Positions 1-64,000 of a DNA stretch of 64,000 nucleotides are shown here, piece by piece (position 1 is the stretch's first letter; the number at the start of each line of letters is the position of its first letter). The stretch comes from Allodiplogaster sudhausi. Lineage: Eukaryota; Nematoda; Chromadorea; Rhabditida; Diplogasteridae. Position numbers and translations under genes: made by a program. The notes beneath the pieces were generated by a model. It was not told the DNA's origin and did not search any database. It was given only the letters and a program-made list of their open reading frames with translations. Location of the stretch: the NCBI GenBank assembly GCA_945643635.1, contig CALZFC010000005.1:186001-250000 (forward strand). The letters are read 5' to 3'.

Positions 1-1199
1 TTTAAGCCAATACGATATGTATTGGCATGGTCAACATACAAGGATTTGGGGACCTCAATCGTCATGAATATGGGGGCTATCTTCCAAAACTTTCTCATTT
101 TGTAATCAAGGGACCTCGAATACTATGCTTGCTTAATTGTAAGCCAATACGATATGTATTGGCATGGTCAACATACAAGGTTTGGGGACCTCAATCTTCA
201 TGAATACTGGGGCTATCTTCCAAAACTTTCTCATTTTGTAATCAAGGGACCTCGAATACTATGCTTGCTTAATTTTAAGCCAATACGATATGTATTGGCA
301 TGGTCAACATACTAAGTTCGGGGACCTCAATCTTCATGAATACTGGGGCTATCTTCCAAAAGTTTCTCATTTTGTAATCAAGGGACCTCGAATACTATGC
401 TTGCTTAATTTTAAGCCAATACGATATGTATTGGCATGGTCAACATACAAGGTTTGGGGACCTCAATCGTCATGAATATGGGGGCTATCTTCCAAAACTT
501 TCTCATTTTGTAATCAAGGGACCTCGAATACTATGCTTGCTTAATTGTAAGCCAATACGATATGTATTGGCATGGTCAACATACTAGGTTCGGGGACCTC
601 AATCTTCATGAATACTGGGGCTATCTTCCAAAAGTTTCTCATTTTGTAATCAAGGGACCTCGAATACTATGCTTGCTTAATTTTAAGCCATTACGATATG
701 TATTGGCATGGTCAACATACAAGGATTTGGGGACCTCAATCGTCATGAATATGGGGCTATCTTCCAAAACTTTCTCATTTTGTAATCAAGGGACCTCGAA
801 TACTATGCTTGCTTAATTGTAAGCCAATACGATATGTATTGGCATGGTCAACATACTAGGTTCGGGGACCTCAATATTCATGAATACTGGGGCTGGGACC
901 TCAATATTCATGAATACTGGGGCTATCTTCCAAAACTTTCTCATTTTGTAATCAAGGGACCTCGAATACTATGCTTGCTTAATTGTAAGCCAATACGATA
1001 TGTATTGGCATGGTCAACATACTAGGTTCGGGGACCTCAATATTCATGAATACTTAGGCTGGGACCTCAATATTCATGAATACTGGGGCTATCTTCCAAA
1101 ACTTTCTCATTTTGTAATCAAGGGACCTCGAATACTATGCTTGCTTAATTTTAAGCCAATACGATATGTATTGGCATGGTCAACATACTAAGTTCGGGG

Positions 1200-4100
1200 A
1201 CCTCAATCTTCATGAATACTGGGGCTATCTTCCAAAAGTTTCTCATTTTGTAATCAAGGGACCTCGAATACTATGCTTGCTTAATTTTAAGCCATTACGA
1301 TATGTATTGGCATGGTCAACATACAAGGATTTGGGGACCTCAATCGTCATGAATATGGGGGCTATCTTCCAAAACTTTCTCATTTTGTAATCAAGGGACC
1401 TCGAATACTATGCTTGCTTAATTGTAAGCCAATACGATATGTATTGGCATGGTCAACATACTAGGTTCGGGGACCTCAATATTCATGAATACTGGGGCTG
1501 GGACCTCAATATTCATGAATACTGGGGCTATCTTCCAAAACTTTCTCATTTTGTAATCAAGGGACCTCGAATACTATGCTTGCTTAATTGTAAGCCAATA
1601 CGATATGTATTGGCATGGTCAACATACTAGGTTCGGGGACCTCAATATTCATGAATACTGGGGCTGGGACCTCAATATTCATGAATACTGGGGCTATCTT
1701 CCAAAACTTTCTCATTTTGTAATCAAGGGACCTCGAATACTATGCTTGCTTAATTTTAAGCCAATACGATATGTATTGGCATGGTCAACATACTAAGTTC
1801 GGGGACCTCAATCTTCATGAATACTGGGGCTATCTTCCAAAAGTTTCTCATTTTGTAATCAAGGGACCTCGAATACTATGCTTGCTTAATTTTAAGCCAT
1901 TACGATATGTATTGGCATGGTCAACATACAAGGATTTGGGGACCTCAATCGTCATGAATATGGGGGCTATCTTCCAAAACTTTCTCATTTTGTAATCAAG
2001 GGACCTCGAATACTATGCTTGCTTAATTGTAAGCCAATACGATATGTATTGGCATGGTCAACATACTAGGTTCGGGGACCTCAATATTCATGAATACTGG
2101 GGCTGGGACCTCAATATTCATGAATACTGGGGCTATCTTCCAAAACTTTCTCATTTTGTAATCAAGGGACCTCGAATACTATGCTTGCTTAATTGTAAGC
2201 CAATACGATATGTATTGGCATGGTCAACATACTAGGTTCGGGGACCTCAATATTCATGAATACTGGGGCTGGGACCTCAATATTCATGAATACTGGGGCT
2301 ATCTTCCAAAACTTTCTCATTTTGTAATCAAGGGACCTCGAATACTATGCTTGCTTAATTGTAAGCCAATACGATATGTATTGGCATGGTCAACATACAA
2401 GGATTTGGGGACCTCAATCGTCATGAATATGGGGCTATCTTCCAAAACTTTCTCATTTTGTAATCAAGGGACCTCGAATACTATGCTTGCTTAATTGTAA
2501 GCCAATACGATATGTATTGGCATGGTCAACATACTAGGTTCGGGGACCTCAATATTCATGAATACTGGGGCTGGGACCTCAATATTCATGAATACTGGGG
2601 CTATCTTCCAAAACTTTCTCATTTTGTAATCAAGGGACCTCGAATACTATGCTTGCTTAATTGTAAGCCAATACGATATGTATTGGCATGGTCAACATAC
2701 TAGGTTCGGGGACCTCAATATTCATGAATACTGGGGCTGGGACCTCAATATTCATGAATACTGGGGCTATCTTCCAAAACTTTCTCATTTTGTAATCAAG
2801 GGACCTCGAATACTATGCTTGCTTAATTGTAAGCCAATACGATATGTATTGGCATGGTCAACATACAAGGTTTGGGGACCTCAATCTTCATGAATACTGG
2901 GGCTATCTTCCAAAACTTTCTCATTTTGTAATCAAGGGACCTCGAATACTATGCTTGCTTAATTTTAAGCCAATACGATATGTATTGGCATGGTCAACAT
3001 ACTAAGTTCGGGGACCTCAATCTTCATGAATACTGGGGCTATCTTCCAAAAGTTTCTCATTTTGTAATCAAGGGACCTCGAATACTATGCTTGCTTAATT
3101 TTAAGCCATTACGATATGTATTGGCATGGTCAACATACAAGGATTTGGGGACCTCAATCGTCATGAATATGGGGGGCTATCTTCCAAAACTTTCTCATTT
3201 TGTAATCAAGGGACCTCGAATACTATGCTTGCTTAATTGTAAGCCAATACGATATGTATTGGCATGGTCAACAAACTAGGTTCGGGGACCTCAATCTTCA
3301 TGAATACTGGGGCTATCTTCCAAAAGTTTCTCATTTTGTAATCAAGGGACCTCGAATACTATGCTTGCTTAATTTTAAGCCAATACGATATGTATTGGCA
3401 TGGTCAACATACTAGGTTCGGGGACCTCAATATTCATGAATACTGGGGCTATCTTCCAAAACTTTCTCATTTTGTAATCAAGGGACCTCGAATACTATGC
3501 TTGCTTAATTTTAAGCCAATACGATATGTATTGGCATGGTCAACATACAAGGTTTGGGGACCTCAATCTTCATGAATACTGGGGCTATCTTCCAAAACTT
3601 TCTCATTTTGTAATCAAGGGACCTCGAATACTATGCTTGCTTAATTTTAAGCCAATACGATATGTATTGGCATGGTCAACATACTAAGTTCGGGGACCTC
3701 AATCTTCATGAATACTGGGGCTATCTTCCAAAAGTTTCTCATTTTGTAATCAAGGGACCTCGAATACTATGCTTGCTTAATTTTAAGCCATTACGATATG
3801 TATTGGCATGGTCAACATACAAGGATTTGGGGACCTCAATCGTCATGAATATGGGGGGCTATCTTCCAAAACTTTCTCATTTTGTAATCAAGGGACCTCG
3901 AATACTATGCTTGCTTAATTGTAAGCCAATACGATATGTATTGGCATGGTCAACAAACTAGGTTCGGGGACCTCAATCTTCATGAATACTGGGGCTATCT
4001 TCCAAAAGTTTCTCATTTTGTAATCAAGGGACCTCGAATACTATGCTTGCTTAATTTTAAGCCAATACGATATGTATTGGCATGGTCAACATACTAGGTT

Positions 4101-7100
4101 CGGGGACCTCAATATTCATGAATACTGGGGCTATCTTCCAAAACTTTCTCATTTTGTAATCAAGGGACCTCGAATACTATGCTTGCTTAATTTTAAGCCA
4201 ATACGATATGTATTGGCATGGTCAACAAACTAGGTTCGGGGACCTCAATCCTCATGAATACTGGGGCTATCTTCCAAAACTTTCTCATTTTGTAATCAAG
4301 GGACCTCGAATACTATGCTTGCTTAATTGTAAGCCAATACGATATGTATTGGCATGGTCAACATACAAGGTTCGGGGACCTCAATCTTCATGAATACTGG
4401 GGCTATCTTCCAAAAGTTTCTCATTTTGTAATCAAGGGACCTCGAATACTATGCTTGCTTAATTTTAAGCCAATACGATATGTATTGGCATGGTCAACAT
4501 ACTAGGTTCGGGGACCTCAATATTCATGAATACTGGGGCTGGGACCTCAATATTCATGAATACTGGGGCTATCTTCCAAAACTTTCTCATTTTGTAATCA
4601 AGGGACCTCGAATACTATGCTTGCTTAATTGTAAGCCAATACGATATGTATTGGCATGGTCAACATACAAGGTTCGGGGACCTCAATCTTCATGAATACT
4701 GGGGCTATCTTCCAAAAGTTTCTCATTTTGTAATCAAGGGACCTCGAATACTATGCTTGCTTAATTTTAAGCCAATACGATATGTATTGGCATGGTCAAC
4801 ATACTAGGTTCGGGGACCTCAATATTCATGAATACTGGGGCTGGGACCTCAATATTCATGAATACTGGGGCTATCTTCCAAAACTTTCTCATTTTGTAAT
4901 CAAGGGACCTCGAATACTATGCTTGCTTAATTGTAAGCCAATACGATATGTATTGGCATGGTCAACATACAAGGTTTGGGGACCTCAATCTTCATGAATA
5001 CTGGGGCTATCTTCCAAAACTTTCTCATTTTGTAATCAAGGGACCTCGAATACTATGCTTGCTTAATTTTAAGCCAATACGATATGTATTGGCATGGTCA
5101 ACATACTAGGTTCGGGGACCTCAATATTCATGAATACTGGGGCTATCTTCCAAAACTTTCTCATTTTGTAATCAAGGACCTCGAATACTATGCTTGCTTG
5201 ATTTTAAGCCAATACGATATGTATTGGCATGGTCAACAAACTAGGTTCGCTGACCTCAATCCTCATGAATACTGGGGCTATCTTCCAAAACTTTCTCATT
5301 TTGTAATCAAGGGACCTCGAATACTATGCTTGCTTAATTGTAAGCCAATACGATATGTATTGGCATGGTCAACATACAAGGTTCGGGGACCTCAATCTTC
5401 ATGAATACTGGGGCTATCTTCCAAAAGTTTCTCATTTTGTAATCAAGGGACCTCGAATACTATGCTTGCTTAATTTTAAGCCATTACGATATGTATTGGC
5501 ATGGTCAACATACAAGGATTTGGGGACCTCAATCGTCATGAATATGGGGGCTATCTTCCAAAACTTTCTCATTTTGTAATCAAGGGACCTCGAATACTAT
5601 GCTTGCTTAATTGTAAGCCAATACGATATGTATTGGCATGGTCAACATACTAGGTTCGGGGACCTCAATATTCATGAATACTGGGGCTGGGACCTCAATA
5701 TTCATGAATACTGGGGCTATCTTCCAAAACTTTCTCATTTTGTAATCAAGGGACCTCGAATACTATGCTTGCTTAATTGTAAGCCAATACGATATGTATT
5801 GGCATGGTCAACATACTAGGTTCGGGGACCTCAATATTCATGAATACTGGGGCTGGGACCTCAATATTCATGAATACTGGGGCTATCTTCCAAAACTTTC
5901 TCATTTTGTAATCAAGGGACCTCGAATACTATGCTTGCTTAATTTTAAGCCAATACGATATGTATTGGCATGGTCAACATACTAAGTTCGGGGACCTCAA
6001 TCTTCATGAATACTGGGGCTATCTTCCAAAAGTTTCTCATTTTGTAATCAAGGGACCTCGAATACTATGCTTGCTTAATTTTAAGCCATTACGATATGTA
6101 TTGGCATGGTCAACATACAAGGATTTGGGGACCTCAATCGTCATGAATATGGGGGCTATCTTCCAAAACTTTCTCATTTTGTAATCAAGGGACCTCGAAT
6201 ACTATGCTTGCTTAATTGTAAGCCAATACGATATGTATTGGCATGGTCAACATACTAGGTTCGGGGACCTCAATATTCATGAATACTGGGGCTGGGACCT
6301 CAATATTCATGAATACTGGGGCTATCTTCCAAAACTTTCTCATTTTGTAATCAAGGGACCTCGAATACTATGCTTGCTTAATTGTAAGCCAATACGATAT
6401 GTATTGGCATGGTCAACATACTAGGTTCGGGGACCTCAATATTCATGAATACTGGGGCTGGGACCTCAATATTCATGAATACTGGGGCTATCTTCCAAAA
6501 CTTTCTCATTTTGTAATCAAGGGACCTCGAATACTATGCTTGCTTAATTGTAAGCCAATACGATATGTATTGGCATGGTCAACATACAAGGATTTGGGGA
6601 CCTCAATCGTCATGAATATGGGGGCTATCTTCCAAAACTTTCTCATTTTGTAATCAAGGGACCTCGAATACTATGCTTGCTTAATTGTAAGCCAATACGA
6701 TATGTATTGGCATGGTCAACATACTAGGTTCGGGGACCTCAATATTCATGAATACTGGGGCTGGGACCTCAATATTCATGAATACTGGGGCTATCTTCCA
6801 AAACTTTCTCATTTTGTAATCAAGGGACCTCGAATACTATGCTTGCTTAATTGTAAGCCAATACGATATGTATTGGCATGGTCAACATACTAGGTTCGGG
6901 GACCTCAATATTCATGAATACTGGGGCTGGGACCTCAATATTCATGAATACTGGGGCTATCTTCCAAAACTTTCTCATTTTGTAATCAAGGGACCTCGAA
7001 TACTATGCTTGCTTAATTGTAAGCCAATACGATATGTATTGGCATGGTCAACATACAAGGTTTGGGGACCTCAATCTTCATGAATACTGGGGCTATCTTC

Positions 7101-9590
7101 CAAAACTTTCTCATTTTGTAATCAAGGGACCTCGAATACTATGCTTGCTTAATTTTAAGCCAATACGATATGTATTGGCATGGTCAACATACTAAGTTCG
7201 GGGACCTCAATCTTCATGAATACTGGGGCTATCTTCCAAAAGTTTCTCATTTTGTAATCAAGGGACCTCGAATACTATGCTTGCTTAATTTTAAGCCATT
7301 ACGATATGTATTGGCATGGTCAACATACAAGGATTTGGGGACCTCAATCGTCATGAATATGGGGGGCTATCTTCCAAAACTTTCTCATTTTGTAATCAAG
7401 GGACCTCGAATACTATGCTTGCTTAATTGTAAGCCAATACGATATGTATTGGCATCCTCAACAAACTAGGTTCGGGGACCTCAATCTTCATGAATACTGG
7501 GGCTATCTTCCAAAAGTTTCTCATTTTGTAATCAAGGGACCTCGAATACTATGCTTGCTTAATTTTAAGCCAATACGATATGTATTGGCATGGTCAACAT
7601 ACTAGGTTCGGGGACCTCAATATTCATGAATACTGGGGCTATCTTCCAAAACTTTCTCATTTTGTAATCAAGGGACCACGAATACTATGCTTGCTTAATT
7701 TTAAGCCAATACGATATGTATTGGCATGGTCAACATACAAGGTTTGGGGACCTCAATCTTCATGAATACTGGGGCTATCTTCCAAAACTTTCTCATTTTG
7801 TAATCAAGGGACCTCGAATACTATGCTTGCTTAATTTTAAGCCAATACGATATGTATTGGCATGGTCAACATACTAAGTTCGGGGACCTCAATCTTCATG
7901 AATACTGGGGCTATCTTCCAAAAGTTTCTCATTTTGTAATCAAGGGACCTCGAATACTATGCTTGCTTAATTTTAAGCCATTACGATATGTATTGGCATG
8001 GTCAACATACAAGGATTTGGGGACCTCAATCGTCATGAATATGGGGGGCTATCTTCCAAAACTTTCTCATTTTGTAATCAAGGGACCTCGAATACTATGC
8101 TTGCTTAATTGTAAGCCAATACGATATGTATTGGCATGGTCAACAAACTAGGTTCGGGGACCTCAATCTTCATGAATACTGGGGCTATCTTCCAAAAGTT
8201 TCTCATTTTGTAATCAAGGGACCTCGAATACTATGCTTGCTTAATTTTAAGCCAATACGATATGTATTGGCATGGTCAACATACTAGGTTCGGGGACCTC
8301 AATATTCATGAATACTGGGGCTATCTTCCAAAACTTTCTCATTTTGTAATCAAGGGACCTCGAATACTATGCTTGCTTGATTTTAAGCCAATACGATATG
8401 TATTGGCATGGTCAACAAACTAGGTTCGCTGACCTCAATCCTCATGAATACTGGGGCTATCTTCCAAACTTTCTCATTTTGTAATCAAGGGACCTCGAAT
8501 ACTATGCTTGCTTAATTGTAAGCCAATACGATATGTATTGGCATGGTCAACATACAAGGTTCGGGGACCTCAATCTTCATGAATACTGGGGCTATCTTCC
8601 AAAAGTTTCTCATTTTGTAATCAAGGGACCTCGAATACTATGCTTGCTTAATTTTAAGCCAATACGATATGTATTGGCATGGTCAACATACTAGGTTCTT
8701 GGACCTCAATATTCATGAATACTGGGGCTGGGACCTCAATATTCATGAATACTGGGGCTATCTTCCAAAACTTTCTCATTTTGTAATCAAGGGACCTCGA
8801 ATACTATGCTTGCTTAATTGTAAGCCAATACGATATGTATTGGCATGGTCAACATACAAGGTTCGGGGACCTCAATCTTCATGAATACTGGGGCTATCTT
8901 CCAAAAGTTTCTCATTTTGTAATCAAGGGACCTCGAATACTATGCTTGCTTAATTTTAAGCCAATACGATATGTATTGGCATGGTCAACATACTAGGTTC
9001 GGGGACCTCAATATTCATGAATACTGGGGCTGGGACCTCAATATTCATGAATACTGGGGCTATCTTCCAAAACTTTCTCATTTTGTAATCAAGGGACCTC
9101 GAATACTATGCTTGCTTAATTGTAAGCCAATACGATATGTATTGGCATGGTCAACATACAAGGTTTGGGGACCTCAATCTTCATGAATACTGGGGCTATC
9201 TTCCAAAACTTTCTCATTTTGTAATCAAGGGACCTCGAATACTATGCTTGCTTAATTTTAAGCCAATACGATATGTATTGGCATGGTCAACATACTAGGT
9301 TCGGGGACCTCAATATTCATGAATACTGGGGCTATCTTCCAAAACTTTCTCATTTTGTAATCAATGGACCACGAATACTATGCTTGCTTGATTTTAAGCC
9401 AATACGATATGTATTGGCATGGTCAACAAACTAGGTTCGCTGACCTCAATCCTCATGAACACTGGGGCTATCTTCCAATACTTTCTCATTTTGTAATCAA
9501 GGGACCTCGAATACTATGCTTGCTTAATTGTAAGCCAATACGATATGTATTGGCATGGTCAACATACAAGGTTCGGGGACCTCAATCTTC
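1200..9590. repeat. Two tandem copies of a ~4.19-kb higher-order satellite repeat
   Basis: The order of 136-, 137- and 166-bp monomer variants in about 1,200-5,390 is repeated in about 5,390-9,590. Equivalent variant monomers are offset by 4,189-4,190 bp throughout: 1439/5628, 1605/5794, 1771/5960, 2044/6233, 2512/6702, 2980/7170, 3390/7580, 3662/7852, 4480/8669, 4782/8971. A few point changes separate the copies, for example TTCGGGG against TTCGCTG near 4,230 and 8,420, and GGCATGG against GGCATCC near 7,455. This marks a single block duplication of some 30 monomers. Confidence 0.85.
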
Positions 9591-9890
9591 ATGAATACTG
9601 GGGCTATCTTCCAAAAGTTTCTCATTTTGTAATCAAGGGACCTCGAATACTATGCTTGCTTAATTTTAAGCCAATACGATATGTATTGGCATGGTCAACA
9701 TACTAGGTTCTTGGACCTCAATATTCATGAATACTGGGGCTGGGACCTCCATATTCATGAATACTGGGGCTATCTTCCAAAACTTTCTCATTTTGTAATC
9801 AAGGGACCTCGAATACTATTCCAAAAGTTTCTCATTTTGTAATCAAGGGACCTCGAATACTATGCTTGCTTAATTTTAAGCCAATACGAT

Positions 9891-12800
9891 ATGTATTGGC
9901 ATGGTCAACATACTAGGTTCGGGGACCTCAATATTCATGAATACTGGGGCTGGGACCTCAATATTCATGAATACTGGGGCTATCTTCCAAAACTTTCTCA
10001 TTTTGTAATCAAGAGACCTCGAATACTATGCTTGCTTAATTGTAAGCCAATACGATATGTATTGGCATGGTCAACATACAAGGTTTGGGGACCTCAATCT
10101 TCATGAATACTGGGGCTATCTTCCAAAACTTTCTCATTTTGTAATCAAGGGACCTCGAATACTATGCTTGCTTAATTTTAAGCCAATACGATATGTATTG
10201 GCATGGTCAACATACTAGGTTCGGGGACCTCAATATTCATGAATACTGGGGCTATCTTCCAAAACTTTCTCATTTTGTAATCAAGGGACCACGAATACTA
10301 TGCTTGCTTGATTTTAAGCCAATACGATATGTATTGGCATGGTCAACAAACTAGGTTCGCTGACCTCAATCCTCATGAACACTGGGGCTATCTTCCAATA
10401 CTTTCTCATTTTGTAATCAAGGGACCTCGAATACTATGCTTGCTTAATTGTAAGCCAATACGATATGTATTGGCATGGTCAACATACAAGGTTCGGGGAC
10501 CTCAATCTTCATGAATACTGGGGCTATCTTCCAAAAGTTTCTCATTTTGTAATCAAGGGACCTCGAATACTATGCTTGCTTAATTTTAAGCCAATACGAT
10601 ATGTATTGGCATGGTCAACATACTAGGTTCTTGGACCTCAATATTCATGAATACTGGGGCTGGGACCTCCATATTCATGAATACTGGGGCTATCTTCCAA
10701 AACTTTCTCATTTTGTAATCAAGGGACCTCGAATACTATGCTTGCTTAATTGTAAGCCAATACGATATGTATTGGCATGGTCAACATACAAGGTTCGGGG
10801 ACCTCAATCTTCATGAATACTGGGGCTATCTTCCAAAAGTTTCTCATTTTGTAATCAAGGGACCTCGAATACTATGCTTGCTTAATTTTAAGCCAATACG
10901 ATATGTATTGGCATGGTCAACATACTAGGTTCGGGGACCTCAATATTCATGAATACTGGGGCTGGGACCTCAATATTCATGAATACTGGGGCTATCTTCC
11001 AAAACTTTCTCATTTTGTAATCAAGAGACCTCGAATACTATGCTTGCTTAATTGTAAGCCAATACGATATGTATTGGCATGGTCAACATACAAGGTTTGG
11101 GGACCTCAATCTTCATGAATACTGGGGCTATCTTCCAAAACTTTCTCATTTTGTAATCAAGGGACCTCGAATACTATGCTTGCTTAATTTTAAGCGAATA
11201 CGATATGTATTGGCATGGTCAACATACTAGGTTCGGGGACCTCAATATTCATGAATACTGGGGCTATCTTCCAAAACTTTCTCATTTTGTAATCAATGGA
11301 CCACGAATACTATGCTTGCTTGATTTTAAGCCAATACGATATGTATTGGCATGGTCAACAAACTAGGTTCGCTGACCTCAATCCTCATGAACACTGGGGC
11401 TATCTTCCAATACTTTCTCATTTTGTAATCAAGGGACCTCGAATACTATGCTTGCTTAATTGTAAGCCAATACGATATGTATTGGCATGGTCAACATACA
11501 AGGTTCGGGGACCTCAATCTTCATGAATACTGGGGCTATCTTCCAAAAGTTTCTCATTTTGTAATCAAGGGACCTCGAATACTATGCTTGCTTAATTTTA
11601 AGCCAATACGATATGTATTGGCATGGTCAACATACTAGGTTCTTGGACCTCAATATTCATGAATACTGGGGCTGGGACCTCCATATTCATGAATACTGGG
11701 GCTATCTTCCAAAACTTTCTCATTTTGTAATCAAGGGACCTCGAATACTATGCTTGCTTAATTGTAAGCCAATACGATATGTATTGGCATGGTCAACATA
11801 CAAGGTTCGGGGACCTCAATCTTCATGAATACTGGGGCTATCTTCCAAAAGTTTCTCATTTTGTAATCAAGGGACCTCGAATACTATGCTTGCTTAATTT
11901 TAAGCCAATACGATATGTATTGGCATGGTCAACATACTAGGTTCGGGGACCTCAATATTCATGAATACTGGGGCTGGGACCTCAATATTCATGAATACTG
12001 GGGCTATCTTCCAAAACTTTCTCATTTTGTAATCAAGAGACCTCGAATACTATGCTTGCTTAATTGTAAGCCAATACGATATGTATTGGCATGGTCAACA
12101 TACAAGGTTTGGGGAAATCAATCTTCATGAATACTGGGGCTATCTTCCAAAACTTTCTCATTTTGTAATCAAGGGACCTCGAATACTATGCTTGCTTAAT
12201 TTTAAGCGAATACGATATGTATTGGCATGGTCAACATACTAGGTTCGGGGACCTCAATATTCATGAATACTGGGGCTATCTTCCAAAACTTTCTCATTTT
12301 GTAATCAATGGACCACGAATACTATGCTTGCTTGATTTTAAGCCAATACGATATGTATTGGCATGGTCAACAAACTAGGTTCGCTGACCTCAATCCTCAT
12401 GAACACTGGGGCTATCTTCCAATACTTTCTCATTTTGTAATCAAGGGACCTCGAATACTATGCTTGCTTAATTGTAAGCCAATACGATATGTATTGGCAT
12501 GGTCAACATACAAGGTTCGGGGACCTCAATCTTCATGAATACTGGGGCTATCTTCCAAAAGTTTCTCATTTTGTAATCAAGGGACCTCGAATACTATGCT
12601 TGCTTAATTTTAAGCCAATACGATATGTATTGGCATGGTCAACATACTAGGTTCTTGGACCTCAATATTCATGAATACTGGGGCTGGGACCTCCATATTC
12701 ATGAATACTGGGGCTATCTTCCAAAACTTTCTCATTTTGTAATCAAGGGACCTCGAATACTATGCTTGCTTAATTGTAAGCCAATACGATATGTATTGGC

Positions 12801-12926
12801 ATGGTCAACATACAAGGTTCGGGGACCTCAATCTTCATGAATACTGGGGCTATCTTCCAAAAGTTTCTCATTTTGTAATCAAGGGACCTCGAATACTATG
12901 CTTGCTTAATTTTAAGCCAATACGAT
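9891..12926. repeat. Three tandem 1,012-bp higher-order satellite units
   Basis: Variant monomers recur exactly every 1,012 bp: starts at 9,891, 10,903, 11,915 and 12,927, and likewise 10,601/11,613/12,625 and 11,296/12,308. The unit carries subtypes with TTCTTGGACC and TCGCTGACC. Just upstream, 9,681-9,891 is 92 bp shorter than its counterpart in the following unit. The junction is visible near 9,820, where GAATACTAT runs straight into TCCAAAAGTT, so one copy has an internal deletion. Confidence 0.85.
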
Positions 12927-15900
12927 ATGTATTGGCATGGTCAACATACTAGGTTCGGGGACCTCAATATTCATGAATACTGGGGCTGGGACCTCAATAT
13001 TCATGAATACTGGGGCTATCTTCCAAAACTTTCTCATTTTGTAATCAAGAGACCTCGAATACTATGCTTGCTTAATTGTAAGCCAATACGATATGTATTG
13101 GCATGGTCAACATACAAGGTTTGGGGACCTCAATCTTCATGAATACTGGGGCTATCTTCCAAAACTTTCTCATTTTGTAATCAAGGGACCTCGAATACTA
13201 TGCTTGCTTAATTTTAAGCCAATAGGATATGTATTGGCATGGTCAACATACAAGGTTTGGGGACCTCAATCTTAATGAATACTGGGGCTATCTTCCAAAA
13301 CTTTCTCATTTTGTAATCAAGGGACCTCGAATACTATGCTTGCTTAATTTTAAGCCAATACGATATGTATTGGCATGGTCAACATACTAGGTTCGGGGAC
13401 CTCAATATTCATGAATACTGGGGCTGGGACCTCAATATTCATGAATACTGGGGCTATCTTCCAAAACTTTCTCATTTTGTAATCAAGAGACCTCGAATAC
13501 TATGCTTGCTTAATTGTAAGCCAATACGATATGTATTGGCATGGTCAACATACAAGGTTTGGGGACCTCAATCTTCATGAATACTGGGCTATCTTCCAAA
13601 ACTTTCTCATTTTGTAATCAAGGGACCTCGAATACTATGCTTGCTTAATTTTAAGCGAATACGATATGTATTGGCATGGTCAACATACTAGGTTCGGGGA
13701 CCTCAATATTCATGAATACTGGGGCTATCTTCCAAAACTTTCTCATTTTGTAATCAAGGGACCTCGAATACTATGCTTGCTTAATTTTAAGCCAATACGA
13801 TATGTATTGGCATGGTCAACATACTAGGTTCGGGGACCTCAATATTCATGAATACTGGGGCTGGGACCTCAATATTCATGAATACTGGGGCTATCTTCCA
13901 AAACTTTCTCATTTTGTAATCAAGAGACCTCGAATACTATGCTTGCTTAATTGTAAGCCAATACGATATGTATTGGCATGGTCAACATACAAGGTTTGGG
14001 GACCTCAATCTTCATGAATACTGGGGCTATCTTCCAAAACTTTCTCATTTTGTAATCAAGGGACCTCGAATACTATGCTTGCTTAATTTTAAGCGAATAC
14101 GATATGTATTGGCATGGTCAACATACTAGGTTCGGGGACCTCAATATTCATGAATACTGGGGCTATCTTCCAAAACTTTCTCATTTTGTAATCAATGGAC
14201 CACGAATACTATGCTTGCTTGATTTTAAGCCAATACGATATGTATTGGCATGGTCAACAAACTAGGTTCGCTGACCTCAATCCTCATGAACACTGGGGCT
14301 ATCTTCCAATACTTTCTCATTTTGTAATCAAGGGACCTCGAATACTATGCTTGCTTAATTGTAAGCCAATACGATATGTATTGGCATGGTCAACATACAA
14401 GGTTCGGGGACCTCAATCTTCATGAATACTGGGGCTATCTTCCAAAAGTTTCTCATTTTGTAATCAAGGGACCTCGAATACTATGCTTGCTTAATTTTAA
14501 GCCAATACGATATGTATTGGCATGGTCAACATACTAGGTTCTTGGACCTCAATATTCATGAATACTGGGGCTGGGACCTCCATATTCATGAATACTGGGG
14601 CTATCTTCCAAAACTTTCTCATTTTGTAATCAAGGGACCTCGAATACTATGCTTGCTTAATTGTAAGCCAATACGATATGTATTGGCATGGTCAACATAC
14701 AAGGTTCGGGGACCTCAATCTTCATGAATACTGGGGCTATCTTCCAAAAGTTTCTCATTTTGTAATCAAGGGACCTCGAATACTATGCTTGCTTAATTTT
14801 AAGCCAATACGATATGTATTGGCATGGTCAACATACTAGGTTCGGGGACCTCAATATTCATGAATACTGGGGCTGGGACCTCAATATTCATGAATACTGG
14901 GGCTATCTTCCAAAACTTTCTCATTTTGTAATCAAGAGACCTCGAATACTATGCTTGCTTAATTGTAAGCCAATACGATATGTATTGGCATGGTCAACAT
15001 ACAAGGTTTGGGGACCTCAATCTTCATGAATACTGGGGCTATCTTCCAAAACTTTCTCATTTTGTAATCAAGGGACCTCGAATACTATGCTTGCTTAATT
15101 TTAAGCCAATAGGATATGTATTGGCATGGTCAACATACAAGGTTTGGGGACCTCAATCTTAATGAATACTGGGGCTATCTTCCAAAACTTTCTCATTTTG
15201 TAATCAAGGGACCTCGAATACTATGCTTGCTTAATTTTAAGCCAATACGATATGTATTGGCATGGTCAACATACTAGGTTCGGGGACCTCAATATTCATG
15301 AATACTGGGGCTGGGACCTCAATATTCATGAATACTGGGGCTATCTTCCAAAACTTTCTCATTTTGTAATCAAGAGACCTCGAATACTATGCTTGCTTAA
15401 TTGTAAGCCAATACGATATGTATTGGCATGGTCAACATACAAGGTTTGGGGACCTCAATCTTCATGAATACTGGGGCTATCTTCCAAAACTTTCTCATTT
15501 TGTAATCAAGGGACCTCGAATACTATGCTTGCTTAATTTTAAGCGAATACGATATGTATTGGCATGGTCAACATACTAGGTTCGGGGACCTCAATATTCA
15601 TGAATACTGGGGCTATCTTCCAAAACTTTCTCATTTTGTAATCAATGGACCACGAATACTATGCTTGCTTGATTTTAAGCCAATACGATATGTATTGGCA
15701 TGGTCAACAAACTAGGTTCGCTGACCTCAATCCTCATGAACACTGGGGCTATCTTCCAATACTTTCTCATTTTGTAATCAAGGGACCTCGAATACTATGC
15801 TTGCTTAATTGTAAGCCAATACGATATGTATTGGCATGGTCAACATACAAGGTTCGGGGACCTCAATCTTCATGAATACTGGGGCTATCTTCCAAAAGTT

Positions 15901-16479
15901 TCTCATTTTGTAATCAAGGGACCTCGAATACTATGCTTGCTTAATTTTAAGCCAATACGATATGTATTGGCATGGTCAACATACTAGGTTCTTGGACCTC
16001 AATATTCATGAATACTGGGGCTGGGACCTCCATATTCATGAATACTGGGGCTATCTTCCAAAACTTTCTCATTTTGTAATCAAGGGACCTCGAATACTAT
16101 GCTTGCTTAATTGTAAGCCAATACGATATGTATTGGCATGGTCAACATACAAGGTTCGGGGACCTCAATCTTCATGAATACTGGGGCTATCTTCCAAAAG
16201 TTTCTCATTTTGTAATCAAGGGACCTCGAATACTATGCTTGCTTAATTTTAAGCCAATACGATATGTATTGGCATGGTCAACATACTAGGTTCGGGGACC
16301 TCAATATTCATGAATACTGGGGCTGGGACCTCAATATTCATGAATACTGGGGCTATCTTCCAAAACTTTCTCATTTTGTAATCAAGAGACCTCGAATACT
16401 ATGCTTGCTTAATTGTAAGCCAATACGATATGTATTGGCATGGTCAACATACAAGGTTTGGGGACCTCAATCTTCATGA
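12308..16479. repeat. Larger composite satellite units of 1,887 and 1,450 bp
   Basis: Monomer variants that recur every 1,012 bp further left recur here after 1,887 bp (12,308/14,195, 12,625/14,512, 12,927/14,814, 13,365/15,252) and then after 1,450 bp (14,195/15,645, 14,512/15,962, 14,814/16,264). The differences equal one or two extra 437/438-bp blocks (136+136+166), so the 1,012-bp unit has been lengthened by adding a three-monomer block. Confidence 0.8.
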
Positions 16480-16825
16480 ATACTGGGGCTATCTTCCAAA
16501 ACTTTCTCATTTTGTAATCAAGGGACCTCGAATACTATGCTTGCTTAATTTTAAGCCAATAGGATATGTATTGGCATGGTCAACATACAAGGTTTGGGGA
16601 CCTCAATCTTAATGAATACTGGGGCTATCTTCCAAAACTTTCTCATTTTGTAATCAAGGGACCTCGAATACTATGCTTGCTTAATTTTAAGCCAATAGGA
16701 TATGTATTGGCATGGTCAACATACAAGGTTCGGGGACCTCAATCTTCATGAATACTGGGGCTATCTTCCAAAAGTTTCTCATTTTGTAATCAAGAGACCT
16801 CGAATACTATGCTTGCTTTATTTTA

Positions 16826-16900
16826 AGCCAATACGATATGTATTGGCATGGTCAAGCCAATACGATATGTATTGGCATGGTCAAGCCAATACGATATGTA
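16826..16900. repeat. Degenerate array edge: 29-bp minirepeat containing only the satellite dyad
   Basis: At its right border the array collapses to a 29-bp unit starting AGCCAATACG, repeated at 16,826, 16,855 and 16,884. The third copy breaks off at GATATGTA. Each copy consists of the satellite's inverted-repeat core plus GCATGGTCA. Unique AT-rich sequence begins at 16,901. Confidence 0.9.
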
Positions 16901-17657
16901 ACACGACTTCCACTTTCAGTTTTCAAACGATTGCCCTCAAAGTTTATTTGGCATTTCATTTTTCACGGATTACTCACACTTGAAATAAGATTCGGGCGAA
17001 ATGTAAGATATTTAAAAAAAAAACATAAATTGCGTCGGAGCTTGCCAACAAATCTAATACCAACTTCTTCACGATGAGTCTTTTCTCCTTTTTCTTCAAA
17101 TTGGCACAGGAAGAATTCTATATGAATCATCAGTTCTCTCTTTCTCCAACATTTATTTGACGTAGGGGAGAAATTCCGAATGTATATGAATGTTTCTGAG
17201 TTTCTTTAATTGGAGAAGTCCAGCGCATCCATTTTTTCTCACATTCTAGATTTTTTTGTTTGGGTTGTACGGATGGTTTATATTACCCAATTTTGAGAAC
17301 TGAGTGCCAGCGAGATTACAATTATAACGGGGATGTCTGTACCTAGAGGGGGAAAGTTTAACGAGGATTGTATTTTTGTAATTTAATTTTTTCTCAATTA
17401 TATTTGCGAGACTTTTTCATTGACCGCTGTCCAGCATTTCCAGTTCCATTCAGCTTTCAACTCTGCCGATATCTCTCCCCATGCATCTGTCTCTCTCTCT
17501 CTCTCACTCTCTCTCTCCTTCTCTCGTCCTTCCTTCGTATTCTTGTCTTTTCCTTCTATCTTTTCTTTTCCCTCTTTATTTATTTCTTATTTAAACATAG
17601 TTTAAAAGATGCGATAACATACTCAAATGAATGCGATACCAGGTCATGCCATTAGTA
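16901..17657. other. Spacer between satellite and foldback element
   Basis: AT-rich unique sequence with no recognisable gene. It holds a (CT)n-rich tract at about 17,488-17,530. Open frames here are short and low-complexity. I see no exon-like segments. Confidence 0.6.
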
Positions 17658-19299
17658 CAGTACCGTGCAAAAATATACGAACACCATGATATTTTTCTAA
17701 ATTTTCCTTCAACGTTGACGAAACTTCATGAAATTTTCAGGGTTAATTCTGTATGCTATCAGAATTATAATAGCGGATTATTGGTTTCATTGATCCAATA
17801 CGGGGCTTGAAAAAATCAATAATTCGAATTACCCAGTTTTGCACATTCAGGCATGAAAGACAAAATGATTTATTTCTTGGATATTCTGGTAGTTAATATT
17901 GGATAGATAGTAGATCTAAATTCTAGAACATCCCTGCGATAACTTTTTGATCTAATTGTGATTTAATCCTATGCCATTACATGTTGCCTACCTTCAGTTC
18001 GAGATTCATTCACTCGGCCTCAGATGAAGAAGGTTCATTGGGATAAATATAATCATTTACTGCTATTCCTAGAGTATTAATGATGTCTCAATATTCGTAG
18101 GTAATTACTAAACTAATTCAAATGGTTAAGAGAGCCTCTCTGTAAGACTCAAGGAGGCCGCTATGGACGCCTGCCCTAGAAATTCATAATTTTTCTACAA
18201 CCTTGAAAACATTATGAGTGTTCATAACGAAGTCTAGGCGGTCAGAAAGTTTAGAAAAAATTTTTTCACTTAGATATAAGTCGTAATGTTCATAAACTTT
18301 GGATGCCCATAACTACCGTTATACTTAATATTTCTCAATAATCTTTTCACTGTTCGATTCCTCGTTCAAAACTACACAAAATAAGTCCGTGGAGACCATT
18401 TTCGAAAAATAAAATTTATATGACTTTTCTCCAATTTAAGTTTTTAAAAAGTCGTTTTCAGGCAATAACTTTTTTTACTATTACGTCCAACAAACCGAAT
18501 GGTCCATGAGAAAGAGCAGGAAAAACTACACAGAGTATGGTTCTGTGAGAAAAATCTCGGATACTTTTTTTGGGTATCTGCATTTGAATATGGGTTTCTG
18601 AGCAAATTTCGGCTTTGGCTGCAAACCATAATTTCTTTCAAATTTCATCAATTTTAAAACGGAATAGTCCATTCGATGTAATATTTTATCCTCTTTAAAA
18701 TGGTGTATACTTTCTATGCAAAAGAAATTAGTCTAAAGGCCTAAAATTGACTTTTTGTGTTTTTAGCCAAATTCTGGTGTTAAAATACTCATTCTTTGGA
18801 TCATTAATGGGTCATATAGACCGAATTTCCACATAATAATTATTCTACAAGAAAGAGCAGTTAAAACTGAGTAGGGTACAGCTTTTTAATCAAAATCTGG
18901 GGATACTTTTTTTGGGAACATGTATTTGAATGCAGACTGTTGAAGGCGATATTGCTGAATATTTTTTTGCAATTATTTCAAATTAGTTCTTTTGAAAGAT
19001 CTAGCATCCAATAATGGGTATTCCAGGATTCTTTGAAGTTCTTTCATGATATACCACTCAAAAGTACTCTAAAAGTCAAGAAATTACATTTTTATGAGAA
19101 TTGCTTGTGAAATAAATGTATGAAAACCTATTTGGAGCCAACTATCAGGCCATTTTTGAGCCGCAGTGCCACAACGGTCATAACCGTTCGAAAGAGCAGA
19201 GACTTTTGCATAATATATCCACCGTTGAAAGAACAATACCAGTTCATGTTTCAGAAATCTTGAAATTTCAAAAAAATCGAGTATTTTGAGCTGTTCTGA

Positions 19300-19475
19300 G
19301 ATAAATGGTACCAATGGATATATGTACCAATAAATGGTACCAATGGTAAATGGTACCAATGGTAAATGGTACCAATGGATATATGTACCAATACCATCCA
19401 TGGTACGCTTGATCGAAATGAAATTTTTCTACATATTATATTTCATTCTTCAGGCAAAAGTACCATGGATGGTAC
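19300..19475. repeat. Palindromic centre of the 3.9-kb foldback
   Basis: The centre contains short direct repeats of AAATGGTACCAATGG (about 19,302-19,380) and a small inner inverted pair, ACCATCCATGGTAC at about 19,392-19,405 against GTACCATGGATGGT at about 19,460-19,473. Confidence 0.6.
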
Positions 19476-20440
19476 TCAAAAGTAGAAAATGAATGTCACA
19501 TTTATGTTTCTCGTCTCAAAAAACCTTATGGCACAGTTTTCAGAACATAAGTTCCATTGGTACCATTTATCTCAGAACAGCTCAAAATAGTCGAATCCTG
19601 TCGTCGATTTTTTTTTAAATTTCAAGATTTCTGAAACATGAACTGGTATTGTTCTTTCATCGGTGGATATATTATGCAAAAGTCTCTGCTCTTTCGAACG
19701 GTTATGACCGTTGTGGCACTGCGTCTCAAAAATGGCCTGATAGTTGGCTCCGAATAGGTTTTCATACATTTATTTCACCAGCAATTCTCGTAAAAATGAA
19801 ATTTCTTGACTTTTAGAGTACTTTTGAGTGGTATATCATGAAAGAACTTCAAAGAATCCTGGAATACTCATTATTGGATGCTAGATGTTTCAAAAGAACT
19901 AATTTGAAATAATTGCAAAAAAATATTCAGCAATATCGCCTTCAACAGTCTGCATTCAAATACATATTCCCAAAAAAATTATGCTCAGATTTTGATGAAA
20001 AAGCTGTACCCGACTCAGTTTTAGCTGCTCTTTCTTGTAGAATAAATATTATGTGGTAATTCGGTCTATATGACCCATTAATGATCCAAAGAATGAGTAT
20101 TTTAAAACCAGAATTTGGCCAAAAACAAAAAAAAGTCTATTTTAGGCCTTTAGACTAATTTCTTAAAGTATATACCATTTTAAAGAGGATAAAATATTAC
20201 ATCGAATGGACTATTCCGTTTTAAAATTGATGAAATTTGAAAGAAATTATGGTTTGCAGCCAAAGCCGAAATTTGCTCAGAAGACTTATATCTAAGTGAA
20301 AAACATTTTTCTAAACTTTCTGACCGCCTAGACTTCGTTATGAACACTAGATACATCCCTCATAATGTTTTCAAGGTTGTAGAAAAATTATGAATTTCTA
20401 GGGCAGGCGCTCATTGACCCTTACTGAGAGGCTCTCTTAA

Positions 20441-21080
20441 TTGAACTGTGAAAATTAGGTGCAAACTGTTTGTGAACAATTTGAACACCGCGGTCAACTA
20501 TGACCCGCACCGCAGAAGTGCTAAAAGTGGTGCTGTGGATGGGTCCGTGTTTGGAAAACGGGTTTGCCTATCTATAATGATAGTTACTAGGCTTTTCCAC
20601 ATTCGGAAGCCCTATTTCATCCCTAGCTTCATGATTCCACAAAGGGAGGGGCAGATCGTTTGAATGTACAATGGCATAGAGTAGTACTGTGAATAGGCAG
20701 CTGTCTGTTCTACATCAAATACAACGTTAAATTAACTAATTGAGCTTTAGGCTATTGAAAAATACTCTATTGCATCGATTAAGGGGAGCTTTGATTCGAT
20801 CTAAAATTTTCGGGTTTAGTTTCCTGCCTTATTGGGCACGGTAGTACTCTATGCCAGGATACATTCAAACGATCTGCCCCTCCCTTTGTGGAATCATGAA
20901 TGAAATAAGGCTGCTGAAGGTTGAAAATCCTATTCACTATCATTATGGATAGAGAAAACTGTTTTCCAAAAACGAAACAGTGCACAACACCATTTTTAGC
21001 ACTTCTGCGGTGCGGGCCAAAGTTGAACGCGGTGTTCAAAAGTGCGAACAAATAGTTAGCACCTAATTTCCACAGTACAA
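20441..21080. mobile_element. 640-bp foldback/MITE nested at a TTAA site
   Basis: This lies inside the right arm of the larger foldback. It is bounded by TTAA at 20,437-20,440 and 21,081-21,084. The left end TTGAACTGTGAAAATTAGG is mirrored by CCTAATTTCCACAGTACAA at the right end, and the inverted arms extend inward to about 20,690 and 20,840. The opposite arm of the host element keeps the undisturbed site (GGTTAAGAGAGCC near 18,124), which acts as an empty-site control and shows TTAA was duplicated on insertion. TTAA duplication is the hallmark of piggyBac-type transposition, although these termini do not start CCC as many piggyBac ends do. There is no transposase frame. Confidence 0.8.
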
Positions 21081-21604
21081 TTAACCATTTGAATTAGTTT
21101 ATTAATTACCTACAAATATTTGGACATCATTAATACTCTGGGAATAGGAGTAAATGATTGAATTTATCCCGCTGAACCTTTTTCATCTGAGGCCGAGTGA
21201 ATGAATCTCGAACTGAAGGTAGGCAACATGTAATGGCATAGGATTAAATCACAATTAGATCAAAAAGTTATCGCAGGGATGTTCTAGAATTTAGATCTAC
21301 TATCTATCCAATATTAACTACCAGAATATCCAAGAACTAAATCATTTTGTCTTTCATGCCTGAATGTGCAAAACTGGGTAATTCGAATTATTGATTTTTT
21401 TTCAAGCCCCGTATTGGATCAATGAAAATAATAATCCGCTATTATAATTCTGACAGCATACAGAATTAACCCTGAAAATTTCATGAAGTTTCGTCAACGT
21501 TGAAGGAAAATATAGAAAAATATCATGGTGTGCGTATATTTTTGCACGGTACTTTATATGATAGAGCGAAGGGGGATGGCTGACACATTATCTGCATACC
21601 CACC

Positions 21605-21730
21605 CTCGCTCTCTCTGCACTCTCGTGCTCGTGTCCTTTCTCTCTCTTCTCTCTTTCTCTCTCTTTCTCTCTCTTTCTCTCTCTTTCTCTCTCTCTCTTT
21701 CTCTCTTTCTCTCTCTCTCGCACTCTCTCT
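21605..21730. repeat. (CT)n microsatellite
   Basis: A nearly uninterrupted pyrimidine tract of CTCTCT and TTTCTCTC units, just outside the right end of the foldback and about 100 bp upstream of the dehydrogenase start codon. It could lie in the promoter region, but no specific regulatory motif is visible. Confidence 0.9.
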
Positions 21731-21833
21731 TCTTGCGCTAATCGCCATGCGTCGCTGCTGTTTTCCTCAGCCGTTTAGTGTGCCCTTCTAATCAACAGAG
21801 GCTAGCGACTACCTCCAGAGAAGAAGTCTGATC

Positions 21834-21901
21834 ATGGCGGCAACCGCATCGGCTCCTCTTTCTGCTACAGAAGAAGTCGTTCCAAAGGAAGAAGTCAGTT
21901 T

Positions 21902-21932
<31 letters not shown>

Positions 21933-22374
21933 GAGAGGTGCAATTATTGTAATTAATAAAACAAGTTTACACGAATATTCTGTCTGAGTCACGTGATTTT
22001 CGGCTGCCAAACCACCAGGCCAGCATTTCGTCGCAAGCCATAAAGCAGAGCAAGAGAGAAAGAAGGAAGAGAAGAGGATGAGAGAAAGAGGCGGATGTGC
22101 AGAGGGTTTGTGAGAAGAGTCACAATCGATAGAAAAGCTGGATTCCGCACGTGGAAGAAGGGCGAATTGTGCGTTTCGACTTGTTGACTTCTTCAAGAAC
22201 AGCCAACACGTTTTCCTCACTGTTTCATCTTTAATTTTTTCTATGCCAGCGATTGCTGAACTCTTCGGAATGATAAAAAGGAGAGAGAAGCTAGTAGAGT
22301 GCAGGAGAAGAGGAGATAGAGAGATTGAGATAAACAGAGAAATAGAGAGAGAGAGAGAAAGAGAAGAACGAAAG

Positions 22375-22419
<45 letters not shown>

Positions 22420-25400
22420 GGGATATTGAAAGGGGGGGGGGGACGAACACCAGAGGAGAGGAAAGAGGTTTTTATGAGAGAGTGTTGAGTTGAGAGGTCA
22501 CGTACAGATTTCTACAGCAACAAACTACAACGTATGCTTGCTTTAAGCTATCCCGCTATCCCAACAACAATAATACACAAATATATTTTTTTCTTTACAT
22601 ATTAAAAGAGAAAACAAAGAGCTAAAAAAGACTAAATTACGGCATTGGAAAGAGCCAGAAAACGTTTCGATACATTTAATACTTGGCATTTTAGTTAATA
22701 GTAAAGCTTCATAAAAAAAATATATTTAAAAAAAAATTAGCATTTATTGAAGCGGCACAATAAAAAAAATTGCAAAATGGCTGATAGTAGATTATCTTCA
22801 TGGGATGAGATCACTTCGAATATATCAAGTCGTCGCTATGCATGGAGCTGTTTTCAAAAGCAGCAGATATAATGAAGAAGACAGAGAGCAGAATGGTTTC
22901 CTCTTGTAGATGCGCCGCTTCATGGCTGAGTGCGTGCGCGCTGCGGGCGGCAGCGCGTCGCACGCGTCGCAACTGGCCGACGTGCTCCTCGAAGCCGACG
23001 TCCGCGGCCACTACAGCCACGGCCTCAATCGGCTCGGTCGGCCTTCCCACTTTTTTCCTCTTTTTTTTATAAATATATTTTTTTTTATATAATTTTTTTC
23101 GCTTAAAAATCCATGATCGTTCAGAAATGTACGTCGAGAATCTCATAGAGGGCTCATGCGAGAAGGAAGGCGAGCCTGTCATCTTGAAAGGTTCTCTTTT
23201 GTCTTCAAATAATTAATATGTTGTAGAATTTTTGACTTTTGAATTACCCGCATTTTTGAAGAAAAAGAAATAAAATCAAAGTGATGAATGAAAGTGTTCT
23301 GGTCACTTATCAACATTCTAGTCTCTTATCAAAATTCTCCTTATCAGAACGCGCCGGCACCGCGTGGGTCGACGGTCGCAATCTCCTCGGGCCGGTCGTC
23401 GGCAACTTCTGCATGGATCTCGCCATCAGAAAATCAAAGGTCGCCGGAGTTGGATGGGTCACGGCAAAGGGTCAGTGAAAGAGGAATCAGAAGTTAAAGA
23501 AGTGATCAGGGTGATGATTAGGAGATACATACATACATATGTATGTATGTACCGTGAAAGATAAGAAAATCATAATAATAAACTAAATTATACGAGAAAT
23601 AAGAAAATTTCCCATTTATGATGCACGATTATGGTAAGGTGATCATCACATTTCCTCCCTTCAGGCTCAAATCACTTCGGCATCGCCGGATGGTACACGA
23701 TTCGAGCCATGAATCAAGGCTGCATGGTTGGCTCTTTGCCAGCATTGTTTTTTTTTATTATGGTGAAAGTTTATAAAATTATAAAATGAGGCATTTTCAG
23801 GGCCTCTCCTTTACGAACACATCGCCGTTGATGTTTCCGACGCGAGCTGCAGAGCCGGCACTCGGCACGAATCCCATCAGTGTGGCGGCAGCGGGTGAGA
23901 TATTGAGAAGAGGGAGAGAGAGAGGGAGAGAGGTGAGGAAGAGAGGGAGCGAGAGATGGAGGGAGGGGAGAGAGCGTCAGAGAAGAGAGACAGAGAGAGA
24001 AGGAGAGCGAGAGAAGAGAGACAGAGAGAGAGAGCGCGAGAGAAGAGAGACAGAGAGAGGGGGAACGAGAGAAGAGAGACAGAGAGAGGTGGGAACGAGA
24101 GAAGAGAGACAGAGAGAGATGGGAACGAGAGAAGAGAGACAGAGAGAGGTGGGAACGAGAAAAGAGAGACAAAGAGAGGTGGGAACGAGAGAAGAGATAC
24201 AGAGAAAGAGTCGGTCGAGATAAGAGAGACAGAGAGAGATAGAGAGCGAGAGCGAGGGAAGAGAGAGAGAGCGAAAACGAAGAATTTAGAGTGATTGATA
24301 TCTCAGGCACGAACGGTGACTCTTTCGTCCTCGACATGGCCACGACAACGGTGGCGCTTGGAAAGGTGCGAGGGCGGAAAAAAATATATTTAAGAAAAGG
24401 AAAATTCAATTAATTTATACATATTGTACAAATGAATAATTTCATAGTAAATATTTTTCATAGCAAACATAAATTAGGTGTTCTTTATAAATAATAAGAA
24501 AAAATGCACAATACAAACTATGCATATTTCGGCCAAATCAGTGAGAGATGACTTGTGGAGATCGACGAAAAGAGATTTGCGCGACCGAAATGTGATCGTG
24601 GGCAAAGAGAGCGGCGCAGAGCTCGAAGTAGAACTGCCACTTGCGGTGGAAGGCGGCAGAGTAGCCGAGAGCGCGGATCTCCGTCTCATGCGACAGCCAT
24701 TTACTGTAATTACCTCTATCTCTCTCTCTCCTCTCTTTCTTTCTCTCTCTCACTCTCCTCTCTTTCTCTCTCTTTCTCTCCTCTCTTTCTCACTCTCTCC
24801 TTCCCTTTATCTCTCCCTCTCTCTCCTCTTTCCCTCTCATCAAAGTACTCACCTATGCCAATGATCAAGAGTGTGCGCGTAGTGCCTGGCCATCTCTCTT
24901 TCCACTTTCATCTCGAGCATCTCTCTGCCTTCCTCGTCCCTCGGCAGCGCATCCTCAATCGCCCCCAGAGAAGGCAAATGCCCTCCAGGGAAAATGTGCT
25001 TGCGGATAAAGTCGGAAGAGTTGCAGTAGGAAGAGTAGTAGGCGTCCGGGCACAGGATGGCCTATAAATATGTTTAGCTCATTTAGGAAAGTGTTTTGGT
25101 TTCAAAATCTGCTGGTTTCTCAAGGCTTTCTCACTCTCACCCTCTCTCTCTCTATCTCCCTCTCTCTCACCCTCTCTCCCTCTCTCTCTCCCTCTCTCCC
25201 TCTCTCTCTCCCTCTCGCCTGAATGGCTGCCCTTCCTCCAGGGAGGAGTCTGTCGTGGATGACCCGGAAATACTCGGGCAAAAATCGCTGGCCGACCGCT
25301 TCGATCATTTCGATCGAAAGAACTGCCGAGTATTTGCCCGTCTCGAGTCTGCATAATGTATCCATCAGGGTTACGGTATTAAGATGTACTGTTAAGGGTT

Positions 25401-27263
25401 ACGGTTTGATCAGCTGAGGGTTACGGTAATAAGATTAGCTGCCGAGCTTTTGTGATTCATATGTATGTACCTGTAGTCGAGAAGCTTAATCTCGACGTTC
25501 TCCTCAACGCCGGCGGCAGTGATCTTCTCTTGTGCTAATTCGAGTTGTTCTGTCGAAATTGTCAGCGCTGTCCATTTGCAGCCGAATCTAAGCAGGAAAT
25601 GTGTCTAACTTTAATCTTGCTGACACCCATTCCATATTTTTGCTTGTGGTTCTATAGTTTTCTTTAAATTCCCTCCAACATCTGCTTTGTACGAGAGAGT
25701 ACCTTTGGACAGCGCGAATTGCAGCCGAACCCCAACCGCATCCAATCTCGAGGACGTGGTCATCCTTGGAAAGATGCAGCGAATCCAGTAGGGAGTCAAT
25801 CTACAGTAGGAAAAGAATCGTGTCAAGAGTAGAGTCCAGAAATACTTTCCGAGCAACTTGTATTAGTGTTCCTCGCGGATTGTGACAGATCTTACGGCCT
25901 CTTTTGCTAACCTTCCGCGTTTGTGCTCTCGCCAGTCGTGACATGTTCAGCGGAGTAGAAAGCGGTTCATTGGGATCTGAATTATGTATGCGCAAGTATT
26001 AGCTATTTTAAAAATAATAATTTAGCCAAAATTATAACATTAAATTTTGTTTCTAATTCTAAGATCGATTAAACGAGCTTGGTAATCTGTGATGAAAAAT
26101 GACAATTCATGAGAAACCTTCGAATAGCGCACAGGAGTAAGTCATCGTTTCGTCGAGAAATATCTCGAACATCCGATTGCCGAGATCGTAATGCTCGCTA
26201 ATGTTCTTACGGCTTCTGAAAGACAGAAATAGTTTCGACTAATTTTCTTATTACTTCTTCGTTTACTAAATCGTTGTTTTCTCTAAAAGAATGCTCTTCG
26301 TGTTCTTTTAAGAAGGAGTCAAGTAAGATAATTGAGTTGAACGACCTGAAGATCGTATTATCACGAAAGCGATGTTGGATGTAGTTGTAGAACTTTGCTG
26401 AGCGTCTAAGGCAAGTGAGCATGCCGGAGAGGGTCACCATTAGGAATCTGTAAAGATGTGCAAGAGAAAAGGGGAAGAGAGAGAGCAGGCAAAGAGAAAA
26501 TGAAAGATAAGATATATGTATATAGAGAGATGGATTTTCTGCACTTCTTGCCTACCTCGAATAGAGTGACTTCTCTACATGAGTTCCAGCATTTCGTCGT
26601 GCGACAAACTCCGCTTTCTTCTCTCCTGTAAATATTTATAAATCAGCTATTTCTTCCTATTAGTATTTGTGCTTTTCGCGATCGTTAGATCAATCTCGAC
26701 TTTAATTTTTTTAAGAGAAATATAAAAAAAAGAAATTGGCGCTGACTCTTGGCGCGAATGAGGAGCGCGAGGAATTGCTGGACGCCCGGCTCGGCGCGCC
26801 AGGCGCCCTCGACGAAGGCCTCGCCGAGACCGAGTTTCTCGTCCAGCAGAAGCCGCCAGCAAAAGTGCACCGGACGCAGAATGAACAGACGAACCGAGAC
26901 GTTCACGCTGCGAGGAGAAGAAGCTGTTTCTTTTCCATGATCGAAGAGCTAGCAGTTTTGTGTTCTAATATAGATACATATGCATCTACAAAAGTTTTGC
27001 ATTTTATATGTGCAATAGGTTTTTAATTACTACATAGCTTTAGGTAGGCTCTGAAAGAAGAATAATGGCCAATAATTAGGAATTTAATCAAAGTATAAAA
27101 AGTAGTCGAATACTTGTTATTGATGGCATTCTTTTGGCCGCCGAAAGAGAGAGTCTGCCCGACCGAAGGGATGTTGACATCGAGAAGCTCGGACGTGCCA
27201 TTGACGAGCTGCTTCAGAAATCTGGAGAAGAGATCAAAATGGGTAGAAGAAAACGAAATGTGC

Positions 27264-27311
<48 letters not shown>

Positions 27312-28573
27312 GGAGAGAGATGGAAAGAGAGAGAAAGGGAGAGAAAGAGAGAGAAGTCTAGAGAGAGAGAGAGAAGTGGGGGGCAAGGGCCAGAGAAGGA
27401 GACAGAGAGACAGAGAGATAGCGAGAGAGCGAGCGAGAGAGCGAGAGAGACTTCTCCCATTCTGACCGACTAATGAAGGGCACTGCCGTGACGGAGACGA
27501 AAGCCGTGTAGAGGCAGTCGACGAGTTGGCTGCTGGACTTTTGCTCGAAGAGCTCGTCATCCGTGTCCTCCGCAGACATCGAAGAGTTATTCGGCCAGCC
27601 AAAAAAGGGAAATAATCAGTTTTCCTAGAAAGAAACGATAGCCCATACGTACAAATTGTGCATCTAACTTGGCCAAACAATTTTTTAGTACAAATTTTGT
27701 ATTCATAGGATCAACTTCGTGTATGTTCAGGAGAGAAAGCGAGAAAGAGACACAGGAGGTGGAGAGACGACGAGAGAGCGAGATAGGAGAGAGTGAGGGG
27801 AGAGAGAAACAGGAAGGGGAGAGGCGACGAGAGAGAGAGAGAGGGAGAGAGAGAGAGAGGACTGAGAGTGAGGAGAGATGTAGTTTGTACATCTTCACCT
27901 GTGTACGTTTTCACTTATTTGTAGCCTGCGGGAGGCTTTAAAGTGAGAGAGTGTGAGAGAAGCAGAGAAAGAGAGCAAGCGGGCGGGGGGGGGGGGGGGG
28001 GGGGGGAAGGGAGGGCGGAGAAGAGGCAGTAGCCTAAATCCCGGTAGCGCCTCGAAGCACAACACGCATTCGCTGTACAGAGAGACCTTGGACAAGAAAG
28101 AGTGAAATGATGACTAAGGGGAAGGAGTTGTTGTACTACTTCAAGCAAAGTAAGAAAATTATTAAAGCTTTCTAAAACTCGACTTAAAACCACCAAAGCC
28201 CTAAAGTGTTTAACATTTCTAACGTTCGGCTATCCAGACATGGTGAAGATGTAAGAACGATAGTGAAAGTTGACACAGATTTGATTTGAGGAACCTCCGC
28301 ATAGAGCAGAGCTTGAGCGTAAGACATTCTTAATTTGACCAAAAATTCTGTTCATTTGTATCAGTTCATCATAAATCGATAAAATGCACTAGTTGGAATG
28401 AAAGAAAAAATTCTTGGAACAAGAAGAGAAAATGTCGCAGAAGGAAACATGAAAGTAGTGCACATGAGCGACAGATCCATTTAGGATAGGAGGAATGGTC
28501 CGACTAATGAGAGAGAGTGGAAGAGAAAGAGAGGGAGAGAAAGAGTGTCTGGAAGAGAGAGTGGAATGAAAAG

Positions 28574-28617
<44 letters not shown>

Positions 28618-29043
28618 TCTGTGAGAGAAAGGAAGGGAGAAAGAGAGAAATGAATGTGTACTAGTCGGCTTGAGATGTTCTGAAAAGCTGCAGAGAGCAA
28701 GCCAAGTCTGAGCATCGACTACAAAGAACCCTTGGGCGCTCCTTGCTTGATCAGCTCTCTCTCTCTCCCTCTTTCTCTTCCCTCTCTCCATCTTTCTCAA
28801 TCTCCGTTTCCTCTTTCCTTTTCTCGTTCTCTTTAATGCACCCGCTCCTTCCCCTTTCATTTGATTTGCGTGTAAGTGGACCGTCTGACAATAGTCGATT
28901 GTTCCGGAACACAGCCGGCAACTATAAATTAGCGGAATAACGTATTCAATTTGTATTTTTTGAGTAAATAAGAGTTATTGAACTGAAATAGTCATAAATT
29001 GATGGCATATAACGAAACTTCTCACGTTCTGTATCTCACTCTC

Positions 29044-29099
<56 letters not shown>

Positions 29100-29523
29100 A
29101 ACTGAAGCAGCCATTCTCTCTCTCTCTCTATCCAGGTAGAGCTGGCGGCGCGTAAAGGGGAGCGAGTGCCTGAGACGTGGGGCGCGGACGCGGCCGGCCG
29201 CGTCTCCACCGATCCCGAGTGTATCGTCCGCGAGGGTGCCCTCCTGCCACTCGGAGGATCCGAGATCAGTGGTACAGTTTTTTCTATTATAGATACATAT
29301 ATATTTTAATCTAAAATCTCTAAAATAAGTAAAATAAATATGCCTAACCATAAGTATACAGGAGGCTACAAGGGCTACGGCCTCGCAGCCATGGTTGAGC
29401 TCTTCTGCGGCGTACTCGGAGACGCGCATTGGGGTCCACATGTCAGGAAATGGGGATCCAACTCGGATGTCGCTGATCTGGTAGTCTTTGCTCACTTTCT
29501 CTCTCTTTCTCTCTCTCTATCTT

Positions 29524-29561
<38 letters not shown>

Positions 29562-30310
29562 GTTAGCACTATCTCTAATTATCACCCAATCTCATTCTCG
29601 TTCTAACCCATGGTATTTATGTCTCTCTCTTTCTCTCGCTCTCTCCCTCTTTCACTCATTCTCTTATCCCTTTCAGGGTCAATGCTTCATCGCCCTAGAC
29701 ACGGATGCCTTCGCACCCGGTTTCGCCGACCGCCTTCAGCTCTTCCTGGACACATTGAGAGGCCTGCCATCGGTTCGATCTTATCACTCCAGCTGCTATT
29801 CTATTACAACATACATATTACTATCCTTTTTTAAGTGAATAAACTGTTATAGAAATCGTCAATCTCTCATTCGGAGGTGACTGTTTGCTTGAAAATGAAT
29901 ATTCTTCAAGAATTGATCAAGCAATCGATGACGAATTCAATAGCTAATTGATAATTTTTTGCAAAAAAAAGGAGTAAAAAAAATTGTGACAAAAAAAATG
30001 TTGAGAATGACGCGGCCGCCCCGGTGGAAGTGGCTGGCGACATGGAACGTCGCCATGTCAACCTCGTAGATCGCCTCGGCGGCATTCCTTACCATCCCAA
30101 CCAAGTCGCGTTCGCGGTCAGCATTGGAGTTTATTTTACATTTTTTTTTTTAGAAATTATTTTCTTTTTTTAAATTAAATATATCCTATAGTAATTTCAT
30201 TATTATTATTGTAAAGTATTTGATTTCTATCCTTGCGTTTATCTTTGTTGCAGAAGAATCTGGCCAACAAACTCAATATTGCGCCGCCAACAGTCAAGAA
30301 AGCCGAATAA
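21834..30310 (+). CDS. Malate/L-lactate dehydrogenase, Ldh2 family (PF02615), 12 exons, 369 aa
   Basis: Exons: 21834-21893, 22910-23036, 23125-23190, 23348-23470, 23665-23726, 23801-23894, 24307-24365, 29136-29271, 29362-29480, 29677-29772, 30006-30116, 30254-30310. They total 1,110 nt in one frame ending TAA, with matching phases at every junction. The product is an NAD(P)-dependent 2-hydroxyacid dehydrogenase of the malate/L-sulfolactate type, probably cytosolic (no signal peptide). Family marks: SHGLNR with the catalytic-region His at about 56-61, DMA (exon 7), ETWGADAAG (exon 8) and GGYKGYGLA at about 243-251 in the cofactor-binding region. Length is normal for the family (about 350-380). 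The start is chosen because the 20-residue first exon ends in VVPKEE before a GTCAGT donor and exon 2 resumes in phase. Exon 11 has a weak acceptor (TTGAG). Intron 1 and introns 6-9 are rich in GA/CT repeats, and intron 7 (4,770 bp) contains another gene on the opposite strand. The family call is firm; the exact substrate is not. Confidence 0.9.
22310..22440. repeat. (GA)n tract with G-run in dehydrogenase intron 1
   Basis: AGAGAG and AAAGAGAG units, followed by a short poly-G run near 22,432-22,441. Similar shorter GA tracts lie at 21,901-21,930 in the same intron. Apart from these, the intron (21,894-22,909) shows nothing I can identify. Confidence 0.9.
23900..24290. repeat. GA-rich block with 30-bp minisatellite, dehydrogenase intron 6
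   Basis: A purine-rich tract filling intron 6. Within it, 24,061-24,210 is five exact-length 30-bp repeats starting GGGAACGAGAGAAGAG, differing by one to four bases. The minus strand is one long open, Leu/Ser-rich frame across it, an artefact of composition. Confidence 0.9.
24538..27579 (-). CDS. Cyclopropane-fatty-acyl-phospholipid synthase-like SAM methyltransferase, 12 exons, 478 aa
   Basis: Exons in transcript order: 27467-27579, 27114-27221, 26747-26907, 26556-26625, 26346-26447, 26118-26215, 25912-25976, 25703-25800, 25471-25587, 25219-25348, 24853-25061, 24538-24703. They total 1,437 nt in one frame ending TGA. Family features in order: [11 protein letters not shown] in the N-terminal lipid-binding part (about 95-105); [10 protein letters not shown] and the TMTYSC motif (about 189-212); the SAM-binding [10 protein letters not shown] (about 255-264); SIEMIEAVG (about 322-330); FPGGHLPSL (about 378-386); and [12 protein letters not shown] near the C-terminus. 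These match the CFA synthase/mycolic-acid cyclopropane synthase family (PF02353), which transfers a methylene from S-adenosylmethionine to unsaturated acyl chains of phospholipids. The start is the ATG giving [13 protein letters not shown]; an upstream exon cannot be excluded. The intron after exon 10 begins GC (CAG then GCGAGA). The whole gene sits antisense inside intron 7 of the dehydrogenase gene. Methylase or cyclopropanase specificity is unknown. Confidence 0.88.
24704..24852. repeat. (CT)n/(GA)n tracts in introns of the CFA-synthase-like gene
   Basis: The last intron (24,704-24,852) is mostly CT-rich on the plus strand. The same holds for about 25,130-25,220. The first intron (27,222-27,466) is GA-rich on the plus strand, with a pure (GA)n run at about 27,263-27,303. 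Exons are free of these tracts, which helps to delimit them. Confidence 0.85.
27580..29135. other. Remaining part of dehydrogenase intron 7, no gene recognised
   Basis: Sequence upstream of the nested gene, still inside the host intron. It contains GA-rich tracts (27,720-27,870; 28,500-28,660), a 22-base G run at 27,985-28,006, a CT block at 28,755-28,830 and (CT)n at 29,040-29,092 directly in front of host exon 8. A minus-strand segment starting [12 protein letters not shown] near 28,333 looks faintly exon-like but has no supporting homology. Confidence 0.6.
27985..28006 (+). repeat. 22-base poly-G run
   Basis: An uninterrupted G homopolymer within a G-rich context (GGGCGGGGG before it, AAGGGAGGGCGG after). 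It could form G-quadruplexes on the plus strand, and its length may be unreliable in an assembly. Confidence 0.85.
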
Positions 30311-30737
30311 GACAGAATCAGCAGAACTTGTATAGATCACCACAAGATATCTGATTGTTTAATAGTTTCGCTTGCCATCTAGTTTACTGAGGGTATAAAA
30401 GTATTATTACCCTCTTGAAAATTAATCAATTCTTGAATAAAATATCACCATGATTAGCCTGTTGAGAGGTGCCGGCATGGCGAATATCTTGTAGAATGAC
30501 ACACGGTTTGCAATTGCATATTTAAAGTATTTTCCTTTTTGTTAAAGTTTATTAATCATTACCAAATTAATATATTGGAGTAACGGTTACACTCAAGTGA
30601 CATGACGAAATTGTTGCGAACTCGAGACCATTCGACGCATGTTGTTTTCACTTGGAATAAGTGAACATTGAAAGAGCTTCCGTCGGAGCGAATGCGAGAA
30701 AAACATAAGGAACCTGTTGAAAGTGTTGATTGGTAGA
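30311..30737. other. Intergenic tail-to-tail spacer
   Basis: 3' flanks of the dehydrogenase (+) and of chemoreceptor copy 1 (-). It contains both AATAAA signals. The segment 30,590-30,700 (GAATAAGTGAACATTGAA with CTTCCGTCGGAGCG) resembles the downstream flanks of the other family I receptors near 43,960-44,060 and 53,160-53,270, so it is part of the duplicated unit. Confidence 0.55.
30436..30441 (+). promoter_or_regulatory. Poly(A) signal AATAAA of the dehydrogenase gene
   Basis: A canonical AATAAA 126 bp after the TAA stop. A minus-strand AATAAA (30,548-30,553) belonging to the convergent chemoreceptor gene lies about 107 bp further on, so the two transcripts end tail to tail. Confidence 0.6.
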
Positions 30738-32829
30738 TTACTTACCGCAAAGACAAGCCATTTCGATAGCATAATCACGCACAAAGTTTTCATTGTCTTG
30801 AAAATATGTGTAATTTAAGAAGAAAAAAATCGTGAAAATGAGCTGTTTAGTCCCGAAACTCTTGGCAAATTGGACTTTCGAAGCAACTATCCGAAACTTG
30901 CTCGTCTTTGCGTACCAGAAGGGCAAGACGCTCGCAATGCAGAAGCAGCCGGGAGCCGTCAGAATGACAGCATAGTAGAAGCCACTCAGCACGGTCCGCG
31001 CTCGCGCGTACACCTTCATGGCAACGGTTCTTTCAGAAGAAGAAAATTAATGGAAATGGCTCTTTCAAAAGAGGAAAAAAACTTATGAAAATAACCAAAA
31101 CTGTTTAACACCTGCGTGGAAAAGTAGACGAACTGAGCTGCGAAGCTCGCAATGCTCATCAGGACGAGGCCCTGGCAGCAAACTTTTCGGTCATCGATGA
31201 AAAGGTTTCTTTTTTAAGGACAAACAAACTCAATCGTAATCAAATTGAATTTTTCTCACTATTTCAGTGGTAGATCAACACTATTAAGAGAAAGACCTGT
31301 TCCATATGTGCCCTCTTCTGACTGTTCGTATTTAGACGGCGACGAATTCTCCAGCTCAGCAACGGAAGAAAGGCGTTCAGGAGAAAGGCCAGCAAGTTGC
31401 AGTAGGCAAGGTAGCCCGTCTGCAGGAACTCGCGATACTATAAGAGAGAGAAATGAGAGATATGGAGGAAGAGATTGAGAGAGAACGAGATATCTGTTGA
31501 GAAAGAGAGAGAGCGAGTAGAAGGGAGGGGTAGAGAGACAGATTGAGGATTAGGGAGAAAGAAGAGAGAGAGAGAGAGAGAGGGGGGGGGGGGGAAACGA
31601 CGATTAGTATGCTCCTGGCAGTTCTCATAATCATGAAAGAAGCGCACGTTTCCGTCGTCGAGTGTCTTCGGATAGTGCGTCGTGCGGTTTCCGGGGAAGA
31701 CAAAAGTGCCATAGTGGAAGCCGACGAAGGCATTCGGGACACAACAAACGAAAGGAGCGAAGAAGAGAAGAAGAAGGCAGCCACGGAAGAGACGCCGGCG
31801 CTGCTTCAAGTTTAATGTTTCCAGGCGTTTTAAGAGTATTATAAGTCTGAGAAAATTAAATTTTTTGCAACTTTTTTTGGTTTTTTTTTCTAGACAAAAT
31901 GCTACGATAAACGGGCATATATTTACATGAATTGCTTATTCGCTAATCGGGCCAATCTTATTGCGAAGAAAATGATCAGGTGAAAATGGAAGCAAAAAGC
32001 ACTTTATATCAGACCTGCGCCGTCTGAATTGGCATGGCGAGAGCGAGTGCACGTGAGAAAGCAATCACAACGAGACCCTGCAGCTGCATTCCCTAAATCG
32101 AAAGAGATTTCGATACGGTGGCACTGTATTCACTCTTCACAGGTGCAGCAAGCAAAGAGTTGCGAGACGGAACTAGCCAGTAATGCAATTTTGTGAGTAA
32201 TTAATAAAAGAAGTTCTAGCGCTGCACCTTCTGCACAGTTTTGCAGACGGCACAATTTTAAGACGATGAACAATATTAATTATTTTTTTTCAAATAAATA
32301 AACAATTAGGTTTATGTATTCAACTAGAGGTATGATTGAATTCCATTTTACAAACATATATACATAATTCCATTATATAAGTCTGCACGCACATAATAAA
32401 CATAGTCTACACCAGCCTGTGCCCACTGCATTGTGGCGTGAACGTAGGGAGAGAGACCGTGCTCCTCGAGGAACACGAAGAATGGACTCGCGAAGAAAAG
32501 ACAAGTCAGATGCTGCCCGATCAAATTCATCGTCGCCGCAAACATGTCCTGAAAAAACATTATTATTTGCTTATCATCGCGTTTCTTCAGGCATTGTGTT
32601 TTCCGAAAAAAAAAACCTTTTTTTCGATCAAGATATTTGATAAAATTGCCATAATTTTAAAAAATTATTTAGAGACCACAAATCCACAGATGACGATGAG
32701 ACGGAAGGTCTCAAAGCTGGAGAAGGCGTGGTCGGAGAGGATTCGCAGATAGACAACGGTGGCGATGGCGAATGTGGGCACGGCAATCGAGACGGAGATA
32801 CCCGTCGAGATCGGTGGCGCAGTAAGCAT
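30738..32829 (-). CDS. Family I seven-transmembrane chemoreceptor-like GPCR, copy 1, 331 aa
   Basis: Exons in order: 32677-32829, 32417-32548, 32015-32092, 31648-31803, 31297-31437, 31112-31171, 30738-31013; all introns are phase 0. The predicted membrane protein has TM1 SVSIAVPTFAIATVVYLRIL, TM2 around MFAATMNLIGQHL, TM3 GLVVIAFSRALALAMP (the Arg stands where the DRY-like Arg of serpentine receptors lies), a Cys-rich TM4 (FFAPFVCCVPNAF), an extracellular loop with a PGNRTT glycosylation sequon, and TM5-TM7. Exon sizes 1-6 are identical to the two paralogues further right. Exon 7 is longer, adding about 48 residues to the cytoplasmic tail. The intron after exon 2 starts GC where the paralogues have GT. 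Exon 4 uses a weak acceptor (TTGAAG). The fold resembles nematode serpentine chemoreceptors; the exact Sr class is not certain. Confidence 0.78.
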
Positions 32830-33620
32830 TATTGGGACCTTAATTTGTGGCTTGTTTTTTTCAAAGAGGGCGATCACCGAATAAATTTTTGTGAAATCTC
32901 AAATCGTCGCTTCCCTTTCGCACTCTCATTCTTACTATTTTATAGCGGGTTTCGGCGCCTAATCGGAGGGTGAAGTTGAATCCGAATAAATTTTTTTTAT
33001 TCGGTGATCATCCTCCATTAAGGCAGAAATAACAATGATTCCAACCAGTTCTGGAGCAATCTCTTGAGAAGACATTTGCGCGTGCGGTCTCGGAGAGCTA
33101 GAAGTGTGGACTTTTACTACTCTGCTTTGCGCATCAAACATTCACTGTCCTCTACTAGAGAATTGTGTGCGCTGCAGGAAAAAATCATCTGCTGCTTCTT
33201 ATTAAATTGTGCTTCAATTAATTGGGGTAGCAAAATGTGAAGCAAAAAAATGAGGAAGTAAAGAAAACGAGAAAAAAAGAGAGAAAGAATGAAAAGGAGA
33301 GACATAAGTGCCTGAGAGATAAGCAATAGTGCGAGACGGAGAGAAAGGAAAAGTCTTTCATTCAATTGAACTTTTGACGGCCCATCTTGCGTTGCAGAAT
33401 GAAATTTGTGGTAGACATTATTACACGTATAAATTGTACCAGATGTTCCGAGAACTACTACATTTGCGTACGAAAATGAGAGTAAGTAGGAAAGACATTC
33501 TGGACTCTCGTAATCAGCATCGCATCAAAGAAGTTGTGCAGTTTGTGTCACAAGATACATACATATGTACATATTAAAACCTCTTTTAGTGATCCTGGGG
33601 AGTTTCATTAAGTGAGCATA
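32830..33620. other. 5' flank of receptor copy 1 with duplicated segment
   Basis: No gene recognised. The part 33,360-33,610 (GATGTTCCGAGAACTACTAC, then GATCCTGGGGAGT) is homologous to 43,620-43,840, showing that an older duplication shuffled these flanks. Confidence 0.5.
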
Positions 33621-33749
33621 TCTAATATATTCGACAATGGCCAATGCAGAATTTTATTTCCTTTTGCAGGGCTTGTGTATCATTATGAGTGTTTCCGAAA
33701 GACTTTAAAAAAAAATTTATATCTACGCCTCGATTTAGAATGTTGGGGC

Positions 33750-34290
33750 CCACGAACCTAACATTGGCTTCCTGGGGAAGACTTCATAGTAAACCCAGAA
33801 CAATCAGTACGAAGTGCCCACGCCGAAACTCAAATAGCTTCATTTGCTCACTGCGCTCATATTGACGACAATTCTCCTTCCAACTCCTTTCCATTCTAGC
33901 GGCACGGCCTCAGAACTCCAGAGGCATCTTCCATACGATTGATCTGTAACCGCCTGTCTCCACGCCCGCTTTCCAAAAGGGGTCGAAACAGTGCTCTCTC
34001 TCTCTCTCTCTCTCCTCAATCTTCTCTCTCTTTCTCTCTCTCCTCAATCTTCTCTCTCTCCTCAATCTTCTCTCTCTCTCTCCTCAATCTTCTCTCTCTC
34101 TCTCCTCAATCTTCTCTCTGCGCATGGCCCTTCGCTGATACCAAAACAGCCTTCTGAGCCAAGCCCATGTGCCCTAGAATGCCCAGAAAGAACATCACTC
34201 CTGCCGGAGCGATCTGTGGCGCCTTCTCCATAGGGCGTGCTGGGATAGTGAGAGCCGGCCACCGATTGTTCACGTCGAAAGCACAGTTGA
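33750..34290 (-). CDS. Possible exons of a small two-TM protein, unresolved
   Basis: Two exon-like segments on the minus strand. 34,150-34,290 encodes a stretch with RWPALTIPARPMEKAPQIAP followed by a clear hydrophobic helix (GVMFFLGILGHMGLA) and a possible donor (TTG then GTATCA). About 33,820-33,900 encodes WKENCRQYERSEQMKLFEF followed by HFVLIVLGLL. They look like consecutive parts of a small membrane protein, but I could not join them in phase with good splice sites, and a CT-rich tract (33,990-34,115) lies between. The family is not recognised and it may be a broken gene. Confidence 0.3.
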
Positions 34291-34299
34291 TGAGTAGAT

Positions 34300-37687
<3,388 letters not shown>

Positions 37688-38646
37688 TCATCATTTGGAT
37701 TTTTTTGAATAATACTCAACGTTATTGATATTTGCCTGTATTTTTCTCATGAGAACCTTCACAAACAAGTCCGGTACTTACGATTAATGAATCGTAGCTA
37801 GCTTCCCTTTCCTCTCCCTTCCCCACTTTTTTTTATTTCTCAGAGTCATACTTCACGGTTTTTCCACAGTATTGTTCTTTGATTTCGTCTCGCAAGTCGA
37901 GAAAATAAATATTCCATGTGTTTCACATCAATTAATGATGTATGAATAAATGAAATCAATAGCGGTTTTTGCTTGAGTTTTTATATCTCTAAATCATATG
38001 CGCTCTCGTCCCATAATCAGCTAAGATAAGACAATTTTTCGCAGCAATAAGAATTCTTGATGATAACCGAAAGAATAGGAAGACGAATCGAGCCCTCCTT
38101 CAATCCGTTAGAACCGCCATTTGGAATCAAGAAGATGAGAGCTTGCAGCCATTTGATAGCGCCAGCGACCGTTGCCTCGATGAAATCTGAGACAAGCTGA
38201 ATAAGAAGCTCGCGTAGGGACTCTCAGCAGAAGAGGAAGAAGAAAAGTGGAATTTTCCGCGAGACAAGATTTGTCAGACATTCTTACTTCATCGAAACTT
38301 TGTCCATTCAAGAACCTTCAAAGAGTCTGTTTAAATTCTAAGGTAAGCTGTGAAGTAAAAAAAATTATTATTTTTTTATTATTTTATAATTTTGCCATAC
38401 AGGTCAGAGAAGACGAATTCGTTCGATTCTCATCTATCACTGTCTGCATCACAAGATGAAAGCGGTTCCACTGCAATCTTTCGCTGTTGCTTTTACATGA
38501 AAATTGCTTCATGTATGCCTCCTTTTTGCCGTGGAAATATCTGCTGAAATAATATATATTAATTCAATGGAATGTATGCTCTTAATGAATAAAGAGGCAT
38601 GTGTTTAAGGCCTCAGGAAAATGTTTCGAAGCATTTATCCCCTGAT
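37688..38646. other. Spacer with pseudo-exon fragment
   Basis: AT-rich sequence between the LINE and the BTB gene. The part 38,125-38,455 is a duplicate of 42,735-42,960, and its end (GACGAATTCGTTCG to GATGAAAGCGGT) also matches 47,427-47,480. It includes a degenerate copy of a plus-strand exon-like motif (see 42,737-42,797). Confidence 0.5.
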
Positions 38647-41600
38647 TTAGAGGGACTGGACGATTAGATCCCAGCAGAAGAAGAGAGCAGCCACGAGGAC
38701 AAGAAAATTTTGCCAGTTGGCGATCTTCTCTGGCACGATTCCGAGTATCTATCAAATCAATATGCTATGCCTTGTTTCTCCTGTTTCTTGATACTACGTA
38801 CATGCCTACTATTTCGTTGTATATAGTAAGCAATATCTGGACTTTAGTAGTCAATGCACAAATAACATGCTTAGGAACCATGTTAATTGCGACGAAATAC
38901 TCCGAACAGGCTTTAGCCAATCTCCAGAAAAGGGCGCGTCCACTCAGCGTGTCCGGGATCTGAGAAAGCGAGAATGAGTAGACGGGTGGGCGGGGCATAA
39001 ACAACAATTTTTGCCAAGCGTTCAAAACGCGTACCACAAATGCCGCTACAATAGCAACGAAAGCAGCAGAGAATACTCCAGAGATACCCGCGACCTTTGT
39101 CCAGCCGACACTCAGCATCTGAAATGAAGAGTCGCAATTTTATTCTTATGCCTGCCTCCCTTCGGAAGTGGTGGGATCTTTATTATGCCTTTATACTTGT
39201 GTCTAGACATTTAACTGTAGACTCGCTTCCTTTTTCTAATCACTTACCCATGAGCAAGAAACCAAGAGGACAAGGCCCAGTTGGACGAGAATTTCCAATG
39301 GCAGCAGATGAGGTGGGACGTTTTGAAGAATCAAGGAGACGGAGAAGCCTTTACACGTAATCTGGAGGAAGAACGAGAGCAAAGGCCAAGCAGGGAAGGC
39401 GGGGTTCATCTGTAAAGGCGGCAAATCGATCGAAATCTGCGCATCCCTTCAATTAAGGAGATGGAGCGCAAAGAATACGAACCAAATAGTTAGATAATAT
39501 GCTTAGGACGTATGCGAGCGGAAGCGAGATCCAGAACGGGAACTTGGGCAGGAAGATCAAGCCGAGTAAGACGATGACAAGCTGAAGCGAATTGCAGAGC
39601 GCAAATCTCATGAAGTTGTTCATGTACTGTAAGGAAACAATTCAGAGTGCCTCCTTTTTGTGCATAGCTTGAATCATATGAATCGATTGAAAATGACAAG
39701 AGATCAATAGACACCTGCTGGTTCTGGATTTTCCCAGCAATGAATTTCCCAGCAGAACGCACACTCTGCAGCCGATCCTAAGGAAGAACAACTTTTTATT
39801 AATTGATGTATATCGCCTTTATTTATTTCGAGGAAATCTCTATCATTATAGTTTTATAAACTTCGGCTGCAAGAACCATTAGTGAAGGTTTGATGATTTG
39901 AGCGCGGATCGAGTGCTCAGCTTCACGAAGATCGAAGGAGATGGCGAGAGAGAGGCGATGATCTGCTGAGAGTTGGAAGAGAGGCGGAGAGGAGGACAGA
40001 GCCAGAGGGGGCGGGTAGGCAAGGTACTCTGCGCAGCTGCAACTTATTCAATCTTGCAAGAAATGGTTGAAGAGTCAAAGAAACCGTCGGGTGATGGTCT
40101 CGGAGATGAAGAAGTCGGCAAGGCGAAGGAGTCCTTCAACGGTTTCCGCGTGGACTTGGCGAGACGAGTCGTAGACCATCCAAAAAGGTAGCAGTTATTC
40201 ACTTAATCCACTCTTTAAGAAAAAATTCAATCTTGAATGCTTGCCTTTTGCCTCACAAATCGACCACAATGGTGAGAAAAACTCAAATATGATTGCGTTT
40301 CGTGCTCCATTGATAATGCACAGCTAATTGATCGACATGTGCCACGCCTTTAAGCGAAAAAGACGCTGACTCTGAGGAATTCCTCAAATTCGCGCGGTTC
40401 ATCAACTCTCTCAGGGATCTCGTAGACATGCTCTGCTGGAGAAGAACAAATTTCTCCGAAGAAAAGTTGGCGAAAGAATTCCGAGTGGGTTGCCAGCTGG
40501 GCGCGCGACACCCAATACTGCAAAAAAAACTTAATTTATTTAAGAAGTATATTTTTAATAAAATAAGGTTTTAGCTTTTGAAAGACATTAAAAACAGTAT
40601 AGTGTACCTTCTTCCCCGCAACGACGAGACTTGACGCAGCCAATTTCTCATTGAATCTGTCGAAGATGACGCGGCGATTCAGAGTTGTTCCCTGAGGAGA
40701 ACTCACTCACTTCATTGTTTACGCTATGCAGAACCATATCAAACCACACGAAGATTTCTTTCTTCAAAACCTGGAAGTTTCAAAAGGAAGAGTTTTTGAA
40801 GTCTGACTTGGAGGGAATGAATCTGAATTGTGACTTCCAGAAGGAGCGAGTCGTCGTAGAAGGGACCTGAGTAGTCCTCCAGTGACTCCCTTTCGTCGTC
40901 TGTAGAGAAATACGAATCTTAAGAAAATATATTCGTCAGTTTATGTAAATAAATGAAAATGAACAACGTGAAAAATCTTTAACTTTTTGATAATTTTCTT
41001 TTATTAACTATATTGCGTCGCCTTTGCAATAGGACAATTCTTCATCAATAATTTGATTACTTTCAACATGGAACTCTCATGCCAAACCATTCATCTGAGC
41101 TCTCTTTGCTGCTAAGAGTGCGCTGGCAGAGAAACGACTGGCACTGAACTGCCAGGCTAAGCCTTTTCTCTCGCGGGAGAAATTGACCGTCCAGCCACTC
41201 GAGAGATGAGGGTCAATTCCATTCTAAAGAAAAAAGATAGTCATGTAATTGTATTCAGTTCCTTTCTCAAGGATTACCTGAGGAAGAATGGTGACTCTGA
41301 TTGAGGCGAAGACAGACCAAGGCGGGGCATGGTCTCCTACTCCCGGGGCGGTCGCCCCAACTTTCACGATAAATCCAGTCGAACTGCAATCACAAGACGT
41401 GCATATTACGAAGGCCGGAATAAACTTTTGTAACTATCCCGGACTTGTGACAGAAATTCTGAAATAAAACTACTCAGGCTCCTTGAGTTCGGCCAGCCAA
41501 AGAAGGCCTCCAATTAGATGTGCCTCTGAGATGCGACTGGCCCCATCGCGAATCTTGGACACCTCAGAAGGACTCGCTTTCGCCACTCACAAGCGGATCA

Positions 41601-41751
41601 AGACAATTCATCTTTCAAATCAGGAGGCTAATTTTGACCGCTCAAAAGAAATCGGCCAGACCTTCTCGATGAAGAAGCAGAAGGATCCCACGCGTTCCTC
41701 CTCAAAGACGTCATCGGCATTCCGTACCGAATCCTCTGCCACTGATGGCAT
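38647..41751 (-). CDS. MATH-BTB protein, possibly fused to a multi-pass membrane domain (15 exons, 549 aa)
   Basis: Exons: 41662-41751, 41474-41562, 41278-41383, 41088-41223, 40808-40899, 40608-40691, 40371-40517, 40085-40179, 39862-40036, 39715-39777, 39483-39626, 39248-39409, 39035-39118, 38879-38959, 38647-38748. The frame ends TAA. Exons 1-5 make a MATH-like domain (about 25-170: SEAHLIGGLLWLAEL, SGWTVNFSRE, FYDDSLLLEVTI). Exons 6-9 make a BTB/POZ domain and its flank (about 180-340: KKYWVSRAQLATHSEFFRQL, ETVEGLLRLADFF). Such nematode proteins serve as CUL3 ubiquitin-ligase adaptors. Exons 10-15 encode about 210 residues with five or six hydrophobic helices of unknown family. No ATG starts this part, and the 84-bp intron before it is phase 0, so one fused protein is the simplest reading. 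The alternative is that the BTB gene stops at a TAA at 39,823-39,825 (350 aa) and a second gene follows. Exon 8 has no AG acceptor (TTTTTGG), and exon 2's acceptor is weak. Confidence 0.7.
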
Positions 41752-42221
41752 CTTAAAGGAATCTCGGATTTAGAATGCTGTAGCAAGCTTATTAATTGCT
41801 AAATGTATTTTTATAATATAATATTTATCTTAATAAACATTCTTAGGGATAAATCTTTCCGAGACGAAAATATACCACAAAATACAGCCGACCTCTCCTA
41901 GGAAGAGAAGTTCGACCGACCGGCCTCGGCCAAAGACTATTGGGACTAATGATTACTCGGGTACTAGATCGCATTCTTCGATTTTTAATTTGCATACTTG
42001 AAAAATATTGTTTAGCCTTGTATGTACTTTCTTGAATCTCCAAAGTAAATTTTTTAAATGTCCCTAATATTAAAAAATTGCTACTGAAATATATGTATGT
42101 ATGCTGACGCAAAAGAGAGCCACATGGCTATCTTCATTGGTATTCGGCTGGGGGACGATGGAATCTGAGAAGGAGCCGCAGAGGTGGGAAGCATGACGAA
42201 GCAGCAAGGAAGGGTCTTGCA

Positions 42222-42262
<41 letters not shown>

Positions 42263-42720
42263 TCTCTCTGGCTCTTTCGCTCTCTCGCTCTTGTCTGTGT
42301 CTTTCACCTTTCCAATGTCTTTCTCTCTCTCCCTCTTTCTCACTAACTATCCCTTCTCTGCGTGAGACTACATAAACATCTGGGAGAAGCAAGTGTAGTT
42401 TTTAAAGCCGTAAGGAAGAAAGATCTGGTGGCACGACATTCTTTATTTGTCGTCGGAAATCAATGCCAGAAGTTGTTTTCAATCTGTATATATGTGGTTT
42501 GGAACATGTTCGAAACAGTCTTGGCTGGAGCATGAGCGCAACAGAAGAATTGACAATTTGCCAGTCAACAAACATACACCAACATACTTATGTATATGCT
42601 TATGTATATCCAACGGGTACAGCGTAAATAAAGAAAGGGGAAAGTATCTAAACGTTTGATTGTTTTAGTTATTGGAGAAAAAAAAAACGATGCAAGAAAC
42701 TTTCATTAAAAAAATAAAAT
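41752..42720. other. Spacer with CT microsatellite
   Basis: No gene recognised. A (CT)n tract spans about 42,222-42,265 with looser CT sequence to 42,350. Confidence 0.5.
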
Positions 42721-42736
42721 AAAATTTTGGCACCTT

Positions 42737-42797
42737 GCAGTCATTTGATAGTGCCGCGACCGAAATCTGCGACAAGCTGAAGAAGAAGCTCGCGTAG
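42737..42797 (+). pseudogene. Isolated terminal-exon-like fragment
   Basis: After an acceptor-like CACCTTGCAG, an open segment encodes SFDSAATEICDKLKKKLA and ends in TAG. A second copy at about 38,135-38,215 (CATTTGATAGCGCCAG to GCTCGCGTAG) is disrupted by a TGA. It looks like the last exon of a gene copied during local duplication and left without the rest. The family is not recognised. Confidence 0.3.
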
Positions 42798-44147
42798 GGA
42801 GTCGATGTCAAGCGAGTCGATGAAGATTTGTCAGACATTCTAACTTAATCGAAACTTTGTCCATTCAAGAACCTTCAAAGAAAATGTTTAAATTCTAAGG
42901 TAAGCTGTGAAGTAAAAAACTTTTTTTTTATTTTTAGAATTTTTGCCATACGGGTCAGAAAAGACAGACAAGAAATTCCGCTTTGATTTTATCCATGTAA
43001 TATATGAAAAAACCAAGTTTACAAAACCACGAATGATATCCTCAGCAAGTGCGGTTACAAGGTGATCAGGAGGTGTTGGAGCATTCACGATTAACAACGA
43101 CAAGGAAACTATGGCATGTTTTTATCGAGATGAATAGCTCGAATTCCGTTATTCACACTAGCTTCAGCGTGTGAATATTCTGTATTTCTTGGCTTACTCT
43201 GCTGGTGAATTACTTTTTATGGCTCTATAAATGTATTTCTTGTCTGAAAATACTTTCCATAGAATTTTCTTACCAGAAAATTTCTTGTTTTTAACTGATA
43301 ATATCAAAATTTCTGTATTTCCACAGATAAAAATTATACTGCGCTATCTGACGATGCGTGTTAAAAATTCGCTGTTTTTTTTTAGTTCACCGCGTCGTAC
43401 ATGCATATTTCTTTCTCAGATGCATATCAATGTACATACATACATCTCGGTTTTACTTAGACTGCCCAAATTTCAACGGTTACAAACCAATGAAAGTCAA
43501 GTTTCTTGATCTCTTTACTATACAAAATAGAGAAAAAGAGAAAGAAATGGGATAGAAGTAGAGATAAAACTGCGTGATAAAAATGCAATAATAGCGAGAC
43601 AGAATAAAAACTCTTTTATGCATTCAACAGCCTGATGGCCGTTAGTAGGCAATTTTGCACTCAGAATTAAATATGTCGTAGAGTAGAAACTTATAAATTG
43701 AACGAGATGTTCTGAGAACTACTACATTCTACATACGAATCATGAGCAAGTGGGAAAGCTCTTCTCGGGTCTCATAAGTAAACAAGTTATGCTGCATATT
43801 TCGCAAGATATTTGAACTCTTTTCTGTGATCCTGGGGAGTATCAGCCATGAAGTGGGTGTCTGGCAATATGGCAACATTTGCGATAACGCTGAAGTTGTT
43901 GATAACCTGATTTACACATATGCGTATCTTTTCGTTGTTGATAAGCGATCATTTAAGTGAAGTCTGTATTGTTCGAACTGGATACGATCCGACGAATGCT
44001 GCTTAGCCATGGAACAAGTGAACATTGAAGGACCTTCCGTCGCAGGGAATGTGAGAAACACATCAGAAACCTCGATATGGAGATGAAAATCATATTTTGG
44101 GCGGGGCCAAAGGAAAGTTGCCTCTCCCACTAAATACCGTATCACGA
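42798..44147. other. Spacer upstream of the duplicated receptor block
   Basis: AT-rich sequence without a recognisable gene. 43,620-43,840 matches 33,360-33,610. 43,900-44,100 is the 3' flank of receptor copy 2 and matches 53,090-53,320 (both contain GGGCGGGGCCAAAG). Confidence 0.5.
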
Positions 44148-44728
44148 CTATGAATAAAACTCTCGGACAATTTTGTCGTACCAGAATGGTAGGACACTCG
44201 AGATGCAGAAGCAGCCGGGGGCCAATAAGACAACGACGAAATAGAAGTGGCTGAGGACGGTGGGAGCTCGCGCGTACACCTGCATCCCTCTTATATTGGT
44301 TCACATCAAATTAAAAGGGCAGGCAAAATACAATAAAGTAAATAGTGACGAATCATGACACCTGAGTGGAAAAGTAGACGAGCTGAGCAGCGAAGCTGGC
44401 AATGCTCATCAGGACGAGGCCCTGAGAGACATGTGCTTGCCATACATAAATACTCATTTTATTTTATTTTAAGAAAAAAAGTAATGCTATGTATTTATAA
44501 AGAAAAGAAATCGGTATTTTTAAGTTGACTTAAAATTTTGATATAAACATTATTTTGAACAAAGATTATTAATATTTCTAACCTGTTCCATGTGCGCCTT
44601 CTTCTGACTATTTGTGTTATGTCGGCGACGAGTTCTCCAACTCAGCAGAGGGAGAGAGGCGTTCAGGAGAAAGGCGAGCAAGTTGGAGCAGGCCAGGTAG
44701 GCAGTCTGTAGGAGCTCGCAATACTGGA

Positions 44729-44775
<47 letters not shown>

Positions 44776-46081
44776 GAAGAGAGAGAGTTAGAGTGAAATA
44801 GATAACCGAAAAGAGAGAGATAGGGATAGAAAAGAGATAGATGGTCTGCAGGAGTACTCCAAAAGATGGAAGAGGTGAGCGAGGGACGCCATGGGGAGAT
44901 TTACAGTACCGCCCACGAGCCAGGGTTACGGCCCGAGCGGCTCCGAGCCGCGTTGACTTACAAGCCACAGAGTGAATATTTTTGCTTTATGTTCCTTGTA
45001 CCACGCTCGAGCCGTATCCCCTGGCTCGTGGGCGGTACTGGATGTATGTTGAGAAATGAGATCAGAATGGCAAAAACAGAAACAGTACGTTTCCGTCGTC
45101 GAGTGTCTTCGGAAAGTGCGTGGTGCGATTTCCGGGAAAGACATAAGTGCCATATTGGAAGCCGACGAAAGCGTTAGGGACGCAGCAGATGAAAGGAGCG
45201 GAGAAGAGGAGATGAAGGCAGCTGCGGAAGACGAAGCGGCGAGTCTGCAAGGATTCTCTTACAACTAGGAAAGGAACACCGCTGATTGTCGCTTGTCATG
45301 ATTTAGCGCTAGGCAAACAGCAACACATAAATATGCAACACATGAATTTGATGATTTATAGACGACGATTCTGCTAACCTGCGCGGACTGAATGGGCACG
45401 GCGAGAGCGAGTGCACGTGAGATAGCAATCACAACGAGACCTTGCAGCTGCATTCCCTAAATTGAACGAAGATGACAACTCGAGGGAAGACTCGCGATAA
45501 AGACAAGCAGAATTTGGAGGATTTATCGTGATAAGAAGATACATACATATGTATTTATATAGAGCTACGGTTGTGCATTATTTGGATTACCATTAGCAGG
45601 GAAAGTGATAGTATAAAGCGCACTTGTGATAATAAGAAATAAAGTTAGAAAAATATATTTAAAAAAAAGATGTGTCCAACCTGCGCCCATTGCATAATCG
45701 CATGAACATATGGAGAGAGAAAGTGCGCCTCGAGGAAGTCGAAGAAGGGACTCGCGAAGAAGAGGCAGTTGAGATGTTGACCGATAAAGTTCATTATGGC
45801 CGCGAACATGTCCTATTATTATGAAAATTACATATGCATATATTTATATATTTTAAATTGTTATATTATAAACGATAACTACATATCTTTTTTTAATCAA
45901 GAAAAAATCAATAAAAAAATTTAAGCACCACAAATCCGCAAATGACGATGAGACGGTAGGTCTCGAAGCTGGAGAAGGCGCGATCGGAGAGGATTCGTAG
46001 GTAGACAACGGTGGCGATGGCGAAGGTGGGCACGGCAATCGAGACCGAGATCAACGAAGAGATCAGCGGTACCGTCACCAT
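44148..46081 (-). CDS. Family I seven-transmembrane chemoreceptor-like GPCR, copy 2, 283 aa
   Basis: Exons in order: 45929-46081, 45681-45812, 45379-45456, 45089-45244, 44583-44723, 44362-44421, 44148-44279. They total 852 nt, all junctions are phase 0, and the stop is TAG. Helices: TM1 about 8-30 (one exon), TM2 about 45-70, TM3 about 96-115 with VVIAISRALALAVP, TM4 about 130-150 with CCVPNAF, TM5 about 175-197, TM6 about 221-240 (exon 6 is exactly one helix) and TM7 about 248-272 with PGCFCISSVLPFWY. A PGNRTTHFP loop carries a sequon. An acceptor-like TTGCAG just before the start region suggests a 5' UTR intron, and the same motif is present in copy 3. A 137-bp MITE sits in the intron between exons 4 and 5. 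The gene appears intact; it is a putative chemosensory receptor of the nematode serpentine type. Confidence 0.82.
44725..44772. repeat. (GA)n microsatellite
   Basis: About 45 bp of GA repeats directly next to the exon 5 acceptor of receptor copy 2, giving a polypyrimidine tract on the coding strand. Confidence 0.8.
44904..45040. mobile_element. 137-bp MITE in receptor copy 2 intron
   Basis: Perfect 22-bp terminal inverted repeats: CAGTACCGCCCACGAGCC at the left, GGCTCGTGGGCGGTACTG at the right. The left end is preceded by TA. The corresponding intron of copy 3 (near 54,195) lacks it. The CAGTACCG start resembles the 3.9-kb foldback termini. Confidence 0.8.
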
Positions 46082-46561
46082 TATTGGGATCTGCAACATG
46101 CAAAAGTGGGCTCACAATCTACAGATATCTATGTGTAAGTACATACATATACCCCAATGGGGATGGAAGTACGGATAATCTGTTCATTAAATCCATTACT
46201 GACAATGAATATTTTCTGCGTGTACGGGTTTTTGATTGAGCTGATGCCGCAGCTTGCTTGGAATTTTATTTTACAACAAATTAAGCAAGATTTTTAATAT
46301 TTATTTATTTTTGAATTATTTTTTAAAGTGAGTTCTAACCAGCTCAGGAGCAACCGGGTAAGCAGACATATGTATCTTGTAAAGACTGACTGCGAATGTC
46401 TATTGTGCCTTCTGTCAAACATTTGTTTCTTATTACTGCATATGTACAAGAAGCAACTGAAATAGTAATGAAGAACAAATTTGCGGCAGTTGTAGAAAAG
46501 GTGAGGGAGGGGTCAAAAAATGAAGAGCTTGAGAGAAGAGAAGAGTGAGCATGAAGGCGAC

Positions 46562-46606
<45 letters not shown>

Positions 46607-48065
46607 TCGAGATCGAATTCGACAGTAGTGGCGATGTGGGGAATACGCGCTCTATAAAGAAGTAAAATATTCAATAACACCGTATGAGGCCAGTTTGAAG
46701 ATAGTCTTCTAATTTGAATCTAGTGAATGAAATCTATCGCACACATAACCAAATCTGCAAATAGAATGCGATGTTCCGAGAAGAATCAAACTTGCAGGAG
46801 GAAGAATCCAAATCGACATCAACTACAAACTTGTATCCTACAACGTGCGCATTCTTCACAAAGTATTGCTATACTTCGGATAACTTCTTATGCTCCATGT
46901 GAATGGAAGGAAGAATTCTCAACCAAAAGGAATATGATCCAAGATTGGTGTTTAGACCTTTCCTCACTTTTGTGTGTAGATGTTGATGTGGAATCAGAGA
47001 TGTTTCTGAGACTAGTTTTCATGTATTTTAGACAAACTTTTGCAATATTAGTAAGAATATGGCGAATAAATATGATGCATATGTAAAACATTTTCCCATG
47101 TTCGGTTGACGAGAGTGTTTGTCATGTCGTAAGAGTCGCTCTAAAATATTTCTTCAATAAAGCAACCTCTGTTATTTTAATCCAATATAGGATTTTCGGG
47201 ACCAAAAAAATCGCTTTCTAGCTTATGAATTACTCATTATGATCTACACGATCACGTGTAGATCATAAGATTATTTATTTTTTGACACTTTAGTCCTTTT
47301 ACGAACTGTAATTTTCCACAGCCAGAAAAGATATGGTACAAACACTACAACTTCTTTTATCTGCATTGTATTTTCTTCTCTCGTTTTTTCTAGTTTCCTT
47401 TCGTAGATTAAATTAAAGTATGGTTGACGAATTCGTTCGCTTCTGATTAATCACTGTTTGCATCACTAGATGAAAGCGGTGGAGGAAACGTATTATTATT
47501 CTATTTCAAGGCAATGACCTGGATAGATAAGTGAATTTTGATGTCTCAGCGGTGTTCATTCTTTTGGCGTCCTCGCGGATTGCAGAGAGCGCCCAGTCTG
47601 CCATCCATATTTTTCGTCATCATTCTCTGCACGCCTTTTTTCCCTCCCTCCCTCTCCATGTGTCTCATTCTCTCTCTCCCTTTCCCTCTAACTTCCCTCT
47701 ATCTCTACATCTCTCTCCATCTTTCTCTCCTCTCTCACGCACTCGTCGGTGCTTCATATTGAAAAGGACAAGGCCCCGCTGCTCCAGGCGCGCCACGCTC
47801 TTCTGCTCATTGTCTACAATAGTCAGGCAAATGCAATTATATTACGGTTGAACTTCGTTCTTCTTTAACGATGTCCAAGATCTGGAGCAAATACAAACTA
47901 TGTCGAAACCTACATCACCTTACGGAAATCACCCGTAGACTGGCCCTCTTTCCGCTTGCTTGCTATTTGAAATTGAGGGTGGGTAAGCTGGATTAGAATT
48001 TAGTGAGTACCCTTTCTAAAACTAGTAGCAATTTGGCTAGAAGAATCAAATTGAAACGAATGACT
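46082..48065. other. Spacer between receptor copy 2 and the Srg-like gene
   Basis: No gene recognised. A (GA)n tract lies at 46,560-46,607. The block 46,200-47,120 is homologous to 55,370-56,420 in the second duplication unit. The 3' flank of the Srg-like gene (47,870-48,060) matches 57,895-58,080. Confidence 0.55.
47237..47268. repeat. Perfect 14-bp hairpin
   Basis: TTATGATCTACACG (47,237-47,250) and CGTGTAGATCATAA (47,255-47,268) are exact inverses around the 4-base loop ATCA. There is no T-run to suggest a transcriptional function; it may be a MITE remnant. Confidence 0.8.
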
Positions 48066-50996
48066 TCATCTCATTGTCCGTGTACTTGAGCGAGTGAGCG
48101 TCGTGCAGTTGGCGGGCAGCGGCGTGCTGCTAAACAAGCTGGATGCCCCGCCCCCTCCCGAATTCGTGTGAACCTGGCTGGTGGCTCCGCCCCTTCCGCC
48201 GCATCTCATCCAAATCGGCAGCACCGCCTCGCGCATCGTGTGCGAGAAGGTGAGCAGACACCGAAAAAAGAGCATTGTTTCAGTTCAAAAGAATAATGAT
48301 GTCGCCTCTTTTCCATGAAATGTAAAAAAAATTATATTAGTAAAACAAAATTCCGTCCTTCACGGGAGAAAAAAATTGTTGAAACTGTGGCAAAATCTAT
48401 ATATTTCGAAGGCAAATGTAGTATTTTAAGATTAATGTTCTTGCACAGTTTACACACTCGCAAATTGTTTTGCAATTAAAAGAAGACAACGAGATATCTG
48501 CACAGCAAACATTGCGCACCAAAACGGTATGGTGCAAGAGAAGGCTTGAATGGTCGGAGTGATGTACTTCATTACGAGGTTTTCCGTGAAGTCGGCGATA
48601 ACCTATGCCATAAATGGTAGGTTACACGAACACAAGCAAAACATTGAAGATGATTGTGATCGAGCCTGGATCATACATAGGCAAAAGAAAAAGAATTCAC
48701 AGTGAAATAGATTCCTGTTCGCACTACAAATCGAGCTCATTTTCTCATATTGACTTGCAGAAAGTATGTATGGATATATGGATGTATGTTGCATTTCTTT
48801 TTTGTATAGTATCCATATCTAAAAAAAATGGGAAGATCAAAGTCAGAATGATAAATAAAAAGAAGTAAAGAAAAGTATTCTTTGTGAGTGCTGACCCACG
48901 AAAGGTAGTAGGCGAGGTAGGAAGCAAAGCCGAGCACAGAAGTGATGGCAATTCCGTGCTCAGCTCGGCCTTTCGAGTCGCTCTGTTGCGGGCTTCGCTT
49001 GCCTATGATGAGAAAGACCAGGGCGACATTGGCGACGAGCGTTAGAGCGGCCATTACAGCCAAGTACGCCTTTTGGAGTACGTAAGCGAACTGGAAATAA
49101 GAAGAATCATTGACAAACTAGACTTATGCTCAACCGTATCCTATTAAGTTTACTTTTTAAATGGGCCAACATAATGTTGATTCAACATAATGGTTCTGCT
49201 TTATGCGCTAGTGTTTTTTTTATATTATCCTTCAGCATCCATTCAATAAGAAGAAAAACGTGGAAATAAGACAGAATGAGTATAAAATAATTAGCGGTGA
49301 AAAATAAATAATTAAGGTTTGAAATAAAAAGAAGCCGACATGCCGAGGTGTCGGACTGAAAGTCAAGCAGCTTGGCCTTGACATCGCCGAGCTGCATGAT
49401 GTCGAAGTAGAAGAATCCTTTGTCTCTGTAAGCACCCGGCGCGGACATCGGAATGGGCAGCAGGAAGATGAGGGCGAGGCTCACGTAGAAGAAGGGCGCA
49501 TCGTACTAGAAATACACTCATATCGCCGCCCAATGACAAAAGGGTGCAGGAACTGGAGGAAGCTTGGAGACAGTTCCAAGATGTGCGAATAAATTGTACG
49601 AAAAGATATGAAAAATCCATTGAACGCTTCTTCTTTCAAACAGAAAAGAAGGTAAAAAAAAAAAAAAAAAAGTAGCAGAACGGTAAAACGAAACACAATA
49701 AACTGCCCGAAATATATACATGATATGTAAGATTTTAAAAAAACCTTTAAAAAATCTTTTTGAATTAAATTCAATGCATTCCATAGGTTAGCATACCCGA
49801 TCTGTGTACGGAAAAGCCATGGCCTTCAGGCGGTTGATGACAATCGCAAAGCTGGCCATAACTTGTGTCCCTTGGGAGTAGAACACGAGAAAGCAGCCCG
49901 TCTTCGAGAGGTTCGACCGTTCGAGCCAATCGAACCTAATAAATAGATTGTATTTTTTATTATTAATTTTTCGAGTTAATACAATATCTTTAAACGCGAG
50001 TTCGCTTACGAGAAAAAAAAACCATGTCATACCAATAATACCATGTCGGCCATGTCGTCAGAATTAGGAAGAACATCGAACAGTGATACGCAAAGATGTC
50101 CTACAAGTCGGGAATGAAAGATAATCTCTTTCTCTTTCAGCGTTACTGTATGTAAATATAATCTGGAGTATTAATTAGTTTTTACCGTATTTTCTCTATT
50201 AGTGCCCCTCTATTAGAACCCCCCTCCCTCTCTAATAGTACCCCTTGAAAGGGCCATTGAAAATAGTACCCCTCCCTCTAATAGGACCCCCCTCCATAGT
50301 GCCCCCCTAATTGTCTAATACCTCGGCTCACGACGTACCTCGAATGAATCCTAGAGGCATGAGATGCTTTTCCTAATAAACTTATTGCAAGTTCATTTAA
50401 AACCTCCAGTAAAATGGATATTCCAGGATGATTCCGTTGAATTCGAGATATGATTCTTCTTTTTTTGAAAGAAAAATCTTGCAATTAAACTTTTTGTCAA
50501 TCACGTTGAAAAATAGTACCCCTCCCTCAAATAGAACCCCCCCCCCCCCTCGTGCCCCCTCTCGCAAGGGCATTGAAAAATAGTGCCTCCGAGGGCACTA
50601 TTAGAGAAAATACGGTATATGTAGATACTATGTATGTACATATATACACATAATGATTTTGACTAATTCGTCAATATCCTAAGGATACTCTTTTCATCTT
50701 TCACTTACGGCCATCCCAGCGATAATAATAATGCGAAAGGTGTACAGGGCGCGATAGGTCTTATTGGTGAGAAGTCGATAGTAGACGAAGAGTGAGAATG
50801 GGAAGGTGGCCAGTCCGAGCGCAACCATTGTCAGAGTCGCGGCGTAATCAAGGGTGTTCAAAAATTCAAGCTGAAATTAATTAATAAGAAAATGTGCATA
50901 AAATTAAAATGATAATATGTAAACAAATCGATTATCTGAAAAAGAGAAAAAATGTAATCAAACTTCCTCCAATTCCATTGCTTCCTCTTCTCCCAT
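48066..50996 (-). CDS. Family II (Srg-like) seven-transmembrane chemoreceptor, copy 1, 345 aa
   Basis: Exons in order: 50964-50996, 50709-50870, 50033-50100, 49797-49935, 49344-49505, 48896-49090, 48520-48602, 48066-48261. They total 1,038 nt and end TGA. Helices: TM1 VALGLATFPFSLFVYY, TM2 through exon 3, TM3 with ASFAIVINRLKAMAFP (the NR motif after TM3 is typical of Srg/Srx-type nematode receptors), TM4 YVSLALIFLLPIPM, TM5 VMAALTLVANVALVFLII, TM6 GIAITSVLGFASYLAYY and TM7 in exon 7. The last exon encodes a Ser/Thr/Gly-rich tail. The start is an ATG giving MGEEEAMELEE, matched by the paralogue. The intron after exon 5 begins GC (GCATGT), also in the paralogue. The tail exon has no AG acceptor (TTTTTTCG then G), so its left edge is uncertain. 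If it is absent, the frame of exon 7 runs to a stop at 48,450. Confidence 0.75.
50183..50616. mobile_element. 430-bp MITE with TA-flanked termini in Srg-like copy 1 intron 2
   Basis: The ends TACCGTATTTTCTCTATTAG and CTATTAGAGAAAATACGGTA are inverted repeats that include the flanking TA. Inside are several C-rich subrepeats (AATAGTACCCCTCCC, AATAGAACCCCCC), arranged inversely toward the two ends. There is no coding capacity. TA flanks fit the Tc1/mariner/pogo group. The paralogous intron (61,409-61,660) lacks it. Confidence 0.82.
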
Positions 50997-53352
50997 TGCG
51001 ATAAGATGCTTTACTCGATTGCTCTTCTAAACTAATGCATGTTTTTTTTTAATTTATTGTTAGACATTTTCTATAAACTTAATGCTCTGGTAGACAAAAC
51101 ATTGCAATAGGGGAAAACGTGGATAGCTACAAGAGTCTGATCGCGGGATTTAGCGGGCCAAGCTCGGACAGGCCCTGGGCATATCTGGTCTGCTCTCTTT
51201 CTAGCTACCATTCAGGAGAACATTAAAAGGGAACAGCGGTTACCATAGAAGTCGGTACATAGACAACGTCAGCTTGACATACATATGTCTACTGTTTGTG
51301 GATTTAGTATGAAACGACTTTGTTTTGCATATATAATGAGATAATCGTTAAAAATATCGAAGCCCGACGTTCGTGTTTGGCATATGTGCCTTTTTTGAAA
51401 AGGAAGTGTGCCAAGGTGAGTGCGTTATACAGTATTCGTCTCTGATTTTCTCTTTTTACAGCCGTATTCTATCACCGATGTAAGCGTGGAAAAAGGAGTA
51501 AAGTACACAGGTGCAACTAAAGGCAAAATGTGCTTTTGATAAATGATAAATGTCACTCTTGGCCAGGTGCATTTCGAGTGCCGAAGTGTCATTTATCAAA
51601 ACTTGTGCTGTCGTCATTTCAATATTTCATCACACACCTACACAAATATACATATTTGCCTGTGCTAGTGTCACTTATCCATTGGTCACAGGGCGCGAAT
51701 TATCACGAGAAAGCGTGTGAAAAGTCACGAGAATTTCGTGATGGCCTCCATGGAAAAGTCTTTGATATTCATTTTTATCGTTTTGGATCGTTTTTAAAAA
51801 TAAAATAAATTCTATCAAGATGTCTAGTAGAATAGTCGCCTCAAGAGAAATATTTAGGTTGTCAGCAGTCCACTTCGAAAGGAGACATTCGTATGGCATA
51901 AGATAGAAGAGAAAGAGAGAGAACGAGAGAGAAAGGGAGAGAAAGAGAGAGAGAGCAAGAGAGTGAGAGAGTAAGAGAATGAGAGAGTAAGAGAGTATCA
52001 GAGTGAGAGGGCAAGAAGTGGTGTCTAAGGTAAATGAAGGGGAATGTAAAATATCAACAAAAAGAGGAAATATTCACGGGTGTGGAAAAATGAGAGAAAA
52101 AAATGATGATAAACATTCAAGAAAGAGTGCAAGTTCGCGTTTTACGGCTGGACTTTGGCTCATGAACCAAACTTTCAAATCTGAATGCCAAAGACACTTG
52201 ATGAACTCTGTGAAATTCCCTCGATTCGTGGCTAAGATCGTAGACATTTCCTGATGTGTGTGGGTTCTTTAAAAAAGCAATCGAGGCGCTTGCAACATTA
52301 CAAATGGACTCTCACATTTCAATTATGAACCGCTTCTTCTCTCTCAAGTCGTTACAAAACGCCGAGGGGTCGAGGCTGACTTATAGTATGTCCATGCATA
52401 TGTACATACACACATATATGCATGTTTCTCTTTTCCCAACTTTGTGGAATAAATGCGTTTGAATATACATACGTACATATCTGTGAACAACACCTGCAGA
52501 TATACATGTCTACATGTTTTATCAACATAAAAATATTACATGTGCATGACACATATTGGAAGGCGCCTTCGACAGGCTTATCGTTAGCCAACTATTCGAT
52601 TACTTGAAGTAATGCAGCTCCAGACTGCACCGTAATTGAATGTTTTCAAAAACTAGAAATGTCTTGCCTTTTTATCACGTCTAATATTATAATAAGATGT
52701 TTGGGAAATTGATGAGATTCGGTTTCGGAAACAGAATTGGAAGTAGAACGACTGAGCAGAGTAGATCATCTGCTACCGGTGAGCATGAAATGCATAAAGT
52801 AGATGCTTGTCATAATGTAGGTTCGCGCATTATTTCTTGAAAAATGTGATAAAGGTTTTCCTGGAAGTAGTAGAATGCATTAAGTTTATTGCTATGCTTG
52901 CCCCTGCATTTTATTCTTGTCGCGCATTATGTGATACATGTCTGGTAGAGCATATGCACCTATATAATTTTTAAGGATCGATAAGAATAATAGCAGGATA
53001 GAGCAAGCGAGAGTTCTTCTTCTATTAGTAAACTTAGATATTTGTAAGACTTTTTTAAGTTACACTTAAAGGAACGTTTACGCTGCGCCACTAAGTTTGC
53101 TGATAAGTTTATTTACAAATATGCTTATCATTTTGTTGTTGATGGGCTATCATTTAAGTGACATGTCTGTATTATTTGAACTGGAAAGGATTCGACGAAT
53201 GCTGCTCTCCCGTGGAACAAGCGAACATCGAAGGACCTTCCGCCGTAGGGAATGTGAGAAGCACAGCAGAAACCTGGAAAGGGAGTTGGCAAGAATAGAA
53301 TGGGCGGGGCCAAAGCAAACTTACTCACCCCCTCAATCCAATATAAACACGA
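50997..53352. other. Spacer at the junction of the two duplication units
   Basis: No gene recognised. (GA)n sequence lies at 51,905-51,990. 51,100-52,950 matches 62,030-63,900 in the second unit in order and orientation, for example GGAAGGCGCCTTCGACA at 52,559 and TGTAGGTTCGCGCATTA against TGTAGGGGAACTG. Confidence 0.55.
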
Positions 53353-55288
53353 CTATGAATTGTCTAACCAAAAGGGCAGGACACTGGAGATGCAGAAGCA
53401 TCCGGGAGCCACTAAGATGACCACGTAGTAGAAGTCGCTGAGGACAGTGCGAGCTCGAGCGTACACCTGCATCCATCTTATATTTTCACTAGCTTATTCT
53501 TTAGCGAGTGTTCGGCCGTATAGACTTGTACAGCTTTTCAAATTATCATTACTAATATAATTTACAGTTTACCACGTGTATTACTTGTAACAATTCATAA
53601 TACATTAAAAATACTGTACACATTAGATTTTATAGTCCCTAAGAAAAAGTAAATTGTAAAAAAAAAGAAAAATGGCCACAGCATGATACATACCTGCGTA
53701 GAAAAGTAGACGAGTTGAGCAGCAAAGCTGGCAATACTCATCAGGACGAGGCCCTGGAAGCCATGCAATATTCATAATTGCATCTTCTATTTGTAGAAAA
53801 AAAAAGTAATGATAAAAAGTAGGCAAATCGATTGTAAGCCTAGATTTGGCTTGAACTAAAGACATAAAGAGTATTTTGTACAGAGAATATAAATAGTTCT
53901 AACCTGTTCCATCCTCTCCTTCCTCTGACTGTTCGTGTTCAGTTGACGACGAGTTCGCCAACTCAGCAGAGGCAGAGAGGAGTTTAGAAGAAAGGCGAGC
54001 AGGTTGGAGCAGGCCAGGTAGGCAGTCTGGAGGAGCTCACGGTACTGGAAGAGATGAGAGAGAGAGAGCGCGAGGGGAAGAGAGAGATAGAGAGAAATAG
54101 ATGACCGAAAAGAGAGAGACAGGGATAGAAAAGAGATAGACGGTCTGCAGGAGTATTCCAAAAGATGGGAGATGTGAGCGAGAATCGCTATGGGGAGATG
54201 CAGTTTAAGAAATGTAATCACTGTAATCAGAATGAAAGAAGAAGAAACGGTACGTTTCCGTCATCGAGAGTCTTCGGAAAGTGTGTGGTGCGGTTTCCGG
54301 GAAAGATAAAAGAGCCGTAGTGGAAACCGACCAATGCGTTCGGGACACAACAAAGGAACGGAGCGAAGAAGAGAAGAAGAAGGCAGCTGCGGAAGACGAA
54401 GCGGCGCGTCTGCAAGGATTCTTTCAACAAGGAAAGGAAAATTCGATGAGTTTCCTTTCTCATAATTTAGTGCAAGGAAGGAGCAACATTAAATGCGTTA
54501 ATATTCAATAAATGAAACATATTATTGTTTTCATACCATATAGATGGTAGATTAGTAAATAAATAAATAAATTGACGTTTGTGACCTGCGCAGACTGAAA
54601 GGGCACAGCGAGAGCGAGTGCACGCGAGAGAGCAATCACAACGAGACCCTGCAGCGGCATTCCCTAAATGGGACAGAGACGACCACTTGGGAATAGTCTC
54701 GTGATAGGGACGACATGCGATTAATAGAACATTTATCGTGATAAGATTGTAACCCAAACTGTGGACAGCACGTCGACTGTCCACAGTTTGGGCTACAATT
54801 AGAAGGAAAGTTAACGGACATCATCACTCACTTTTGGTAAGATAAAAAAAAGACAACAACATTTGAGCAAATAATTCTTTAGAGCAAATCTGAAACATAA
54901 AAAAGATGTGTCCAACCTGTGCCCATTGCATAGTCGCATGAACATACGGAGAGAGACCGTGCGCCTCGAGGAAGTCGAAGAAGGGACTCGCGAAGAAGAG
55001 GCAGTTGAGATGTTGACCGATAAAGTTCATTGCTGCCGCAAACATATCCTTGAACTTCGTTATATAAACTTTTATTTTAAAAAACAGAAATAAAATAAAA
55101 TTAAAAAAAATCTAGAAAAAAATATATTTAAGCACCACAAATCCGCAGATGACGATGAGACGAAAGGTTTCAAAACTGGAGAACGCGCGATCGGAGAGGA
55201 TTCGTAGGTAGACAAGGGTGGCGATGGCGAAGGTGGGCACGGCAATCGAGACCGAGATCAACGAAGAGATCGACGGGGCCGTCACCAT
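53353..55288 (-). CDS. Family I seven-transmembrane chemoreceptor-like GPCR, copy 3, 277 aa
   Basis: Exons in order: 55136-55288, 54917-55048, 54586-54663, 54254-54409, 53904-54044, 53694-53753, 53353-53466. They total 834 nt, all phase 0, ending TAG. It is a close paralogue of copy 2: exons 1-6 are identical in length and exon 7 ends six codons earlier (FWLDNS). The seven helices, the TM3 SRALALAVP motif and the PGNRTTHFP sequon are conserved. A minus-strand AATAAA lies at 53,108-53,113, about 240 bp past the stop. The intron between exons 2 and 3 has gained a 54-bp hairpin. The gene appears intact. Confidence 0.82.
54746..54799. repeat. 54-bp hairpin insertion in receptor copy 3 intron 2
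   Basis: 23-bp arms, one mismatch: CCCAAACTGTGGACAG on the left and CTGTCCACAGTTTGGG on the right, around CACGTCGA. The copy 2 intron near 45,575-45,605 has no such hairpin, so it is a recent miniature insertion. Confidence 0.75.
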
Positions 55289-55803
55289 TATTGGGATCTG
55301 CAACATGCAGATCGTTTTACAGAAAGACGTTCCGTTCTTTAACTGCTTTATATTTTAATCTGTTACTGGAAGAGGATATTTATCTGTGTGCTCTGGAAGT
55401 TCATTGAGCTGATGTAATAGGTTGCTTGGAATTCTCTTATATATTTCATAACAAATTGTTATATAGAGAATTTTCAGCATTTAATAACTAGATTTTTAAT
55501 ATTACTTGTAATTAAGAATTATTTTTTAAGCAAATTCTAACCAGCTCAGCAGCAACCGGGTATACAGACATTTGTAGTAAACACTGATTACGAAAGCCTT
55601 TCGTCCTATATATTTTGTGCGATATGTCAAACATTGGTTTCTTATTAGTGAGTAGAAGAAGTAATCAAAATAGGAATGTAGAACAAATTAGCGGCAGTTT
55701 TATAGAAGCATGGCAGACATCAAAAAATGAGAGTGATCGTGAGATAAGGGGGAGCGTGAAGACGACAGATCTAATGTAATATGACGAGCAAAGAAAGTAG
55801 AGA

Positions 55804-55836
<33 letters not shown>

Positions 55837-55860
55837 GGAGAGAGAGATAGAGAAAGAGAG

Positions 55861-55897
<37 letters not shown>

Positions 55898-58085
55898 AAT
55901 AGAAACGAGAGAGAGAGATTGGATTCGATAGTGGCGGAGATGTGGATAATTCGCTCTGTGCATACTCGCTAGAGAATTCAAATGTGCGGTAACACCGCCT
56001 GAGGCAATCTGGAAGATAATTAGGATCTAGTGAATGAAATATGCCGCACACTTTACTACGTCAACAAATAGACCTAGATGTTTCGAGAACAATAGTACTT
56101 CTAAGAGGAAGTGTTCAAATCGTTATGAACCACAAACTTGCATCTTACAATGTTCGCATTGTTCACAAGGTATTGCTATACTTCTGACAACTTCTTGCGC
56201 CGATGGGAATGAAGGGCACATGGAAAGGAAGTGTATAACGTTCCTCGCTAATGTTGATGTTGCCTCAACTGTATTCAGAAATTTTTTGATATTAATTTTT
56301 ATGCCTTTTGTCAATCTTCTGCAATACTAGTAAGAATAGTACGAAGAAATATGATGCATATGTTTGACATTTTCACGTGTTCGCTTGACCAGCGTATTTG
56401 TAATCTACTAAGAATCACTCTAAAATATGTGCTGAAAGCAATTTTACCTATTTTGCTTTTTTATATAGGGTTTTGGATAAAAATCACTTACAATTCACAG
56501 GAATTATTATCTGCGCGTTAAAATTCAGCTGTTAATTATAATAAAAATTGTGCGCAACAGTCCTTCTTTAAAGAAGGGCGATCACCAAAAAATTGCAATT
56601 GTATGTTCAAACGTGCAAAGGTTTCAAACGTAAGTTCATTTAATTACTCAAAAAAGTACGGTAGATGAGAAGCTAAAGTAGCGCTGATTTCGAGGCGAGA
56701 AGTTATTGCTCGTTTACTAATTTCATACTGTTTTGCATAATATTTTTTTAGTTTATTGTAGAATATTCACATACTAAAGGGATAAAGCATGAAACAAACA
56801 AATGTCTTAAAATATTTGTAAATTGAATCTTTCCGCGATGGGTAAGTGGCAGCAAATCTACTGTCGAGTGCTGTAACACCACGTTTTTGCACTGACACCA
56901 ATCACAAATTCATTCAAAAATTGCATTTTCAAGTATCTTAAACTTGAATATGGAACTTTTTTATGCTATTTCATTTGCCTTTTCTTTTTCCTCATGCCCA
57001 AGACTATTCGAAAATACCTAAGATGTTTCAGAAATCGGCAATTACTTTTCAGTGATCCTTTAACAAATTGTAATTTTCGAAAAGCAGAAAAGATATGATG
57101 TGCTACTAACACTATTACTTTTTTCTTCTGAGTTGTCTTACTGTTTCTTGTTTTCTAATTACTTTTCCGCTTGTAAAATCTAAGTTTGACCCTCGATTTC
57201 GTACACTTCTAAAAAAAATATTTGCTTTTTTTTCTTCTTCTTTAATTGCCCTACTTACTAGTACTTCATACGTCCAATTTCGCGCACAGCAACGCCGCAT
57301 ATTCTCTCTACAGATTACAAGGGTTTTATTCAGTTTTGAAAAAAATTTCCACCTACATACATACATTTGCACTTTTTGACGTATTTTCAAACGATAAATG
57401 AAAAGAATGGATTTGGCACCCTCGGAGACGACGGGCACCTTGGAGATCCTTGCAATAACAGCACTCTGCCCCCCCCTCCCTTGGTGGCGCCGACGGTGGA
57501 AATGGAGTGTGCATTCAGCGCCAGTCTCTCAAACAGCTCGGATGCCGAATACTGCGCCGTTTCCTAGCGGGGCCTCACTTCCTAGCTGTCCTTCGGTGTC
57601 GAGGTTTCAGTTTACCCTTCCCCCCTCCTATTATTTTCCTAGTCTTCATAATACATACGCGGTATTACAAATCTCAATGTTGTCAAATCTATATATTTAT
57701 GATGAATGAATAAATAAATGAAGGCTCGACGACCACAAGCGACTTCAAATTTTTAACCGTCATGCAAAGGCTCATGATACATGGAGTTTTTTTTTCTATG
57801 AATAAAGCGAACGGAAATAAATAAGTACACCAACGAGAGATGCAACTACAATATTCATGCAAATGCAAATAAATTGAATTTCGTGCTCATTTAGGATGTC
57901 CAAGATGTAGAGCAAATACAAATTCCAGTGAAACCTAACATCACCTATCTTGAATCACCCGTAGACTGATCCTCCTTCCCCTTTTCTTGCACTTCGGAAT
58001 CGAGGAGGACAAGCTGGAATATAATTAAGTAAGTAGCCCATCTAAAACAAGTAGCAATTTGGAATGCAAGTGAAATGCGATGACA
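55289..58085. other. Spacer between receptor copy 3 and Srg-like copy 2
   Basis: (GA)n-rich block at 55,800-55,915. 55,370-56,420 matches 46,200-47,120. The segment 57,400-57,570 is GC-richer, with open frames on both strands (plus: LAPSETTGTLEILAITAL), and could be an isolated exon, but I recognise no family. The rest is AT-rich with nothing identifiable. Confidence 0.5.
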
Positions 58086-61000
58086 TCATCTCGTTGTCCG
58101 TGGACTTGTGGTTGAGCGAGTGAGCGTCGTGCGGTTGGCGGGCAGCGGCGTGCTGCTAAATTGGCTTGAAGCCCCGCCCCCAGCAGAAATCGTGAGAACC
58201 TGGCTGGTGGCTCCGCCCCTTCCGCATCGCATCCAGCGCGGTAGCACCGCCTCACGCATCGTGTGCGAGAAGGCGAGCAGACACCGGAAAGGGCATTAAT
58301 TAATCGTGTTGCTCCTTCTCATGAGCTGTAATTAGGTACATATGTAGCTGTAATATAATCATAGTTAAACAAAAATCCATTGATCCCACGAAGAAAATTA
58401 CTGAAACTGTGGCAATATCTACATGCATATTCCGTGAGTAAATGAAGCATTTTATAGACTAGTATTTTTTCAGCTTACTAATAGACACGTTTCCACTTTG
58501 TTTTGTGATTAAAAGAAGAAAAAGAGAGAGCAGATAATGCTGAAGGGCCCACCAGAACGGTAAGGCGCAAGAGACGGCTTGAATGGGCGTGGTGATGTAT
58601 TGCATCACGAGGTCTTGCGTGTAATCGGCGATGATCTACGCCATTGCCTTGCTGGTTTTTGAGAACTGTAGATCAGTACATTATCTACGCCATAATGTAC
58701 TGATCTACAGTTCTCAAAACCAGCAAGGCAATGTACATATGACGCGATTTGCGAGAGTTTCAAAATGGCTGGGGACCCGGCAAAATTAAATTTCGCTCAA
58801 AAGCTCTTTATAGGTACTTTTTAACACGGAGAAACGATTGGAATGGGTCCGGGAGTCTGAAAACGCCATTTTGGCGAGTTATGCAAGATTTAAAATGCGA
58901 GAGCTCGGAGAGACATGCCGAGATGTCCGCACATTCGCGTTCGCAGCTTCGCGCACAATAAAGCAATATTTATATAAATTATACCATAAATAGAGCAGAT
59001 ATTTCTTTAGAACTTTGTTAAAGTAGAATTTTAAAATATTCAATTTTAGAGTCGCTGTGGCCTCTAGACTTTGGAGAGGCGTCGTTTTCTTATATGGCAT
59101 TTAATCATGGGTTTTCTATCTCATTTCGTAGAGCTGAAAATTCTCTTTCGAATGAGCTTTCGGATGTCAGATATCAACGAGCTCTTTAATGTTTCCCAGT
59201 ACTTAAACTGCTGAGTTCAGCGCCTGAGCAGCATTTCTTAGGGTTATGTCGGGCACGTCATAATAAGCGCATCTTCTAGTGACCTCTGGACACGCATAGA
59301 GTATTGCTAAACGGTTTGACTGGCAATCATGAAGTCCAAGGTTCGATTCCCGAGGGAGTCGAAGAGTTTTGCCCGTTAATGAAAATATTTCTTTTGCATT
59401 TAAATTGCATTTATAGCCTTAAAAGTGAATTCCCTCGGCTAACATTCGACAGATTATCGATTGGGTTGCACTTTCGGCGTTGACATCGCCCATACAAAGT
59501 GCGCGTCGCTCCGCAGGCGCTGAATCCCGCGCATTTCAACAGTTTAAGGAATGGGAAGCATTAAAGAGCTCGTCGATATCTGACATCCGAAAGCTCATTC
59601 GAAAGAGAATTTTCAGCTCTACGAAATGAGATAGAAAACCCATGATTAAATGCCATATAAGAAAACGACGCCTCTCCAAAGTTTAGAGGCCGCAGCGGCT
59701 CTAAAATTGAATATTTTAAAATTCTACTTGAACAGCTTTCTAAAGCAATATCTTCTCTATTTATGGCAAATATTTAACAAATACTGCTTTATTGTGCGCG
59801 AAGCTGCGAACGTGAATGTGCGGACATCTCGGCATGTCCCTCCGAGCTCTCGAATTTTAAATCTCGCATAACTCGCCAAAATGGCGTTTTCAGACTCCCG
59901 GACCCATTCCAATCGTTTCGTCGTGTTAAAAACTACCTATAAAGAGCTTTTGAGCAAATTCTAATTTTGCCGGGTCCCCGGCTCTTTAGATCCCTTGCGA
60001 TTCTCTCGCAAATCGCGTCATATGTAGATGATCGCGATCGAGACTGGATTATTCTTGCATTAGGCCTAAGAATGATAATTGACGGTAAAATAAAGCACCC
60101 ATTTTCTCAAGTTGACTTTCTGTATGTATAAATGTAGCTTAAAATAATTGTTTTTTTTGCGTATATCTAGCGTCAAGATTTAGAAAAAAGGAAGATGCAT
60201 GTTTGAATGATAAATAAGAAGAATGGAAAAGAGAAGAATTGAAGGTGGACTGACCATCGAGACATAGTAGACGAGGTAGGCAGCGAAGCCGAGCACGGAA
60301 GTGACGGCGATTCCGCGCTCGGCTCTGCCCCTCGAGTCGTTCCGCTGCGGGCTTCGCTTGCTTATGATGAGAAAGACGAGGGCGACATTGGCAACGAGCG
60401 TTAGAGCGGCCATCACTGCCAAGTACGCCTTTTGGAGGAGGAATGCAAACTGGAAAAGAGAGCTAGATCATTGGCAAGCCAGATTTATGCTCAATTGTAT
60501 TTTATTAACTTTACTTTTTTTCAACCACATGAGCCATATATATATATACACTCTGATTCAACATATTTGCTTTGATTTATGCGCGGTTTTTTTTTAAATA
60601 TTACCTTTCAAAAGCCATTCATTGAGAGGAAAATTGTGCAAATAAAGCAGGATATATGTATGTATAACTAAATACATATTGTATTATCAGCAGTGAAATA
60701 AGTAAAAACGGTAAAATCAAATAATTTGCGGTGAAATAAAGGAAGACATGCCGAGTAGTCAGATTGAAAGTCAAGGAGCATGGTCTTGACGCCGTCTGGC
60801 TGAAGGACTTCGAAGTAGTAGAATCCTTTGTACGCACTCGGAGCAGACATCGGAATGGGCAGCAGGAAGATGAGGGCGACGCTCACGTAGAAGAGGGGCG
60901 AGTCGTGCTAAAGTCGCGAAATAAGCACACATTCAACCGTTCCAACGATACGAAAACATCCGTTGAACGCTTCTTCTTTTATATAGAAAAGAAGAAAGAA

Positions 61001-61946
61001 AAAGGAGAAATAAGAAAACTTATGGTTAGAAGAATGGTTAAAGGAAAATCATAATAAACATGGATTATTTATAAGATAATATTAAAACAAAAGCTTTTTG
61101 AACGAAATTCTATTTACGCTGCTTTAAAATGGCTTCGCATACCCGATCTGTATACGGAAAAGCCATGGCCTTCAGGCGGTTGATGACAATCGCAAAGCTG
61201 GCCTGCACTTGTGCCCCTTGAGAGTAGAACACGAGAAAGCAGCCCGTCTTCGAGAGGTTCGACCGTTCGAGCCAGTCGAACCTAACAAGTTGGTTTTATT
61301 ATTATTATTTTTAATTTGTCGAATTCGCGAATTCACTTGCCAGAAAAACCATGTCGGCCACGTTGTTAGAGTTAGGAAGAACATCGAACTGAGGTACGCG
61401 AAGATGTCCTGCATGTCGGAAATGAAAATAATCTCTTTCTGTCTGAGCGTTACTATTTGTATGTAGATATGTATATCATAAAGTATTGATTCGTTACTAC
61501 ATACATATTTATATACCTAAATGAAGATATAATGTTGAGTATTCATTCTTTACTACATGTATGTAAATAGATATATTACGCAGTATTGATTCGATACTAT
61601 ATGCAGATACATATATTATGGAGCATTAATTCGTCAATGTCTTTTTTCTCTTTCACTTACGGCCATTCCGGCGATAACAATAATGCGAAAGATGTACAGG
61701 GCGCGATAGGTCTTATTGGCGAGAATTCGATAGTAGACGAAGAGTGCGAAGGGGAAAGTGGCCAGTCCGATCGCGAACATCGGCAGAGTGACGGCGTAGT
61801 CGAGTGTGTTCAGAAAGTCAATCTCAAATTAATTAATCAGACAATGGAAAAAGATGAAAATGATAATATGCACATAAATCGATCAGCTGAGACAAAAAAA
61901 GAAAACAAACGTCAATGTCAAATTCCGTTGATTCCTCACTCGCCAT
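58086..61946 (-). CDS. Family II (Srg-like) seven-transmembrane chemoreceptor, copy 2, 345 aa
   Basis: Exons in order: 61911-61946, 61661-61822, 61341-61408, 61143-61281, 60752-60907, 60255-60449, 58553-58635, 58086-58284. They total 1,038 nt, the same predicted length as copy 1 despite compensating 3-bp indels. The start gives MASEESTEFDID; TM3 carries SFAIVINRLKAMAFP; TM7 lies in exon 7 and the tail is Ser/Thr/Gly-rich. Introns after exon 3 (GCAAGT) and exon 5 (GCATGT) begin GC. The tail exon again lacks an AG (CCTTTCCG then G). Exon 2's acceptor is TTTGAG. Intron 6 (58,636-60,254) has swollen to 1.6 kb through a 92-bp hairpin and a 1.3-kb foldback element. The coding frame is otherwise intact. 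Confidence 0.75.
58642..58733. repeat. 92-bp near-perfect hairpin
   Basis: The arms 58,642-58,684 and 58,692-58,733 are inverse copies (CATTGCCTTGCTGG and CCAGCAAGGCAATG at the tips) with one length difference in a T-run and a 7-base loop. The loop TCTACGCCAT echoes the flank GATCTACGCCAT. It sits inside an Srg-like gene intron, immediately beside the 1.3-kb foldback. Confidence 0.85.
58736..60024. mobile_element. 1.3-kb foldback element in Srg-like copy 2 intron 6
   Basis: The termini CATATGACGCGATTTGCGAG and CTCGCAAATCGCGTCATATG are exact inverses flanked by TA on both sides (58,734-58,735 and 60,025-60,026). The arms of about 500 bp (58,736 to about 59,232, and about 59,506-60,024) are strongly similar, including GAAAACGCCATTTTGGCGAG and GAGCTCGGAGAGACATGCCG. 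The spacer holds a tRNA-like segment. No transposase is present. It is absent from the paralogous intron in copy 1 (48,603-48,895). Confidence 0.85.
59280..59365 (+). ncRNA. tRNA-like pol III segment in foldback spacer
   Basis: GGTTCGATTCC (59,340-59,350) is an exact match to the tRNA B box/T-loop consensus. It is preceded by ATAGAGTATTGCTAAACGG (D-arm/A-box-like) and GTTTGACTGGCAATCATGAA (anticodon-arm-like), and followed by CGAGGGAGTC. The spacing fits a tRNA or tRNA-derived SINE head, but acceptor pairing is poor, so a degraded tRNA or SINE fragment is likelier than a functional tRNA. Confidence 0.45.
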
Positions 61947-64000
61947 TGCGACCGGACGCTTTACGAGATTGTCCTTCTAAAATAGATATTAATGCACTTT
62001 CTTTAGGCTTTTTTTTTCTATCAACTTAAAGTTCTGGTAGACAAGCGATCGATTGAAATATGGAAAGGTGGACTTCTACAAGAATCTGAGCCCGGGATGT
62101 TGTGGGGCTGTCCTTGACAGGTCCATCCCTGGCCAGCTCTTTCTAGCTGCATTTCAGGAGTGCGCTTGCATTAGCCACAGAAGTCATAACGTCTACGTGA
62201 TATCTACTTTTCGTGGACATAAAATATTTCATTCTGATAATTAAAAATATCGAAACCTGTTGGCTTGTGTACAGCACATTGTGCCTTGACAGAACTGCGC
62301 CACTGTGAGTGCATAATACAGTAGTCGTCAATGACTTTCAATTTCTACGGCAGTGTCTTATCGCTGATGTAAGCATTAAAACAAGTACTAAAGATACCGT
62401 GCACAGGTGCAATGGAAGGCCTTGCTCCACAACGCTTTTTCGTTAATGCCACAAGCGCCAGGTGCGGTTTGAGATCTTGTCATTTAACAAAACTTGTGCT
62501 GTCGTCACATTTCGTCAAAAAAATTGCCACACACCTACACACATATTAGCCTGTTATAATATCACTTATCCATTGTTTGCCGGGCGCGAAATGTCACGAG
62601 AGAGCGTGTGAAAGGTCACAACTATTTAAATACATACTAAACGCAGCTTGTGATGGCTTTCATGGAGAAGTTACTGATGTGTGGTTTTCATTTTTAGTAT
62701 TTTAGATTTTTTAGTAAAATTAATTCTATAAGGGTGGTGCCAAGAAGATTAGTCGCTTCACGAGAAGTAGTAAGGTCGTCAAGCTTAGGGTGACGCAGGA
62801 GCTGTAGAATTCGGAAGGGGAAATTCGGTTGGCAGTAGAGTCAGAGTATAGAGCGAGAGATAGAGAGAGAGAGAAAGAGAGTGATAGAAAGAAGAAATAT
62901 TCACGGTTATGGAAACATTGAAAATTATGACATGCATCCAAAAAGAAATGAACAGCGTCGTGTGGACTTTGGCTCGCACACCAAACTTTCAAATCTGAAT
63001 GCCCGAGACACTTGAGAAATTCTCTCGATTTGTTACTCAATCATAGAATTTCTTTATGTGTGTGCAACTGTGGATTCTTAAAGAAAAGGTAATGGAGATG
63101 TTTGCAAAATGACAGGTGGACTTTCACATACATACGTATTTTCTTTAGAACAGTTTCTTCTCGCTCTAGGTGGAGACGCGTTTGGACGCTGAAAATACAT
63201 ATGTACATACATATGTCCGTATGTGCATATGTATATTTAAAACATTTCCTAACTCTAAGGCATAAATTCAATTTCATATGTATGTACGTGTTTTCAGATT
63301 GGGGGGCAGGGAAAAAATATTGTTTTTATTGATAAATCATGAGCAAGTCACATACGGAAGGCGCCTTCGACATTGCTAGCTATTAGATTACTGCTCTCGA
63401 CTTCGTCGTAATTGAATGTTTTCAAAACGTATTACAGGATGTTTGAGGAATTGTTAACTGTTATTCCGGGAAAAAAAAGAAAAAGAAATATGTCTCGCTT
63501 CCGTTCACAGGCATTAAAGTATTAAAGTTCTCATTTTAAATTTAACAAAGAAAAACTACAATGAAAGAATTTAAAAAAAAAAATTGAAATAATGGCATGT
63601 AGAATAGGTCGAGTTTTCTTTCTTTTCGTGGAAGCTGGAAAATACCACCAGTTTCCAATTATGTTGAAGGTTCCGCTCTGGACGATGAGATAAATCGAAA
63701 CGTATGTTTAACATTTGGACCTCGCGCCGAATTGGAAGGAGAATGAGACAGCAAAGTTGATTATCTGGCAGTAGGAAATGCATTAGCCAAAATGCATATT
63801 TGCAATAATGTAGGGGAACTGAACAGTTTGTGCATTAATTCTTGGTAAATGTGAGAAGGCTTTTCCGGGAAGACGTAAAATGCATCAAGTTATTCCTTGC
63901 GACAGCGATAAAATGCATTGGCAGTTTTTAGTTGCCCCTGCTTTTTATCGCTGTCGCAAAGTTTAAGTGTAATCTGTAGGTAGCAAATATCTTTTTTTTT
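61947..64000. other. Right flank: second-unit copy of 51.1-53.0 kb
   Basis: No gene recognised. It follows 51,000-52,950 with many substitutions and indels. (GA)n sequence at 62,850-62,885. Pairs such as TGTGCTGTCGTCA (51,603 and 62,496) and GGCGCCTTCGACA (52,562 and 63,361) show the alignment. A short inverted pair (TTTATCGCTGTCGC near 63,945 and GCGACAGCGATAAA near 63,900) lies near the window end. Confidence 0.5.

What the first reader, a model, noticed from the sequence alone, without database searches (positions are those of the whole stretch)
24366..29135. Complete 12-exon gene nested antisense in one intron of another 12-exon gene
Dehydrogenase exons 7 and 8 join in phase across 4.77 kb (LGK then VELAARKGE, as the family requires). 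The intervening DNA encodes a full 478-residue CFA-synthase-like protein on the other strand. Both frames close perfectly. Convergent transcription through each other could cause interference or antisense regulation.
Basis: partly seen in the sequence, partly recalled or inferred. Interest (0 to 1): 0.75.

Follow-up and report, generated by a model that had tools for sequence, protein, structure and literature searches.

The report
Gene nested antisense inside dehydrogenase intron
In a roundworm, a complete gene of a fatty-acid-methylating enzyme family sits backwards inside one intron of a dehydrogenase gene; such nesting is common in worms, but this particular pair also overlaps in C. elegans and has probably stayed together for a very long time.

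Summary
A plus-strand 12-exon Ldh_2 malate/lactate dehydrogenase gene (369 aa) carries, in its 4,770-nt intron 7 (24366-29135), a complete minus-strand 12-exon CMAS-family gene (478 aa). An intact second copy of the unit lies on another contig of the same genome, with 24 of 24 exon lengths and all splice dinucleotides unchanged. Both genes show purifying selection (dN/dS about 0.17 and 0.09-0.10), so a misplaced or chance gene is unlikely. The nested gene falls in the clade of C. elegans fcmt-1, a fatty acid C-methyltransferase probably acquired from bacteria. A published methods note says that an fcmt-1 deletion removes intronic sequence of VF13D12L.3, a C. elegans member of the host family. 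Deposited C. briggsae and C. nigoni host proteins lose homology exactly at this intron, and 6 of 9 comparable nematode species list both genes on contigs of equal length. A distant paralog has the same intron, 303 nt and empty. Opposite-strand nesting is common in nematodes (567 pairs in C. elegans), so this is a new instance of a known kind, notable for its probable age and its inner gene's origin. Regulation between the genes is untested.

The parts
21834..30310 (+). Host gene: Ldh_2 malate/lactate dehydrogenase, CDS span, 12 exons, 369 aa
21834..21893 (+). host exon 1
   Evidence: length and donor conserved in C45 copy
22910..23036 (+). host exon 2
23125..23190 (+). host exon 3
23348..23470 (+). 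host exon 4
23665..23726 (+). host exon 5
23801..23894 (+). host exon 6
24307..24365 (+). host exon 7 (ends ...ALGK)
24366..29135 (+). host intron 7, GT-AG, phase 0, 4,770 nt; holds the whole nested gene
   Evidence: same position in distant paralog C240 (303 nt, no nested gene)
29136..29271 (+). host exon 8 (begins VELA...)
29362..29480 (+). host exon 9
29677..29772 (+). host exon 10
30006..30116 (+). host exon 11
30254..30310 (+). host exon 12 with stop
30436..30441 (+). AATAAA, candidate host poly(A) signal, present in both intact copies
   Evidence: sequence, (inference)
21771..21833 (+). candidate host 5' UTR after a splice-acceptor-like site (TTTTCCTCAG), present in both intact copies; cis- or trans-splice acceptor
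   Evidence: inference
24538..27579 (-). Nested gene: CMAS-family (fcmt-1 clade) methyltransferase, CDS span, 12 exons, 478 aa
27467..27579 (-). nested exon 1
27114..27221 (-). nested exon 2
26747..26907 (-). nested exon 3
26556..26625 (-). nested exon 4
26346..26447 (-). nested exon 5
26118..26215 (-). nested exon 6
25912..25976 (-). nested exon 7
25703..25800 (-). nested exon 8
25471..25587 (-). nested exon 9
25219..25348 (-). nested exon 10 (GC donor, also GC in the C45 copy)
24853..25061 (-). nested exon 11
24538..24703 (-). nested exon 12 with stop
27580..27624 (-). candidate nested 5' UTR after an acceptor-like site (TTTCTTTCTAG) identical in both intact copies
   Evidence: inference
27625..29135 (-). 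intronic stretch upstream of the nested gene; must hold its promoter if it has its own
   Evidence: inference; identity between copies 0.73-0.96 per 100 nt over 27580-29135
24366..24537 (-). 172-nt stretch between the nested stop and host exon 7; must hold the nested poly(A) site if fully nested; TATAAA present in both intact copies
   Evidence: inference

Best explanation
Two ordinary, independently transcribed protein-coding genes share one locus as an opposite-strand nested pair. The host makes an Ldh_2 dehydrogenase (family of C. elegans VF13D12L.3 and F36A2.3); its 4.77-kb intron 7 is spliced out, and the antisense copy of the nested gene leaves with it. The nested gene makes an FCMT-1-type SAM-dependent fatty acid C-methyltransferase from its own minus-strand promoter inside the intron. 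The mature mRNAs share no exon sequence. The arrangement was inherited: in C. elegans the same families overlap on opposite strands, fcmt-1 lying at least in part in intron sequence of VF13D12L.3. The intron is probably older than the nest, because a distant paralog has it without the nested gene. SHOWN: both gene structures, the nesting, an intact duplicate of the unit, purifying selection on both genes, and family membership of both. SHOWN in print: fcmt-1 deletion tm2382 (exons 2-4) removes intronic sequence of VF13D12L.3, with genes on both strands. INFERRED: transcription, own promoter and poly(A) site, methyltransferase activity in this species, and common ancestry of the nest with C. 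elegans. Any interference or co-regulation is inferred to be a weak by-product.
For: Gene models and Pfam; alignment with 12 relatives each. Intact duplicate unit on C45:627718-636767 with 24 of 24 exon lengths, 369 and 478 aa. dN/dS host 0.029/0.176, nested 0.016/0.185 by NG86; the similar dS values fit joint duplication. Trees: host with Pristionchus 100/99, inside a 21-row group of clade V and III nematodes at 88/92, which is short of strong support (36 rows); nested gene inside the nematode FCMT-1 group 100/99, diplogastrid group 100/100 (37 rows). C. elegans: PMC10876521, passages. C. briggsae and C. nigoni host models lose homology at ...TVAIGK|V, the exact intron-7 position. Linkage: P. 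entomophagus tags 8894/8895, H. contortus 013242, 013243 beside 013244 and near 013249, equal contig length in 6 of 9 species with contig data for both families. Intron at the same site and phase, 303 nt, without nested gene, in paralog C240.
Against: No transcript data. Outside this genome the whole nest was not seen: for C. elegans the paper gives a partial overlap, for other species only linkage or shortened host models. Diploscapter pachys has the two genes on different contigs (61,741 and 137,445 bp); N. brasiliensis and Ditylenchus destructor also show different contig lengths, so 3 of 9 do not support linkage. A third copy in this genome (C45:2128.6-2137.5 kb) is broken in both genes, so the unit is not always kept.
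Confidence: 0.92

Rival explanations
1. The two genes regulate each other: head-on transcription through the shared 4.77 kb interferes with, or induces, the partner (for example a short host transcript starting or ending in the intron), and this is why the nest is kept.
For: C. elegans polq-1/ceh-10 precedent, and host expression on average in about half of the cell types that express a nested gene. C. briggsae and C. nigoni deposited host models end 23 and 27 residues inside the same intron with similar tails, which could be a real short isoform. The fcmt-1(tm2382) deletion, which also removes host intron sequence, has metabolite changes that the fcmt-1 nonsense allele lacks.
Against: In P. 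pacificus, expression of embedded antisense genes and hosts is uncorrelated. The short models may be annotation errors at a long intron. In this species the read-through tail after exon 7 differs from that of the two Caenorhabditis. Nested pairs in C. [quoted passage not shown]
Confidence: 0.2
2. Assembly artefact or chance: the nested gene is misplaced by mis-joining, or one of the gene models is wrong.
For: The locus is rich in simple repeats and lies near a satellite array, where assemblies err.
Against: Intact duplicate of the whole unit on another contig, the C. elegans overlap, consecutive locus tags in P. entomophagus, and Pfam E-values of 1.1e-107 and 9.3e-73.
Confidence: 0.02
3. The nest arose separately in the diplogastrid and Caenorhabditis lineages (re-insertion into the same old intron).
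For: Most antisense pairs in the nematode survey are lineage-specific. Nesting was not seen here in intermediate taxa. D. pachys shows the genes on different contigs.
Against: Same two families, the same host intron position as implied by the shortened C. briggsae and C. nigoni models, and equal contig lengths in taxa on both sides.
Confidence: 0.07

Closest known systems
C. elegans VF13D12L.3 (annotated malate/lactate oxidoreductase) and fcmt-1/F13D12.9 on the opposite strand
   Same: Same two gene families; the fcmt-1 deletion tm2382 (exons 2-4) removes intronic sequence of VF13D12L.3, with genes on both strands (PMC10876521, passages)
   Different: C. elegans exon structure and the exact intron were not read here; this genome has two intact units, one broken unit and four loose fcmt-1-like copies
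Opposite-strand nested gene pairs of C. elegans (567 pairs; e.g. ceh-10 in polq-1)
   Same: Whole gene inside an intron of an opposite-strand host (PMC12274878, passages and section 13)
   Different: There a transcription factor gene in a DNA repair gene; here two metabolic enzymes, the inner one of probable bacterial origin
Antisense transcripts embedded in introns of P. [quoted passage not shown]
   Same: Same class, in the nearest well-studied relative; mostly protein-coding, long host introns (PMC4994411, passages and sections 8 and 9)
   Different: This pair is not named in the main text of that paper (its supplements were not readable)

Membership tests
Opposite-strand nested protein-coding gene pair | Entire nested CDS inside a single host intron | tested here: met
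   24538-27579 within 24366-29135
Opposite-strand nested protein-coding gene pair | Opposite strands, both protein-coding and under constraint | tested here: met
Opposite-strand nested protein-coding gene pair | Both transcribed and spliced as separate mRNAs | not testable with these tools
   no RNA data held
FCMT-1 clade of nematode CMAS methyltransferases | CMAS domain above the curated cut-off | tested here: met
   245.3 bits against a cut-off of 27
FCMT-1 clade of nematode CMAS methyltransferases | Falls inside the nematode FCMT-1 clade and not among bacterial homologs | tested here: met
   37-row tree with 7 non-nematode rows, nematode branch 100/99 on midpoint rooting
FCMT-1 clade of nematode CMAS methyltransferases | Makes beta-methyl fatty acids from cis-monounsaturated fatty acids | not testable with these tools
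   activity reported for C. elegans
Ldh_2 dehydrogenase, host clade | Ldh_2 domain over full length | tested here: met
   360.4 bits, profile positions 2-328 of 333
Ldh_2 dehydrogenase, host clade | Orthologous to VF13D12L.3 rather than to its paralog F36A2.3 | tested here: inconclusive
   Groups with Pristionchus (100/99) and near C. remanei CRE_02254, but neither C. elegans protein was a row
Processed retrogene inserted in an intron | Nested gene lacks introns | tested here: not met
   11 introns in the nested gene

The most novel reading that the evidence does not exclude
The nest is the frozen landing site of an ancient bacterial gene. A cyclopropane-synthase-like gene entered an early chromadorean nematode, landed antisense in an old intron of a resident Ldh_2 gene, gained introns and has been passed on there ever since across clades V and III. 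Re-siting it breaks the host, as in this genome's third copy, where an inversion with one end in the host intron split the host and the nested gene also decayed. Fresh copies leave only by duplication, like the four un-nested copies here.
Probability: 0.35. Interest if true: 0.65.

Novelty: new member of a known kind. Interest (0 to 1): 0.42.

Why it matters
Most antisense nested pairs in nematodes are reported as lineage-specific (PMC4994411). A pair kept since before the Diplogastridae-Caenorhabditis split, and perhaps since before clades III and V parted, would be one of few with which to test why nests persist: regulation, or simply because any rearrangement would break the host. The inner gene's C. 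elegans relative makes a lipid signal that acts through NHR-49 and probably came from bacteria, so the locus may also mark where and when that transfer happened. In practice, mutations in either gene of such a pair must be read with the other in mind, and deposited host models that end at this intron deserve a check. Two intact units plus a broken one in one genome give a natural comparison.

Tried and rejected
Processed retrogene: rejected, the nested gene has 11 introns. Chance or pseudogene: rejected for the two intact units. Misplaced contig: disfavoured. A dehydrogenase that ends after exon 7: disfavoured, exons 8-12 are constrained (dN 0.032, dS 0.154), but a short isoform is not excluded. 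C5 and C45 as two alleles, as a block duplication or as a whole-genome duplication: not decided. Homology lies in blocks from window 16.9 to 56.6 kb, the longer main blocks at about 78-92% nucleotide identity. Allodiplogaster sudhausi, known for a recent genome duplication (PMC12325724, passages; the thought itself was recalled), was considered as the species and not tested, so no species is claimed. Rfam at gathering thresholds and tRNA scans of the window found nothing. A Pfam scan of a neighbouring membrane-protein-like reading found nothing. The paper search pairing the enzyme name with Pristionchus found 0 papers. No structure prediction was made, because sequence matches to named families were enough.

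Linkage count: among nematode species with a contig length listed for both families, 6 of 9 have equal lengths (P. entomophagus, P. pacificus, M. belari, H. contortus, T. canis, A. viteae) and 3 of 9 differ (D. pachys, N. brasiliensis, D. destructor; the last two may come from different assemblies). The tables list only the best 120 proteins each. Family searches of the own genome score only the best candidates, so copy numbers are lower bounds.

Full report
What is there. I rebuilt both genes from the sequence. The host runs 21834-30310 on the plus strand in 12 exons; all 11 introns are GT-AG, and the joined exons read 369 codons plus a stop. Inside it, on the minus strand, 12 exons from 27579 to 24538 read 478 codons plus a stop; 10 of 11 introns are GT-AG and intron 10 is GC-AG. 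The host matches Pfam Ldh_2 (E 1.1e-107) and the nested protein CMAS (E 9.3e-73). The best-scoring solved structures by sequence are 1v9n, malate dehydrogenase, and 5z9o, cyclopropane-fatty-acyl-phospholipid synthase. Against 12 relatives each, the models align well apart from variable N-termini, small loops, and relatives whose deposited proteins start late (P0148, P0021).

Whose genome. The best protein matches are Pristionchus: 74-75% identity for the host, 58-59% for the nested protein. The window is therefore from a diplogastrid-like nematode. It lies at C5:186001-250000 of a 351.8-Mb assembly in 382 contigs. The species was not identified.

Independent check inside the same genome. Family searches of the own genome found further copies. 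C45:627718-636767 holds a second complete unit: 24 of 24 exons have the same length, all splice dinucleotides including the GC donor are unchanged, and both proteins are open at 369 and 478 aa. Between the two units, host dN is 0.029 and dS 0.176; nested dN is 0.016 and dS 0.185 (NG86); YN00 gives 0.029/0.177 and 0.017/0.166. Host exons 1-7 and 8-12 are each constrained (0.027/0.196 and 0.032/0.154). The 12 nested exons are 93-98% identical without gaps; the 11 nested introns are 65-92% identical and 8 of them show gaps. Homology continues in blocks through the flanks, from window 16.9 to 56.6 kb. A mis-join or a chance model would not be expected to give this.

A third, broken unit. At C45:2128.6-2137.5 kb host exons 2-7 and host exons 8-12 lie on opposite strands; the block with exons 8-12 is inverted relative to the other copies, with one end in the host intron. 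Host exon 1 was not found there. Host exon 8 reads a stop, and the nested copy lacks parts of its coding sequence. Both genes of this unit are therefore broken. Which damage came first is not known, and a mis-assembly of this copy is not excluded.

Loose copies. Four more nested-family copies, without host matches in the 10 kb fetched around each, lie on C45 (about 560 and 584 kb) and C59 (about 109 and 120 kb). As partial rows they form one clade (100/100) that is sister to the nested copies, and the two together form a clade (100/97) apart from Pristionchus. So the un-nested line seems to have separated from the nested line after the split from Pristionchus. That the nested state came first is inferred from C. 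elegans.

The pair in other nematodes. Fox et al. 2024 (PMC10876521; abstract, passages and sections 9 and 17 seen) name the C. elegans family member fcmt-1 (F13D12.9), show that it is required for beta-methyl fatty acids, report it conserved across Nematoda and propose ancient transfer from bacteria. [quoted passage not shown] That is the same pair of families in the same topology, shown for at least part of fcmt-1. Deposited host proteins of C. nigoni (P0241) and C. briggsae (P0242) follow the C. remanei protein up to ...TVAIGK|V and end 27 and 23 residues later without further homology: the exact site of intron 7. In P. entomophagus the two genes bear consecutive tags (8894, 8895), and in H. 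contortus 013242 and 013243 (host family) stand beside 013244 (nested family), with another at 013249. Of 9 species with a contig length for both families, 6 have equal lengths and 3 do not. These data show linkage, not nesting, outside C. elegans and this genome.

Older intron. A distant Ldh_2 paralog on C240, which groups with Diploscapter b, Plectus and Ditylenchus proteins and not with the host (a partial row, and Ditylenchus is a long branch), has an intron at the same codon boundary and phase, 303 nt long by its sequence, without a significant match to the nested gene. The simplest reading is that the intron came first and the methyltransferase gene entered it later; loss of a nested gene from the paralog is possible but needs an extra step.

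How it most likely works. The host pre-mRNA is spliced across 4.77 kb and the antisense gene leaves with the intron. The nested gene has its own start: an acceptor-like site (TTTCTTTCTAG) 45 nt before its ATG is identical in both intact units although nearby sequence differs, and only 172 nt separate its stop from host exon 7, so its poly(A) site must lie there if the nest is complete (inference). The nested enzyme is expected to act as in C. [quoted passage not shown] The role of this Ldh_2 branch is unclear. In C. elegans neither VF13D12L.3 nor its paralog F36A2.3 appeared to be required for rhodoquinone-dependent metabolism, with redundancy as a caveat; F36A2.3 was essential, and a presumptive CRISPR null of VF13D12L.3 was made (PMC8659336, passages). 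VF13D12L.3 is listed among genes up-regulated in three mutants with high HIF-1 activity (PMC10959373, one passage).

Against what is known. Opposite-strand nesting is common in nematodes: 567 pairs in C. elegans (PMC12274878; abstract, passages and section 13) and 465 fully embedded antisense transcripts in 278 P. pacificus host genes, mostly protein-coding and with uncorrelated expression (PMC4994411; passages and sections 8 and 9). In that second study most pairs were lineage-specific and 13 were initially found clearly conserved between C. elegans and P. pacificus. Term searches of both main texts found no mention of the present pair, and the full-text searches for the gene names did not return either paper; supplements could not be read. 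Those searches returned 1 paper for F13D12.9, 3 for VF13D12L.3 and 1 for fcmt-1 together with methyltransferase and nematode, and none of the passages that I saw discusses conservation of the nest. The library covers open-licence papers only.

Verdict. The finding is real and accurately described. It is a new instance of a common kind whose pair of genes already overlaps in C. elegans. Its interest lies in its probable age, in the probable bacterial origin of the inner gene and in the natural series of intact, broken and un-nested copies in one genome.

Noticed in passing
1-16855: Satellite DNA: tandem units of 136 and 166 bp in higher-order arrangements of about 302 and 438 bp.
   Followed up: no
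30600-63000: Blocks near 30.6-33.6, 43.5-47.5 and 53-56.6 kb, and near 47.8-52.3 and 57.7-63 kb, match overlapping places in C45 and so resemble one another, as if genes were tandemly repeated; a joined hydrophobic reading from 30.8-31.9 kb gave no Pfam match.
   Followed up: partly
C45:2128598-2137464 (L012, L026, L035): Third copy of the nested unit with an inverted host 3' part; both genes broken.
   Followed up: yes
L010, L011 (C45) and L013, L014 (C59): Four un-nested CMAS copies that pair between C45 and C59 in the tree (L010 with L014, L011 with L013), which fits a wider duplication of this region.
   Followed up: partly
C92:609-1103: Ldh_2 match in a 253-aa open frame near the start of a contig; could be contamination or a retrocopy.
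   Followed up: no
P0241, P0242: Deposited Caenorhabditis nigoni and C. briggsae host proteins end just inside the nest intron with similar short tails; annotation error or a real short isoform.
   Followed up: partly
P0124: A deposited Diploptera punctata protein carries the later part of one Ldh_2 domain followed by a second Ldh_2 domain, perhaps a fused gene model of tandem copies.
   Followed up: no
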